Below are positions 1 through 64,000 of a DNA stretch of 64,000 nucleotides, in pieces (the first letter of the stretch is position 1; every line of letters starts with the position of its first letter). The translations under genes were made by a program, and so were the position numbers. This stretch comes from Acholoe squamosa (taxonomy: Eukaryota; Annelida; Polychaeta; Phyllodocida; Polynoidae). The notes under the pieces are model-generated. The model was not told where the DNA came from and did no database searches. It saw only the letters and a program-made list of their open reading frames with translations. The stretch spans positions 2,931,174 through 2,995,173 of the forward strand of contig OX439045.1 in NCBI GenBank assembly GCA_949317995.1, given 5' to 3'.

Positions 1-2660
1 TAAGTCATAGACACCCACCACACCTATAGGTAAGTCAGACACCCACCACACCTATAGGTAAGTCATAAAGACACCCACCACACCTATAGGTAAGTCATAA
101 AGACACCCACCACACCCATAGGTAAGTCATAGACACCCACCACACCTATAGGTAAGTCATAAAGACACCCACCACACCTATAGGTAAGTCATAAAGACAC
201 CCACCACACCTATAGGTAAGTCATAAAGACACCCACCACACCTATAGGTAAGTCATAAAGACACCCACCACACCCATAGGTAAGTCATAAAGACACCCAC
301 CACACCTATAGGTAAGTCATAAACACACCCACCACACCTATAGGTAAGTCATAGACACCCACCACACCTATAGGTAAGTCATAAAGACACCCACCACACC
401 CATAGGTAAGTCATAAAGACACCCACCACACCCATAGGTAAGTCATAAAGACACCCACCACACCCATAGGTAAGTCATAAAGACACCCACCACGCCTATA
501 GGTAAGTCATAGACACCCACCACACCTATAGGTAAGTCATAAAGACACCCACCACACCTATAGGTAAGTCATAAAGACACCCACCACACCTATAGGTAAG
601 TCATAAAGACACCCACCACACATATAGGTAAGTCATAAAGACACCCACCACACCTATAGGTAAGTCAGACACCCACCACACCTATAGGTAAGTCAGACGC
701 CCACCACACCTATAGGTAAGTCAGACACCCACCACACCTATAGGTAAGTCAGACGCCCACCACACCTATAGGTAAGTCATAAAGACACCCACCACACATA
801 TAGGTAAGTCATAAAGACACCCACCACACCTATAGGTAAGTCAGACACCCACCACACCTATAGGTAAGTCATAAAGACACCCACCACACCTATAGGTAAG
901 TCATAAAGACACCCACCACACCTATAGGTAAGTCATAAAGACACCCACCACACCTATAGGTAAGTCATAAAGACACCCACCACACCTATAGGTAAGTCAT
1001 AAAGACACCCACCACACCTATAGGTAAGTCATAAAGACACCCACCACACCTATAGGTAAGTCAGACACCCACCACACCTATAGGTAAGTCATAAAGACAC
1101 CCACCACACCTATAGGTAAGTCATAAAGACACCCACCACACCTATAGGTAAGTCAGACGCCCACCACACCTATAGGTAAGTCAGACACCCACCACACCTA
1201 TAGGTAAGTCATAAAGACACCCACCACACCTATAGGTAAGTCATAAAGACACCCACCACACCTATAGGTAAGTCATAAAGACACCCACCACACCTATAGG
1301 TAAGTCATAAAGACACCCACCACACCTATAGGTAAGTCAGACGCCCACCACACCTATAGGTAAGTCAGACGCCCACCACACCTATAGGTAAGTCATAAAG
1401 ACACCCACCACACCTATAGGTAAGTCATAAAGACACCCACCACACCTATAGGTAAGTCATAAAGACACCCACCACACCTATAGGTAAGTCATAAAGACAC
1501 CCACCACACCTATAGGTAAGTCAGACGCCCACCACACCTATAGGTAAGTCATAAAGACACCCACCACACCTATAGGTAAGTCATAAAGACACCCACCACA
1601 CCTATAGGTAAGTAGAGATGTACCCATTCACACCGAATAGTTCAGCTGTACAGACTCCTGTTAAGACACCCACCACACCTATAGGTAAGTCAGACACCCA
1701 CCACACCTATAGGTAAGTCATAAAGACACCCACCACACCTATAGGTAAGTCAGACACCCACCACACCTATAGGTAAGTCATAAAGACACCCACCACACCT
1801 ATAGGTAAGTCATAAAGACACCCACCACACCTATAGGTAAGTCAGACGCCCACCACACCTATAGGTAAGTCAGACACCCACCACACCTATAGGTAAGTCA
1901 TAAAGACGCCCACCACACCTATAGGTAAGTCAGACACCCACCACACCTATAGGTAAGTCAGACACCCACCACACCTATAGGTAAGTCATAAAGACACCCA
2001 CCACACCTATAGGTAAGTCATAAAGACACCCACCACACCTATAGGTAAGTAGAGATGTACCCATTCACACAGAATAGTTCAGCTGTACAGACTCCTGTTA
2101 AGACACCCACCACACCTATAGGTAAGTCAGACACCCACCACACCTATAGGTAAGTCATAAAGACACCCACCACACCTATAGGTAAGTCATAAAGACACCC
2201 ACCACACCTATAGGTAAGTCATAAAGACACCCACCACACCTATAGGTAAGTCATAAAGACACCCACCACACCTATAGGTAAGTCATAAAGACACCCACCA
2301 CACCCTAGGTAAGTCATAAAGACACCCACCACACCTATAGGTAAGTCATAAAGACACCCACCACACCTATAGGTAAGTAGAGATGTACCCATTCACACCG
2401 AATAGTTCAGCTGTACAGACTCCTGTTAAGACACCCACCACACCTATAGGTAAGTCAGACGCCCACCACACCTATAGGTAAGTCATAAAGACGCCCACCA
2501 CACCTATAGGTAAGTCATAAAGACACCCACCACACCTATAGGTAAGTCATAAAGACACCCACCACACCTATAGGTAAGTCATAAAGACACCCACCACACC
2601 TATAGGTAAGTAGAGATGTACCCATTCACACAGAATAGTTCAGCTGTACAAACAATTAAA
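1..2660. repeat. 28/32-bp minisatellite array
   Basis: A tandem array fills the first 2.66 kb. The monomer combines GACACCCACCACACCTATA with GGTAAGTCATAAA (32 bp), or a shorter 28-bp form lacking the ATAA step after GTC. Point variants are few (CCCATAG, CATATAG, GACGCCC). Almost every monomer carries TAGGTAAGT, a near-perfect metazoan 5' splice-site match. The array runs off the left edge of the window, so its full size is unknown. No ORF is maintained. It ends where a variant spacer passes into unique sequence near 2650. Confidence 0.97.
1613..2652. repeat. Higher-order spacer within the minisatellite (4 copies)
   Basis: A spacer beginning TAGAGATGTACCCATTCACA and continuing through AATAGTTCAGCTGTACAGAC interrupts the array at 1613, 2050, 2378 and 2611. 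The first three rejoin the array through CTCCTGTTAAGACACCC. The last is the array boundary. Intervals are 437, 328 and 233 bp, so the number of monomers between spacers falls toward the edge. This indicates block-wise (higher-order) amplification. Confidence 0.9.
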
Positions 2661-4226
2661 GGTAACTACTGGAAGTGATGTACATTTTCAGGCCTAATAA
2701 TTGTGTCATAAAATCCTTTATAGGCAAGTAGTAATGTAAATGTTTACACCCACTAATGAGACAAGGAGTGGGCCCGTCTTCACCTCAGCACTACCTTGAT
2801 TCAAATGGCATGGTTGCCAACTGACCTCCTCCAGTAACTATGGGGGGTCTCCAAGACAACAATTGTGTAATACACAAATTTGTTGATCACCTGACCACAG
2901 AGCCTCACTCTGGGGTCCATCACCCCCTGGAGGTTGACAATCTCCAGGTATGATGTAGTTTTTGTACCAAGCAGATACTTGGTACCTATCACTTATTTGG
3001 ATGATAGATTGGTGATTGAAAAAGGTTTCGATCCTAGTAGATCTCATCAGGTGCTTAATTGAGGTACACAAGGTATATGGCATTGCCACATTTTCTATCT
3101 AAGATTTCATTGGAAAAATTAGGAAAATCACTGAAAAGTGATAACATTAAAGAGGAGACTCAGCAAATCTGAGTGGAGCTCAAAGACTTCACCCACTTTG
3201 TTGCTGTTGATTGGGACAAACAACCCAGTGTGTCCAGTAAATTAAAATTAATTAATGTTATGGACATAGTATTTCCAGTTCTAGGAAAAGATGATTTTCA
3301 TCAGTTTAACTGTTTAGAGCTGTACTCAAACTTACTCCAGAGATTTTCTCTTCAAGGAGTGTATATACCGGGTATCTATCAAAAAAAAAAAAAAAAAAAA
3401 AAAAATGTTTACACCCATGCAGCGGTTTGCCGGGTATATGGTATGATGAGAGGTGCCTTCACAATCAGTCACAAGCAGCCATCCACCCGTAATTCATAGA
3501 TGAACATGATCGGAAAAGATATGGCAATCATCTACTGGCATTATTTTTACCCAAGAATACATAGTGTTGCTGTAATTCTCCATTGAAAAAGAATTCCTAT
3601 GATTCAGCCAGATCTTAAAATTCTCGCTGTCTCTCGCAGTAGGCTCGAGAAAGGACAAGAGGTGGACGAGAACACTCTCCACCCATATCTTTTTCCCATA
3701 GTTAATAGTTTACACTAACCAAACATCTGCTTGGCGATGGTGTAGAAGACACTAGTGCAAATAGAAAATGAGACATGGCGGCCCGGAGCAGCTTATGCCA
3801 AAGGATGTAAGTGGGTTAATAGTAACAAAAGATGTACCACTAAAATGGGTTAATAAGAGGTTAGTGGAGGTGGTTTGGCATTTCTTAGTCTGTATAGAGA
3901 TAGCATAGGTCCTTATTCAAGACCTGCAGACATTGATTCTATGAGAAATAGCGAGATGAATCCAATATGGCGATCGTTCCGAGCGAAAGCCAGATGGGGA
4001 TGTAAGACTGGCCTCAAGCCCTAACGCTCCCGGGATCCGGACCACCTCCACCCGCCAATAGTGCCCCTTTAGCTGTGCGGTTAGTCGCGGCCATGTCGCG
4101 GCAGTCTATATTATAACTCAGTCATAAAATGCCCCAGGACCCCTCACCACCACCACCCTGCACACATATATATACCTAAAGCTAAGTGACCATGTATACA
4201 TGAGCAGACCTACCGCTAATATTGCA
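2661..4226. other. Gene-free stretch
   Basis: I see no supported gene here. Short open frames, for example 3173-3499, have no recognisable domain and one runs through a poly-A tract (about 3381-3404). Sequence at 3950-4080 is locally GC-richer but shows no motif I can name. Confidence 0.6.
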
Positions 4227-4355
4227 GTCATAAAGACCCCGATCTGCCTATCTCTAAGTGGTGACGTATGTCATAAAGACCCCGGTCTGCCTATCTCTAA
4301 GTGGTGACGTATGTCATAAAGACCCCGATCTGCCTATCTCTAAGTGGTGACGTAT
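4227..4355. repeat. 43-bp tandem repeat, three copies
   Basis: Three head-to-tail copies of a 43-bp unit start at 4227, 4270 and 4313. Each begins GTCATAAAGACCCC and ends AAGTGGTGACGTAT. Only one base differs between copies (GATCTG versus GGTCTG), so amplification was recent. The GTCATAAAGACCCC start resembles part of the 5' minisatellite monomer (GTCATAAAGACACCC), which may mean shared origin. Confidence 0.93.
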
Positions 4356-4575
4356 GTCTTCACACCTAAACGGAAGGCAGACTGCTCTTTTGGAACCTAC
4401 TGTTTTTCATTTGTATGTCTGTCTCAAAAATCATCATTTTTTTAAACCTTTCATTTCAGTGAACCATCTCGATAGCACAAATGGCACCCAGGGGTATGAG
4501 AACTACCAAGAAGGCAAAGACGGCTCTGTACAAAGCTCTGACTCTGAATTCTACTAGTACCTAATCTTATCTTAC

Positions 4576-4815
4576 CCTTTAAGGGCTGCTAATGCAGGAG
4601 TGCATCATGCCCAATGCTAGTCATGATGCACCAATGAAGTGCTGGCAAGTCTGTTCACCAGCACTTCATTGGTGCATCATGCCGATCCTGCAGGAGTGTA
4701 TCAACCCAGTCGGGTCTTTATGATTGATGGCGAGTTAGTCGCCAGGGCTAGATTTTTTATGCATCATTGTGCATGACGGGCATGATGCATCAATGCACTT
4801 AGTGACCTTCAAAGG
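4576..4815. mobile_element. Palindromic MITE, ATGATGCACCAAT family, copy 1
   Basis: The ends are inverted and related: CCTTTAAGG...GCAGGAGTGCATCATGCC on the left against the reverse complement of GGCATGATGCATCAATGCAC...CCTTCAAAGG on the right. An inner hairpin pairs GGCATGATGCACCAATGAAGTGCTGG-type sequence with its complement at about 4660. No coding capacity. Related copies occur at 5383, 5880, 7665 and 8571. Confidence 0.7.
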
Positions 4816-5382
4816 TCCAATCAACCTTCACGTCCACACCGCGGCCTCACTCACAAAATAATGAGCCGACCCTCATCCATGACCACCATCGCCGCCTGTC
4901 ATATGCCGCATTTCCACAAGTTTGCTACGTACAGCTAGTGCATGCATGATATGTCTGATAATAAGGTTTCATGTGAAAAAGAAAAAAATGTTGTTATCCT
5001 GCATTTTGGTATCCTGGAAGATGGTAAAAATCATGGGCCAGCCTATAGGTGCATTTCACAAAAAATTATGTTGTACCTAAAATGATCATAGATACAGAGA
5101 TGAAAACTTCTTATCTGACACTAGTAAAGGAAACAAAAGTAAAGAGCTACAGGCTCCTTTTTCTTGTCCACTGAGAATGTAACTGTTATGCCTTGGCTTG
5201 GAAACATGATGGAGTATATATTGTATCATTTCATAGTGAAGCACGGTCGGATCATGAAGCACGGTCGGATCATGTACTGCACAATTGTACAGTCGTCTAA
5301 AGCTGGTGCCACGACATGGCCCTTATTTGCGCCAAGTGCCTTTATAACTTTACTGACTGTATAACCCTATATTCACATTGTC
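4816..5382. other. Gene-free stretch
   Basis: No gene supported. There is a 15-bp tandem duplication (GAAGCACGGTCGGATCAT twice, near 5237-5272) and otherwise AT-rich unique sequence. Confidence 0.55.
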
Positions 5383-5419
5383 GGCATGATGCACCAACAC
5401 TGTATTGGTGCATCATGCC
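5383..5419. repeat. Perfect hairpin of the ATGATGCACCAAT family
   Basis: GGCATGATGCACCAA is followed after a 7-base loop by its exact reverse complement TTGGTGCATCATGCC. It is a minimal remnant of the MITE family seen at 4576, and is followed by the same CCTGCAGGAATG-type flank. Confidence 0.8.
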
Positions 5420-5879
5420 ATCCCCTGCAGGAATGTAACGTTTCAAAAAATCAGCGTTGATACTTTATACAGTCATAAAAGGGTTGTTTTACTGTTAGTG
5501 TTTTGTTTGTGAGTGTAGATGTGTGACGTATGTGTCGGACTGATCGTGTAATTGTGTGAACCAACTCCTGGGCATCCAACTCCTGCAGCATCCAAATATA
5601 TACACACCGGTACATAATATACATGTGTAAATACACCATAGTCTCACTCAACATTCAGGGGTTGAAATATTGTTCAAGTCAGCGACCTAATATGTATATT
5701 GCTATTTTCATGTTGCTGGATAAAGAGGAACAAAAACATTCTCCAAGTGAGTGGTGACGTTATAGAGAGCTGAATTTTGGAGAGAATTAAGGCAATCTAT
5801 TTGTGTCAGGTGAATACAACTTTGCACCATATTGTGATTTAGGTTGCTGTGGTTTTCATTTTCATGTTTGTTTATTTAA

Positions 5880-6229
5880 CCCTTTGATGACCACTATTTC
5901 AGGAGTGCATCATGCCTAATGGTAGGCATGATGCACCAATGAAGTTCTAGAGAGTCTGCTCAACAGCACTTCATTGATGCATCATTCCGGACCGTCCGAG
6001 AGTGTAGCAACTCTCAAGGGTCATCATGTAGCATGAAGGTAGCCCTGGTGAGTTACTCGCCAGGGCTGCATTCATGTATCATGACGACCAATGGGCATGA
6101 CGCATTAATGCACTATCAGCGCTTATAACACTGCTGGGCAAAGTCAGACTGCGTTATCCTAAATGGTGCATTCTGATTGGCTGATTGACCGTGCATTATC
6201 TAGATGGATACTGCACTCCTGGCAAAGGA
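5880..6229. mobile_element. Palindromic MITE, ATGATGCACCAAT family, copy 3
   Basis: It starts in CCTTTGATGACC, runs through CAGGAGTGCATCATGCCTAA and GGCATGATGCACCAATGAAG, then AGCACTTCATTGATGCATCA, GCCAGGGCT and a second half with GGCATGACGCATTAATGCAC. It ends in the inverted TGCACTCCTGGCAAAGG. Same organisation as copy 1, with an extended middle. No coding capacity. Confidence 0.6.
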
Positions 6230-6239
6230 GGTTAACTTC

Positions 6240-7572
6240 ATTTCATCTTTAGACTTCACAATTGATATTCATGTCTTGTCAGGTGGCTGATGGGTGACTT
6301 TTCCATGTTATAACGGGAATAATGCACTTGGTCATGGCTGTGGTCATGCCCCGTGCATTATTCCCTAATAAATGGTTTAATGAACAGAAACTCTAGGTGG
6401 GTAGTGTCAGGTATATATGTTTTGTAAAGTCTTTGTAGTTTATTCTAGCATGTATGCATCATGTATTTATAGCTGATTAACCTCACATGGACTAAAAACC
6501 AATGATTTATAAAACTAAAGGCGACAACGTTATCTGATTCATGTAAAAACTTTGCTATACGATTGGGCTACATATCGAACGCTGTACAACACTATGTTAT
6601 AACTGTAATCAAAACTACTGGGTATTATTGAAATATAACACTAGCAACGAGTCTAGCAGCATCTCATGAAGTCACTCGGTAGACATCGAGAAAGAAATCT
6701 TTAGGGCAATTGTAAACATTTGCGATACTGTCTCACACAGAAATGATTCCAGATAATGAATGATGTAAGAGATAACAATGATAATGTGATAGTTATTTAA
6801 CTAAATTGACAAATTAACTCATTGCCTATATTAAATTGTTAGGGTATGAGGCTTGAATTCTGCCAATGCAGATGAATTGTACATTGGAAACAAAATTACT
6901 GTTTTACCCCAACCCGACCCATTTCTTATCACTTAACAGCTTATAAATAACTTCCGTCCACAATAATGCAATTACATAAAGATAATACTCAATTTATTTA
7001 GATGAAAACGAATGGGGGTTTTCAAAGTTTTATGATAATTATCTTAATTACCTGTAATTGTCTGCGTCGCTTAGTTCTGCATCCTGTCCACCACATTACC
7101 CTGACATCTACCCCGCGTTATGTTATATATGAATGTAAATAAAGACTAGAGCATTCTCTGCCCAATATATGCTTCTTAGCTACAAGAATGTACGCCTCGC
7201 CCACATGAGGTGCTACAGGTCATCCTCATGTCCCCCAATGTTGACACTAATACCAAAGAGTGTACAAAAACTAAAATAAAATGAGCTAAAAATAAGCAAG
7301 TAGAGGCATGTTAAATGGCATACACCCCTTAGTTTGAACCGTGTGGTTATTGGTACGGTCAGTCAGTATTTTATGTCTTAGTGTATCGGTTTGTGAGGTT
7401 ATAATGTGTATATGGTATTAACCGGTATGTACAGATACACAATTATAAGTGATGGGCGCAGCTGCCTCAAAGTGTCAGCTTATTTATATTGAAGGCAAAC
7501 ATTCCCAACAACTTGCCATAAGGGAAACTCATGAAATCAATTATATTTCCATTGCTATTTGAATATTCATCT
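6240..7572. other. Gene-free stretch
   Basis: AT-rich, no ORF with a recognisable domain, no clear repeat. Nothing I can support. Confidence 0.55.
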
Positions 7573-7813
7573 CTCACTGAATCCGTTAAGCGTGGCATGC
7601 ATCAATGCCGTACCGGTGATTAAGTCGCCAGGGCACAGCGCATTTCGATACCATGCTGTCTTTAACTCTTTCAGGGCTACCAATGCAGGAGTGCATAATG
7701 CCCACTGATCCTGATGTCCAATCTGGTGCTTAACTCGCCAGCACTCCATTGGTGCATCCTATTAACCAATAACCATGAGGCACCCCAGCACTAGTAGCCT
7801 TTAACGGGTTAAA
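7573..7813. mobile_element. Palindromic MITE, ATGATGCACCAAT family, diverged copy
   Basis: Contains the family landmarks GGCATGCATCAATGCC, TTAAGTCGCCAGGGC, CTTTCAGGGCTACCAATGCAGGAGTGCATAATGCCC (in segments), CGCCAGCACTCCATTGGTGCATC and an end in GCCTTTAACGGGTTAA. Arms are degraded, so boundaries are approximate. Confidence 0.5.
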
Positions 7814-8570
7814 GTGATAATCCTTTTTCACTCCACAACTGTGACTCTATCTCAAGCAATACCGTATTCGTTCTAATAAGCACACATGTGCGGAAAATCA
7901 GTTGAAAGATGCTGAAAATCTCATTCGAAGAATTAATTCTGATAACTGCACCCCCTAAATCCCAAAATGGTTGTTTTTGCTCTAAATATCTTGATATTTA
8001 CACTTCATTTGACTGATTTTACACCAGGGTGGGGTCCAAACAGGAGTGGATGTGCTTATTAGAGCATGTGCGCTTATTAGAAGGAATACAGTATTCATCA
8101 TATAACATACTAAACTCCTTAATAATAGCCTCAGGGGCAGATGGAAAACTAATGAACATACTTTGATTATGTATCCACCCATATCAGTTGTTATCAAACA
8201 ATCTGATTGAGGTCTGTAAGTTTTAGGATTTAATTTTTCTTCATTTACATTGAACGCAATTCCCTGGATCACCGTTACGTCATTCACGCATTGTGTTTGT
8301 TTAGAGCCTTAAAGCTGATTGCGCATGACGAGTAACTGTTTATGCGTCATATTACCAGAAACATTCCCTGGGGGAGATCCAATAGCTACACCATGGTTAT
8401 TCACCGCTTGTTCCTTGTTATCACTTAATCCCCGGGTTCTTATACCTCCTGTGTACAAATCGTTTATAATGGAGACGAGAACTCTTTGTTTTTGTTATGG
8501 CACATTTTGAGCTGTTCTCACCCTGAGTAACTGAATGGTTGTTGTTATCATTGATATTATAACTTTAACC

Positions 8571-8768
8571 CTTTAATTATAACTTTAACCCTATATGGCT
8601 TACTAATACAGGACAGCCTCATGCCCATTTTTCAGCATTATGAAGTGCTGGCAACATAGAGGAGGCATGTAGAGCTTGTATGCTAATTGCCAGGGCTACA
8701 TTGATGCATCATGACAACCAAAGGGCAATGATGACGCATTAATCCTCTAACAGCCTTTAAATGGTTAA
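8571..8768. mobile_element. Palindromic MITE, ATGATGCACCAAT family, diverged copy
   Basis: Family landmarks in order: TTAACCC..., GGCTTACTAATACAGGA, CTCATGCCCA, GAAGTGCTGGCAA, TTGCCAGGGCTACATTGATG, ATGACGCATTAATCC and the inverted end GCCTTTAAATGGTTAAAG. No coding capacity. Confidence 0.5.
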
Positions 8769-9372
8769 AGATATAATTTAAGGCGTAGAATGTGCAGAAG
8801 GTGTCATGGAGATAACGCACATTGTTAAGTATTGTCGATATCCTACCAAGTATACGTTAGGTTCACAGGCCGTTCGTGTACAGTCTTATCGGCCATATTA
8901 GAGGACAATTATGTTAATATATATATGGTACATGCTGTGTCCTATTTATAACTTCAGGTGTTTTTTATACGTCTAACATGAGACATGAGGCATTGACTAA
9001 CGGGGATTTTGTTGTCATCCCCTGGTTGTACGCAAAAGGTAAAGAGTAAGTTTATATGCCGTGTACATATTGACCAATGGATTGTTTTAGCCGAACTTGT
9101 TGATAGAATTCAGATGAGAATAAAACATGATCATGCAAGTTGAAGCTATGTGTTGTTATTCCATAGAAAAAAAAATATGGTTAATTAAACCTGATCAAAC
9201 GTTTTAGATATTCCTTCTAAGATACAGCTGTCCCATTGTCACTATTATATTGAAAATAACCCTCAAAATTCCCCAGCAGATATGAAAATATTATGTGCAG
9301 CACTAAATAAATAACTGAAGCCAATGCTCATTATTGTAGGATAGAATTTCAAAACTGGTACTCCATATGTGC
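8769..9372. other. Gene-free stretch
   Basis: No gene, RNA or clear repeat recognised. Confidence 0.5.
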
Positions 9373-9376
9373 ATTA

Positions 9377-9665
9377 GGCCACACCAAAAAAAATAAGTTG
9401 GTCTATGGATTTCCCTCTCCATATTTTTCGGAAATACAAATTTTTTTTTCTTTGAAAAAAATTTCGTCTACGGATTTCGCTCGCTTCACTTTCTTCAAGT
9501 TTTCTCTTTGTGAATTTGGCAAACTTTTTTTTAAATAAAATTTTTTCGCTCGCCTCACTTTTCCAGCAAGGAATCCATTGGACGCCAAAAAATTCTAAAA
9601 AAAAAAAATCACACCATATTTTCAAAACAAAAAACCGTAGACCAACTTATTTTTTTGGTGTGGCC
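9377..9665. mobile_element. Non-autonomous TIR element with ATTA target duplication
   Basis: The left end GGCCACACCAAAAAAAATAA followed by GTTGGTCTA is matched by its reverse complement at the right end (TAGACCAACTTATTTTTTTGG then TGTGGCC). ATTA directly precedes the left end (9373-9376) and directly follows the right end (9666-9669), consistent with a 4-bp target duplication. The interior is A/T-homopolymer rich and codes for nothing. Short open frames on both strands here are by-products of the TIRs. Superfamily not assigned. Confidence 0.85.
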
Positions 9666-9864
9666 ATTATATTCGCATGTTGTCAAGATAGCTCTCAAAT
9701 AGTTGGCATAGAGGGATACTTCTGTTCCTGAAAATATAGGTCATTACAACTCATGTGGTGATACTCTCATAGGAAACATAAAGCAGTCTTAAATAACACC
9801 CATTCTAATACCTGGCATATAAGGTGCACCTTGTGTATCGATGACCAGACTGGTGGATTTAGTA

Positions 9865-10156
9865 CCGTAATCTCTCGCGTAGAAGGCGCACCTCGCGTAT
9901 AAGGCGCACCTAGAGTTGAAGAATATTGTCAAAAAAATAAAAAAATCATAACTTTGGTTCTACTGAATGAATTTTCAAAATTCAAAAAGCTATGTGTAGC
10001 TAGGGCCCCCCACACCCCCCTGAACCCCCCTATGTTACTTTTTGAGTTAGGGGGGAGTGTAGCATATCAAAATAAAGCTCTTGGTGTCCCCCTTGTGAAT
10101 CCAGGAAGAACTAAAACCCCTCGTATAAGACGCGCCTTATACGCGGGAGATTACGG
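9865..10156. mobile_element. TA-flanked MITE (CCGTAATCTC family), long variant
   Basis: The ends read CCGTAATCTCTCGCGTAGAA at left and the inverse TTATACGCGGGAGATTACGG at right. TA lies on both sides (9863-9864, 10157-10158), the usual target duplication of Tc1/mariner-type MITEs. The subterminal zone repeats GTATAAGGCGCACC. The interior includes a C-rich segment (about 10006-10060). The copy at 23162-23421 is the same variant in reverse orientation. Confidence 0.88.
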
Positions 10157-10158
10157 TA

Positions 10159-11423
10159 CTGTCCTATAGCGTTCACTCGGGAAGCCTCAGAACTTTGAAC
10201 GTAATTCTACCACACGTCCAACCTGGATAACATGCCAGGAACAAGCCTAGTGTGAGATTAAAGCTGCAAGTAGTTGGTTTCAGCATAAACATGGCACTCA
10301 AAGGAACCAGGGAAGCGTTTCAATCAGAATCCTGTCACAATTGAGTCAGAGTCATAACAGAATCATAATGAGAAAATATGACATCCAAACTATGAAATGA
10401 CAACTAACCGTTTCAATAAACTGTCACATCCCTGTCATTTCTTTTACTTTTGGATAAAAAAGGATCTGAGTGAGGAGAAAGTTGTTTCCAACCCATTGCA
10501 ACAGACAACTAGCATATAGATCTAGGCCTATCATGTGCTAGATACCCAAGCTAGATACCACTTATCACTGTACTGTAGGAATTTGTGATTTTCTCTGCCA
10601 TATTTTGTTCAAACGACTGCAAACTTCACCCTATGTCAGTCTTATCATATAATGACGACTCATTACAAATTAGATAAAGATATTTTATGTAGAAATCTCA
10701 GAAACAATGTTGAATATTTCAAAATTGGTCGTTGGTCTGACATTTGTTTTCTTAAAACCTACATTGCAGGCCTTGCTTTCGTTGACAGACACCTCACTCA
10801 CTCAGATTTTTATGTATTTTGGTTTAGTATCTCGGGATAAAATGAACATTATTTACACCCTCATACAAACTCCATACAGTTCTTAAGAAATGACTATGAT
10901 ATGACACCCTTGTGACAGAAAAGGATAGCTCTCACCTATCATTTTTATTTGGAGAAATTAATGATATGACAATGACAAGATTATGACGAGGATATTTTTT
11001 GAAATGTTCATGTCAGGATATGACATAAGGGTGAATGTCAGAAAAAGTGTACAAAACAGGGAAAATCATGGTTTTTGACTGTTATGCAGGCACAAATTAA
11101 AAAATACATATTCATTCTTGTCTTCAATGGTCTCATCTTATAGGAAACATCCTAGACTTTCAGAAAAATATCAATTTGGGTTTGTCGGGTAAGAATTTCT
11201 GGAGTTATCAGGTCATAAAGTTGAAGAAACATCAAAAAACCTGTTTTTTTTTCAGTTTTGGTAATCTTGTACATGTCCTCATGTTCATTCAAAGATGACA
11301 AAACCCATCCAAAATTGGTTGTGGTATTAGGCATACGTTGGACCTACAAGATTTATAGCCGTTTAGGTGGGTGTTGATTGAAAATGTCCTGCTATGGTCA
11401 CTTGGATGTTGAATTTTAATCGT
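10159..11423. other. Gene-free stretch
   Basis: Nothing recognisable beyond AT-rich sequence. Open frames at 10652-10840 and on the minus strand at 11152-11334 show no domain. Confidence 0.5.
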
Positions 11424-12692
11424 TGAGGCGTCTGCGACAATAACTCTTACATCAGAATAAATCTATCAGTAACAGTCACACAACATCTGTAATACATTCC
11501 ATGTAAAGGTCTTATAAAGGGTTGAAGTTCGTATAAAAAATTTAGCTGTCGGCCCAGTGGTCCCTGACTTGTGGGTCAAAATGTGAGCGCGGATTGTGTT
11601 TTCGTCGCAGACGCCTCAATTACATTATACACTGTCAATAATTTATTTAAATATTCATTTGCTTTTCTCATATGTCATATGATCCAACATGGCCTGCTGG
11701 TTGATTCTGATATGCATTGGCTTGGCTCTTGGCCTGCGGTGCAGCACTTTGAGTACCATTCGTCATGTCAGAGGTTTTCGTCGCAGACGCCTCAATATTT
11801 TGTGGCGCCAAAGTTGTCGCCGTCTGGTGTTAACCGGCAGAAGTAAACTGCATCTGGAAGCCTCGTTTTCGATAGAGAAGTGTCGTTTCTGTTTTTGTAC
11901 AGAATCTCACCGAAGAATCTCTTCAAATTTTGCCAAAAATCTCCATCAAAGGTAAGGAATCGGATGAAATATAATTTTGAATCAAAATATTATCCCCTCT
12001 AGTTGTTGCTGATGTGGTTAGATTATGTTAAATTGTCCTTATTTTGATGAAAACAATATCATTTGTTTAGATTAGAATGCGTCCCGGACAGGGAAGGCCT
12101 TCACTATGTTACATTTGGGCGATATTTGATGCGAACTCAAATCCGTGAGGCGTCTGCGATGAAAACTCCGGTCAAAGAAAATCCTCTTTCGCGAGCATCA
12201 TATGCTTCCCTAGGGTCATCACTTCATTGAAATGGGTAAAAAAGATGTCTCCCAATTATTTTAAGGTATTTAATACCTGTTATGTCAAACTCTAGTCAAG
12301 GCTTGGTGGTACTAAACTTTAGTTTGGCCCAAAACTACCTCAGATTGCCACAGAAAATCCCACCTCTGATTGGAATTTAGGGTTCCTATGCAGTTTTTTG
12401 TGATTAAAATGATACTGTGTACTGCTATACATCAATTTTGTGCGTTAGAATTAAAATGGCATCACTTATTTGGCCACAACAAGCCATAAAGTGTAAAAAT
12501 GAGTTTTCGTCGCAGACGCCTCAGATGGAAATGAAATTCCGCTCCTGTAATCTTGCAATGCATCATCCATGCAATATCTATTCTTGGTAGGCTAGGACAC
12601 ATTGATGTTCAATGTCCCGACCCAAAAAAATAACATTTCCAGCATATTTTTGGTAATTTATTCCACTTTTAGTTTTCATCGCAGACGCCTCA
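11424..12692. repeat. Left array of the CGTCGCAGACGCCTCA motif (6 copies)
   Basis: Six copies of one motif lie upstream of the transposase-like gene. Forward copies (GTCGCAGACGCCTCA or ATCGCAGACGCCTCA, usually preceded by GTTTTC) are at 11604, 11780, 12509 and 12678. Reverse copies (TGAGGCGTCTGCGAC or -GAT) are at 11424 and 12146. Between copies the sequence is unrelated and non-coding. Start-to-start distances are about 180, 176, 366, 363 and 169 bp. The same motif recurs three times downstream of the gene in reverse orientation. I infer transposase-binding subterminal repeats. Confidence 0.85.
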
Positions 12693-14160
12693 TTTCATCA
12701 TTTTCTCTTCAAAAGAATATTTGCAGTCAACATAACTGACAAATATTTTACCAGAAGATGCCCCTACCCTAAGCCTATTTATGCACAAAATAGCTTTGCA
12801 ATTGTTAAAAAAAAATTTGGGGGGGTCCCTACCCCTGGTGTGAAATTCAAGTTTTCCTCATTTTTTTCCATCTCTACATACATTCATCATTCATCTTCCA
12901 GCATGCCACATCCAAAGTTACCGCCTGACCAGGTCAAGAGTTAAGCGCAGAGGAGCCGAGAGTGTCGGGAACGAAAAAAGGCACGTGACGAGGCCGCCCA
13001 GCTAAGACATGAAGCCGACCTTCGAGCTGCATCAAGGGCTCGGGTCAAGGAGCGTGAGACCCCAGAGAATGTTAGAGATCATCAAGAGGACTCAAACCAG
13101 TGGGTAAATATTTTCATGTTATATATTCTGAATACAGCCTGCAATTTAGTTGTCAGAAAATTGCAGATGAATACATGTATGTATGTATGTCTCCATTAAA
13201 AAAGAAATTGTCAAATAGTCACTCAGAGTGTTAATATTTTGTTTTGTTCCTCTCTTAACACAGACTAGAGAGTGGTGGGCCCGACTAGACGCGGTGGCGG
13301 AGGCAGAGAGGGAGGGCGGTGAGCCACCGGTCTTCTCGCCGGACCACAGGATTGTAGCCTACCGGAGGAAGAAGGCACCGCCCGCTGCCGCTGCAGACAC
13401 AGACAGCGACAAGTCTGAATAGGAACCCGGTCCGCTACAGGTTTCAGCCACCCTTTTCGGTGGTCGGGGCAGGTCAAGGGCCCGTGCCACCATAGGCAGA
13501 ACGACCACGACCACCACTCGTCCACGGTCGGCCACCTTGACACACGTAAGTATTTATAATGTGAAAATCTACATAGATTATAGATACCATAAATCCTCTC
13601 ACATATATGGTTCACCTCTCACATGTGTAAGTTGTGCTGTATGTATTCAAGTTATCTTGATAGATCTATATCTGTAGTATGTTGAATATTAAATGAAGTT
13701 GCTTAAGGTTTCACACCTGAATTTCTTTTTCATTTTAAATAATCAATCATTTTGTAGGCCACCACAACCCGCACCACTGCCACCGCCACCACTGCCACTG
13801 GCATGATGGATGAAAGACGGTCACGGTCAGCCACCACCATACGGGTAAGTATTCATGCTTTCATCACACTAGACAATCTATAGATGTATGGATACCATAG
13901 ACTTCTCATATTTATAAGGCGCACCTGTATTTATATAAGCCTCACTGTATACACTGTCCAGAGTTAATTCAGTAGATGCATTGATCAATACTAAAGCTGC
14001 AATTAAGGGTTATAATTGTCATAGTGTCAAAGTCTTTTTATTTCCAATTAAAATTTCTCATTTATTTTGCAGGATGGCACGTCTGCCAGGACTGAGGGCC
14101 GATGTGGCACGGAGTCGGTCAGCCCGACTGATGCGGAGGATTGCGAGCGGCAGCACCATG

Positions 14161-14472
14161 TGGACCTGACCTCCCCAGCGAGGGTTGACCTCACATTCCC
14201 CGAAAGGGTAGACCTCACATCTCCAGAGAGGAGTGACCTCACGTCATCCGACCGGGACCAGGCCACCACCAGCAGCAGGAGGCCAATGCACCAGGCTCGT
14301 GAGCGGCAGAACTGTGTGGACCTGACCTCCCCAGCGAGGGTTGACCTCACATCACCGGAAAGGGTCGACCTCACATCTCCAGAGAGGAGTGACCTCACGT
14401 CATCCGACCGGGACCAGGCCACCACCAGCAGCGGGAGGCCGATGCGCAAGGCTCGTGAGAGGGCCCCCACGA
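14161..14472 (+). repeat. 156-bp coding duplication with VDLT motifs
   Basis: Within exon 4 a 156-bp (52-codon) unit starting TGGACCTGACCTCC at 14161 is repeated at 14317. Each unit encodes three VDLT plus one SDLT segment spaced every 10 residues (VDLTSPERVDLTSPERSDLT). V-D-L-T flanked by S and acidic residues matches the canonical SUMO-interacting motif pattern (hydrophobic-acidic-hydrophobic-S/T). The two units are nearly identical and in frame, so the duplication is recent or selected. SUMO binding is an inference from the motif. Confidence 0.85.
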
Positions 14473-15036
14473 GTCCCCCCAGGCCGACACGCAGCAGCGG
14501 CCCACCTCCAGGAGTGCAGTTCAATGTTGACCTGCTACAAGATGTGGTGTAAGTTTTATTTGCATCAATTTAGACGAACAGATCAAAGTACAGAAAAGTA
14601 AAGTCTCTATATACATTACTCAGTAATATTCCATACATGTAGAAATACAAATCTCTATACCAATAACTAACCATATATACATGGATAATCACATTGTCAA
14701 TCAGCCATGACTTATACATGAGGTACTCTGAGGTAGTCATTACACTAGTAAATTCTGTTTGTCATTGATTCTTCAATTACAGTGATACTCTCCAGCACAC
14801 CACAAAGTGAAGGGAGAAAATAAAAGTAAATATTTGTAGTGGTAGACTAGCCATAGTATTGATGTTGTTTAGTTTAGTTGCTTTGTTCTTGCTTGAATTG
14901 TTCTTTCTTGGTTTGTGTTTATGCTTTGCTAGCTTTTGGATTTTTCAATTTCAAACTTGAAATTCATTGTAATTTTATTCATGTGTATGTTACTTTTACT
15001 TTTACTGACCATTATCCATACTGTTATATGTTTCAG

Positions 15037-17222
15037 GGGTCTGCGCATGTGCCCTGGCCCCAAAATCCGAACTCCCGTAAAACGAAGACTATACCATCGT
15101 CTAGAGATAGCCAACAAGGTTAAAAAAAACCAAGAAAACATCATCAGCGAACTTCTCGCGCAGATTGACAAGCTGCGTACATCAAACAATAAAACGACAC
15201 CAAAACCAAAAACTGCCCGCCGCAAGATGATCCCTGATCCTGACCCTGTTGATAATGTAAAGGCCCTTCGGAAGGTCGCCAAGATGTACAACCACCTCAC
15301 CTTTGGATTGAAGTCACTCCCGCGCCTGACACGCGGGAGGGTTACAAGACAGTTCACCACTACCGCCTCCTTAAGGCGGTGTAGGATGACATCTCAGCTG
15401 GCAAAGGACATTGGCGTTGACCGTCGTGCTCTTCTGACCAGTCGAGGCCCACGTAAAGTCTCTAGTTACGCCGCCAGCTTTCAACACCAGAGGCGCAACA
15501 TCATCACTTTCCTGATGGAGCCTGAACACTCCTACACCCTACCAGGCAAGAAGGACACTGTGACTGTGCGGAAGAAGAAACACCAAAAGGTTGTGCTTAC
15601 AGAGTTCCTGCAATTCTCTACAAGCAGTACCTCGAGCGTTTCCCGGACCGTCGGTGCAGTCAGAGCTTCTTTAACCGGGTACGGAAGTCGGTTGGCTTCA
15701 TCAAGTTGGTGTCTCATACCAACACCCAGGTGTGTTTGTGGACTAAGCACCAAAACTTCACCCCGACTCCGTGCCTGCAACGACAGGAGGCTGCCCGACG
15801 ATGTGGTACGCACGAACACCAAGGAGCAGTTCATTGGCCAGCTCCGGGAGTCAATCGCACACCAGCTGTCCACTTTGAGACCTTGAAGATGGTCAATGTT
15901 GCATATGGACCAACAGACAAGAAGACCGGGAAGAAGAAGACAGTGAAGAAACTACGCCTCCGTCCATCTACCACCACTAAAGAGGACTTCCTCAAAACCA
16001 TGGAGACTGAGTTTGAGACAATGCGGGCACACTTCATCCATGCGCAGACACAACATCGTGCCGTGCGTCTGCTACGTGAAACCATGACAGAGGCAGAGTG
16101 TACCATCCAAATGGACTTTGCTGAGAATTGGATGGTCACCTATCCTGAGTCGCCACAGAGTGTATACTACGCCAAGGAACCGGTCACCCTCCACCCAGCC
16201 GTGATCCACCATAAGGACAGTGACGGTGCAACTACCAAGCACCTCTCTGTGGCACTCGTGACGGACGACTGGAAACACGACTCCGGGGCCATCTTCGCCT
16301 TCGTGGCAAGGCTCTGCAAGTTAATCCGCGATCGTCTGCCTCTTGTCCACACGGTCCACTACGCCTCAGACTCCCCATCTTTCCAGTACCGTAATAGGGC
16401 CATCTTTTCCATGCTCTGCAGGCACCAACACCTGTTCGGTCTCAGCGCAACCTGGACTTACTTTGAGGCAGGACATGGCAAAGGGCCATGTGACGGTGTT
16501 GGTGCCGCTACCAAACGGAATGCAGACATGGCCATCAACAGGAAAATCCTGATCCAGAATGCAGCAGACTTCGCGGACCAAGGTAATGGACTGGAAGGGT
16601 CTGTGCAGTACATCCACGTACCCCTGGAGGAGGTGGAAAGTGCAAGCGCAGACCTCCAACCCCTGATCTGCATGAAGGCTATCACGGGCACAATGCAGGT
16701 GCATGCCGTAGTCCCAGTAGTTCCAGGCCGCTCCATCGCTGTGCGAGGCACCTCATGCTTCAGTCCCTGCTGCTGGGAGGATAACAAGTCACTTTGTGAG
16801 TGTCCTGGATGGACTGCACACCGGCTGACCTTCAGAAAGCCAGGTGAAGAAGTCGCTTCAGCCCCAGCCCCAGCAGTAGTAGAGGAAGTGGAGGAGGTGC
16901 TGCCCGAAGAACTTGTGGAAGATTACAGAGTTGGAGACTATGTTGCATTTAACTACAACAGCAGGTGGTTCCTGGGATGAATCATCAAGGAGGCCGACGA
17001 GAATGATGAGCTCTTAATATCGTTCATGGAAGGACCAAGTTCTTCTGGCAAGAGATTTGTCTGGCCCCCCCCCCCCGAGAGGACAAACGGCATGTGCCCC
17101 TGGACGGCATCATCATCCAGACTCCAGCACCAGTTCCTGTCGGCAAGGGCAGATCTGCAGATAAGTTTGTCCTGCCTGCCGAAACCCACCAGGAGCTACA
17201 TGACAGGTTCTGGTGTAGGTGA
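15037..17222 (+). pseudogene. Core exon: RNase-H-like transposase domain plus C-terminal domain
   Basis: This last exon begins after TTTCAG. The best-preserved frame (15706-16980) shows QMDFAENW (first candidate acidic residue, near 16111), a conserved HKDS segment, VHYASDSPSFQYRNRA (second acidic residue, near 16360) and EAGHGKGPCDGVGAATKR (near 16466). Such a D...D...HGK-DG arrangement resembles RNase-H-fold transposases. I recall HGK-x-x-x-DG proteins in cnidarian and arthropod genomes but cannot give a superfamily name. After a Cys-rich stretch (CCWEDNKSLCECPGW) and an acidic linker, a C-terminal module VGDYVAFNYNSRWFLG continues past a TGA as a Tudor/SH3-like segment with FVWPPP. The frame changes three times in the first 800 bases, so this copy cannot make a full product. 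Confidence 0.68.
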
Positions 17223-17252
17223 TGGCTTGATATGTAAAATATACTTACACCG

Positions 17253-18044
17253 TGAGGCGTCTGCGACTAAAACCGCTTATTTGATAGCATCAAGTAGTTC
17301 AGCTATATTCTAGATATCATTAAAGATATGATATCAATGTTTTTGTATGCTATTATAAGACATATTTGCCTTATAGAATAAGGGTATAGAATAAGGGTAT
17401 AGAAGTGATATTAATCCATTTTTTATTTTTCTGGAGCACGCATAATCTCGGGAAAGTGTGAAAATTATGTGAATTTTTATTTTTCAAAGCACCTAACGGT
17501 GAAAAAGTGTGTGTTAATAGATATGTTATAGCTTCAAAATGAATGTACAAACAGTTTTCTATAAGGAAATGAGGTTAAAAGGTGCTCTGATGATGTTAGG
17601 TTCACGTAGGGCTTGATATCCAATTGTATGTGAATATTGAGGCGTCTGCGACGAAAACCGCTTATTTGATAGCATCTGGTAGTTCAGCTATATACTAGAT
17701 ATCATTAAAGATATGATATCAATGTTTTTGTATGCTATTATGAGACATATTTGCCTTATAGAATAAGGGTATAGAGGTGATATCAAGCCATTTTTTATTT
17801 TTCTGGAGCATGCATAATCTCGGGAAAGTGTGAAAATAATGTGAATTTTTATTTTTCAAAGCACCCAACGGTGAAAAAGTGTGTGTTAATAGATGTTTTA
17901 TAGCTTCAAAATGAATGTACAAACAGTTTTCCATAAGGAAATGAGGTTAAAAGGTAATGAGGTTAAAAGGCTCTGATAATGTCAGGTTCACATAGGGCTT
18001 GATATCCAATTGTATGCAAAACTCGAGGCGTCTGCGACGAAAAC
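17253..18044. repeat. Right array: ~385-bp tandem units headed by the inverted motif (3 motif copies)
   Basis: TGAGGCGTCTGCGACTAAAA at 17253, TGAGGCGTCTGCGACGAAAA at 17638 and CGAGGCGTCTGCGACGAAAA at 18024 are spaced 385 and 386 bp apart. The first two head near-identical units (CGCTTATTTGATAGCATC..., TTAGCTATAT..., GGGAAAGTGTGAAAAT...). The third copy begins unrelated sequence, so the array is two units plus a terminal motif. The first motif lies 30 bp after the gene's stop. All three point back toward the gene, opposite to most left copies, as expected for subterminal inverted repeats. Confidence 0.88.
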
Positions 18045-19210
18045 CCCCATTTTTTGGTAATGTTTGAGACTCAACGGTACAAAAGTGTCTTCAGTGAGGC
18101 CTGTACTGTTTTTTACCCTTGAAACTAGATATATTGAGGATTAATTAAAGAGATTTTGGGGCTGATCAGAGCATTATTGACATAACTACTGTAAAGTTGG
18201 TGTTTCAAAGAAAAATATTTCTAAAATTTCAAAATTTTGATAATTTTTCGGGGCACCCACAAAACATTTTTAAAGATACAGTTTTGAAATCTTGCATGCC
18301 TGATCTACTTGGCTATAGGCATTTGCAGACTAAATTTCAAGTTGTTGGGACCTACCAAACTTGTTTTATAGCAATCATAGAGTTTTCGTTGATTTTAGGG
18401 GTCTAGAGCCATTTTTATACGTTAGGCTCAACCTGAGTTTATGCCAGTTTTATAGGACCCACACCTGATGCTCAATAGTATCATATCCTTGCCTATAAAG
18501 TGCACCTTGACTTAGAGCAGATTCTTTAAGGCTTATCAATGGTGCATCTTATACACGAGGTATTACAGTAGTTAGAATAGATATAATGGGTCAAGCGTAT
18601 CCTTGTGTGTGGTGCACATATGCGCGGGCACCGACACATCTCTGTGAAACTGTAATGTCGTTTTTGCCATGAATATGACCTTAGCTGTCGAAATGGCGTT
18701 AAACACCTATTACTCACTCACTCAAGTGTTTCCTGGGCAGCTAATTGATATGGACGAAAATAAACATGCTTTATTACCTCCTTTCTTCTGTTGTGGATCA
18801 TCTCCAAATGGTCTGAACATGGAACAAGTCAACATCATGTGAACATTCATTCCAGCCAAGAGGAGAATCACTCCATCCATAGACATCCTTAAGAAATTTC
18901 ATAATAGTTAGAATGATAAACTGATAAACGATCCAAATCCACAGGCAGCCAGAGCTATGCTGATTGCTGATTTCTTGTAAGTTGTGGAAATAAGGATCCA
19001 AGACAGAGATACTGATGCTTTTTAATAACACTTGGCCCAGCTCCAGCGATGACACCTTATTATATGGCTAATACACTACACCTATGCTTAACCTATGAGG
19101 GGTTCGTATTCATTTACCCCATTGAATACGGTACTTTCGTATTCACTCCTGCGGTCACGTGACCTGCGGCTATGATGTAATCGAAAGTAGTCCCTGCGAC
19201 TACAGCGTCT
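18045..19210. other. Gene-free stretch
   Basis: No supported gene. Weak relics of CTTATA...GTGCACC-type MITE ends occur near 18490-18570 (ending TATTACAGTA). The AT-rich 18197-18406 open frame has no domain. Confidence 0.45.
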
Positions 19211-21770
19211 ATGTTTTCTGCAAAGATGGACGATCACACGTATGGCTCCTTGTTAGAGGGCATTTCAGAGGCTGATTTTGAGGAAGAGATAGAGATACCA
19301 GGCCTTTTCAATGTTATTTTCACCAAATCGGCTACAAACCAGGCCGATATCGGCGTTTTCGATATTGTATCGGCCAATTTTGATGTACCTGACGACAGCA
19401 TAGAGATCGCCACCACCGAGGAACCAACAGTTGTAGGTGAAAATGTGGTTCAAGAACCACAAACTCCCCAATCGGCTGATATCGGCCATTTATCGGCTAG
19501 TGTGGCCGATATTAACAGTGGAAATGTTGCCACAACCAATGTTATCGCAGCACAAGAGGAACAGGCAAGCCTTATGTCAACAGAACAAATGCGCGACTAT
19601 GTAGATTCTACCAGAAACAAGAATACAGTTAAAAAGACCAAGCAGGTAGGTTCATCATTATGCAGATGTTGTGGTAGGGGGAGTAACGCACCAGTGCTTA
19701 CATTTATTGACTGTATAATAGAGAGAAAGCCCATAAAACTCGTTGTCGCAGCTAGCGCAAAAAAGTAAACAAACCTGACCTAGTTATGGCCGTAACCAGG
19801 TCAGCGTCCCAAATATACAGGGCTCTCCATAGCGCCTCGCCACGCAAGGTACTGCTGTGGCATTTCTCCTGTACAGGGTTCCCCACACGCATTATCTATA
19901 ATAGCGATTGTATTTAATTGAATGTTAATATTAAAACAGGGCTCTCCATAGCGCCTCGCCATGCAAGGTACTGCTATGGCATTTCTCCTGTACAGGGTTC
20001 CCCACACGCATTATCTATAATAGCGATTGTATTTAATTGAATGTTATTATTAAAACAGGGCTTTCCATAGCGCCTCACCACGCAAGGTACTGCTATGGCA
20101 TTTCTCCTGTACAGGGTTTCCCACATGCATTAACTATAATACCGATTGTATTTAATATTAATGTTAATATTATTTCTGTAGGTTATAACTGCCTTCCACA
20201 AGTGGCTGACCAAGTTCTGCAACGAGGACAGGACCATAGAAAACATACCTCCACCAGAGTTAGACCAATTTATGTGCAACTATATCATATAGAAGAAGAA
20301 GGTGAACGGGGATGAACATGAACCCGACACACTGACTTCAATTCACAGAGGCATATTGAGGTATGTATGAGATTATTAAAGTTTTGTCACCCTAATCTTG
20401 TGTATTTAGTATATTTTATTTTATATGTTTTTTTAGCTTTCTGTGCATGCACGAGTACAAGATTTTAGTGTTTTTTTAAGATAATTATTGTCATTATGAA
20501 ACTCAAAAAGTATTTTATGATTTATGCATTAACAGGTACCTGAAGGACCAGAAATATCAAGCCGACCCCCTTAAAGATGAGATTTTTGAAATGTCTCGCG
20601 AAGTTCTACATTCAAAACGAGTAAATCTGAAGCAAATGGGTAAAGGAAACAGGCCTAACCGTGCAGAAGCCATAACAGATACAGAAATGGAGGCGCTCTG
20701 GGAAAGAGGAGCTTTGGGCATTACTTCACCAAAAATACTACAGGAAACAATTTATTTTATGTTTGAGGGTTTTGGGCTCAGAGGGACCCATGAGCCTGAG
20801 CAGATGTGCTGGGGAGACATTTAACTAAAGCTAGACAGTGATGGCATACAATATCTGGAGTTTACAGAGAAAATAACCAAAAGCAGAGGTGGTAACACTG
20901 AACCAAGAGCCTTTCCCCCAAAAATCTGGGCTACAGGGGATGATAGATGTCCCATTGCCTACTACTTGGAATATAAGAAGAGGAGACCAGTGGAAATGTT
21001 AGACGACCAGGCTCCCATGTTTCTAACCCCCCACCCCACCAACGGCATAGAAGACCAAATTGGCTACTCTAGAGCCAACATGGGCACCAACACCATGAAT
21101 GCTTTGGTTAAAAGTGTCTGCAAGAGAGGAGGGATTGTAGGTAAAAAAAACAAATCACTCACTCAGGAAAACCAGCATAACATCTTTAATGGGAAATAAC
21201 GTACCCACTGTCCTGGTGGCTCAACATGCAGGTCATAAGAATGAGAGTTCGATAAATAAATACAACATAGCCAACCGTGAGCAGCAGCGGGCCATGTCTT
21301 ACATTATCACAGGTTCAAAGAGGAGGAAATTAGGCCTACCTTCAGATGCCGTGCCAGCCGTCCTGGGCCCTGACGGGGATGGTAATTCCTCCATTGGTTT
21401 AATCTCCAACGAAGTCAGTGGTATTCCAGTCCAGAATAGTAACACACAAAACACCAGAGCAAGCAATGGCGGGTACCACCGTAAATCCAAGCCTAGTTCT
21501 GCTCTAGGACGAGCCCCTACACCGAGCGCCAACGTATCCAGCTCAGCGGAAGCCATCGAGGTACATCCCAGGAAAGATGAGAGGCAACAGGCGGTCTCCT
21601 CACGTATTCATGGCGACAATATAAATCGTCTAGCTTCTTCCGTCAGTGGAATGTTTGCAAATGCTAACATATCAGGAAACATTAACCTCACCATAAACTA
21701 TAATGTGGCTCCTTCTGGAAGCATGACAAAGGACGATGGCGGAGATATTCCTCGGATTTCTTTGAATTAA
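19211..21770 (+). pseudogene. Crypton-type tyrosine recombinase gene, decayed
   Basis: Three exons can be followed: 19211-about 19644 (donor CAG|GTAGGT), about 20183-20359 (acceptor CTGTAG, donor GAG|GTATG) and about 20537-21770 (acceptor AACAG). Exon 1 is acidic and unrecognised. Exons 2-3 encode an N-terminal core-binding region (AFHKWLTKFCNEDRTIENIP) and a catalytic part with GFGLRGTHEPEQ (first Arg), HSLRKTS (the HxxR box, readable after a 1-base shift in the A-run near 21143), and QHAGHKNESSINKYNIA (second His and nucleophile Tyr), the R...HxxR...H...Y order of tyrosine recombinases. The fit to Crypton and Crypton-derived DUF3504 proteins (QRICH1/ZMYM type) is good, including a tail ending in NLTINYNV. 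Breaks: TAG near 20290, TAA at 20821 and the A-run shift. Confidence 0.82.
19818..20175. repeat. 119-bp tandem repeat, three copies, in Crypton intron 1
   Basis: Units start CAGGGCTCTCCATAGCGCCT at 19818, 19937 and 20056, period 119 bp. They differ at a handful of bases. Each contains GGTACTGCTATGGCATTTCTCC and ends in an AT-rich segment (GTATTTAATTGAATGTTA). The array occupies almost the whole first intron and ends just before the TTATTTCTGTAG acceptor. Confidence 0.93.
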
Positions 21771-21849
21771 CCTGTTGACGTTGTTCCTAGGTTACTGCCA
21801 TTTTGGCGCCAAAGTGAAAGTGACCCGGATGTAGCCCGAGCGTTCCAAA

Positions 21850-21855
21850 AATAAA
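21850..21855 (+). terminator. Polyadenylation signal of the Crypton gene
   Basis: AATAAA lies 80 bp after the Crypton stop, followed by a T-rich stretch (TTTATTGTTATTGTGTTG). Placement is right for a 3' end. Confidence 0.55.
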
Positions 21856-21859
21856 AGTT

Positions 21860-22329
21860 TATTGTTATTGTGTTGAAATCCTTGTCTAATTTTCCTTACC
21901 TAGAGAGAAGATGCATTGAAAAAAATTAATCTGACATTAATTTCAATAGAATTGACGATATAAAGCCAAAAAATTAATATTAAACATAATTCCGAGTGCC
22001 GTCGAAGCGAGCTCGGCCATAAAAAAAATAGTTCCTTCCTCACTCTATGGACTATGGCGGCACTATACATGTTAAGAAATAAATTTTAGTAAAGAATACC
22101 TTTAATACACTTAAGAACCAGTCATATAGCCAAAAATTTTATTATATATAAAAAAAAAACACAAAACGTCTCGACTGCATAGGAATATCTCAGCGGGCAA
22201 GGCAGTCTGGGATCCAAGATGGCGGACGACAACACGAGCAAGACGACTCAACATGTTGAAAAAACAGTAAATATTGTTGTGTTTCCTTATTTAAAAGCAA
22301 ATTCATCCGTAGGGCCATATAATAAATGC
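21860..22329. other. Gene-free stretch
   Basis: AT-rich sequence with CGAGCTCGGCC and several short A-runs. No gene recognised. The right end of the Crypton unit probably lies here but I cannot place it. Confidence 0.4.
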
Positions 22330-22457
22330 AAATGTCAACTCACAGTGAATAATTTAGCATCGTATTCCCCTCGTATTCCTATAAGGCCTCGTTGAATACG
22401 GGACAGCTACACCGAGGGGAATACGATGCTAAATTATTCACTGTGAGTTGACATTTG
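22330..22457. mobile_element. Foldback element with 43-bp perfect arms
   Basis: AAATGTCAACTCACAGTGAA and following bases to CCCCTCG (22330-22372) are repeated as an exact reverse complement at 22413-22457. The 40-base loop contains CCTATAAGGCCTCGTTGAAT. A related but more diverged foldback occurs at 25519-25618 (GCATCGTATTCACC...GGTGAATGCGATGC). No coding capacity. Confidence 0.88.
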
Positions 22458-22904
22458 CTTATATAGCTGATATACAGATTAAAGGTCTGTGAGTACCATT
22501 CATCATGTCCGCTTTTAAAATGATTAGAGTTTAATATGACAAAACTTAACAAATTCCACAGGACAGAAAATTAGGACATGGTTTCAAATGCATCTCCTGG
22601 CATGTTAGTCCATATGTAATTGCCATGTCTGTTCCTTTTAAGTCAAATTAAATTTTGGAGTTGTTAGTTGATAGAAAATGCAACTATTTTTCTCATTGAT
22701 TATCTAAGCAGTCACTATGACTGATATGTATAGGTTGTCAGTCATTCATGTGGACGAACTAAGTACCATTCATCTTAAGCCTGACTATTGTACTTCTTCT
22801 CCATTGATCCAGAAGGTTGAAGGGGACCTCTCATATAATATATGTCATTAAGTTTTTAAGGCTCAACTGTCATTCTTGAAAAAGTTATGCTAGGCCTAAA
22901 CGTC

Positions 22905-23060
22905 AAGGAACTCAGGGAAATTCTTTTTACTTTTTCTACAAATATTTTCAAAGTCTTTAATGTATGACAAAAAACAAATTGGGCCAAGAATTGACCCCTG
23001 GGGTACACCACAAACGACATCCAATGGTCTCAAAATGGTGCCTCAAAATGAAGTGTCCAG
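22905..23060 (-). pseudogene. LINE reverse transcriptase relic
   Basis: On the minus strand a fragment reads VVCGVPQGSILGPICFLSYI, the conserved GVPQGS(I/V)LGP...F..YI block of non-LTR (CR1/jockey-like) reverse transcriptases. It is stopped on both sides and no catalytic YADD box is left. About 50 residues survive. Confidence 0.8.
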
Positions 23061-23161
23061 CCACAAGACAACACACTTCACTGGACAGTCCTTGACATTC
23101 ATGCTCACCTCAGTACCACTTGTCTGACAGTAGGCAGGACAATCTATAGTTACTGACCCTA

Positions 23162-23421
23162 CCGTAAGGTTTTAGTTCTCATTGCATCCACAAGGGGGAC
23201 TGCAAGACCTTTCTTTTGATATGTTGCATGCCCCCTTAGCCATAATAGGATATATGGGGGCCCAGGGAGGGCTATGGGGCCCAACTTACACATATGTCTT
23301 TGAATTTTGAAAATTCATTCAGTAGAACCAAAGTTATGAATTTTTTATTTTTTTTGAGAATTTTCCAAAACTCTAGGTGCGCCTTATACGCAGGCTGCGC
23401 CTTATACGCGGGAGATTACGG
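23162..23421. mobile_element. TA-flanked MITE (CCGTAATCTC family), long variant, truncated left TIR
   Basis: Right end CTTATACGCGGGAGATTACGG (as two blocks) is intact and followed by TA. The left end keeps only CCGTAAG before joining interior GTTTTAGTTCTC, so about 30 bp of TIR are deleted. The interior is the reverse complement of the 9865 copy (ATTCATTCAGTAGAACCAAAG). TA precedes it at 23160-23161. Confidence 0.85.
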
Positions 23422-23480
23422 TATTGGTGGTATCGTCTAATCAGCATAACATAGAGGTAAACAAGTTAAATCCAAAACTG

Positions 23481-24023
23481 TGTCAACGGACGGTTACAAG
23501 TGGTGAAGTGAATGTACACGGAATCCAGAGAAGTTCATTTGATCCTTTTATTGCATAGCTGACATGAGTGTTTCATAAAGGTGGTAACAATGATAACACT
23601 CGCCAATATCTAAGCTCTGCCTCCGATCCTATAGCTCAACCTGTCGTAGGTTCTAGGTATAGGTGTAAGGTGTAAATTGGGAGAGATGATCTTAGAATAG
23701 ATTGATTGGGAGCTGCTCAAGCTGCCTTTAATACTGAGGGCTTGAGCAGCTCACAGTGTTGTGAAATGTTCTGTACATGTGGCTCAATAGAATAGTGACA
23801 CATGTCATAAAGAGAGAGTGCCAACTGTGGGTAGATTATGTTAATGAGAATTGAGAGGAGATTGTGAAATATCCTCTCATTCCAAATATGGCACCACAGG
23901 TGGATCACACTTCCTCCAGTTGGACTGTGTGGGTGTAGATCATGGGCAGAGCTTAGGCTTTATGTGGCGAAGAATTTAGTAAATATGAAAAATAATAATA
24001 ATACCCAGAATGGTCCATTGACA
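23481..24023 (-). mobile_element. Solo LTR of the Gypsy family
   Basis: Begins TGTCAACGGACGG and ends GGTCCATTGACA, the inverse of the 650-bp LTRs at 27898 and 33798, but with an internal deletion of about 110 bp near 23938. ACTG directly flanks both sides (23477-23480 and 24024-24027), a 4-bp target duplication. No internal element sequence is present, so it is a solo LTR left by LTR-LTR recombination. The hairpin-flanked TATA region is retained (CTGCTCAAGCTGCC...GGCTTGAGCAGC). Confidence 0.93.
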
Positions 24024-24027
24024 ACTG

Positions 24028-26955
24028 TGACTCATTCATTTATATTGCCATTTGTTGATTTATCATGATTTTTCAAAAAGTAATTTCTTGGTCATTGGCA
24101 TATGTAAAGAACTACTCAGGTAGAAACTTAGACATTCAGGGTGACTGGTCCCACACACTACCACCACCTAGTGTCCGATTATTGAAGTAATTACACCTAG
24201 GCATGGGGCACTTGGGGGACTGTGTATGTGCTATAGGTAGGTTCACCTTAATTAAGTTGAGTGAGGAGCTTTAGTCAATCACCTTTTAATTGAGTACAGA
24301 GGTATGATGGTGTTGAATCAACTGGTAGAGTTTATGCTAGTTAGGTGATTGGTTGATTCACCCAAATCCTTTTTATGCTCACTAGAGGGGTGGTAAAGTT
24401 CAGTGATATTAGTGAATCAAGCTGGACTACCCTCATCCTATGCACCACCTGCCGGTCTATTGTAGAGTCATTTCACCAGAATCATGAATGCCATGAGTTT
24501 TAATATATTATTTAAACATCCCTGGTGCCCAACTTCGATCAGGCCTTTAATTTGGAACTGACATCATTCTACTAATATTGATCTGCTCAATCAAATGGCA
24601 GGGGTCCATGATGGGCCAAGGATACCCTTTGTTCAATACTTTGCAAAAGCTGTCACTTTTAAACACATTATAATAGGAAATGTTTATCATTAACCTGGAA
24701 ATCCAAATGCTGTAATAAAATGAATTCATCATTATCATAGTATCATATTCTGCAAACAGCTGGGAATATATGGAGTAGTGATTGATTTAGTGCTAATTCA
24801 CCAGATCCAATGTTCAGTGGCTGGCCCAGAAAAGTCGTTCCACCATACAGAGGGTGGAAGTCATTGAGGTTTACACCACAAAAGCATCCACTTTGATTGT
24901 AAAGACAATTACAAATGTACCCTAATATGAGGCTCCTGAACTACTACTAATGGTATAGCAGACAAAAGTTTGAACTGAAGTAGAATAGAGCTAGGACACT
25001 GTGACACAAACGGCTGCCGGACTGTGGCCAATGATTACCCTACCTACTGACAGGCTTTGACTAGTGTTTAGTACACCTTGAGAATTAGGACCAGCCATTC
25101 ATCCGCGCATTCATCCACAGCACACAGGCTCCCTCTATAGGAAATCAGACATACCTGATTTATTACTAGGACAGAATTAAATACGCACTGATAGAGGGCA
25201 TAAGTTTTCTTTGTTTTGGAGCAGAAATATTTCATATAATCACATGGTTCTAGTGATTAATGAGAAACCCCAAATTTGATACTCAGGTAGCGGACATGCC
25301 AACTTTAACAGGGTTGGAGCTGAGCCAGTTTGGACATAATCTTTTATTGTGTTTTTCTTATTTTGACCCACATCATAAGTTATTCCATGAATATGCAATT
25401 GGGTCCCAGCACCATTCCTGCAGGCTATGCCTCATACATGAAGGTTTTGATGAGCCTTCATATAGGGAACTTCTAGAGTTTTATAAATAAGCAAAATGTT
25501 CACGACCATGGAATATATTTGCATCGTATTCACCGAGGTTAGACTGTCCGCATTCAACGACGCCTTATAGGTGGAGTTGAATATGGACAGGCCTCACCAA
25601 GGTGAATGCGATGCAAAAATGTTCTATTGGAGTGAACATTTGCATTTATGTCATGGCCTATGGGGTTAATTTGCTTTTAGATAAAGAAAAACAGCTCAGC
25701 TCCATTCAAAATCCAAGTGTCCCCCAGTCCTCTACTTCCTCAACCCCACTATTCCCCATGCAAGACCAGGAGCATGTTGCTCCTATGGTAAAAAGAGCTG
25801 TCAGTAGGTACCCTCTTTTCAAAAGAAAAGAGGGTACTCTGCTTCACCATTCAACTTGCACTCACCACATTAGTCTGAAAAGTCACCTGCCTTGTTTAAA
25901 ACAGAGAGAGCTGCATTATCAGGTACCTTCTCATGTCACACACTTTATAGTATATTATACTGACTGAATTCTCCCAACTAGGTACCTACTCAAATCCCCC
26001 TTTTTTAGCACCGTACTTGAATGGTCACTTGTGGGCAACAAAAGGGCAAAGTTATAGCTACATGAAAAGAAAGGACTGGAAACAAGGGCACTTTTAGCCA
26101 GCTCTTCCTTTTACTATAGGAGCAACACCCTCCAGCAATTGCACACAAAGTGTCCCCCAGTCCTCTACTTCCTCAACCCGACTATTCTCCATGCAAGACC
26201 AGTAAGGTTCCCCACCCCTCCCTGCTCACAGGTCATACAGTCTTGCAGATTTTATTGTTCTGCCTGGACTGATTTTGGCAGGACAAAATACCCCAAAATT
26301 ATAATTGCTAGGAAGCAAATGAAGAAAAACTAAAGAAAAATAAAGAATTAACTCACTACTTCAGTCAGGTAACTCTTTAATCCTTAATAAACAAACAGGA
26401 ATGCCTTTTGTGTTAGGCGGTGGAAACCTTCATAACGGTTGATTTGGAAGCTGTAAAACCCAAAATGTAGCCTAAGGTCCCAAGATTACAACCAGATATT
26501 CAGTCTGGCACACTGGCAATTTCAGCTGACCCAGCAGTGATTCTGCCAGAGATTCTGCCGGCAACGACAAGTTTTCGTATGGATTGCTTCAAGAAACTCT
26601 TTTGCATAAGTTGACAGATGGACCGATAGACAAAATTTGAAATTACCTTTGCCTCAGCGTTTTCATTTGAACTGTACATAATTCATTATACACTTCTTGA
26701 GATATCACCTATCACACGCTGTTTTACATAAGTCAGCAGATTGGCATTACCAATTTTTATTTTGCAAATAATGTTTGATTTTTCATTTTACATCCAGTTT
26801 TGAAAACTGATTTCCTTTTCCTTCAAAGCACAAGCATAAGCCGATGAAGATCTATAGATTTACTGTATAACTTATGACCAAATATAAGCCACACCCTGAC
26901 ATTGTGGTTAGGCTATAAGCCTCAGCACATAGTGTGTACATAATGTGACAATATT
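24028..26955. other. Gene-free stretch with foldback and direct repeat
   Basis: No gene supported. A foldback lies at 25519-25618 with imperfect 40-bp arms. A direct repeat of about 60 bp (GTGTCCCCCAGTCCTCTACT...CCATGCAAGACCAG) occurs at 25708 and 26149. A hairpin (AGTACCCTCTTTTC/GAAAAGAGGGTACT) lies at 25806-25839. Open frames here show no domain. Confidence 0.55.
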
Positions 26956-27893
26956 GATTGTATCAATTATGTATGGAATTCTGTTGGTTCATGTAATAAA
27001 TTATTTGGTAATTTGGATAACCTATGTAGTTTAGGTATCACCCCTGTTACTGTTGACCCGCGCACGGACGGAGGTGCTCGGGTGGAGGTGACTCTGGGTG
27101 GTGACGACAAATGGGGAAATTTACCAAATTCTGTCAGACTCAGTACAGATAGGGATACTGTAACGGAATTCTCAAGTAGATTTAATGTTGATGTTCCTAT
27201 TTGTTGTGTAGATGTAGCCCCTGGCATTGTCGTACTTGTGTTTAAAGAGCGTAGTGAAAAAATCTGTCACTGTGTTTATGTGTTGGAATCTGTCGTTACA
27301 CAAGTTAACCTTGCGCCTTTGCATGTAAATTACCGTAATCTCCCGCGTAGAAGACACGCTGCGCATAGAAGACGCACCCCCAATTTAGCACATGCATTTT
27401 CGTGTATAAGACGCACATTTTAATTCTGAAATTTGTAAGATTAGTACATTTCTATAGAAAAATTACCCCTCGTATAAGACGCCCCCCCAACTTGTAAAAA
27501 TCCTATAAGACTCCCCAGCATTTTGTTTGGCGTAGAGGACGCGTCTTATACGCGAGAGATTACGGTACTGGAATTTGGCGATCTAGCAACTGACAGTGAC
27601 TGGTATGTCTTAACTGGTATATACAGAGGGTTTAGGATTATTGATCATGGATGCCCATCTATGTACAATTGTGAGAATTATGCTTCTTTAACAAGCAGTG
27701 CCTTTTGCTCAGAAATGACTGAACGGGTAATTAGTGAACTCTCGGAAGTCAGGAAAGTGGAATTACGCCCAACATGCTCTGGGTGGTGTATTAAAATCCA
27801 ACAACAACTTACGCCCTGTTACTGACTGTTCTATGCCTGAGCATATCAATATCAACTGTTACACAGAAGATTCATGTGAAAAATTTCATTATC
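26956..27893 (+). pseudogene. DIRS-like retroelement, 5' part of pol
   Basis: Two coding-like segments (27013-27332 and 27566-27893), separated by a MITE, lead directly into the DIRS-like RT that resumes at 34452. Recognisable blocks are LTGIYRGFRIID, NYASLTSSAFCSEMTERVI and NNLRPVTDCSMPEHIN, the last being the LRPV-D-S-P entry to the RT palm. A frameshift lies near 27770. The 5' terminal repeat of the element is not seen. The reading frame is broken by the Gypsy insertion at 27898. Confidence 0.72.
27333..27565. mobile_element. TA-flanked MITE (CCGTAATCTC family), short 233-bp variant
   Basis: Left TIR CCGTAATCTCCCGCGTAGAA, right TIR ending GAGATTACGG, TA on both sides (27331-27332, 27566-27567). 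Subterminal repeats GAAGACGC/TAAGACGC. Exactly the same length and structure as the copy at 35866-36098. Inserted in the DIRS-like element. Confidence 0.92.
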
Positions 27894-27897
27894 ATTC

Positions 27898-28547
27898 TGT
27901 CAATGGACCATTCTGGGTATTATTATTATTTTTCATATTTACTAATTTCTTCGCCATATAAAACCCAAGCTCTGCTCACGATCCATACTCAACAATGTCC
28001 CGCATTCCTCAACAGGAACCAGGATCCTTTAGTCACCACAAACACATTTCCTCCATGAGGCTCTGTGACATAATGTAGACGGATGTAATAACATTCCAAT
28101 CATATCTACACCCAGACAGCCCCGCTGGAGGATGTGGGGTCCACCTGTGATGCCATATTTGGAATGAGAGAATATTTCACAATCTCCTCTCAATCCTCAT
28201 CAATATGATTAACACACAGGTGGCAATCTCTCCCTATGACACGTGTCCCTATTTCATTGAGCCACGTGTATAGAATATTTCACAACACTGCCAGCTGCTC
28301 AAGTCCTTCATATAAAAGGCAGCTTGAGCAGCTCCCAATCATCTCTCCCAACTTACACCTTACACCTATACCTAGAACCTATGACAGGTTGAGCTATAGG
28401 ATCAGAGGCAGAGCTTAGATCTTGGCGAGTGTTATCATTGTTACCACCTTTATGAAACACTCATGTCAGCTATGCAATAAAAGGATCAACTGAACTTCCC
28501 TGGATTCCGTGTACATTCACTTCACCACATGTAACCGTCCGTTGACA
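27898..28547 (+). mobile_element. 5' LTR of the inserted Gypsy element
   Basis: TGTCAATGGACC...CCGTTGACA, 650 bp, with TGTCAA/TTGACA inverted ends. I found only one difference from the 3' LTR (C at 27952 against T). Target duplication ATTC lies at 27894-27897. Features: TATAAAA at 28311 within the loop of an 11-bp inverted repeat (AGCTGCTCAAG 28293 / CTTGAGCAGCT 28323), and AATAAA near 28476. Confidence 0.95.
28311..28317 (+). promoter_or_regulatory. LTR TATA box within a hairpin loop
   Basis: TATAAAA sits between AGCTGCTCAAG (28293-28303) and CTTGAGCAGCT (28323-28333). The 3' LTR has the identical arrangement. The solo LTR and the minus LTR keep the arms, with a changed TATA-like centre. 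Confidence 0.7.
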
Positions 28548-28599
28548 CGATGGTGGATGAACCCTCCAAGAATATCCTACTACCAACCTCTCATTAAAC

Positions 28600-28860
28600 A
28601 TGAGCAATAGTGAGACATCACCTAAGGAGCCAGCTTCAAAACAATGCACCTTTACATCACCTGGGCTAGACGCGCCCAACCAATCCACAAGTGATACTAC
28701 ACACCACTTCCAGAGGCAGACTTCATCACCTGACGCCTTCAAAATGACCCAGCTATACCCACCCGACACCCCAAGGAACACCACCCCTGGTAGGAGCTAT
28801 ACAGCGCCACAACCTGACGCCAACAGCGACAGCCCCAGGAACAGTCACAATAATTAGGAT
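28600..28860 (+). pseudogene. gag N-terminal remnant
   Basis: Starts MSNSETSPKEPASKQ, matching the start of the 500-residue gag ORF of the minus copy (MSNSETSPKEPASEQ at 55362) for about 50 residues before diverging through deletions. Pro/Ser/Thr-rich. Frame lost by 28860. Confidence 0.85.
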
Positions 28861-29121
28861 TCAGGGAACGGAACTACAGCACCTATAGTCCCCGACCCCC
28901 ACCCTACAGGAACTGACCACATGACCGCCCACCACTACTCCTGCTCCTACTACTGAAGCAGAAGTTAACTCTCAATTGACTCTCACACCTCCAGGACTCT
29001 TGCACTGACGATGTAAAGCGCAGCCAGGATACCTCGATTCTGGAGCCTAAAAGCAAGTCTGGTCAATATGGACAGCAAGGTAAGGCCATTTTCGTTGATA
29101 CAGAATTGACTAAGAGTGCAG

Positions 29122-29290
29122 TATCTGTTAACATGGACAACCACTTGTATAGAGCTCTCGTTGATTCTGGCGCCTCCTTGTTTTTATTAACCAGAAATGG
29201 TTGATAGAATAGCAAGCACACATTTTGAAATATGTTAGGAACCTTAGACTCACAGTGTTACTGGCTGATAAAACCCTTCTCCTCCAAAAG
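29122..29290 (+). pseudogene. Retroelement aspartic protease remnant
   Basis: Contains YRALVDSGAS, the catalytic D-S/T-G box of retropepsins, with the same lead-in (NxDNHLYRAL) as the minus copy at about 52570. Truncated within 60 residues by a stop and by the internal deletion that removed RT and integrase. Confidence 0.8.
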
Positions 29291-30206
29291 CATCCTACAA
29301 TGTCTATATTCAGAGTATAGGCACCCCCCCCCCACCTCTCCCCAAAACACCCCCCCTGCCCCCACCCCAGCCCTACACCCCAATCTATTATTTCTAACAA
29401 ACTCACCCATGGTAACCTCCTTACCACCCTTAAAACAGACATACATAGAACCACTTAGACACTATAGGCATATTTTCTTCGTGTAATAGATGTTCCCTCT
29501 CCATTTCCCATATATTATTTCAATGGAGAGTACTCATTAGAACCACCAAATTCAGGTTTTTTTTTATGTTTTATTTTTCCACAAATTCCATTTATCCCCT
29601 CCAAAATATCAAACCTTAGTACCACAACTAAGTGGGTGACATTGCCAAAAATTTCATTTAATTTTCTGAAGGCTCAGGCAGCCGTAAACTGGATGATCTG
29701 GTTGGCATGCCACATAAATTACCCACGGTCACAGCGTACGCTCGGTTTGTGTCCCATTAAATTGGGGCATGCATGCGCCGGTTTGTTACAAGCTCAGGGC
29801 TCCTCTATACCCTAAGGTATTACCAAATGACGGCCTACTGTAGGAGCGCAGTTCTCTAGCATCCTGATCCGTGTTTATGCCTCTGTTTACCATTGGTACT
29901 GGAATGTTTGGTGAGACACTTAATCAAATAATTCAGCACAGTTCCCTGCTGTGTTATCAGAACAGGAACAAGTGCACCCCGGCAGGCTGACTTATCTCAG
30001 CACCACAACCATCAACCCCCCCTTTCATAACTACAATATTCAGATCATCCAATGATCATCCGCACCCCATAAAGGTCCATTAAATTTGCATATCACGCTG
30101 ATCAGGTGTATGCAAACAAACCAATAGCTAGGCCCCGTGCCATATATGGGTGAGACATACCTTATCGGGAGGCATGTAATGAGGAATTAGCCAACCTCAT
30201 GAAGTA
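29291..30206 (+). other. Post-integrase spacer of the Gypsy element
   Basis: A C-rich tract (29322-29390) is followed, from about 29560, by sequence matching the minus copy just after its integrase (reverse strand, about 47600-46790): GACATTGCCAAAAATTTCAT, GGTTGGCATGCCACATAAAT, GCGCCGGTTTGTTACAAGCT, GTGCCATATATGGGTGAGAC. It carries no ORF in either copy, yet is well conserved, as expected for a regulatory region ahead of the internal promoter. Confidence 0.6.
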
Positions 30207-30214
30207 CTTATAAG
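30207..30214 (+). promoter_or_regulatory. Internal TATA box of the Gypsy element
   Basis: CTTATAAG lies 68 bp before the start codon of the small CxxCH gene. The minus copy has the identical octamer at 46776-46783, 65 bp before the corresponding start. Flanks are also conserved (CTCATGAAGT.CTTATAAGCCTCAC). Confidence 0.6.
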
Positions 30215-30281
30215 CCTCACCCTACCCCCATCTTTCCCATATCCCAAACAATATACCAAACTTACCAAACCCAGTTACCAT

Positions 30282-30697
30282 ATGGAGCAAGTATCCGGAG
30301 ACCACAGGGCCAAATGCCGAAGCTGCCATGCAACCAGCCCAGGTAGGTTTTTGTCTTATGTGTCCATTAGTAGCGTCATCAATCGTTCTAGCATGACAAT
30401 GATGGATTATGCCATCATGTGACCCAGATACCCATTACATGCCAATGGTAGTGTGCGCCCAGAGTGCTTTGTAAAATGTGATAGTTGAATTCGCAGTCCA
30501 CTTCATGCCTTTCTACGACGGCCTGACCACTTTAGATCTTACTTATCAATCTTTTGGCAACACCCCACCCACCCCACCCACCCCACACACAACCCATACT
30601 ACCTCAAATTACCCATTTATTTAATACTAATTTTTAAGCCTTAAAGCACCAAAGTCATATGGACTCAACCCAGGGTGGCCCATCCATAGCCTTCTAG
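30282..30697 (+). CDS. Small two-exon accessory gene (CxxCH protein), copy A
   Basis: Exon 1 30282-30342 ends at a GTAGGT donor. Exon 2 30639-30697 follows TTTTTAAG. The joined frame is 39 residues with TAG at 30695. It contains KCRSCHATSPG, a CxxCH pair that could bind metal. The minus copy has the same start, donor, acceptor, C-x-x-C-H motif and stop. No known family recognised. It may be a regulator expressed from the internal promoter. Too short to be certain, but agreement between two diverged copies is good evidence. Confidence 0.6.
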
Positions 30698-30724
30698 GCC
30701 CACATGGCAAATAAAAGCAAGGCC

Positions 30725-30865
30725 ATGTATCTGTTTGGCAAGCTGTTCATTGTTATCAAGCCAAACGCCCCCACCACTGTATTGAACCATCTTAGCTCAC
30801 TAATCACTAAAAACCCTTACAAAAGAGTCAGGGTAAAAATACATCAATTACTAGCCATAGATTAA
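30725..30865 (+). pseudogene. Accessory ORF 2 remnant, copy A
   Basis: A 46-residue frame starting MYLFGK, 28 bases after the CxxCH gene stop. It corresponds in position and weakly in sequence to the 136-residue ORF at 46277-45867 of the minus copy, which starts MDLFEI. It stops early, so it is probably truncated. Confidence 0.5.
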
Positions 30866-31088
30866 CCTGACAAGCTAGTCTATTTTAGAAATTATGCCTA
30901 CCAGTGTCCTACTAGCAACTCACCCCAAACAACAGACCCCCCGAAATTTTGTATAAAACCTTTCATTTTTCCAACCCAAAATTCCCAAAATTCACCGCGC
31001 CCCACACCCCACCCTTTTCTCCCACACAAAACCAAGCCCCCCCCATTCAACCACCCAAGCCCCATTTCCCCCCCGAATAAAAATTCGT

Positions 31089-31400
31089 ATGAGTCACTAT
31101 TGCAGTAGAGTACATGTGCACTGGCAAATCAAAACAAACCGTTTTGCCAGTATACCCGTAACCATAACAACGGGGGAATTACCCACTTTATTTATAGAAC
31201 AGGTGTCCCCACGCTGTAATAGTGAATGCCCGGCGAGTTTAGCCACGGCATCGTCCCCCGATCCAGGAGAGCATACCAGATAGAAGGCTCGGGCCCAAAC
31301 GGCGGCAAGCATATGGGGATCTGCTAAACCCCAAGAAGCCCAGTGTCCCAACTATCTATATATGTTTAAACTCAACCTGGCTGAGAGGGCCACATACATA
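31089..31400 (+). pseudogene. env-like remnant
   Basis: About 40 residues around RVHVHWQ match the env-like ORF of the minus copy (KRRVHVHWQNQNK, near 44590). A second fragment at 31351-31410 (LAERATYIVNG) matches the C-terminus of the 43709-42804 ORF (LAERAIDTVN). Most of the env region between is deleted. Not functional. Confidence 0.75.
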
Positions 31401-32025
31401 GTCAATGGTAGGTAAAATTTCGACTCACCATTCCAACATGGCCGGCTTCGGTTCATGATGGAAACTACCATCCCACCTCACTAACTACCAGCCACCCCCA
31501 CAATCATATAACTTAAAACTGTCCCAAGGTTATACCCAAATGTCAGTAGTGTTTGGAAGGTACCATCACACTTATGTGGGGATGGCAGGTAGCCCCCACA
31601 CATACGCCGCAAAGACGCTTATGTGGGGATCGCCCCCCCATCTAGCCTACCCTTCTCCCCCCCCCCGCCCCACACTGAACCCCCCAGCCTCCGCAAGACG
31701 CCCAAAACCACACCCTTACACAGCCATCATCAAACATAATGAGCTAAACAACATCATAGCCAAGGCTAAGCCTAACTAATACAATAGACCAGCCTACACT
31801 AATGTTCTTCAGTATTGGCACCGGCTGCAGCGTCTGGTCCGCAACTTTCGCGCCATACGCGGCAGCCCAGCGCCATCTTGGTTTCGTTTTAGTTACCGAA
31901 ACTGACGGACATCACGGCCGTCACCATGACTACCATCGGTCATGTGACATCCGCACATGGCACCTCTACCACAACAACAACATTAGCACATGTTCAGACT
32001 TTAACTTGCTCAGATCGGACTTACC

Positions 32026-32267
32026 TCAGTAGCCATTCGGCATACCCCCGGGCGGGACAATTATCCACTGGATCTGTGTGATGCTAAAACACAATCCAAG
32101 AAGTAGATTAGACCAAAATGTCCCATGTCTCGACCCTCAAAATTGTCAAAAATTCAAGTATCACCCCTTTGTGTATCAAAATATACTTACAATCCGCCCG
32201 TCATGGTGATCACTACGTGTAGGATCGTGCCGTTAGGCAAAACGATGTCCACCTCGTAGACCTCCAT
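32026..32267 (-). CDS. Small two-exon antisense gene, copy A
   Basis: On the strand opposite to env: TATAAAA at 32307-32301, ATG at 32267, exon 1 32267-32191 with donor GTAAGT, exon 2 32083-32026 after TGTTTTAG, TGA at 32028. The joined frame is 44 residues, starting MEVYEV and containing VLPNGTILHVVIT. The minus copy carries the counterpart on the plus strand at 41965. TATA-to-ATG distance, exon 1 length (77 versus 80 nt) and donor agree. The function is unknown. A transcript from here would run antisense to env and the accessory genes. Confidence 0.55.
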
Positions 32268-32300
32268 GATTATGTAACATTATAACATCACACCCCCCCC

Positions 32301-32307
32301 TTTTATA
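32301..32307 (-). promoter_or_regulatory. TATA box of the antisense gene, copy A
   Basis: TATAAAA on the minus strand, 34 bases upstream of the antisense start codon. The other copy has TATAAA (41922) at 38 bases. Confidence 0.5.
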
Positions 32308-33797
32308 GCAGCCCGAATCAAAATTTTGGCGACACAGGAAAGAAATTTTTTTTTTCTCGCCCCCCCCCATTTCGGCCCAAAAATTTAAATTTCCCTTCAA
32401 TCAGCATCAACAGAGTTCTTTTTAGGATATTTGAGACAGGTAGGAGTCGACCTGAGCAGGTCATACCTACATTAATCCCCATAACTTATCTGATTTTTCG
32501 CCATTACGGTGCAGCGCCAGCTCGCTACTACCACCTGGTGGAATTTAGATAAACTAACCATAGCGTCCCTGGATACAGGACCCGCGCTAAACCAATAAAT
32601 CAATTGAGCTCTGTACTTAGGTTTTGTACGTTAACAAAATGATATTGATCTCACGTCCTTTTTCTGTATTGACCGTGGCCTGTCTGCAACCCATGACAGA
32701 CAAACTATAGGTCGATGAATTGTCTCCTCTTCCTACTGTCTCCTCAACAAGTACAACCAACAGAGCATCGTTTCCTTCAGTGCCAGAGGCCAAACCCAAG
32801 GAGAAAGGACCAGTACCATCAAGTCCGGAAACAAGCAACACCAAAACAACATGGCAAATTATAACCAGTAGCTCGCCATGGCACTTTTCAGGCCACAAAA
32901 TGACAATATCACCATAAGGACACCAAAGCCTACTTCCCAACAGCACCCAAATTGACACTTCAAGAGACACAAATAGACATTTTCTCAAAACCAATTTTTG
33001 TATAACCATATTTTAGACCCAAATTGCTGAGACACAATTGTGACGTTGATTCATGATTTTTGATGAATTTTACGAGAGACACACCAAAATACCCTTCTGG
33101 ATTGCCTCTCTAGGTGCTACAAAATTCATCACCTTTTACCACTGTTTTTCAAGCTCAACTATGACATGTATTTATGAGTTTTAGTCAAATTAGTTATCCA
33201 TAATCAACAGGTTGTATACATCCCATTTCTGTATATTTTCATGAAAAATTACCATGTTTCTAGTCAACAGTAACACTGAATACCACCTTGACTTATACCT
33301 TATACCCGACTGTGTAGCAGACGCTACACAACTTCAGTTATGAGCCTTGGTAATGTGGAGCCAAAGACTCATCACCCTTGTGTTGATTGTTGACCCCACA
33401 ATACCAAGAATCACCAAACTTGGTTAATTTTCATCTGGATATATTTCATTGTGTATTATTGTATAAAACCAACATGTTATCAAATCAGAAAAATTTTCAT
33501 TTTCCCACGATAACATACCGGTACATATATATTTTAAGCATTGTACATATCCCGGCATTTAAAACCTGTATTTTTCATTAAGTCACTTGATCCACACAAA
33601 AACTTTATTTTTGTAATTCCATAAAGGAACCCCTTTTTTTTATACTGCATATAATGTCAAACCCATCAGGTTTTTCACAAAACCCAGTATTTGCATAATA
33701 ATACCCATAATTGTCAATGGACTTGGCAAAGCCTCATCTTTTCTACTTATTTTTCTCCCTTTACACTCGTGCAGAGACGAGTAGGAATGTGGGGATT
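32308..33797 (+). other. 3' interior of the inserted Gypsy element
   Basis: No clear gene. A Ser/Pro/Thr-rich open segment (32705-32917) has no domain. The minus copy has no clear counterpart beyond the first 100 bp. A purine-rich AGGAATGTGGGGA lies directly before the 3' LTR (33783-33795) and is the candidate polypurine tract. Confidence 0.5.
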
Positions 33798-34447
33798 TGT
33801 CAATGGACCATTCTGGGTATTATTATTATTTTTCATATTTACTAATTTCTTTGCCATATAAAACCCAAGCTCTGCTCACGATCCATACTCAACAATGTCC
33901 CGCATTCCTCAACAGGAACCAGGATCCTTTAGTCACCACAAACACATTTCCTCCATGAGGCTCTGTGACATAATGTAGACGGATGTAATAACATTCCAAT
34001 CATATCTACACCCAGACAGCCCCGCTGGAGGATGTGGGGTCCACCTGTGATGCCATATTTGGAATGAGAGAATATTTCACAATCTCCTCTCAATCCTCAT
34101 CAATATGATTAACACACAGGTGGCAATCTCTCCCTATGACACGTGTCCCTATTTCATTGAGCCACGTGTATAGAATATTTCACAACACTGCCAGCTGCTC
34201 AAGTCCTTCATATAAAAGGCAGCTTGAGCAGCTCCCAATCATCTCTCCCAACTTACACCTTACACCTATACCTAGAACCTATGACAGGTTGAGCTATAGG
34301 ATCAGAGGCAGAGCTTAGATCTTGGCGAGTGTTATCATTGTTACCACCTTTATGAAACACTCATGTCAGCTATGCAATAAAAGGATCAACTGAACTTCCC
34401 TGGATTCCGTGTACATTCACTTCACCACATGTAACCGTCCGTTGACA
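33798..34447 (+). mobile_element. 3' LTR of the inserted Gypsy element
   Basis: 650 bp, TGTCAATGG...GTTGACA, differing from the 5' LTR at one position that I could find. ATTC duplication follows at 34448-34451. The TATA hairpin and AATAAA are at positions equivalent to those in the 5' LTR. Confidence 0.95.
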
Positions 34448-36140
34448 ATTCTGTAGATGATGTTGTGTCGGACTTGAATCAATTTGATTTTTGCGCAGTG
34501 ACTGACATCACCAATGCATACCGTTCTATTAATGTCCTGCCTGCCCATTGGGACTTTTAGGGCTTTGCCTGGGATGTGGGTAATGGTAAGGAATTCTTCC
34601 AAGATATGTCATTGTGCTTTGGGTTGCACTGTGCCCCCTTCATATTCACCCAAGTGTCTGACTTCATAGTAAAATGTGGTGCTAATGGCAAGTACCCACA
34701 TTGTATCAACTACTTGGATGATTACCTCGTCATGGGTGATTCAGAATCATCTTGCCAGGATGCTCAAAGCCAGTTATGTACAATGTTGAATGGTCTAGGG
34801 TTCAAAGTAAAAATGAGCAAGTTGGTTCCCCCATTACAAGTGACTAAGTTCCTTGGGATTGTAAGTGAACTTAACCTTCTCAATCGCTAACGATAAACTC
34901 GATCGGGTAAAAGCAGAGGTTAATTACTTCAGGGGCTGGAAATCTGGCACTATGAAACGCTTGGAAAAATTAGCTAATCTCCTAGGCCATTGTTTGACAG
35001 TCGTTAATGGTGGACGCACCTTCTCCCGTCGTGTGTACAATGAGCTTCAGGACCTTCCGTCCGGCATCCACTGCTTTAACCTGACTGAGAGTCTGTTATT
35101 GGACTTAGAGTGGTGGTACCAATTTGTTACTTGGTTAAACGGCAAGGCCCGCAGGATAAGGATTGATAACCCCTCTCACACTGTGTATACGGATTCTTCA
35201 AAATACGGATTAGGCAGGCACATTGAAGACGACTTTTTCTATGGTTGTTGGTATAGAGATGACAAGTGTTTGGGCCATAATGAAAATCCCCAACAGAATG
35301 AATCATACTGTGATCATATTAACATTAAAGAAATATGGCCTGCTGTAGTATCAATCCACTGCTGGGGCAGTGAGTGGAAAAATGGCTTTGTAGCTATGTA
35401 TACGGATAACACACAGGTTCAAGGCATGATCAACTCTGCCAGGAGTACCAGCCCTTATGCTATGCCTTGGCTGCGGGAATTATTTTGGTGCTGCGCTCTA
35501 TACAACATTCATCTGAGGGCCTTCAGCAGGATTAGTTTTGAAGATATCATATTGGCCAATGCTCTCTCTCATCTAAATAATGCCGATCATGTAGTTATTT
35601 GTGGCTACACTATTGACATATTCATCAATTGTTGTTACAGAGCTGGAGGCACTGTGATGCAGTTGGGAGGTTCTGAGATTGAATTACTGGTCCGCCAACA
35701 CTTATAAGATAAGGAAATCACAGTGGAAGCAATATGAGGACTTCTGTGAAGAGAATAGTTTGTGTTACTTACCAGCCTCAATACAAACCGTCTGTTTGTA
35801 TATAACCCATCTCTCTGATCGTGTGGCATATCACACAATTGAGAACTATATTTCGGGTAAATATACCGTAATCTCCCGCGTATAAGACGTGCTGCGCGTA
35901 TAAGACGCACCCCAAACTCAGCACATGCATTTTTGCGTATAAGACGCACATTTTAAGGATGGAATTTGTAAGATTAGTACATTTCTATAGTAAAATTACC
36001 CCTCGTATAAGACGCACCCCCAACTTGAAGAAATCCTATAAGACTCACAATGCATTTGTTTGGCCTAGAGGACGCGTCTTATACGCGGGAGATTACGGTA
36101 GCATAACCTCTGACAGCCACTGACTTATTAAGGATGTATT
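34448..36140 (+). pseudogene. DIRS-like retroelement: RT, RNase H and start of tyrosine recombinase
   Basis: Continues the DIRS-like pol after the Gypsy insertion. RT motifs: FCAVTDITNAYRSI (first Asp), FGLHCAPFIFTQVSDFI, INYLDDYLVMG (YLDD catalytic box). RNase H: HTVYTDSSKYGLG and AMYTDNTQVQ. The last part (NYWSANTYKIRKSQWKQYED...SLCYLPASIQTV) resembles the N-terminal SAM-like domain of DIRS tyrosine recombinases. Breaks: TAG at 34558 (DF*GF), a small frameshift near 34862, and MITE insertion at 35866. After the MITE only a few codons continue (SGVNSIT). The recombinase catalytic part and the terminal repeat are lost. Confidence 0.85.
35866..36098. mobile_element. TA-flanked MITE (CCGTAATCTC family), short 233-bp variant
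   Basis: CCGTAATCTCCCGCGTATAA at left and its inverse ending GGGAGATTACGG at right, TA on both sides (35864-35865, 36099-36100). Same length as the copy at 27333. Inserted in the recombinase-coding part of the DIRS-like element. Confidence 0.93.
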
Positions 36141-37127
36141 AAGGACCAATGCACTGCAAAGACGTTCCACATGACCACAATCGAGAGTAGGGAGAGGTAT
36201 GATACATCCACAGTAGGGGCTACATAAAACATAATCTGTATAGACTACATATATATTACCATGTTCGTTTATAACATATGTTTGTCACCATCTACATGCT
36301 GTAGGTAAATAGTTTTAGTATATAGCCTAAATGGCAAAACAGACTCACTGTAGGGGTTGTGTAATATGCATCAGCATTTAGATTACACCACCAGATATGC
36401 TGTCTTAATTAGTTTCATTAGAATAGTACACTGTTATAGTATACATGTATTTGGGACAGTCAGTGGAGACCAGCCTGACCCTGAGGTCACTGTGGTACGT
36501 GATATACCACCTGCTGAGTGCCAATGCCTGTGGTGTTACCCCAGTTAAGACAGAAACATACATGTGTACATTTTGATTTCTATAATGCTTGGATCCTAAA
36601 CTAACAGATACTGATATATTTGTAATGTATTCAAAATGGTATATAACTCATATATTTACATGTATAGGCAATTACCACCAATAGCTATAGGACAGCAATT
36701 GCTATCAAAACACTATAAGTAACTCTATAATGTGTTCTATGTGTAGTCAGATGTATCTATAGGTATATGGCATTTATTAAGAGAGTAATGAATGGGCTAT
36801 CAGGCACCTCATTCAGTGTATCATAGGATATCGTAACTTGTGGCCTATGGCCAGGGTAGGGTACACACACCTCAGTGCCTTGGCGAAAAAATATATACGC
36901 CCGGACCGGGACTCAGGCATACACACTCGTCCCGCCTACCTCTAACAGCTGAGCGCAATGCGCTAACCACTAGACCCCCGCGTCTCCCCCCTTGGCGCCG
37001 GTCTCGGCTCGGCTTGCTTTGAATGCGTCTCGTGGTTATGTCAGCGGACAGCCCGCAGTTGTCACCTCCCCGGGCTTTGTATCATATCAAGACCTGGTTC
37101 TAGCCATCCACTTCTCGTCAGTCCCTG
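36141..37127. other. Gene-free stretch
   Basis: AT-rich to 36840. Around 36935-37000 the minus strand reads GTCTAGTGGTTAGCGCATTG, an A-box-like tRNA-derived motif, but no B box is at the right distance, so it is at most a SINE relic. Confidence 0.4.
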
Positions 37128-37200
37128 TGGCGCACTGCATAGCGAGTTGGATTTGGGATCTGAGACTGCAGGTCCAAGCCCTACCCTGGCCATGAAAATT
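37128..37200 (+). repeat. Possible tRNA-derived SINE relic
   Basis: GTGGCGCACTGCATAGCGAG resembles an A-box region and GCAGGTCCAAGCCCTACC a B box at the right spacing (two mismatches to RGWTCRANNCC). Only one copy is seen in the window, so this is weak. Confidence 0.3.
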
Positions 37201-37242
37201 TCGTGGGTTTACAATGTAACATATGACATGTTAGGACATGTA

Positions 37243-37310
37243 AGGAGTGCTGATATCCATGGATATCGGCACTCTTAGGAGTGCTGATATCCATGGATAT
37301 CAGCACTCCT
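37243..37310. repeat. Tandem duplication of a 34-bp palindrome
   Basis: Two adjacent 34-bp units (37243-37276, 37277-37310) each form a palindrome centred on CCATGG: AGGAGTGCTGATATCCATGG followed by its complement. The second is perfect. The first has two changes. The whole 68 bp can form two cruciforms or one longer hairpin. Confidence 0.92.
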
Positions 37311-37689
37311 AGGACCTGCAATATCGACAGGTATCAGACTCGGAATATCCAGAAAAAGCACATATATCTTTCTAATGTAGTCCCTAAGCATGACTGTGTA
37401 CTAGTTGACTGAGATGCTATGCCTACTGAAGCATAATCTATATATTTACATGAATGACACATAATATATCTACTTTCTCACATTAGTATTATCTATATAT
37501 ATAATATGCTCTTAGGTATCTACATTATCAGAATAGCTTTTAACTGTATTATTTAATGCTCCCACATAAAGAGAATTAACTTTTGTTAGATGTAGAGCTC
37601 TTTTCCACCTCTCTCCATGAACTTGGTGCATTACACCGAAATATTTGTCACCTAATGCTGATTTCATTATCATCAACTCATTTTCACCT

Positions 37690-39510
<1,821 letters not shown>

Positions 39511-39789
39511 TAAACCCTGCATATTTGCCACGCCCTGAGTTCAGCAAGGCTCTATAGGACTCTGACATGGTCTATATCATATTAGTCACAGCTGATAGAC
39601 AGGTTTTTACTGTACAAGTCTTATGTTACCTTCTGTCAGAAGTCCAAATTATTCATTTGCCCATCAATATTTTTTATACTATACCTGAAATCAATAGCTA
39701 ACTGGCAGGTTTCTAGGGGAAGTGCTTGTGAGTATCTAGATACATTATAAATGACTTAAGTTAGCAACAAGTGCCTAGATTCTCCTATC

Positions 39790-40215
39790 CTACCTTAATA
39801 CGCTGTGTATAAGGCGTGACTTTTATGGACCCTTAGTGTGCCTTATAGAAGCAGCCAATGTTGGGGGGTGCACCTTACAGGCAAGGATATCATACGATAC
39901 AGTGTAAAAAAATGTTGTCAAAATCCTTGTTCGAAAGTTGCCAGAGATCCGTAATTATTTTCACTGAGTTTCCTCTTACCACAGTGCTCTCACCTGGGGC
40001 TTCTTGTAAAATCTATACTGGTTCACAGCAATACAATTACAGTGGTTCACTGTTCAGTTTTACGAGGATCCGTGGTAGATTCAACAGTTACATTTTACAG
40101 TGTAGAGCAGTGCTACTCAAATTTAACCTCCAGGTGTGCCTTTCTCTTCAGCTTTCTCTCATGCTGAGGTTGCATCTTACACACAGGGTGCGCCTTATGT
40201 GCTAGATTTTATGGT
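39790..40215 (-). repeat. Interspersed repeat shared with 57590 and 60840
   Basis: In reverse complement it shares with those sites CGGATCTCTGGCAACTTTCG, GTGAAAATAA, CACTGTTCAG-type and AAAACTGAACAGTGAACCAC blocks in the same order. Flanks read CTTATAGAAGC...GCACC and GGTGCGCCTTATGTGC, resembling old MITE ends. No coding capacity. Confidence 0.65.
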
Positions 40216-40542
40216 ACCTCCTTGCATGATACCTGGCACAAAAGCAGGTTGGATCCAATGCGGTGAGCACTGGTTTCCTTTCTAACCTGTAAACCAGTGT
40301 ATCAATGACAGCAGTGGTCAGATCTTGTATTCCTACAAGAGTGATTCTATGATAGTGGATATACCAGGCTATCCTTGTGGTTATGGAGAATATCAACTGC
40401 TACTTTCTTCATTAGTGCCAGAAGTGGGGATCCTAAATGGTCAGTAAGAATATCAATTTGATTTAAATATTTGATTCTAAGAGCTATATCTGAACTAGGG
40501 CTATACCCAAAGTTAATGCATTAATTAGTGTTTAATCAACGT

Positions 40543-40637
40543 TATGATAGAGCACGCATGGGTCTATGGTTCAATATTCCACGACCGCATAGCGGTCGTG
40601 GAATATTGAACCATAGACCCACAAGTGCTCTATCATA
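40543..40637. repeat. 95-bp palindrome
   Basis: Arms of about 46 bp (TATGATAGAGCAC...GGGTCTATGGTTCAATATTC) meet at GACCGCATAGCGGTC. Pairing is near-perfect, with a few mismatches around 40557. It is symmetric and non-coding. Confidence 0.9.
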
Positions 40638-40904
40638 CATGATTAAAGCGTTTATCGAACATATTTCTCCATTTTGTATCAATTTCTTACCTTATAACCC
40701 AAGATTTAATCCAGGAGAAGACATTTTGTAAGTACATGCGATCCGCTCGCTTTGCCAACCCGCCGTGGCCATGTTGTGACTCTGTCCGACATAGCTCCAC
40801 CTTTACACTCATTTTTCGGGTATAATCCAAGGATGTCAAGCCCTGTTATTCTAGCACCGCCAAATATACGATCTCTAGTTGGTGTTCGCCTACAATTTGT
40901 CTCC

Positions 40905-41062
40905 AAGAATCCATTGATTTTCCATAGCGATACGTTTCGCCACCCGCCTCCACCATGCTCGGCTTCGTGTTGACAGTGTGGGAAGGTCCTGTATGTAGGT
41001 CAGCCGGTCGGACGACGGGGCGGGTGCCGACTCGTATCGATGTGGAAAATCAATGGATTCTT
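40905..41062. mobile_element. Small TIR element
   Basis: AAGAATCCATTGATTTTCCA (40905) pairs exactly with TGGAAAATCAATGGATTCTT (41043-41062). Inner arms CGATACG/CGTATCG and CACCCGCC/GGCGGGTG extend the inverted repeat. No obvious target duplication. Confidence 0.75.
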
Positions 41063-41240
41063 ATTTATTTCGAAGAAAATGGAGGAATTTGGCATGGCAT
41101 GTTCATATAGGATATCTAACAATGTTTTCCTGTGAATAACTCCACCAGGTTTCATGGATTCTAGGCTAACGAGGTGTGTAAACATCAGGTATGTTGGACA
41201 ACTTTTTGAAATCCTTGGTGTAGATTCCTATCTACCACCG

Positions 41241-41315
41241 GTCGCCCTGGTATAGTGGACAGCGAGCTCGCCTCCTGCCCCAGCGGCCGGGGATCGATTC
41301 CCCGTTGAACCTAAA
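41241..41315 (+). tRNA. tRNA-like sequence (pseudogene or SINE head)
   Basis: CTGGTATAGTGGACAGCGAG resembles an A-box/D-arm. CCGGGGATCGATTCCCCG forms a perfect T-arm and contains a full B-box match (GGATCGATTCC). The anticodon stem is poor and no acceptor stem closes, so it is unlikely to be a working tRNA. Confidence 0.35.
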
Positions 41316-41921
41316 CGGTTTTAACTGGAAACGTATGGAGGAGTTGACTTTGTATACTTCTCCAATTTAATAACATGTCCGGATTGAAACCAGCAGCTTC
41401 TTGAAGATGAAGAAAAGGTCCCAGAGTGCGTTATGGCTGGATAAGGAACTGGGGTTATGAGCAAAAAAGCACAGTTGAGGCCCAGATAGTTAGATAAAGA
41501 GTATGAGGCACTAGCGGCCTTATAATTGTGATGGTAAGAGAAACTATATATGATCAATAGCTGCAGATCGTCATCAAATAGGTTGTCTTTGCCTCCCATT
41601 CTATGAACTCTTCGAAATATGAGATGTATTCTGGTCCACAAGGCTTAGGGCTTGGAGGGGAACCATGGTTTTCCCTATCTGTGAGGCATAAGAAGTAAGC
41701 TTCAAGAGCCAAAAAGGGTCTTTTTGGGGGCAAAGATTATCGACTATTTTTTTTCAAATATTTCAAACAGCGGCCCAAAGTTCCAGAAATTGGTTGAAAG
41801 GGATTGAAAATGGGTTGAGTTTTGACATTCTAGCATAAACTTTGTTAATTGAAGCTTAAAGGTGAAAATTGGAAAATTTCGAATTGAATTCTGAGTTTTG
41901 ATGCCTATAGCCTTGGCCCTA

Positions 41922-41927
41922 TATAAA
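41922..41927 (+). promoter_or_regulatory. TATA box of the antisense gene, copy B
   Basis: TATAAA (within CCCTATATAAAGGATG) lies 38 bases ahead of the ATG at 41965. Copy A has TATAAAA at the same place. Confidence 0.5.
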
Positions 41928-41964
41928 GGATGGGTGCCGGCTATCTTATCAGTAGTTACGCAAG

Positions 41965-42162
41965 ATGGAGATCGTACAAGGTGTTCTGTACCTGCCTGAC
42001 GGCCGGGGTCTTCTGGTGACCGTCTTCATAAATGAGGATGGGTCGTAAGTAACTTTAAATAGGTGGCTGTGTGAAATTTTTCTCCGGGATTTCGATTGAG
42101 AGGATTTGTGTGCGAGCCTAGGTAACTCAATTTTGGATTTCTTATCTTTCAGGATTCATTAA
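41965..42162 (+). CDS. Small two-exon antisense gene, copy B
   Basis: Exon 1 41965-42044 starts MEIVQG and ends at donor C|GTAAGT. Exon 2 begins at 42153 after TTATCTTTCAG and reaches TAA at 42160, giving 29 residues. A GC-rich hairpin (TTGCTGGCGCC/GGTGCCGGCAA) and AATAAA (42198-42203) follow at once, a compact 3' end. Exon 1 shares the M-E..., LP-D/N-G and L-x-V-x-V/I pattern with copy A. It is transcribed opposite to gag, pol and env of its own element. Product function unknown. Confidence 0.55.
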
Positions 42163-42197
42163 GTCACCTACTTATTGCTGGCGCCTCAGGTGCCGGC

Positions 42198-42203
42198 AAT
42201 AAA
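42198..42203 (+). terminator. Poly(A) signal after the antisense gene
   Basis: AATAAA directly overlaps the right arm of a 10-bp GC-rich hairpin 36 bases after the stop codon. Confidence 0.45.
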
Positions 42204-42559
42204 TGGGTTTTAGGAAAACGTGAGAAATCCCTTTGATTATGATGCTCAGGTTGTTTGCACGTGTTGATGTTGTTTTCCGCTAGTGTATCAAGTCAGAACG
42301 ATCATGTGACCAAAACTAACCATCATTTGCATTTCACAGGGCCCTTTAAAAATGGCGACACCGGGTCGCGACTGGCGCGAAATTTTGTGCAGACGCTATT
42401 GGTACGTCTATAAGTTGTAAAACGGTTGTGCGTCGTCATTGATAAAGTTTTGTGAGGTTGATGTGAAGCAACGGCAGGGTTTTTTTGCAATTGAGGGCAT
42501 GGTTTAGGTTATAGACCGAGATGGGGCCTTATGGGGGGCTCCTTGGGGGGTCTCGGGGG

Positions 42560-42790
42560 GTTCGGCGGATAGGAGGGGGATCCCCACATCAGCATCTCAC
42601 ATGGCTATCCAGTGTGCTATGCAACACGTGGTTAAGCACCTGCCATCCCCACATAAGGGTGGTGGTACCGTCTAGTGTTGTAGTGTCGAGCCTGTGGCCG
42701 CAGGGGAAAGTCCATTGTGGGGGAACCTCGGGGTTGGCCGGTGGTGGTCGTTGAGGATGCTGAGCGTCCCCAACGATCCCCACATCAGCC
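42560..42790. repeat. Repeated GATCCCCACAT motif
   Basis: GATCCCCACATCAGCATCT (42570), CCATCCCCACATAAG (about 42640) and CGATCCCCACATCAGCC (42773) lie within 220 bp. Copy A has GATCCCCACATAAGCGTCT and CCATCCCCACATAAGTGTG in the matching region (reverse strand, about 31560-31630). Position between the env 3' end and the antisense promoter suggests a cis-acting site. Confidence 0.6.
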
Positions 42791-42803
42791 AAAAACTGAC
42801 GGT

Positions 42804-43709
42804 CTAAAACATGAAAAACCTACAATTTACGGTGTCAATGGCCCTCTCAGCCAGTGTAGGGTTGAATAAATACAGATCCTTGGGGGGTTGGGTTTCCCTG
42901 AACTGTAACAGAGCCATCTCTGCCGGAGTTGTCCTGCTGGTGGAGGCTTTAGGGGCTCCCCGCCTGGGTAGGTCCTTTCTCCGTGTGATAGGTGGCACTG
43001 GGTTGAAACTGGCCGAAAGTTCATAGTCACTTGGTGTTAGTTGGAAATCAGGTTGGCTTTCTTGTACAATAGCCAAGGTAACGGTGTGGGGTTTGGATCT
43101 GAGGACAATTGAGAGGGGAATGCGCCAGAGCAAAGGGCAACTGGGGTACCTCTCCAGCTTCACCGTCCTCAGTCTTCCACCAATGCTCATGCTGACCTCT
43201 GATTTCCAATGCGCATCAAGATGACGGGCTAGAGGGAAAGTGAACCTGGGTGGTGTTAGTTTGGGTGCCAAGATGGAGGCTGGCCAAAGGTTCCGTCCAT
43301 ATACCATTAATCCGACTGGAAAGGCGTAGGTACACCCTCCAGAGTGGATTTTTAGCACAAATCTTGGGGTGCCGGGGACAGGGTCCTGTCTGCCATAGGG
43401 CCAATGCCTAAGACAGCGTCTCCCTGTGGCCCTGATGAGTAGCAAGATGAGGATGATGCCCAGGAAGGTGATCATAGAATCATACCTTCCTGGCATTTGA
43501 ATCCAGTCAGGTGTTGTTATGTCCTGGGGTGTGGTCCGCGTGGGCCAATTTTGGTTGGTGTTCTTGATCATTTCCTTTAGCTTATTCCAAGACGCTGCGT
43601 CAGCCATCGTTGCTCGACTGTGAATGGTGATTAATTGGGCTAAGTATGCCACGCGCATGTGCACATGACATGTGATCAAGCAGCACAAGATGGCGATGGC
43701 TGGCGACAA
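42804..43709 (-). pseudogene. Membrane-protein ORF downstream of env (tail or separate protein)
   Basis: A frame of about 300 residues. The first part is a hydrophobic segment (AIAILCCLITCHVH) that looks like the transmembrane anchor and short tail following the env ectodomain. An ATG near 43607 (MADAASWNK) could start a separate protein with its own membrane helix (MITFLGIILILLLI, near 43460), then a basic, Arg-rich region of about 200 residues. The end (LAERAIDTVN) is conserved in copy A. Whether it is env C-terminus or a distinct accessory membrane protein is unresolved. Confidence 0.5.
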
Positions 43710-43957
43710 CAGGTGTAACCAAGGGGAAAACTCCAGGTGATATCCCAGATGTATAATTGGTAGTTGGTGCTCAGGATGGATGATTTATCATGAATTTTGG
43801 TTGCAGCGCCCTTTAAGTTTAAAAAGTCTTTAAATAGGGGTAGGAATTTTTGGTTGTGAAGGCGCTTAAGGCGCTGAAAATTTGGTAGGTCTAAATGGGT
43901 CAGGGTGGTTGCTATGGTTACCCCTGATATATTGTTTGGTGGGTTACCAAAATGCCG

Positions 43958-45220
43958 TCACAGTGGCAAGTTGACGGGCACCTTGGCAATAGGTTCTAAA
44001 GTAAAGTTTTGGGCGCAGGACAAATTGGAATTAATCATTATCATGCCTTTGTTTTTAAGTGAGCAGAGGCATGGCACTGAAATAATAGAGTAGGCTACAT
44101 TTTTGATTTCGATTTTGCCTGAGTTAGAGCATTGCATTATTGATGGTGAAGTGCTAGTGATCAGCATGTAGGAGCTTTGGGAGATGGGCTTAATAATGTT
44201 GGGAATTTGTGCTGTCATATGGGCCTGGAAATTGCAGGTGTGATGTACAGCGTCTGGTAGGTCTAAAAATAGAGATAAGCTGCAGGTGGGGTACCTGGGA
44301 GATAACATGGGCAAGGGCAGATTACAGGTAATAAAACTATTTACATCACATAGATCTAAGTCGGTGTGGTCAAGTTCAATGTAGTGTGACTGGGACACAG
44401 ACACAGCTATGTAGTCAGGCAAGGACTGTACTTGTGTAAATCCAGTAGTGTTTACATTGGTGGTATCAAATGGGACTGGGAAGGCTTCCGCCCTATAGAT
44501 GGAGTAGATGTTGTCTCCTAGTCCTATGGGTATAGGTATTGTGATGTAAAGTTTGTTTTGGTTCTGCCAGTGCACATGCACTCTCCTCTTGTAGTAGAAA
44601 CCGATGGGTACATTTAGAATTGTGATACCTTTATGGGCTTCATACAAGGAGCTTGATAGGTTATTAAGTCCATCTTCCATGACTTTATGGGGAATTGATT
44701 TTGTGGGTAGCTCACCTTCCATTAAAGAGGTTAGTGAGTCTAGAAGTGTGTCTAAATCATTCTGCAGATTCATTAGCGCTTCAATTTGAGAGTTAGCTGC
44801 AGTAAACAACATTGAATAATAGGTGTCTCGTCTGCTTTGTTGTTCCAGGATGAATAAGATATTTGATACATTATTACTCAAGAGCTGGAGGTTAGAGCTC
44901 AGTAAAGACAGGGCGTCATCCGTGTCATTTTGTATGCTAGAGAAAATGCTCAGAGATTGGTAATTAAACTCAGAAATGTTCAGTAGAAAATGCGTGGCTA
45001 ATTCTACCACATGCATTTTAGTAGCTAGGGTTCTTTCTAAGTCTGACATTTCAGAATTCAACAAAACTACTTCAGGTTGCGTGCTCAAGCCAATTGATGC
45101 TCTCAAAATATCACCTATGATCTGTCCTGGGGCACCTCTGGGTATTCTGGTTTGGGGATGCTCTAAAAATTTTGTTAAGAGGTCTAAGGATTTCTGTGAT
45201 TTCTGATAAAGGTTTGCCAA
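43958..45220 (-). pseudogene. env-like glycoprotein, main ORF
   Basis: A 420-residue frame with Asn-x-Ser/Thr sites, a long helical region rich in Leu/Ile and Asn (residues about 55-190), and a Cys-rich distal part ending in a CxC (PCLCSL). This layout (helical segment, then paired cysteines before a membrane anchor) is that of class-I-like Env proteins of LTR elements. An in-frame TGA at 43958 ends the frame. Downstream codons stay open toward the anchor at about 43700. It overlaps the upstream ORF in another frame, so a frameshift is present. Would act in the membrane of particles if intact. This copy is broken. Confidence 0.6.
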
Positions 45221-45510
45221 AATTAGATCTAAAGACTGGGCGGTCTCTAAGATGAAACTTGGGGCATTTCTGCTGATTAGGGTGGTTAATCTGTTCGGGT
45301 CGCTGCAAGGTTTGATTAAAGGATAGGTCTAAAGCGAAAACTAATGGGTAATCCATATATCCTGAGATCATTTTCTGGGGCATTTTAGTGAACAAAACGC
45401 CATAATTTGGCCTGAAGATGGTTTCTCTTTTGGTTACAAAATCCTGTGCTCCTGACTGTTGGGTCTGGACGCACGTAATTAGGAAGAGTGCTGCCAAGGA
45501 GGCTGCTATC
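45111..45510 (-). pseudogene. env-like N-terminal ORF with signal peptide
   Basis: The frame opens at a strong acceptor (CTATTTTTAG at 45511) with a hydrophobic segment (LAALFLITCV) typical of a signal peptide, followed by a basic ectodomain start. No ATG is nearby, so it is probably a downstream exon of a spliced env message. It runs out of frame into the main env ORF between 45220 and 45111. Confidence 0.5.
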
Positions 45511-45866
45511 CTAAAAATAGAAATTTAGATAAGCTTATGAGAAATGATTCAAATGAAACTGAGATAAGACTGTATTGTTGGGATGGGGCGGGTCTTTAAG
45601 AGGTTTGGGTTGGGGTGTGTTTGTGTTGTTTGCGCGGTGGGTGTCCTATACATGTGTGGGGGGGGTCGCGTTGGGTGTGTGCAATGTGATTGTGGCACTT
45701 TGGGGCGTGTTACTTAAGGTTATCAGGTTGCTAGGCTGATATCATAACTAGCAAGGATGCCTCTAGCTTAGTCAGAAAAAAAAATTGACATGAGAAAAAA
45801 AAAACGGAATTAAAAAAAGGTAATTGTTTCTACACATTGTGAATGTATAGGGGAAAATGGGTCAAT

Positions 45867-46277
45867 TCAGGGTTGAGAGCTTTTGACTATGTAAGGAGCG
45901 TATTTGACCATTTCAAACGCTGCCAGCTGAGTCTGAAGATTTGTGGTTTGGATTATGACGTTATGTCTGCCAATACCTGTTTCATATCTTGGTAGCTCGT
46001 TTAGTGGCTTCTCTGAGGTAATCAGAGTTCTGGCACATAGAAGTGCAATGTAGCTTGATGTTGCCTCACTGAATCTATCCCATAATGGGACTGTGGGGAA
46101 GTCTTTGCATAAGTCGAATATCATGGCCTTGGTGGCCGATAACACAATGGGGTCTTGTAGGGTGAGCTCCCTTTGAACTGTTTTATTGTTTAGGTATACA
46201 CCTAGGTCGTTGCTGGATATATGTTTGATCATGTGTCTTTGTTCGATGATAGTTAGTCTGATCTCGAACAGATCCAT
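45867..46277 (-). CDS. Accessory ORF 2, copy B
   Basis: A 136-residue frame starting MDLFEI 26 bases after the stop of the CxxCH gene, so the two could share a message. Mostly helical by composition, few cysteines, no membrane segment. No recognised family. A shortened counterpart is at 30725 in copy A. It lies between the internal promoter and env. Confidence 0.5.
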   Translation of the reverse strand: MDLFEIRLTIIEQRHMIKHISSNDLGVYLNNKTVQRELTLQDPIVLSATKAMIFDLCKDFPTVPLWDRFSEATSSYIALLCARTLITSEKPLNELPRYETGIGRHNVIIQTTNLQTQLAAFEMVKYAPYIVKSSQP

Positions 46278-46303
46278 GGCCTTACTTTTGATGCCGTTTG
46301 GGC

Positions 46304-46711
46304 CTAAAAGACTGTGGATGGTCCACCCTGAGTTGACTCCATGTCTAATCTCTGGGGCACTAAGGCTGTGTGAATAAATGGTTTGAGAGGTTTGTGGTTA
46401 GACTAAGGTAGATGAATGGGTCGATGGGGGGTTGTCAAGAGGTTGATAAATAAAATTGTGAAAAATCAGGCTGCCATACATGGTTTTGAAAAAGGACTGC
46501 AAATTCTACAAAGCAAATTTTACAAAGCACTCTGGGCGCACACTACCATTGGCATGTAATGGCTATCTGGGAACATGATGGTAGATTCCATCATTGTCAT
46601 GCTAGAACGATTGATGACGCTACTAATGGGCACATAAGACCAATCCTACCTGGGCTTGTTGCATGGCAGTCCCGACACTTGGGTCCTGTGGTCTCCGGAT
46701 GCTTGCTCCAT
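46304..46711 (-). pseudogene. Small two-exon accessory gene (CxxCH protein), copy B
   Basis: Exon 1 46711-46650 starts MEQASGDHR and ends at GTAGGA. Exon 2 46365-46304 follows TTCACACAG. The stop TAG is at the same place as in copy A and the sequence before it is nearly the same (STQGGPSTVF against STQGGPSIAF). One extra base in exon 1 shifts the frame before CRDCHAT, so this copy is broken while keeping all signals. Metal binding by CxxCH is an inference. Confidence 0.6.
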
Positions 46712-46775
46712 AGCGGCTGGATGTGGTGAGTTTGGTGTATTTGATGAGAGTGGTTAAGATTGGGGTGGTGTGAGG

Positions 46776-46783
46776 CTTATAAG
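46776..46783 (-). promoter_or_regulatory. Internal TATA box, copy B
   Basis: CTTATAAG, 65 bases before the CxxCH gene start, with conserved flanks. Same octamer as copy A. Confidence 0.6.
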
Positions 46784-47618
46784 CACTTCATGAGGTTGGC
46801 TAATTCCTCATTACATGCCTCCCGATGAGGTATGTCTCACCCATATATGGCGCGGGGCCTAGCTATTGGTTGGTTTGCATATAGGATATATCTGTGGTAT
46901 GCAAATTTAAGGGACCTTGGCCGAGGTACGGATGATCATAGGATGATCTGAATATTGTAGTATGAATAGGGGGGTAATGGCTGTGGCACTGAGAGTAGTG
47001 AGCTTACCAGGGGTGCACTTGTTCCTGTTGTGCTAACACAGCAGGGAACCGTGCTGAATTATTTGATTAAGTGTCTCACCAAACATTCCAGTACTGATGG
47101 TAAACAGAGGCATAAACACGGATCAGGATGTCTAGGTGCTGCCCTCCTATGATAGGCGGTCATTTGGTAATACCTTAGGGTATAGAGGAGCCCTGAGCTT
47201 GTAACAAACCGGCGCATGCGTGATCCTGATATTAGGATCCACGAACCGAGAGTACGCTGTGACCTTGGGTAATTTATGTGGCATGCCAACCTTAATCAAT
47301 CATTTATGACTGTCTGAGTTTCAAGCTCTAAATAAAATTCTTGACAATGTCCCATCAGTAGAAATAAGCCAGAAAGCTTTTGGGGTTTGTGTAAAAATTT
47401 TGAAAGTTATAGGGAATTTGTATATGATTTTGATGATAAAAAAGAAATATAATGAAAAGAAAAAAAATTAATTTGTGAGGGGAAAAACATCATTGCACGA
47501 AGCAACATGTGACCAAAACTGTCACTGGGTGGGGACAAAAGGTAGAGAGGTATGTGTGTGAGTGTGGGGGGTGGGGGGGTGGGGATTGAAAAGGAAGAAT
47601 TTTGTGTATTCTGAAAAT
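46784..47618 (-). other. Conserved post-integrase spacer
   Basis: Non-coding in both copies yet clearly alignable with 29560-30206. It may hold regulatory sequence for the internal promoter. Confidence 0.55.
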
Positions 47619-48965
47619 CTATTTCTTTTTCTTGGACTTTTTCTTTGCCTTCTTTATTGGGGAAGGGGCAAAGGTGACAATTCCTTTCTTTGCAGGTCGT
47701 CCTCTTTTCTTTTTGACTGCGGGGGATTCTGGTTCACCAGTGTGGGTGAAATCTAGATCAGGGTCATACAAGGAACTAACTGGCCCAGACTGCAGTCTTT
47801 TGATTACAGCCTTGGCGCTAGCCTTGGTGATTGGTCTCCTTAACCTAGATACATGTATTGATTTCTTCAATACTTTACCATCCTGTAGCCTTTTTAATTT
47901 TGCAGTTACTGGTGAAGTCATTTTCATGATGATGTATGGTCCACTGTAGGTGGGCTGCAGCTTCTTGCTCGTTTGCTTGACCAGCAGGTTAGGTATGTGT
48001 AAATACACAAGCTGACCTGTGTCGTAGGTGCATGGAGAAGCAGTGGCGTCATATCTGGCTTTCATCTTTTTATGGTATTTAACCATGCTCTCAGCTGCCT
48101 TAAGCTGGATGTTATCCCTTAAACTGAGTAAGGCGGTAACCAATTTTTCCTTGTCTTTGATCTCTTCAGTTTGTTGGACCAAGGAGAGGGAGGACTCAGT
48201 TGGGAGATGTGTTTGCCTTCCAAATACTAAAAGATTGGGTGAGTATCCTAACACACTGCATACAGTGTTGTTTATGCTGAATGCTATAGCCTGTAGGAAG
48301 GTTGACCAATGTTTTTGTGATTTGGAGACAAAGGCTCTGAGTGAAGATTCTATTGTCTGATGTTGAGGCTCACATAGACCTTGTGATTTTGACCAATGTG
48401 CACTTCCTGTCACGTGTTTGATGCCAAATTATTCACAAAAAGATGTGAAGTATTTGGACACATACTGTTGTGCATTATCTGTGTTCAGGACTGATGGGGT
48501 CCCAAAAACACAAATAACCCTTTGGAAAAATCCTAGCGCTACTTCAGCGCTGGTGTTATCCTTTGTGGACCAAACAGTGATGTGCCTGGTAGCATGGTCT
48601 GTGACAACATGGATAAATGAGGATCCATCCACAGCAGGTGTGAAAGGACCGATGGTATCCATGGTGAGGTGGGTGTAGGCTGTTAAAACAGGGTCCCTCA
48701 GGGTCATTGGGGTTCTCAAGTGTTTTGGTCTTTTCTTTGTTGTGAGACATGTATGGCAAGTGCCACAGTAGTCAAAAACTTGTTTGAACATGGAACGCCA
48801 ATAATACCTGGATCTGATTGCTGCATATGTTTTAGTGGGACCAAGGTGTCCTCCTAGTGGCGAGCACTGTGTGGCCTCAATTAGTGACTCCGCCCATTTT
48901 TCTGGCATCACTATTTGTAGTGTAGGCTCTAAACTGTCTCCATAGGTTGATTTGGTGATCCTAAA
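47619..48965 (-). pseudogene. Gypsy integrase
   Basis: N-terminal HHCC zinc finger (GGHLGPTKTY...CGTCHTC), catalytic core with MDTIGPF (D1), LNTDNAQQY (D2) and CEPQHQTIESS (E), then a GPY/F-type module (TYSGPYIIMK) and a Lys-rich tail (KKAKKKSKKKK). An in-frame TAA (48431-48429) splits it between D2 and E. Otherwise full-length, about 440 residues. The coding frame can be followed back to about 48960, where foreign sequence with a hairpin begins. Confidence 0.88.
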
Positions 48966-49883
48966 TAAAACCCACCTAGAACTATGTCCAGCATAGTTCT
49001 AGGTGGGTTCCCACACCTAGCTCCTGACCTGCTGCTTTAGAGGAATAATGTAATAATGAATAACTTTACCCTCTGGTGGAAGTCTTGAGGAAGATACCCT
49101 CTGGCCACTAATGATAGAAACCAATGCCTGTCTAGCATAGTTTCACCATAGTGCAGTGGTATAGCAGGTAGCAGGAGATGACTGGAGATGTTACCCCCAT
49201 GGGCGCCGCTGTGTCCCCCATTGTCTTGGTCGGTTCTGTAACTTCAAACCCCCATATCTCGGAAGTTTACGCCGTTACAACCGCCATTTTGCGCATGCGC
49301 GGAGTTGAATATGCCAAGTTTAAACTGCCTGCTTGATAGGCGCGTAACTTACGCTGGTTTGTCTGTAGTGCACTCGGAGGTTGATTCAGTCTCCCTGGCG
49401 TAACTTCCTTAATAATGGGAGTTATGCCTTGATCGTGGGCTTATTTTGACCGTCTAATTATGGGCTTTCCATAACTGCCTTGATATTTGACCTAGCTTGC
49501 TCAGGAGCGACGCTAGAGCGACCGGACGGTTATGGCGTCGTGCTTTTGTAACCCATTGTTCAGTTATTAGAGTGCTCAGACACTCATGACGGCGTCAGCG
49601 GTGCTCAGGCACCCGTGACGGCCGGTTGCATTCACTTACAACTTATTAGTTTGTGCACTGAACCATGAGGTCGCACACTGAGACCCTCATTTTTATTATA
49701 TTGTGCAGTGAACCATTAGGTCGGAGCCTTTGATGTCATAAAGTGTGTTGTAACTGACCTGGCTGGTGTGCAGTGGGGCATGAACGCTCTTATACAAAGT
49801 TTGAGCGCTCTTATAGCTCTTAGAACCAACCTATGTATTAATTTCATAGATATTCTTTGATTAATACAATAATATGTTAGAAT
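48966..49883. mobile_element. Unidentified insertion between RNase H and integrase
   Basis: About 920 bp without coding similarity separate RT-RNase H from integrase, which normally adjoin. It starts with an 18-bp perfect hairpin (AACCCACCTAGAACTATG, 5-base loop, exact complement, 48969-49009). The rest is GC-balanced with no TIR that I can pair. Nature unknown. Confidence 0.5.
48969..49009. repeat. 18-bp perfect hairpin
   Basis: Left arm 48969-48986, loop TCCAG, right arm 48992-49009. Confidence 0.95.
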
Positions 49884-51905
49884 TTATGGAATAATAAAAT
49901 GGTATATCATAAGTGTCTCCCTAGATGGGGTCAGGGAGTGGTGTTTACATAGCTGGCTTATCGCTCGCTCAGCCACGGGTAGCACTTTGTGTGATAGCTT
50001 AGCCCTTCTGGTGTTAGCTAATTTCACTGATACTCTGGGTGACCTGGATTTGGTGGCCTTGACCTTAGGGGGGTGGGTCTGTTTACTTCTGGTTGATTTG
50101 CTGGGCTGAGGGGGTGTGGCCGGGTCTGGTAACTTGGCTTTAGATCGAGTTAAAATGCACAGCTCGGGCTCAACTTGAATGGAGCTGAGTTTTTCTCTCT
50201 CAGAGCTACCTTTCTTGGCAATCACACCCTTTGGCTTCTTTGAGGTGCTACCCCAAATCTGTCCTTCTTTTAGTATGGACCTAGGTGGTCCCATGAGCAC
50301 TGGATTTTTGGGAACTGGGTCATTTGATTTGAAGACTTTGGTCATGGTAATGTCAGAGAATTTAACTGATTTAGGAGGGAGTATTATTTTACCTTTAGAC
50401 CTGATGGGAATTGGGTCATCAGAGCCGGGCAAGTATTTCCTTCTGGAAAGAAAATCTGCCACAATATTGGCTCTGCCTTGCAGGTATATAACTTCAAAAT
50501 CATAGGACATGACTGTGTCAACCCACCTGGCTAACCTTCCATTGGTTATATTTTCCTTTTTATTGAAAATGGAAACCAGGGCGGTGTGATCCGAGTATAC
50601 TTTGAAGTAAGTTCCATCCACATAATGGTGGAACTTTTTGACTGCAAAAACTATTCCCAACAGTTCTTTATCAGTTATCCCATACCTAGATTCTTGAGGT
50701 GTCAAACCTCTCCCTGCCAATTCAATTGGTCTATAGAAACCATAGTCATCTACCTGAGTGATTACAGCTCCTAGGCTGTAGTTGCTAGAGTCAGTAAAAA
50801 TGACAAAAGGTCTGTTATAGTCCGGGAATTTTAGCACAGCTTCAGTACAGATTGCAGCTTTAATTTTCTCAAAGGCTCTCTGACATTCAGTGGTCCATTT
50901 AAAGGTGCTTTTTGTCGCCTCATAAAGGGGCTTCATGACATGAGCAAAACCTCTGATGAACCTCTTGTAAAACTGCGCCATACCATTGAAACATCTAAGA
51001 TCATGGATGTTTTTAGGTGGGGGGAAAGTTTTGACAGGTCCTATTTTGTCCACGGATGGGGACAATCCATGCTGGTCTACATTGAAACCCAAAAATTCCA
51101 TTTTGGTAGTCCCAAATTCGCATTTTTCTGATTTCAGTTTGATATTTCCCTTGATAAAAAGTTTCAAAACCTTGTCTAGATCTTGTAAGTGCCTTTCCCA
51201 CGTGGGGCTGTAAATGGCTACATCGTCCACATATGCTACAGCATTTTTATACTTGCATTTCATGAGGAGTTGTTCCATTACATTCATGAAGGATAGGCCT
51301 GAGGTTTTGAGTCCCATAGGGAGAACTTTGGCCATGTATCTCGTGCCATTGGCAGAGAAGGTGGTAAGTGGCCTAGATTCTTCTGCTAGGGGAATCTGGT
51401 GATAGGCGCTGTAGACGTCCAATTTAGAAAAATATTTGGCGCCTGTCCTGCCTATCTGCTGCATGAGGTCGTCAGCTCTGGGGAATGAGTAGGAAAAGGT
51501 TTTTAAATTCTCATTTACCCATCTGTAGTCAACTACAATCCTCCAACCAGAGGCTACTGACCTGTCACCTTGTGGTTTTGGCACTAAAAAGGCAGGTGAG
51601 TTCCACTCACAGGGTTTGGTACACTCTTCTATTACCCCTTGTTCTAAATGTTTCTTTAGAAGTTCCCTTTGAAAAATTTCTTTGTGAGGGGACATTCTAT
51701 AGGACGGTCTGTTGCAAGGTTTGAAGTCTGGCTTTAATTCCAATTTGACTTCATTTTCTACATTGAGACCTATAGCGCTTTCATTTAGGACAAAAGCCTT
51801 CCTGTTGGCCTCAACAATGTTTTTAATCTGTTGTCTTTGAGTTTCAGAGAGCTTGTTACAGATTTTATACTTCAAAGGTTCATCTCCTTTGGGGAGTTGG
51901 TCCAT
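49884..51905 (-). CDS. Gypsy reverse transcriptase and RNase H
   Basis: A 673-residue open frame. RT: VVDYRWVN, KLDVYSAYHQIPL (first catalytic Asp), LPMGLKTSGLSFMNVMEQLL, AVAYVDDVAIY (YVDD box), GFNVDQHGLS. RNase H: FVIFTDSSNYSLGAVI, KELLGIVFAVKKFHHYVDG, YSDHTALVSIF, GRANIVADFLSR. A basic Ser/Lys-rich tail of about 170 residues follows, longer than usual before integrase. Coding continues upstream of the ATG in the same frame to about 51955, so the protein is probably made as a Gag-Pro-Pol fusion. It is the best-preserved part of the element. Confidence 0.93.
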   Translation of the reverse strand: MDQLPKGDEPLKYKICNKLSETQRQQIKNIVEANRKAFVLNESAIGLNVENEVKLELKPDFKPCNRPSYRMSPHKEIFQRELLKKHLEQGVIEECTKPCEWNSPAFLVPKPQGDRSVASGWRIVVDYRWVNENLKTFSYSFPRADDLMQQIGRTGAKYFSKLDVYSAYHQIPLAEESRPLTTFSANGTRYMAKVLPMGLKTSGLSFMNVMEQLLMKCKYKNAVAYVDDVAIYSPTWERHLQDLDKVLKLFIKGNIKLKSEKCEFGTTKMEFLGFNVDQHGLSPSVDKIGPVKTFPPPKNIHDLRCFNGMAQFYKRFIRGFAHVMKPLYEATKSTFKWTTECQRAFEKIKAAICTEAVLKFPDYNRPFVIFTDSSNYSLGAVITQVDDYGFYRPIELAGRGLTPQESRYGITDKELLGIVFAVKKFHHYVDGTYFKVYSDHTALVSIFNKKENITNGRLARWVDTVMSYDFEVIYLQGRANIVADFLSRRKYLPGSDDPIPIRSKGKIILPPKSVKFSDITMTKVFKSNDPVPKNPVLMGPPRSILKEGQIWGSTSKKPKGVIAKKGSSEREKLSSIQVEPELCILTRSKAKLPDPATPPQPSKSTRSKQTHPPKVKATKSRSPRVSVKLANTRRAKLSHKVLPVAERAISQLCKHHSLTPSRETLMIYHFIIP

Positions 51906-51949
51906 GGGGTCCTCTCCACAATTAATGGGAAATAAATCCTTTTCTGTTG

Positions 51950-52573
51950 TTACACTGTTGAGTGAGTGGACGTATTGAGTGTGCCAATGGGTACAGCCTT
52001 TTTGATGTTAAAAAGCCTAAATTCACCAAGGTTCATGTGCCTTTTTATCTTGATGGAAAAATCATTTGGGTTAGCTACTGTTACTGGTACTATTTTAAGG
52101 TCAGACCTAGGTTTAACTATGGCATGCTTAATAAGTACCGGTAGAGTAGAACCTGAGTTCTCAGTCAATCCAGTTTTTCCCACAATGTTGCTATTCCCTA
52201 GCACAACAGCATTGAAAGTGGCTTCAGTGTTTGGTGGAATATCAACATTTTTGTTTGCCCTGATGTAATTGGGTGATGGGGGAGTGGGTCCAAAGGAAAT
52301 TTTTGCCTTATATTTGGTCATGAAATTTACTCCTAAAATTAGGGGATGGTTCAGTTCAGGTACCACATGGAATCTGGATCTGAATTCATGGCCACCAATG
52401 AGGAATGTTACGGTTATGGAGTGATTTACTTGGATGGGGGTTTTATCAGCTAATAAAACTGTCAGTCGCGCGTGTCTACCATGTCTAAAATTTGGTGTGT
52501 TTGCGATTCTGTCAGCCATTTTTTGGCTAATAAAAGAGAGTGAGGCGCCAGAATCAACAAGAGCTCTATACAA
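51950..52573 (-). CDS. Retroelement aspartic protease
   Basis: YRALVDSGASLSFISQ gives the D-S-G active site near the N-terminus. HPLILGVNFM matches the I-L-G block of retropepsins. About 205 residues. It lies in a different frame from both gag and RT, which share one frame. The overlap with gag is about 45 bases. Either programmed shifts or random indels explain this. Confidence 0.88.
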   Translation of the reverse strand: MYRALVDSGASLSFISQKMADRIANTPNFRHGRHARLTVLLADKTPIQVNHSITVTFLIGGHEFRSRFHVVPELNHPLILGVNFMTKYKAKISFGPTPPSPNYIRANKNVDIPPNTEATFNAVVLGNSNIVGKTGLTENSGSTLPVLIKHAIVKPRSDLKIVPVTVANPNDFSIKIKRHMNLGEFRLFNIKKAVPIGTLNTSTHSTV

Positions 52574-52577
52574 GTGG

Positions 52578-53765
52578 TTATTTATGTCTACAGAAACTGC
52601 ACCTACTGGGCAGTCTGTCTTCTTTCAGCCAATTTTTGTTGTTATTTGGCTGCCCAGCAACTGGTATGAAGACAAAACTCTTGTTGCTCTCAGAGGATCT
52701 TGATCTTTGTTCTGATCTGTCACCTGACCTGTCTCTTCCTGGGGACTTATAGTCAGATCTATTTTTGGAGTTGGATCTGTAGTCCTTGGGATTGGACCTG
52801 TCTGAAGACTTGGACCTTCCTCTGTAGCTGTTTTTGAATTTATTTTCATACTGCTTGCTGTAATTACTACTGGGCAGTCTGTCTTCTTTCTTGTGGTCGC
52901 GCTGATATTTATCCTTTCTGGATCTGTTGTCGTCCTTGTTGTAGCCTACTGCACATAACTCTGCTGAGCTGTTCTGAGCAATTTTTATTGCCTCAAGGTT
53001 CAATTCCTGATTTATGGCTAACTGCTCAGCTTCCAGCAAGGTCTTGGGAGATTTAGCTACGACAACATTCTTCAGCTCGGGTCTGAGGCCATTTACAAGG
53101 TAGTCCACCTGTGAAGCCTCATCCAGGCTGCTGTTGGACAGCAACATGGTCATGTCTGCAAGGTAGTCCTCAGTGGTTTCATTTGGCTTCTGTTTTCTGG
53201 CTCTGTACCCTTTGAGGATGGTACTGAGGTCGGGGTTGCCAAATCTTGCCAAGAAAGCCTCGTAGACTGCCTCCTTGTTCTGCATGATTGGCTTGTCCAT
53301 TATATTGCTGAAGGACCACTGGGCTGCCCTCCCTTTGAGAAAGGTGTACAGGCATGTTGCATGTAGGTCACGTCTCTTGGCATGCACATTTCTTATGAAA
53401 AATTTGAATTCAGTCAGAAATTTTGCTGCAGACCTGTAGGGCGTCGGTTTGTCAAAGGGTTCAGGCTTGTTGAATGAACCTAACTGGGCAGATGTGAGCT
53501 TGTCGCCGTCTAATCCACTAGGGGAAAGTCTGGTGTACTCAGCACCATGATATCCTCCCTGGTGCACTACCGGTGTGGAGTGTGCTATGTGGGAATACCT
53601 AGGGGGATATGGTAGCTCGGAGTGGTTGTCTGCCTGTCCCTGGGGACTGTAAACACCATTAACCACATGGCCACAATGTTGGTTTGGATTAGGCGCTGTG
53701 TTATATGATGCTGTCGCCCCCTGGTAGGTGTTTGGTGCACTAGCTGCGGGAGACATGTAGTGCAT
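52578..53765 (-). CDS. gag: capsid and nucleocapsid-like region
   Basis: A Pro-rich start is followed by a retrotransposon capsid pattern (FKFFIRNVHAKRRDLHA, FLKGRAAQWSF, RARKQKPNETTEDYLADM, LVNGLRPELKNVVV). The C-terminal third is Arg/Ser/Asp-rich (RSGDRSEQRSRSSESNK) and basic, replacing zinc knuckles as the nucleic-acid-binding part. No CCHC box. 395 residues. It is continuous in sense, though not in frame, with the upstream Pro/Ser-rich ORF. Confidence 0.82.
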   Translation of the reverse strand: MHYMSPAASAPNTYQGATASYNTAPNPNQHCGHVVNGVYSPQGQADNHSELPYPPRYSHIAHSTPVVHQGGYHGAEYTRLSPSGLDGDKLTSAQLGSFNKPEPFDKPTPYRSAAKFLTEFKFFIRNVHAKRRDLHATCLYTFLKGRAAQWSFSNIMDKPIMQNKEAVYEAFLARFGNPDLSTILKGYRARKQKPNETTEDYLADMTMLLSNSSLDEASQVDYLVNGLRPELKNVVVAKSPKTLLEAEQLAINQELNLEAIKIAQNSSAELCAVGYNKDDNRSRKDKYQRDHKKEDRLPSSNYSKQYENKFKNSYRGRSKSSDRSNPKDYRSNSKNRSDYKSPGRDRSGDRSEQRSRSSESNKSFVFIPVAGQPNNNKNWLKEDRLPSRCSFCRHK

Positions 53766-53859
53766 GTAGGGTGTAGTGCATGGGAGGTGGAAGGGGCGGC
53801 GGCTGTGTTCTGGTTACTGCTGTCCATGAAGGCATGTGGTGGGCTCGGTATTGTTCCTG

Positions 53860-55362
53860 TCATGTCATTATGGCTGGGGCTGTAGCTAGGTGCCGTGGGG
53901 TAGGGAGGGGTGGACTGCATGGGTCCTGAATCACCCTGGGTGCTAGTGGCAGTTTGGTTGGAGCTGGTGGCATTGGCATTGGTAGACTGACTTCCATATT
54001 GCCTTGTTCTGCCTGCTTGATGTTGTGAGCGGTGTTACTCTCCATATGCTCCTTCCAGCGTTCCATGTCATCCAACCTGAGGTGTACCCTAGCCAATTGA
54101 CCTGAGTGTTCCTGTCCATGATGTTTAATTTCAGTGGATAGGGCGCTCACGTGTTTGGCTAGCAGCTCAGAGAAAGATTCACTGACAGCATTAGTACAGT
54201 CCCTGACAAGACTTCTCCTCATATCTTCATGGTCATACTGAGGGGGCTGACCTCGGGACATTGCTATAACGGGTCGGTGGGGAAAGGTTATTTCAGTATC
54301 TTCCCTAGGTAAACTGATAAGGTGAGGTGAGTTGTAAGGCGGTCTATTGCCTCTATTGAGTAGTGGAGTTGTAGCTACGAGGTGAGATCTGCTTGTAGCT
54401 CCGTCTACACTTCTCAGTAGTCTGTAACCAGTGGGGGTCCGTCTTCTAAGAGGTGAACTTGATTGGGCCCTCCTTCTAAATCTAGAGCCTTGTCTGGATG
54501 GTGAGTCCACTGACCTGGTCCTAAGTGGCTGTGTGGGTGTGTACACAGGTGGGGGGTACAGGTCCTCCTCTTCAGAAATGGATTGGTATTGGTTAGGCTG
54601 GGTAACAGTAGGGTCAAGCCACTCATCCAATAGCCTGTTGATGTTGAGTGAGAAATTTGGATTGTCTCCTACCTGGTGTCCAGAGTTGTTATTGGAAACC
54701 CTGCCTATACCGTTTTCGTAGGCTGCTCTCCACCTAGAAACTGCTGATCCAATTCTGTCTCTCCAGTAATCAGCGTCTAGGGAAGTGTCAGAGTCTGTGT
54801 CCACAACCACTGGCTCTTCACAAACCAAGGGTTTATGTGATGTCACACCTGAGTTGGTCGGGTCTGTAGATACAGACGCACTAGGTGTGGTGGGTTGTGG
54901 AGGGGTGATATCCTGGAGGGTGGCTTGAAGCTCTGGTGGTCTGTCCTCCAGGTGTGGGTCGAGGTACAAGTGGTTCTGTGTGTTGTCCACTGGTACTTCA
55001 GAGGCTGGGCTAGTTATACCAGAAAGTCTTAGTGGCGGTGAATTTACTTGTGAGTAACCAGGTAGGGTGAGGTCTAATCCTGGTGCAGGTAGTGATACTG
55101 GTGTACTTGTGTGTGCTCCAGTATTGTGGTCCACTATCGTAGAGGAAAATTGTTCAATGCTGGTACTCACAGGTTGTAATACGTGGGCCTGTAGTGCTAT
55201 AGGTACAACTGGATCCAATGTCAATGCGTCTGGAGATGAAGTTTGCCTCTGGAAGTGATGTGTAGTAGCACTTGTGGGGTGGTTGGGCGCGTCTAGCCCA
55301 GGTGATGTAAAGGTGCGTTGTTCTGAAGCTGGCTCCTTGGGTGATGTCTCACTATTGCTCAT
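53860..55362 (-). CDS. gag: long N-terminal Pro/Ser/Thr-rich region
   Basis: A 500-residue frame starting MSNSETSPKEPASEQ, the same start as the remnant at 28600. Low complexity (Pro, Ser, Thr), an RRR/SPLRRRTP stretch, and a short helical region before the end. Two frame changes around 53860 and 53760 separate it from the capsid ORF. The start lies 45 bases from the truncated LTR. Confidence 0.75.
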   Translation of the reverse strand: MSNSETSPKEPASEQRTFTSPGLDAPNHPTSATTHHFQRQTSSPDALTLDPVVPIALQAHVLQPVSTSIEQFSSTIVDHNTGAHTSTPVSLPAPGLDLTLPGYSQVNSPPLRLSGITSPASEVPVDNTQNHLYLDPHLEDRPPELQATLQDITPPQPTTPSASVSTDPTNSGVTSHKPLVCEEPVVVDTDSDTSLDADYWRDRIGSAVSRWRAAYENGIGRVSNNNSGHQVGDNPNFSLNINRLLDEWLDPTVTQPNQYQSISEEEDLYPPPVYTPTQPLRTRSVDSPSRQGSRFRRRAQSSSPLRRRTPTGYRLLRSVDGATSRSHLVATTPLLNRGNRPPYNSPHLISLPREDTEITFPHRPVIAMSRGQPPQYDHEDMRRSLVRDCTNAVSESFSELLAKHVSALSTEIKHHGQEHSGQLARVHLRLDDMERWKEHMESNTAHNIKQAEQGNMEVSLPMPMPPAPTKLPLAPRVIQDPCSPPLPTPRHLATAPAIMT

Positions 55363-55406
55363 GTTTAATGAGAGGTTGGTAGTGGGATATTGTTGGAGGG
55401 TTCATC

Positions 55407-55974
55407 CATGAGTGTTTCATAAAGATGGTAACAATGATAACACTCGCCAATATCCAAGCTCTGCCTCTGATCCTATAGCTCAACCTGTCATAGGTTCTAG
55501 GTATAGGTGTAAGGTGTAAGTTGGGAGAGATGATTGGGAGCTGCTCAAGCTGCCTTTTATATTAAGGGCTTGAGCAGCTCACAGTATTGTGAAATATTCT
55601 ATACACGTGGTTCAATAAAATAGAGACACGTGTCATAGAGAGAGATTGCCACCTGTGGGTAAATCATGTTAATGAGAATTGAGAGGAGATTGTGAAATAT
55701 CCTCTCATTCCAAATATGGCACCACAGGTGAATCGCACTTCCTCCAGCGGGGCTGTGTGGGTGTAGATATGATTGGAATGTTATTACATCCGTATACCTT
55801 ATGTCACAGAGTCTCATGGAGGAAGTAGGGTTCGTGATAACTTATGGATCCTGGTTCCTGTTAGGGACACAGGAGATTATTGAGTGTGGATCGTGAGCAG
55901 AGCTTAGGCTTTATATGGCGAAGAAATTAGTAAATATGAAAAATATTAATAATACCCAGAATGGTCCATTGACA
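55407..55974 (-). mobile_element. 5' LTR of the minus-strand Gypsy element, truncated
   Basis: Ends GGTCCATTGACA at 55974 (the 5' end in element sense) and matches the 650-bp LTRs to CACTCATG, where about 98 bp, including the LTR 3' end and primer-binding site, are deleted at an ATG microhomology that joins directly to GATGAACCC. The hairpin-flanked TATA region is retained near 55545-55580. Confidence 0.92.
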
Positions 55975-57249
55975 AAGGAATGAGCCCTCTTAGTTTGGTG
56001 AATATATCTTGCATTGTCCCAGAGATATCATAAGAAAAGCATAGGCATGGTCACATCTATGACCGTGGTCACAACTACGACCATGGACATGTCTACAGTT
56101 TTCTTTCGAGGTGCTTGATACTTGGCTGTCCTTGTTATGTGTGACTGATATCTTATTAGGAAAGGAACATTGAAGGTTAATGAGATTTTTCCATCTTAAT
56201 GCAACTATGAGCTACTGCATTAAATACAAATGCATGGTCACATCTACAACCGTGGTCACATCCGCTGTTATTTCGAATATAGACACCTTGGAAGCAGGGA
56301 CAGGTCAGAAGCAGACATCTCGGAAGCAGGCATTGGGACATCTCGGAAGCAGGGACAGTTTGGGTGCAAAGAGAACCATGATAATATTCCTCTCTTCTTA
56401 TAGAAAAAAACAACAACCCTAGTGATACTGTGCCTATGCCGTAGAATCATGTATGGCAAAAAAATGTTTTTAATTAAAGAAAATAATTATTTCTTAGAGT
56501 TGTTTTCTTCCGAGATGTCTGCTTCCGCGATGACTTGCTTACAAGCTGTCTGCTTCCTACCTGTCCCTGCTTTCGAGGTGTCCAGTTACAGTTATTTCTA
56601 CGACCGTTTTTTCAAGTGTAGTGCATCACTGGCATGTCTCAAGGCTCACATACATGCATGTATTTCATTCAGCACAAATAATAGAGAACCACCATGCAGT
56701 TTTTGAACTGTTACTGATCCTCTAAAATAACTCGTGATTGTTTAACAGCCACATATCAAAAATAAGTTTTAGAAGAATACCCTACAGAAAGTAAAAAAAA
56801 GTTGTTTCTAAAGCAATATTGGGATTTTAGGGGCAGTGGCCATTAAATGCGCCATATTCACCTGGAACTTTTTATTTGCAAAAAAAAAAGTTATGTGCAA
56901 TAAAAGAATAGGATTACTTGGTCAGAAAGCATTTTCTGTAAAATTCTCTGTAAAATTTACGGAATTTTTTAACAGTGTACATGTGTTCAATCAATATCGA
57001 ATATTAAATGTGTTTTATTGTGCATACCTAATCACTTGCTCATTTATTCCAGACACTGGCCTTACTACACCTCTCATTAACATTTGAAAAATGTTAAAGC
57101 ACTTGATTAATCACTGGACCTTACAAAGTCATCCCATGACAATTATGATTGGGCATTTCTATACATTATGGTCTTGGGATCCCTCACTCTACTGCCATTA
57201 CAGCCCTGCATCTTGTGGACACTAATGATTGCACTGCTGCGACTGTCTT
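55975..57249. other. Gene-free stretch with a foldback
   Basis: No gene. A foldback occupies about 56240-56620: GAAGCAGGGACAGGT, GAAGCAGACATCTCGGAAG and GTCACATCTACAACCGTGGT in the left arm (56240-56370) pair with CTTCCGAGATGTCTGCTTC and ACCTGTCCCTGC in the right arm (56500-56620). Confidence 0.6.
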
Positions 57250-57419
57250 AAGGTGACCGCAGATGGGCCAGACTCGATCGGTATCTAAGGAGTGTGGTCC
57301 TGATCCGATCGGGAGTATCAAACATGTTTGATATTGTTCGACTTAATCGGACGCCCACCCAGACGCTCCCGATCGTCAGGATCGGCCGACCCAGTCGGGC
57401 CCGTCTGTGGTCAGCTTTA
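57250..57419. mobile_element. Small TIR element with TTAA-like flank
   Basis: AAGGTGACCGCAGATGGGCC at left pairs with GGGCCCGTCTGTGGTCAGCTTT at right (two mismatches, as inverse). The interior is itself symmetric (GATCGG...CCGATC, CAAACATGTTTG). The left flank is TTAA (57248-57251). The right has TTTA. A TTAA duplication would suit Kolobok or piggyBac MITEs. Confidence 0.7.
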
Positions 57420-57589
57420 CCAAACCCTATGCACTACATAATTGCAGATAGTACAGTTATTGTGGCAATATGACCTATTACCACCTGCTCTAGTTCTAAG
57501 GATTTAAAGACTGTGTGCAGTCAAGAAATGTTCTTATGATTCAAAACAAGACAGAAATCTACTATGTACACACAGTAAAGATTTACTGT

Positions 57590-57760
57590 TAAAACTACAA
57601 AGGAAACTCATAAAACTGAAGAGTGAACCACCATTATCATATTGCAGTGAGCAGGTGTAGTTTTTACAAGAACCCCAGCTCACATTACGGTGGTACAAGA
57701 AATCTTTGTGAAAAATAAAAACGGATCTCTGGCAACTTTGGAACAAGGATTGTGCCATTA
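57590..57760 (+). repeat. Interspersed repeat directly upstream of the PhoD gene
   Basis: Shares ordered blocks with 39790-40215 (reverse) and 60840-61030: AAACTGAAGAGTGAACCAC, GGTGGTACAAGAAATC, ACGGATCTCTGGCAACTTTGG. It ends 30 bases before the start codon, so it probably supplies the 5' UTR or promoter of the gene. Confidence 0.65.
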
Positions 57761-57790
57761 TTTTGACATTTCTTCCACCGGCACGTCAGT

Positions 57791-59380
57791 ATGGTGGTGC
57801 TGCTGTGTGGTCCCATAGTTGGCCATGTGACCTCCACCACAGCCTGTGTACTGTTAGAGGTGGATGAAGACTCTGAAGGCCTGGCCTGTATCCTGCAGGA
57901 AAATAGCGGCACCAAACAGCACCCCACCGGGCAAGACTCAGTCAGCTATTGTGTCAAGAAGGACATTGCAGCTTGCCAGCCACGCATCTACAAGTTTGAT
58001 ACCCTCCAACCTAACCTCCGCTATGACATCATGGTGCCTAAGGTGAACAAGAACAAGGCATTGGGTGAGGTCAGAACAATGCCGGCCGACATGAAGTCCT
58101 GTAACTTCGCTGTAGTGAGCTGTGATAAGCGGTGGTACAAACCCGCAAAAACCGACATGTGGGAGACCATGTGGCAACGGATACAATCTAAGAAGGATGA
58201 AATCCATGTACTACTGCATACAGGTGATAATGTCTACATTGATGGTGATGTCTCCAAGAACCTGAGTAACGAAGAGCTTGCAGAGGATGATGAGGGGGTA
58301 TTTGATGGAGACAACACCCACCAGGCGATACCATATGTGCGAGCGAGGAAGATCCTTTATAACACACCAAAGGAGGAATGGTCAAATAAGAAAGGTGAGA
58401 TCCTTGAGATATACCGCCGGGAGTACAGGACCACCTTTGGACGTAAGTATGTGGCGCTCGTCCTTGCACATGTTTCCAACCTGATGATTCTGGATGATCA
58501 TGACATCAGGGATGACTTTGGAAGCATACCACAAGACGCGGACCCCAAATCTGCCGAGTACTTCCTCGGACACCTCGCTTTGCAGGTGTATCATGAGTAC
58601 CAGCGGGCTCTGTGGGACCCTGATATAGTAGATAAAGGACCTGAGGACCTCACTAGTGAATTTATCAGCATTGACTATGGTCCGATAGGGGTAATGATGA
58701 TGGACTCCAGAATGGTCTGGTCCTTGTACAAATCTAAACGTGCTACAAATGATGAGAGCTACTTTGGTGAGGCGCAGATGAATGAGGTAAAAAAAAGGTT
58801 TAGTGAGAGGAATGATGTTATGATGTGGATTATGGTGTGTCCACTCCCTCTTCTGTTCCTCAAGAAGAAGCTTAACAAGATGGCAGCTAGTGCCAGCGAG
58901 CGTGCCGATGACTTGATGCATTTTATCAATGTCAAGCACCAAAGGGACCTGGAAAGTATACTTCAGCTTATCCAGGAATGGCGCAAGGTGAATTTAAATC
59001 GCAAATTGCTGGTATTCAGTGGAGACGTCCACATTGCCGGTTTTACCGATGTGTACCATCATCCACCAAAAGGTGGGGCGAAGCAGTTGGTCTGTCATCA
59101 GATTACATCTAGCGCCATTAACAACGAGAGGCCAGGTATGGCCGCCATGGCTGGTATTCGGATGCTGCTGCATTTCAGCGAGTCCTATGGAGACTACACC
59201 TACAAGCACTATGACTGGATTAACAAGTGTAACTATGCTTTGCTGAATGTGGAACAATTCACACCCAAAGTGGTGTATACTCTCAAATTAGTACATGAAG
59301 ACGGAATCATTGTGAAGCGCTCGGTTGATGAAGAATGGGACAAGAACAGTACAGAGAGTTGTGTATGTCGGCTACTCTGA
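57791..59380 (+). CDS. PhoD-like metallophosphatase, single exon
   Basis: A 529-residue intact ORF, the only complete cellular-type gene in the window. An N-terminal beta-rich module (residues 1-95; VGHVTSTTACVLLEV, LRYDIMVP) precedes the PhoD metallophosphatase fold. Metal and catalytic motifs are all present: FAVVSCDKRW (about 105), LHTGDNVYIDGD (about 140, GDxxY), LMILDDHDIRDDFG (about 235, DDHDxxDD) and LVFSGDVHIAGF (about 410, GDVHxA). No signal peptide, so cytosolic. The C-terminus CVCRLL ends in a CaaX-type box with Leu last, suggesting geranylgeranylation. Expected role is phosphoester hydrolysis with an Fe/Ca-type centre. The true substrate is unknown. AATAAA lies at 59622. The lack of introns may reflect retroposition or lateral transfer. 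Confidence 0.93.
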   Translation: MVVLLCGPIVGHVTSTTACVLLEVDEDSEGLACILQENSGTKQHPTGQDSVSYCVKKDIAACQPRIYKFDTLQPNLRYDIMVPKVNKNKALGEVRTMPADMKSCNFAVVSCDKRWYKPAKTDMWETMWQRIQSKKDEIHVLLHTGDNVYIDGDVSKNLSNEELAEDDEGVFDGDNTHQAIPYVRARKILYNTPKEEWSNKKGEILEIYRREYRTTFGRKYVALVLAHVSNLMILDDHDIRDDFGSIPQDADPKSAEYFLGHLALQVYHEYQRALWDPDIVDKGPEDLTSEFISIDYGPIGVMMMDSRMVWSLYKSKRATNDESYFGEAQMNEVKKRFSERNDVMMWIMVCPLPLLFLKKKLNKMAASASERADDLMHFINVKHQRDLESILQLIQEWRKVNLNRKLLVFSGDVHIAGFTDVYHHPPKGGAKQLVCHQITSSAINNERPGMAAMAGIRMLLHFSESYGDYTYKHYDWINKCNYALLNVEQFTPKVVYTLKLVHEDGIIVKRSVDEEWDKNSTESCVCRLL

Positions 59381-59729
59381 ACATAAGGTTTAGTGTTAAT
59401 CCCAGTGAAAACCAATTGCAATAATCACTCCCACCTATAAGCCACACCAATCTGCTGGCTTTTATTTCATGCAAATTACAACTTCCCATAGAGATAGCAT
59501 TGGAGGGCTGTACACCACAACTCCAGTGGTATAACATGTCTCCATCCACACTGCTGGTCATGTGATCTATATAGATGCTAAATCATGAGAATTTAAGCTA
59601 TTTTAAATCAGAATGACATAAAATAAATACAGAACTAATCTCCCAGGAATACATTATAGCCTACCCACCCCTTGGGGGGCGGTCTCCTCCTTGGGCTTCA
59701 CCCTCAGGGTGGAACGGCCACAATGTATG
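59381..59729. other. 3' flank of the PhoD gene
   Basis: No gene. A relic of the CCTATAAGCCACACC repeat lies at 59435. AATAAA at 59622-59627 is the likely poly(A) signal. Confidence 0.5.
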
Positions 59730-60056
59730 CCATGGTCATGGGCGTGTACTAGTTCAATACCAAGTTGAGGCTGTGTATGTGTTATCCATATACTAAGAGA
59801 GGGTTGGCCACTCAAGGACATTTGCTGCCCTCTGGCAGATACCCTTTGAACTATTACCTATACACATAGCCATGGAAGACAGAGGTGAGAGGGGACTTTG
59901 GCAAAGTCCCCCCTCACCTCTGTCACCAATGGCTATGCATAGGAATAGAGCTGCCAGAGGGCAGCATCAGCCCTAGAGTGTCACACCCTCTCCTTAGTAT
60001 ATAGATAACAACTACACAGACTCAACTTGGTAACTAGTACACGCCCATGGCCATGG
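59730..60056. mobile_element. Foldback element with about 150-bp arms
   Basis: CCATGGTCATGGGCGTGTAC (59730) pairs with GTACACGCCCATGGCCATGG (60037-60056). Further pairs include CAAGTTGAG/CTCAACTTGG, ATACTAAG.GAG/CTCCTTAGTAT, CTGCCCTCTGGCAG/CTGCCAGAGGGCAG. At the centre ACAGAGGTGAGAGGGGACTT pairs with AAGTCCCCCCTCACCTCTGT. No coding capacity. Confidence 0.9.
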
Positions 60057-60839
60057 TTGTTTAGTTCTGTGTATACATCCCACAGGTTAAGGCATTATTT
60101 GTTCTCATAACTTACTGCATCATCGTCAAAAAGATTTGGAGGGATGACTACCCCAGCTCTGCTACAAGACAGGCGCTTATTCAATATCTATTCTTGATGC
60201 TTCAGAGCCATTTCGACCCCCTAGCTACAACATCCTTGTATCCCCAGCACTTATTTGAGACAGGTGCTTTTGCAAACCGTGGCTTGGCCACTCTGTAATG
60301 GCATGATCAGACTAATACCAAAGCTCCGACACTGGTGGCAGTGAAACAATCTGTCCCTGTAATCCTTTGTTGTACTTGTGTTTATTTACATTTTGTATGT
60401 CCTATTTATAAAATAGGCATTTATTGTAACTGCACATGGCGATTTTCTGTTACAATATTAAGACAGGATATACAAGATTGGATACATTTGTTTTCTGGAA
60501 TAGATATAAAAACAGTTTCACAAAGAGCATATTGGCATCATGTTGGTATGTCGGTAATTCCTGCAAATTACTATATAGCATATCCAATGGTGTTTCTATG
60601 GGTTTACAAAACTTGTGTTTGTGTATGATTACAAGAAATCTCTAGTACAATATTTGGCATTGACCTGATAAGCAGAAAGAGTACCCCAATGCACTCTATG
60701 ATGTAAACAATGAAAATTGAGCAAAGGAAAATGTCCAGCCAGTAATGCTGCCCCTACTGTGCCCCTAGAGGAGCCCTGGCATATGTTGTGTGGAGCCTGC
60801 TCTCTATAAAATAACTATTGAACCTACCAGGTCTCCCTA

Positions 60840-61030
60840 TAAAACTGAACAGTGAACCTGTAATGTGTAGTTGGAGACCGTCCGAGTAAACTGTGTGACG
60901 GCTCGTTTTCTACCAACCGGATCACATTGCAGTGCAGTAGTTTCCGCAATGAAGATGGCAGTATGGTGGTACGAGGAATCTCCATGAAAATAACAACTGA
61001 TCTCTAGCAACTTTGGGACATCTCATTTTA
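60840..61030 (+). repeat. Interspersed repeat, third copy
   Basis: AAAACTGAACAGTGAACCTG, GGTGGTACGAGGAATCTCCA, CTGATCTCTAGCAACTTTGG in the same order as at 57590. Confidence 0.65.
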
Positions 61031-61976
61031 CAGTGTGTGTCGAGTAAGGTAGCATAGAGGTTACACACATTTTACCAGACCTTTAATCAGCCAAAAATAC
61101 ACAGGAAAGCTTTGATAAATTATCAACGACGATTTAAAGGTAACTTCATCACCTAGATGTATCGCCCCCTCCATTTTACACATACAATATTTGGTCATCA
61201 AATCGGAAAATACAAGTCAGTATTACAATAATAATCTAGTGGTTGTCATTAAATTTCTTTAGAGAAATATGAGGTCAGTGAGTGAATTATCAAAAAAGGA
61301 GAACCCAACATTTTTGAGAACTTTTATTACCAGTTCTGTGAATTGCCCATGATTTATTGATATTCCATTTTCTTGTTGCTCTGCAATGTTGATGAGGTAT
61401 TGATTTATAAGATATACTAGTTTGAGACTAATAAACTGGTAACAATTATGTTTTATTTTATGTATCCTTTATTTGAATTTATGAATAATTTTCTTCCATA
61501 TAAAAACACTGATATATGGACATACCCTGCTTATAAGGCATTGCTTATAGACCATGTCAGAGGCCTGCTGCAGCTTATGATATACTCTGGTGCCCTAAAC
61601 CCTCAGGGAACCATCGTACAGGAAGCAGCAAGGCATAGTGGGAGTAGACTATATTTTACTCCCACTATGCCTCACTCCTCAGTAGGCAGGACCTGGAAAT
61701 ACTACTCACTCTTCAAGCATAGGTTGCCTTTTTCTCTAGTCTGAAACATATGCTTGAAGAGTGTCAAGTTCAGGGTCAATCTGGTGGTCACTAGTGCCAT
61801 CATATGGCACTAGTGTACGAGTGTACGAGTGTACTTATAACAGCGCTCTGAACTCAGGGTGTGGCTTATATGTGTCTTTCCTTTCCACTATAGAACAGTT
61901 CTAAATTCTTAAGTCTCTTTATATTTTTTTAGAGCTGGGGATGCAGCTTATGTGCATGGTGTCACCCCCCTAAAGG
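61031..61976. other. Gene-free stretch with hairpins
   Basis: No gene supported. Three close inverted repeats: AGGCATAGTGGGAGTA/TACTCCCACTATGCCT (61631-61672), CACTCTTCAAGCATA/TATGCTTGAAGAGTG (61708-61761) and CACTAGTGCCAT/ATGGCACTAGTG (61790-61815). Confidence 0.65.
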
Positions 61977-64000
61977 CCTTATTCCACTTCAGTCAAGCTT
62001 GCAAAAAGTCACAAAAAGTTGAATGAAACTAAAAAAGTGGAATCCTCACTTTTCCAGTCAGCTGTCTCAAACTTTGAAGACTTTTCCTTTTTTCATGATT
62101 CCATTTAGACCTTTTCAGTCAAAGTTGAATGAAAAGTCAAACTTTTCTAGTGACTTTTTGACTTTTTCTAAATATTACTCAATATTTAAGAAAGTCAATT
62201 TTGTAAGTCAGATTTTGTAACTTCAGGTCCAGATGACTTTTGACTTTTTCAGTCAAGTCAAACCTTTCCAGTCAACTTTTATATTGACTGACGTCCAGTG
62301 GAATCAGGTATACTGACCTTAAATCAGAGGTGGACTGACAATGAGTGAAAAGGTCTGAGAACTGACTGGAAAAGTCTGAAAATTGACTGAAAAAGTCTGA
62401 AAAGATTGACTGAAAAGTTCAACTTCACCATGGAATCAGGTATCACTTTTTCAGTCAAACTTTTTCAGTCGACTAATCTGGACTTTGACTTTTATAGTGG
62501 GGCAGATTAAGTGAGAATATGGGACAAATCGTTCAAATTGTGATACAAGTGCCAAATTCGGACTGGATACTCTCTATAGTTATTGTTTTCAGGAAAAAAA
62601 CGTTAGCCACTCAAAAAGTGACCCATGATGACCTTGAGCAGGGTTCAAAGGTCAAAGGCTCTGCTGTATAACAAGGTCTTGATATCCACAAAACATTTAT
62701 TTGCGTTGAACATTGAGATATTGTCCTTAATATCTCTCGGGTGGATAAACAGGGAGATCTCCGAAATGGCGAATCCGGTACTCTTTCCTGGGAATAAAAA
62801 ATTTACAAACTTGAACTATGATATTGAGGGGAAAACTTTGAAAATAAATCCAGTGACCTTTGACCCTAGCTCACATTTCAGTTGGCTTACAGTTTTTCTT
62901 GAAACAAACTTATAGAGTGCTTTCAGATTGTAGTTGGTGCTTCCAGCCCATCACCCTTTTTCACCATGATTCCAATTGTGCTGGACTATCAATAATTTAC
63001 TTACAAGGAACCTAGAAAAAGAAGTCAGTCAATGTTCTTTGATTGAGAATAGGTATTATCATGTTTGTGAGACAGTAAAACATGCTTTCATTCATTGTTT
63101 TTTCATGGTATTTGACATCGAAATGACCTTGACCTTGGGTTAAGGCCATTCATACTCAGACAGGTTATGGAGCCAATGAGGGAGCATGTCTGAACCAAAT
63201 TTGATGTTGCTGGACTTCGTAGAACCAGAATAATGAGGTGAAAACTGTAAAAGTCCAGTTTTTGGTGACCTTTGGCTCCTGCTCAAGGTCATCAGGGGTC
63301 ACTTTGTGAGTGGCTTAGAACCTTTTTTTTTTTTTTTTTCGAAAACTCATCATATAAAGAGTATTCAGTTCAAATTTGGTGTTTCCATCATGATCTGGAT
63401 AATGTTTACATACCATTTAGAATTTTCACTATGATTCCAATTATGCTGGATTATGGATGATTACTCGCAGGAATCTTGAAAAAGTAGTCAGTAAGTGTTC
63501 TTTCCCACCTTCCATTGAAGCTGATGTCTAGAGTTCACAAGAATGTATTTGGTATGCATGGAAAGAAGATGTATCAGAGCATATGAATATGTCATAAACA
63601 TCTCTCAAAGACTAGGTATTATCATGTTTACGAAAGGGTGAAATGTGCTCCAATTCAGTGATTTTTCATGATATTTGACTTTGAAATGACCTTGACCTTG
63701 GGCCAAGGTCATTCATATTCAGCCAGGTTATGGGGCCAATGGAGGGGCATGTGTGGACCAAGTTTGAAGTTTCTGCCCTTCATAGAACCAGAATAATGAG
63801 GAAAAGACTGTAAAAATCAGGTTTTTGGTGACCTTTGACCCCTGCTCAAGGTCATCACGGCTCACTTTTTGAGTGGCTAACATTTTTTCCTAAAAACACT
63901 AACTATAGAGAGTATCCAGTCCGAATTTGGTGCCTGTATCACTATTTGAAGGATTTGGCCACTAATCTGCTCCACTATTACTGACTGAAATGGAATAAGG
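61977..64000. mobile_element. Non-autonomous TIR element with internal repeats
   Basis: Left end CCTTATTCCACTTCAGTCAA and right end TTACTGACTGAAATGGAATAAGG (reported here as its final 20: CTGACTGAAATGGAATAAGG) are inverse. The right end is the last base of the window. Longer subterminal inverted repeats pair 62495-62665 with 63815-63985 (ATAGTGG.GCAGATTA, ATTCGGACTGGATACTCTCT, GCCACTCAAAAAGTGA). The left arm is enlarged by many AGTCAA/TTGACT-rich repeats (61990-62490). A direct repeat of period about 563 bp occurs at 63051 and 63614. Open frames are low-value. A poly-T run (about 63323-63339) is included. Confidence 0.8.

Follow-up and report, generated by a model that had tools for sequence, protein, structure and literature searches.

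Antisense accessory genes in LTR elements are already known elsewhere: HBZ of HTLV-1 is a bZIP factor, and gene23 of the plant element Grande was reportedly described by Gomez-Orte in 2013, as papers citing that work relate. In the excerpts of the sources used here, transcription of HBZ and other retroviral antisense genes begins within the 3' LTR, at promoters that have no TATA box (PMC10186651), and Grande gene23 is placed antisense between pol and the 3' LTR, with its own promoter upstream of the gene (PMC11963269, PMC7264820). The antisense ORFs of plant Ty3/gypsy elements of the Retand and Grande kinds are, according to the same excerpts, usually long and endowed with TRP28 and other DNA-binding-like domains (PMC11963269, PMC7264820). 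For invertebrates, an extract on MchSLE-1, a Steamer-like element of Mytilus chilensis, describes an antisense mRNA with a 67-aa ORF, which is driven by the 3' LTR and has an IRES in its leader, in an element without env (PMC10974842), and antisense RNAs of Drosophila micropia are described, in an excerpt, as having no coding capacity (PMC7264820).

The locus considered here lies in the window, i.e., the whole 64,000-nt stretch of Acholoe squamosa DNA that was analysed, and we judge with a probability of roughly 0.88 that it represents a genuine accessory gene, carried by a group of Gypsy-type LTR elements, that codes for a protein antisense to gag-pol and is situated in the spacer between the env-like ORF and the 3' LTR. 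As judged from aligned copies, a TATA/initiator stretch, a short leader, the ATG, a phase-2 intron of ~60-110 nt and exon 2 are conserved, and a predicted protein of 44-46 aa is under purifying selection, in several families of one genome. Element A, which hosts one of two such loci, resembles Grande and Retand in that an ORF on the antisense strand occupies the space from pol to the 3' LTR, and a conserved TATA/initiator stretch ~2 kb from the LTR may correspond to the own promoter of those genes. The plant genes, for which the excerpts mention no intron, differ from the present one, which belongs to an animal element with an env-like ORF, has two exons and would encode 44-46 aa; TRP28 or another known domain is absent here, neither peptide having a Pfam match at E<=10. 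MchSLE-1, too, is an LTR retrotransposon of an invertebrate and has a small ORF on its antisense strand, but it has an LTR promoter and no env, with no intron or selection test mentioned in the extract, whereas the present gene has a putative internal promoter, a predicted intron and signs of selection. HBZ is similar in being antisense and downstream of env; it is spliced, and in our element the splice sites and the predicted spliced frame are conserved. The HBZ promoter, however, lies in the 3' LTR, in contrast to the conserved TATA box ~2 kb from the LTR in our element. The micropia RNAs are also antisense products of a Gypsy-type element, that of an insect, but noncoding according to the excerpt. 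The initial annotation had ascribed antisense genes to a few retroviruses, a list to which plant, mussel and (noncoding) Drosophila elements must be added. In the open-access literature we found no animal Gypsy element with an antisense protein gene that has two exons and a TATA promoter; with most subscription papers outside that scope, this is weak evidence of absence. Comparative tests, and not motif reading alone, indicate that a Gypsy-type element of an animal has retained an antisense protein gene that is predicted to be spliced and to have a TATA promoter of its own. The antisense layout with an internal promoter has so far been best known from plant elements, and that with LTR promoters from retroviruses; annotation based on ORF length misses such genes.

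Two loci and their host elements

At locus A, on the plus strand, a TATA box (TATATAAA, 41920..41927) is followed at 41949..41953 by the motif TCAGT, which resembles an initiator (Inr) and whose A sits 31 nt past the first T of the TATA box. Exon 1 (41965..42044) begins with the ATG at 41965 and is open for 80 nt, or 26 codons plus 2 nt; the intron (42045..42152) extends from the GTAAGT donor at 42045 to a CAG whose acceptor AG is at 42151-42152, and exon 2 in the family frame spans 42153..42213. At locus B, on the minus strand, TATAAAA reads from 32307 (32301..32307), exon 1 (32191..32267) is open for 77 nt from the ATG at 32267, the intron (32084..32190) starts with a GTAAGT donor at 32190, and exon 2 (32026..32083) begins at 32083 and closes with a TGA that ends at 32026, which gives a product of 44 aa. 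The TATA box, ATG, GTAAGT after 80 or 77 nt and acceptor that the initial annotation listed at each locus are therefore present in the sequence, but the stop that it assigned to the plus-strand locus, at 42160-42162, is a premature in-frame stop, a lesion common to 3 of 40 copies (L001, L029 and L058). The window copy of A is broken early in exon 2, yet intact copies exist elsewhere in the genome.

Element A lies on the minus strand and has the composition of a Ty3/gypsy element, with gag, RT-RNase H and integrase in order and a 5' LTR: the LTR (55407..55983) is 91.5% identical to that of B, the gag ORF (52578..53765) matches Retrotrans_gag in Pfam, the RT-RNase H ORF (49884..51905) matches RVT_1, RT_RNaseH and RT_RNaseH_2, and the integrase ORFs (47619..48998) match Integrase_H2C2, rve and SH3_Tf2-1. 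The env-like ORFs (42804..45328, consisting of 43958-45328 and 42804-43784, on the sense strand of the element) are long and suitably placed but had no Pfam match at E<=1, so the env label, taken over from the initial annotation, rests on position. In all three related copies that were fetched, an LTR of A's type is found at the 3' end and starts 1.9-2.2 kb upstream of the antisense ATG; the window copy has lost its own 3' end, since family homology stops at 41756. With the 3' LTR about 2 kb away, the TATA box lies outside the LTR and the promoter would be internal. A further LTR of A's type and orientation, at 23480-24024, is piecewise 88-93% identical to the 5' LTR of A and is either a solo LTR or the displaced 3' LTR of A.

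The two loci had been regarded as copies of the same element, but they belong to different families, A being a long gag/pol/env-like element and B a 6.5-kb non-autonomous one. Element B is bounded by LTRs on the plus strand at 27898..28547 (5') and 33798..34447 (3'), which are 99.85% identical and have ATTC flanks on both sides; its 3' LTR is 1.5 kb from the antisense ATG. Nothing matching the pol of A was found in B, and its env-like region is degenerate. The insertion as a whole (27898-34447) is recent and belongs to a large family, with 678 first-look candidates for the microgene region. A segment of ~1.1 kb that separates pol from the env-like ORF (29638-30735 in B, 46267-47351 in A) is 81% identical between the families, in parts up to 97%, and is kept in the non-autonomous B.

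Constraint on the reading frame across copies

When both strands were scanned for a suitably spaced series of TATA box, ATG, open frame and GTAAGT, A and B were the only places found in the 64 kb; they occupy corresponding positions in their two elements, and both donors are phase 2. The exon-1 peptides of A and B are alike, with a score matched by 96 of 20,000 shuffles; at the DNA level identity is 51% in exon 1, 39% upstream and 77% around the donor, and the exon-1 alignment barely exceeds the level of unrelated flanks. The A/B pair alone is weak evidence, insufficient to decide gene status.

We searched the A locus in the host genome (1.48 Gb, 63 contigs), which yielded 293 candidates, and scored the best 40, which are 84-100% identical and include the window copy; ranking by resemblance to the query, with a ceiling of 40, biases the sample towards conserved copies, and most strongly so for family B. 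Among these best 40 of 293, the ATG, the AG acceptor and TCAGT are each kept in 40 and the GT donor in 38, and the TATA box reads TATATAAAG in 26, the rest being variants, one of them TACATAAG. Exon 1 is of constant length in 39 of these copies, the intron in seven. A 46-aa product ending near 42213 is encoded by 29 of the 40, and 27 of the 29 also have GT and AG; the products of L011 and L014 end slightly differently, and a looser intactness count is 29/40. The 11 copies that failed the intactness test are as expected of old insertions. A hairpin and AATAAA (42174-42203), of the kind mentioned in the initial annotation, do not hold up as a conserved 3' end: they fall within exon 2 of A, and the AATAAA is retained in seven of the best 40 of 293 copies. 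A GATAAA-type signal just after the stop was also rejected: over the next 260 nt the copies had nothing in common, and a search of this stretch for a conserved poly(A) signal found none. Farther downstream of the gene there is a block of low diversity (0.05-0.09) at 42280-42440 in A and at ~31820-31900 in B, in which a stretch with ATGGCG and TGGCGCGAAA, resembling YY1 and E2F sites, is common to both loci; the block is possibly an enhancer or a second promoter.

Codon-phase diversity was computed on 30 A copies with their flanks, using 20,000 permutations; upstream of 41756, L001 has no homology to the remaining copies, and the flank values were repeated without that part. At first, second and third codon positions, diversity was 0.186/0.021/0.393 in exon 1, a contrast reached by none of the 20,000 permutations, and 0.115/0.045/0.261 in exon 2 in the spliced frame (reached by 56). 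The intron gave 0.135/0.088/0.093, with no three-base rhythm (7477 of 20,000), and the phase contrast of four further stretches near the gene was no different from chance. Mean dN/dS, calculated by the Nei-Gojobori method for 406 pairs from 29 copies after one frameshifted copy had been dropped, was 0.086 for exon 1, 0.168 for exon 2 and 0.128 for both, as against 0.54 for the 33 codons at the end of the env-like ORF. The other frames of exon 1 ranged from 0.30 to 9.2, and those of the intron and flanks mostly from 0.4 to 1.06; the lowish controls were sense frame 0 of exon 1 (0.298, with 18 stops), sense frame 0 of the intron (0.295) and antisense frame 1 of the intron (0.264). The stretch from TATA to ATG (41920-41964) has the seventh lowest diversity of 690 windows of 45 nt, and the lowest of these starts at 41925. 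The initial annotation had proposed comparing the conservation of exon 1 with that of its flanks across copies. In overall nucleotide diversity, exon 1 exceeds the sequence around it (0.198 vs 0.03-0.16); such a check would mislead, because third positions of exon 1 are hypervariable and second positions nearly constant.

In family B, the best 40 of the 678 candidates were scored, at 96-100% identity, and 30 were fetched and analysed; being too similar to one another and selected for similarity, they are unfit for the codon test. All 30 have the TATA box, the GTAAGT donor, the acceptor AG and an open 44-aa frame, and 29 have the ATG. Six neighbouring ORFs in B are intact in only 2/30, 2/30, 7/30, 4/30, 8/30 and 4/28 copies, and among the ORFs tested in this non-autonomous family, the microgene alone is open in almost every copy. 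We further built a degenerate B-like exon-1 pattern that omits the window's own codons, with the backward pattern as a control, and obtained 70 matches in the genome against none for the control; by eye, the 70 include two that seem unrelated, as well as a copy of A (L057). Of these matches 13 were fetched, and each shows homology to B across the exon-1 region. Exon 1 measures 77 nt in 12 of them and 76 nt in one; 10 have a good acceptor and a product of 40-48 aa, two gave no exon 2, and TATA[AT]A stands 40-54 nt before the ATG in nine, being absent from four. At codons not fixed by the pattern, diversity was 0.321/0.173/0.539 among 23 typed matches and 0.38/0.201/0.599 among 11 representatives more than 10% apart, with 0 of 20,000 within-codon permutations reaching the latter contrast. 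A piece 6-7 kb from L103, one of the more distant places, had no match to the pol or env-like ORF of A; the more distant of these loci are candidates for residence in Gypsy elements.

These data bear out the core of the initial annotation, an antisense two-exon gene with its own putative TATA box in a Gypsy-type element, through codon-phase diversity, dN/dS, retention of frame and splice sites in 40 copies and the further families. If degenerate elements had instead acquired TATA, ATG and splice-like motifs fortuitously, the weak DNA similarity of A and B would be natural, and the motifs are short enough that 0.475 TATA-ATG-GTAAGT assemblies are expected by chance per 64 kb (200 simulated sequences); the codon-phase test nonetheless refutes this, unless it should fail on independently chosen copies, and together with the dN/dS values, the retained frame and sites and the 70 matches against none it leaves chance an extremely improbable account. 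A noncoding antisense RNA with a conserved promoter and first splice site, in which the open frame is incidental, has in its favour that variability is lowest at the promoter and the splice sites and that micropia offers a noncoding precedent in the excerpt cited above (PMC7264820), but in the spliced frame both exons show diversity patterned by codon position, with dN/dS of 0.09-0.17, and we hold this reading to be hardly more credible than chance. Just as improbable as chance is a conserved frame on the sense strand, that is, an accessory ORF of the genomic RNA: the window copy does have an open sense frame at 41949-42155, in which third positions fall on the same nucleotides as those of antisense exon 1, but this ORF was rejected as the conserved frame because 29 copies contain 18 sense stops over exon 1 and because the rhythm ends at the borders of the antisense exons and is absent from the intron, which the ORF would span.

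Predicted product and role

From the conserved signals, we infer that RNA polymerase II would transcribe the microgene from the internal TATA/initiator promoter in the spacer, independently of the LTR, that the small intron would be removed from the antisense RNA by splicing, and that the 44-46-aa protein would be translated from the spliced RNA. The microprotein has hydrophobic stretches alternating with PDG/PNG- and DG-type turns, an arrangement that by eye suggests three short beta strands. No relative was found among ~5.8 billion proteins (there were two word-sharing candidates, neither of which was scored) or among PDB sequences, where the best E was 0.067, and searches of Rfam and viral contigs gave nothing useful for the locus.

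We regard the gene as almost certainly a real, selected coding gene, and as very probably one that serves the element and not the host. Its product may work in trans, either regulating the element or assisting it, and countering host silencing or acting on the particles that the element forms are examples of what this could involve; the odds between a regulator and a structural helper seem to us about even. An accessory, probably regulatory role is our best guess, because the gene has been kept across families and, in B, despite the decay of the other tested ORFs.

Silent-site divergence in the exons

Third-position diversity in the best 40 of 293 A copies is 0.427 in exon 1 and 0.271 in exon 2, compared with 0.131 in the intron and 0.103-0.123 in the flanks; ten fourfold sites have a diversity of 0.488, and third positions of the env-like ORF range from 0.098 to 0.283 per 60-nt window. 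RT was readable in eight of 21 copies tried (12 of 20 fetched pieces had no RT match and one had too little). In these eight copies, pS was 0.544 for exon 1, 0.414 for exon 2 and 0.132 for RT, and the intron with downstream sequence gave 0.114, so that synonymous sites of the exons diverge 3-4 times more than those of RT or than adjoining noncoding DNA. Exon-1 pS was greater than RT pS in 26 of 28 pairs and not greater in two, and RT pS tracked the noncoding distance (correlation 0.92) but was uncorrelated with pS of exon 1 (-0.04). The excess recurred in eight B-like sequences (the window and seven of the 13), with 0.433 at exon-1 third positions vs 0.207 in the intron and 0.161 downstream, and in 28 of 28 pairs.

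Singletons per site numbered 0.154 at third positions vs 0.293 in the intron, and shared variants 1.577 vs 0.505. The excess is thus carried by shared variants and not by singletons, which rejects a host germline mutation hotspot and indicates that it arose along the element's own lineages. Editing of the ADAR type was rejected for want of a transition excess (0.639 vs 0.718 in the intron), and recombination alone was rejected since it would need to affect two exons while leaving out the 108-nt intron that lies between them. We favour selection for RNA divergence as the reading of the excess; an error-prone process or step confined to the exons, or strong constraint on the surroundings, may account for it instead, and the data do not separate these alternatives.

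The gene may be under selection at two levels, with a spliced antisense RNA that pairs with genomic RNA along the exons only, feeds RNA interference against matching copies and favours synonymous escape variants. This would explain the hypervariable silent sites, and the pair counts, the missing correlation, the repetition in B-like sequences and the signatures against a hotspot and against editing are all in keeping with it; the first nucleotides of the intron, however, are variable too, and the two pairs without an exon-1 excess do not conform. We put this forward tentatively, as an addition to the coding gene that is rather unlikely on balance. Slightly more speculative still is the idea that the exons form a self-recognition zone, in which the protein is fixed, silent sites are pushed apart and the spliced antisense RNA would silence copies with matching exons; lineages would then differ by the RNA code of their exons, as plasmid incompatibility groups do by antisense RNA, while encoding the same microprotein. 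The speed of change at exon silent sites makes sense-antisense self-regulation of a retroelement testable by stranded RNA and small RNA sequencing.

Elsewhere in the window, a large tandem minisatellite with a unit of ~32 bp occupies its edge (1-2653). By eye, ORFs at 34561-35885 look DIRS-type, with no Pfam match at E<=1 for 34865-35704, and those at 37662-39538 look LINE-type, with a long internal TA repeat. A long uninterrupted ORF at 57791-59380 has a PhoD-like phosphatase domain, and the one named relative among the matches listed comes from the annelid Paralvinella (45%).
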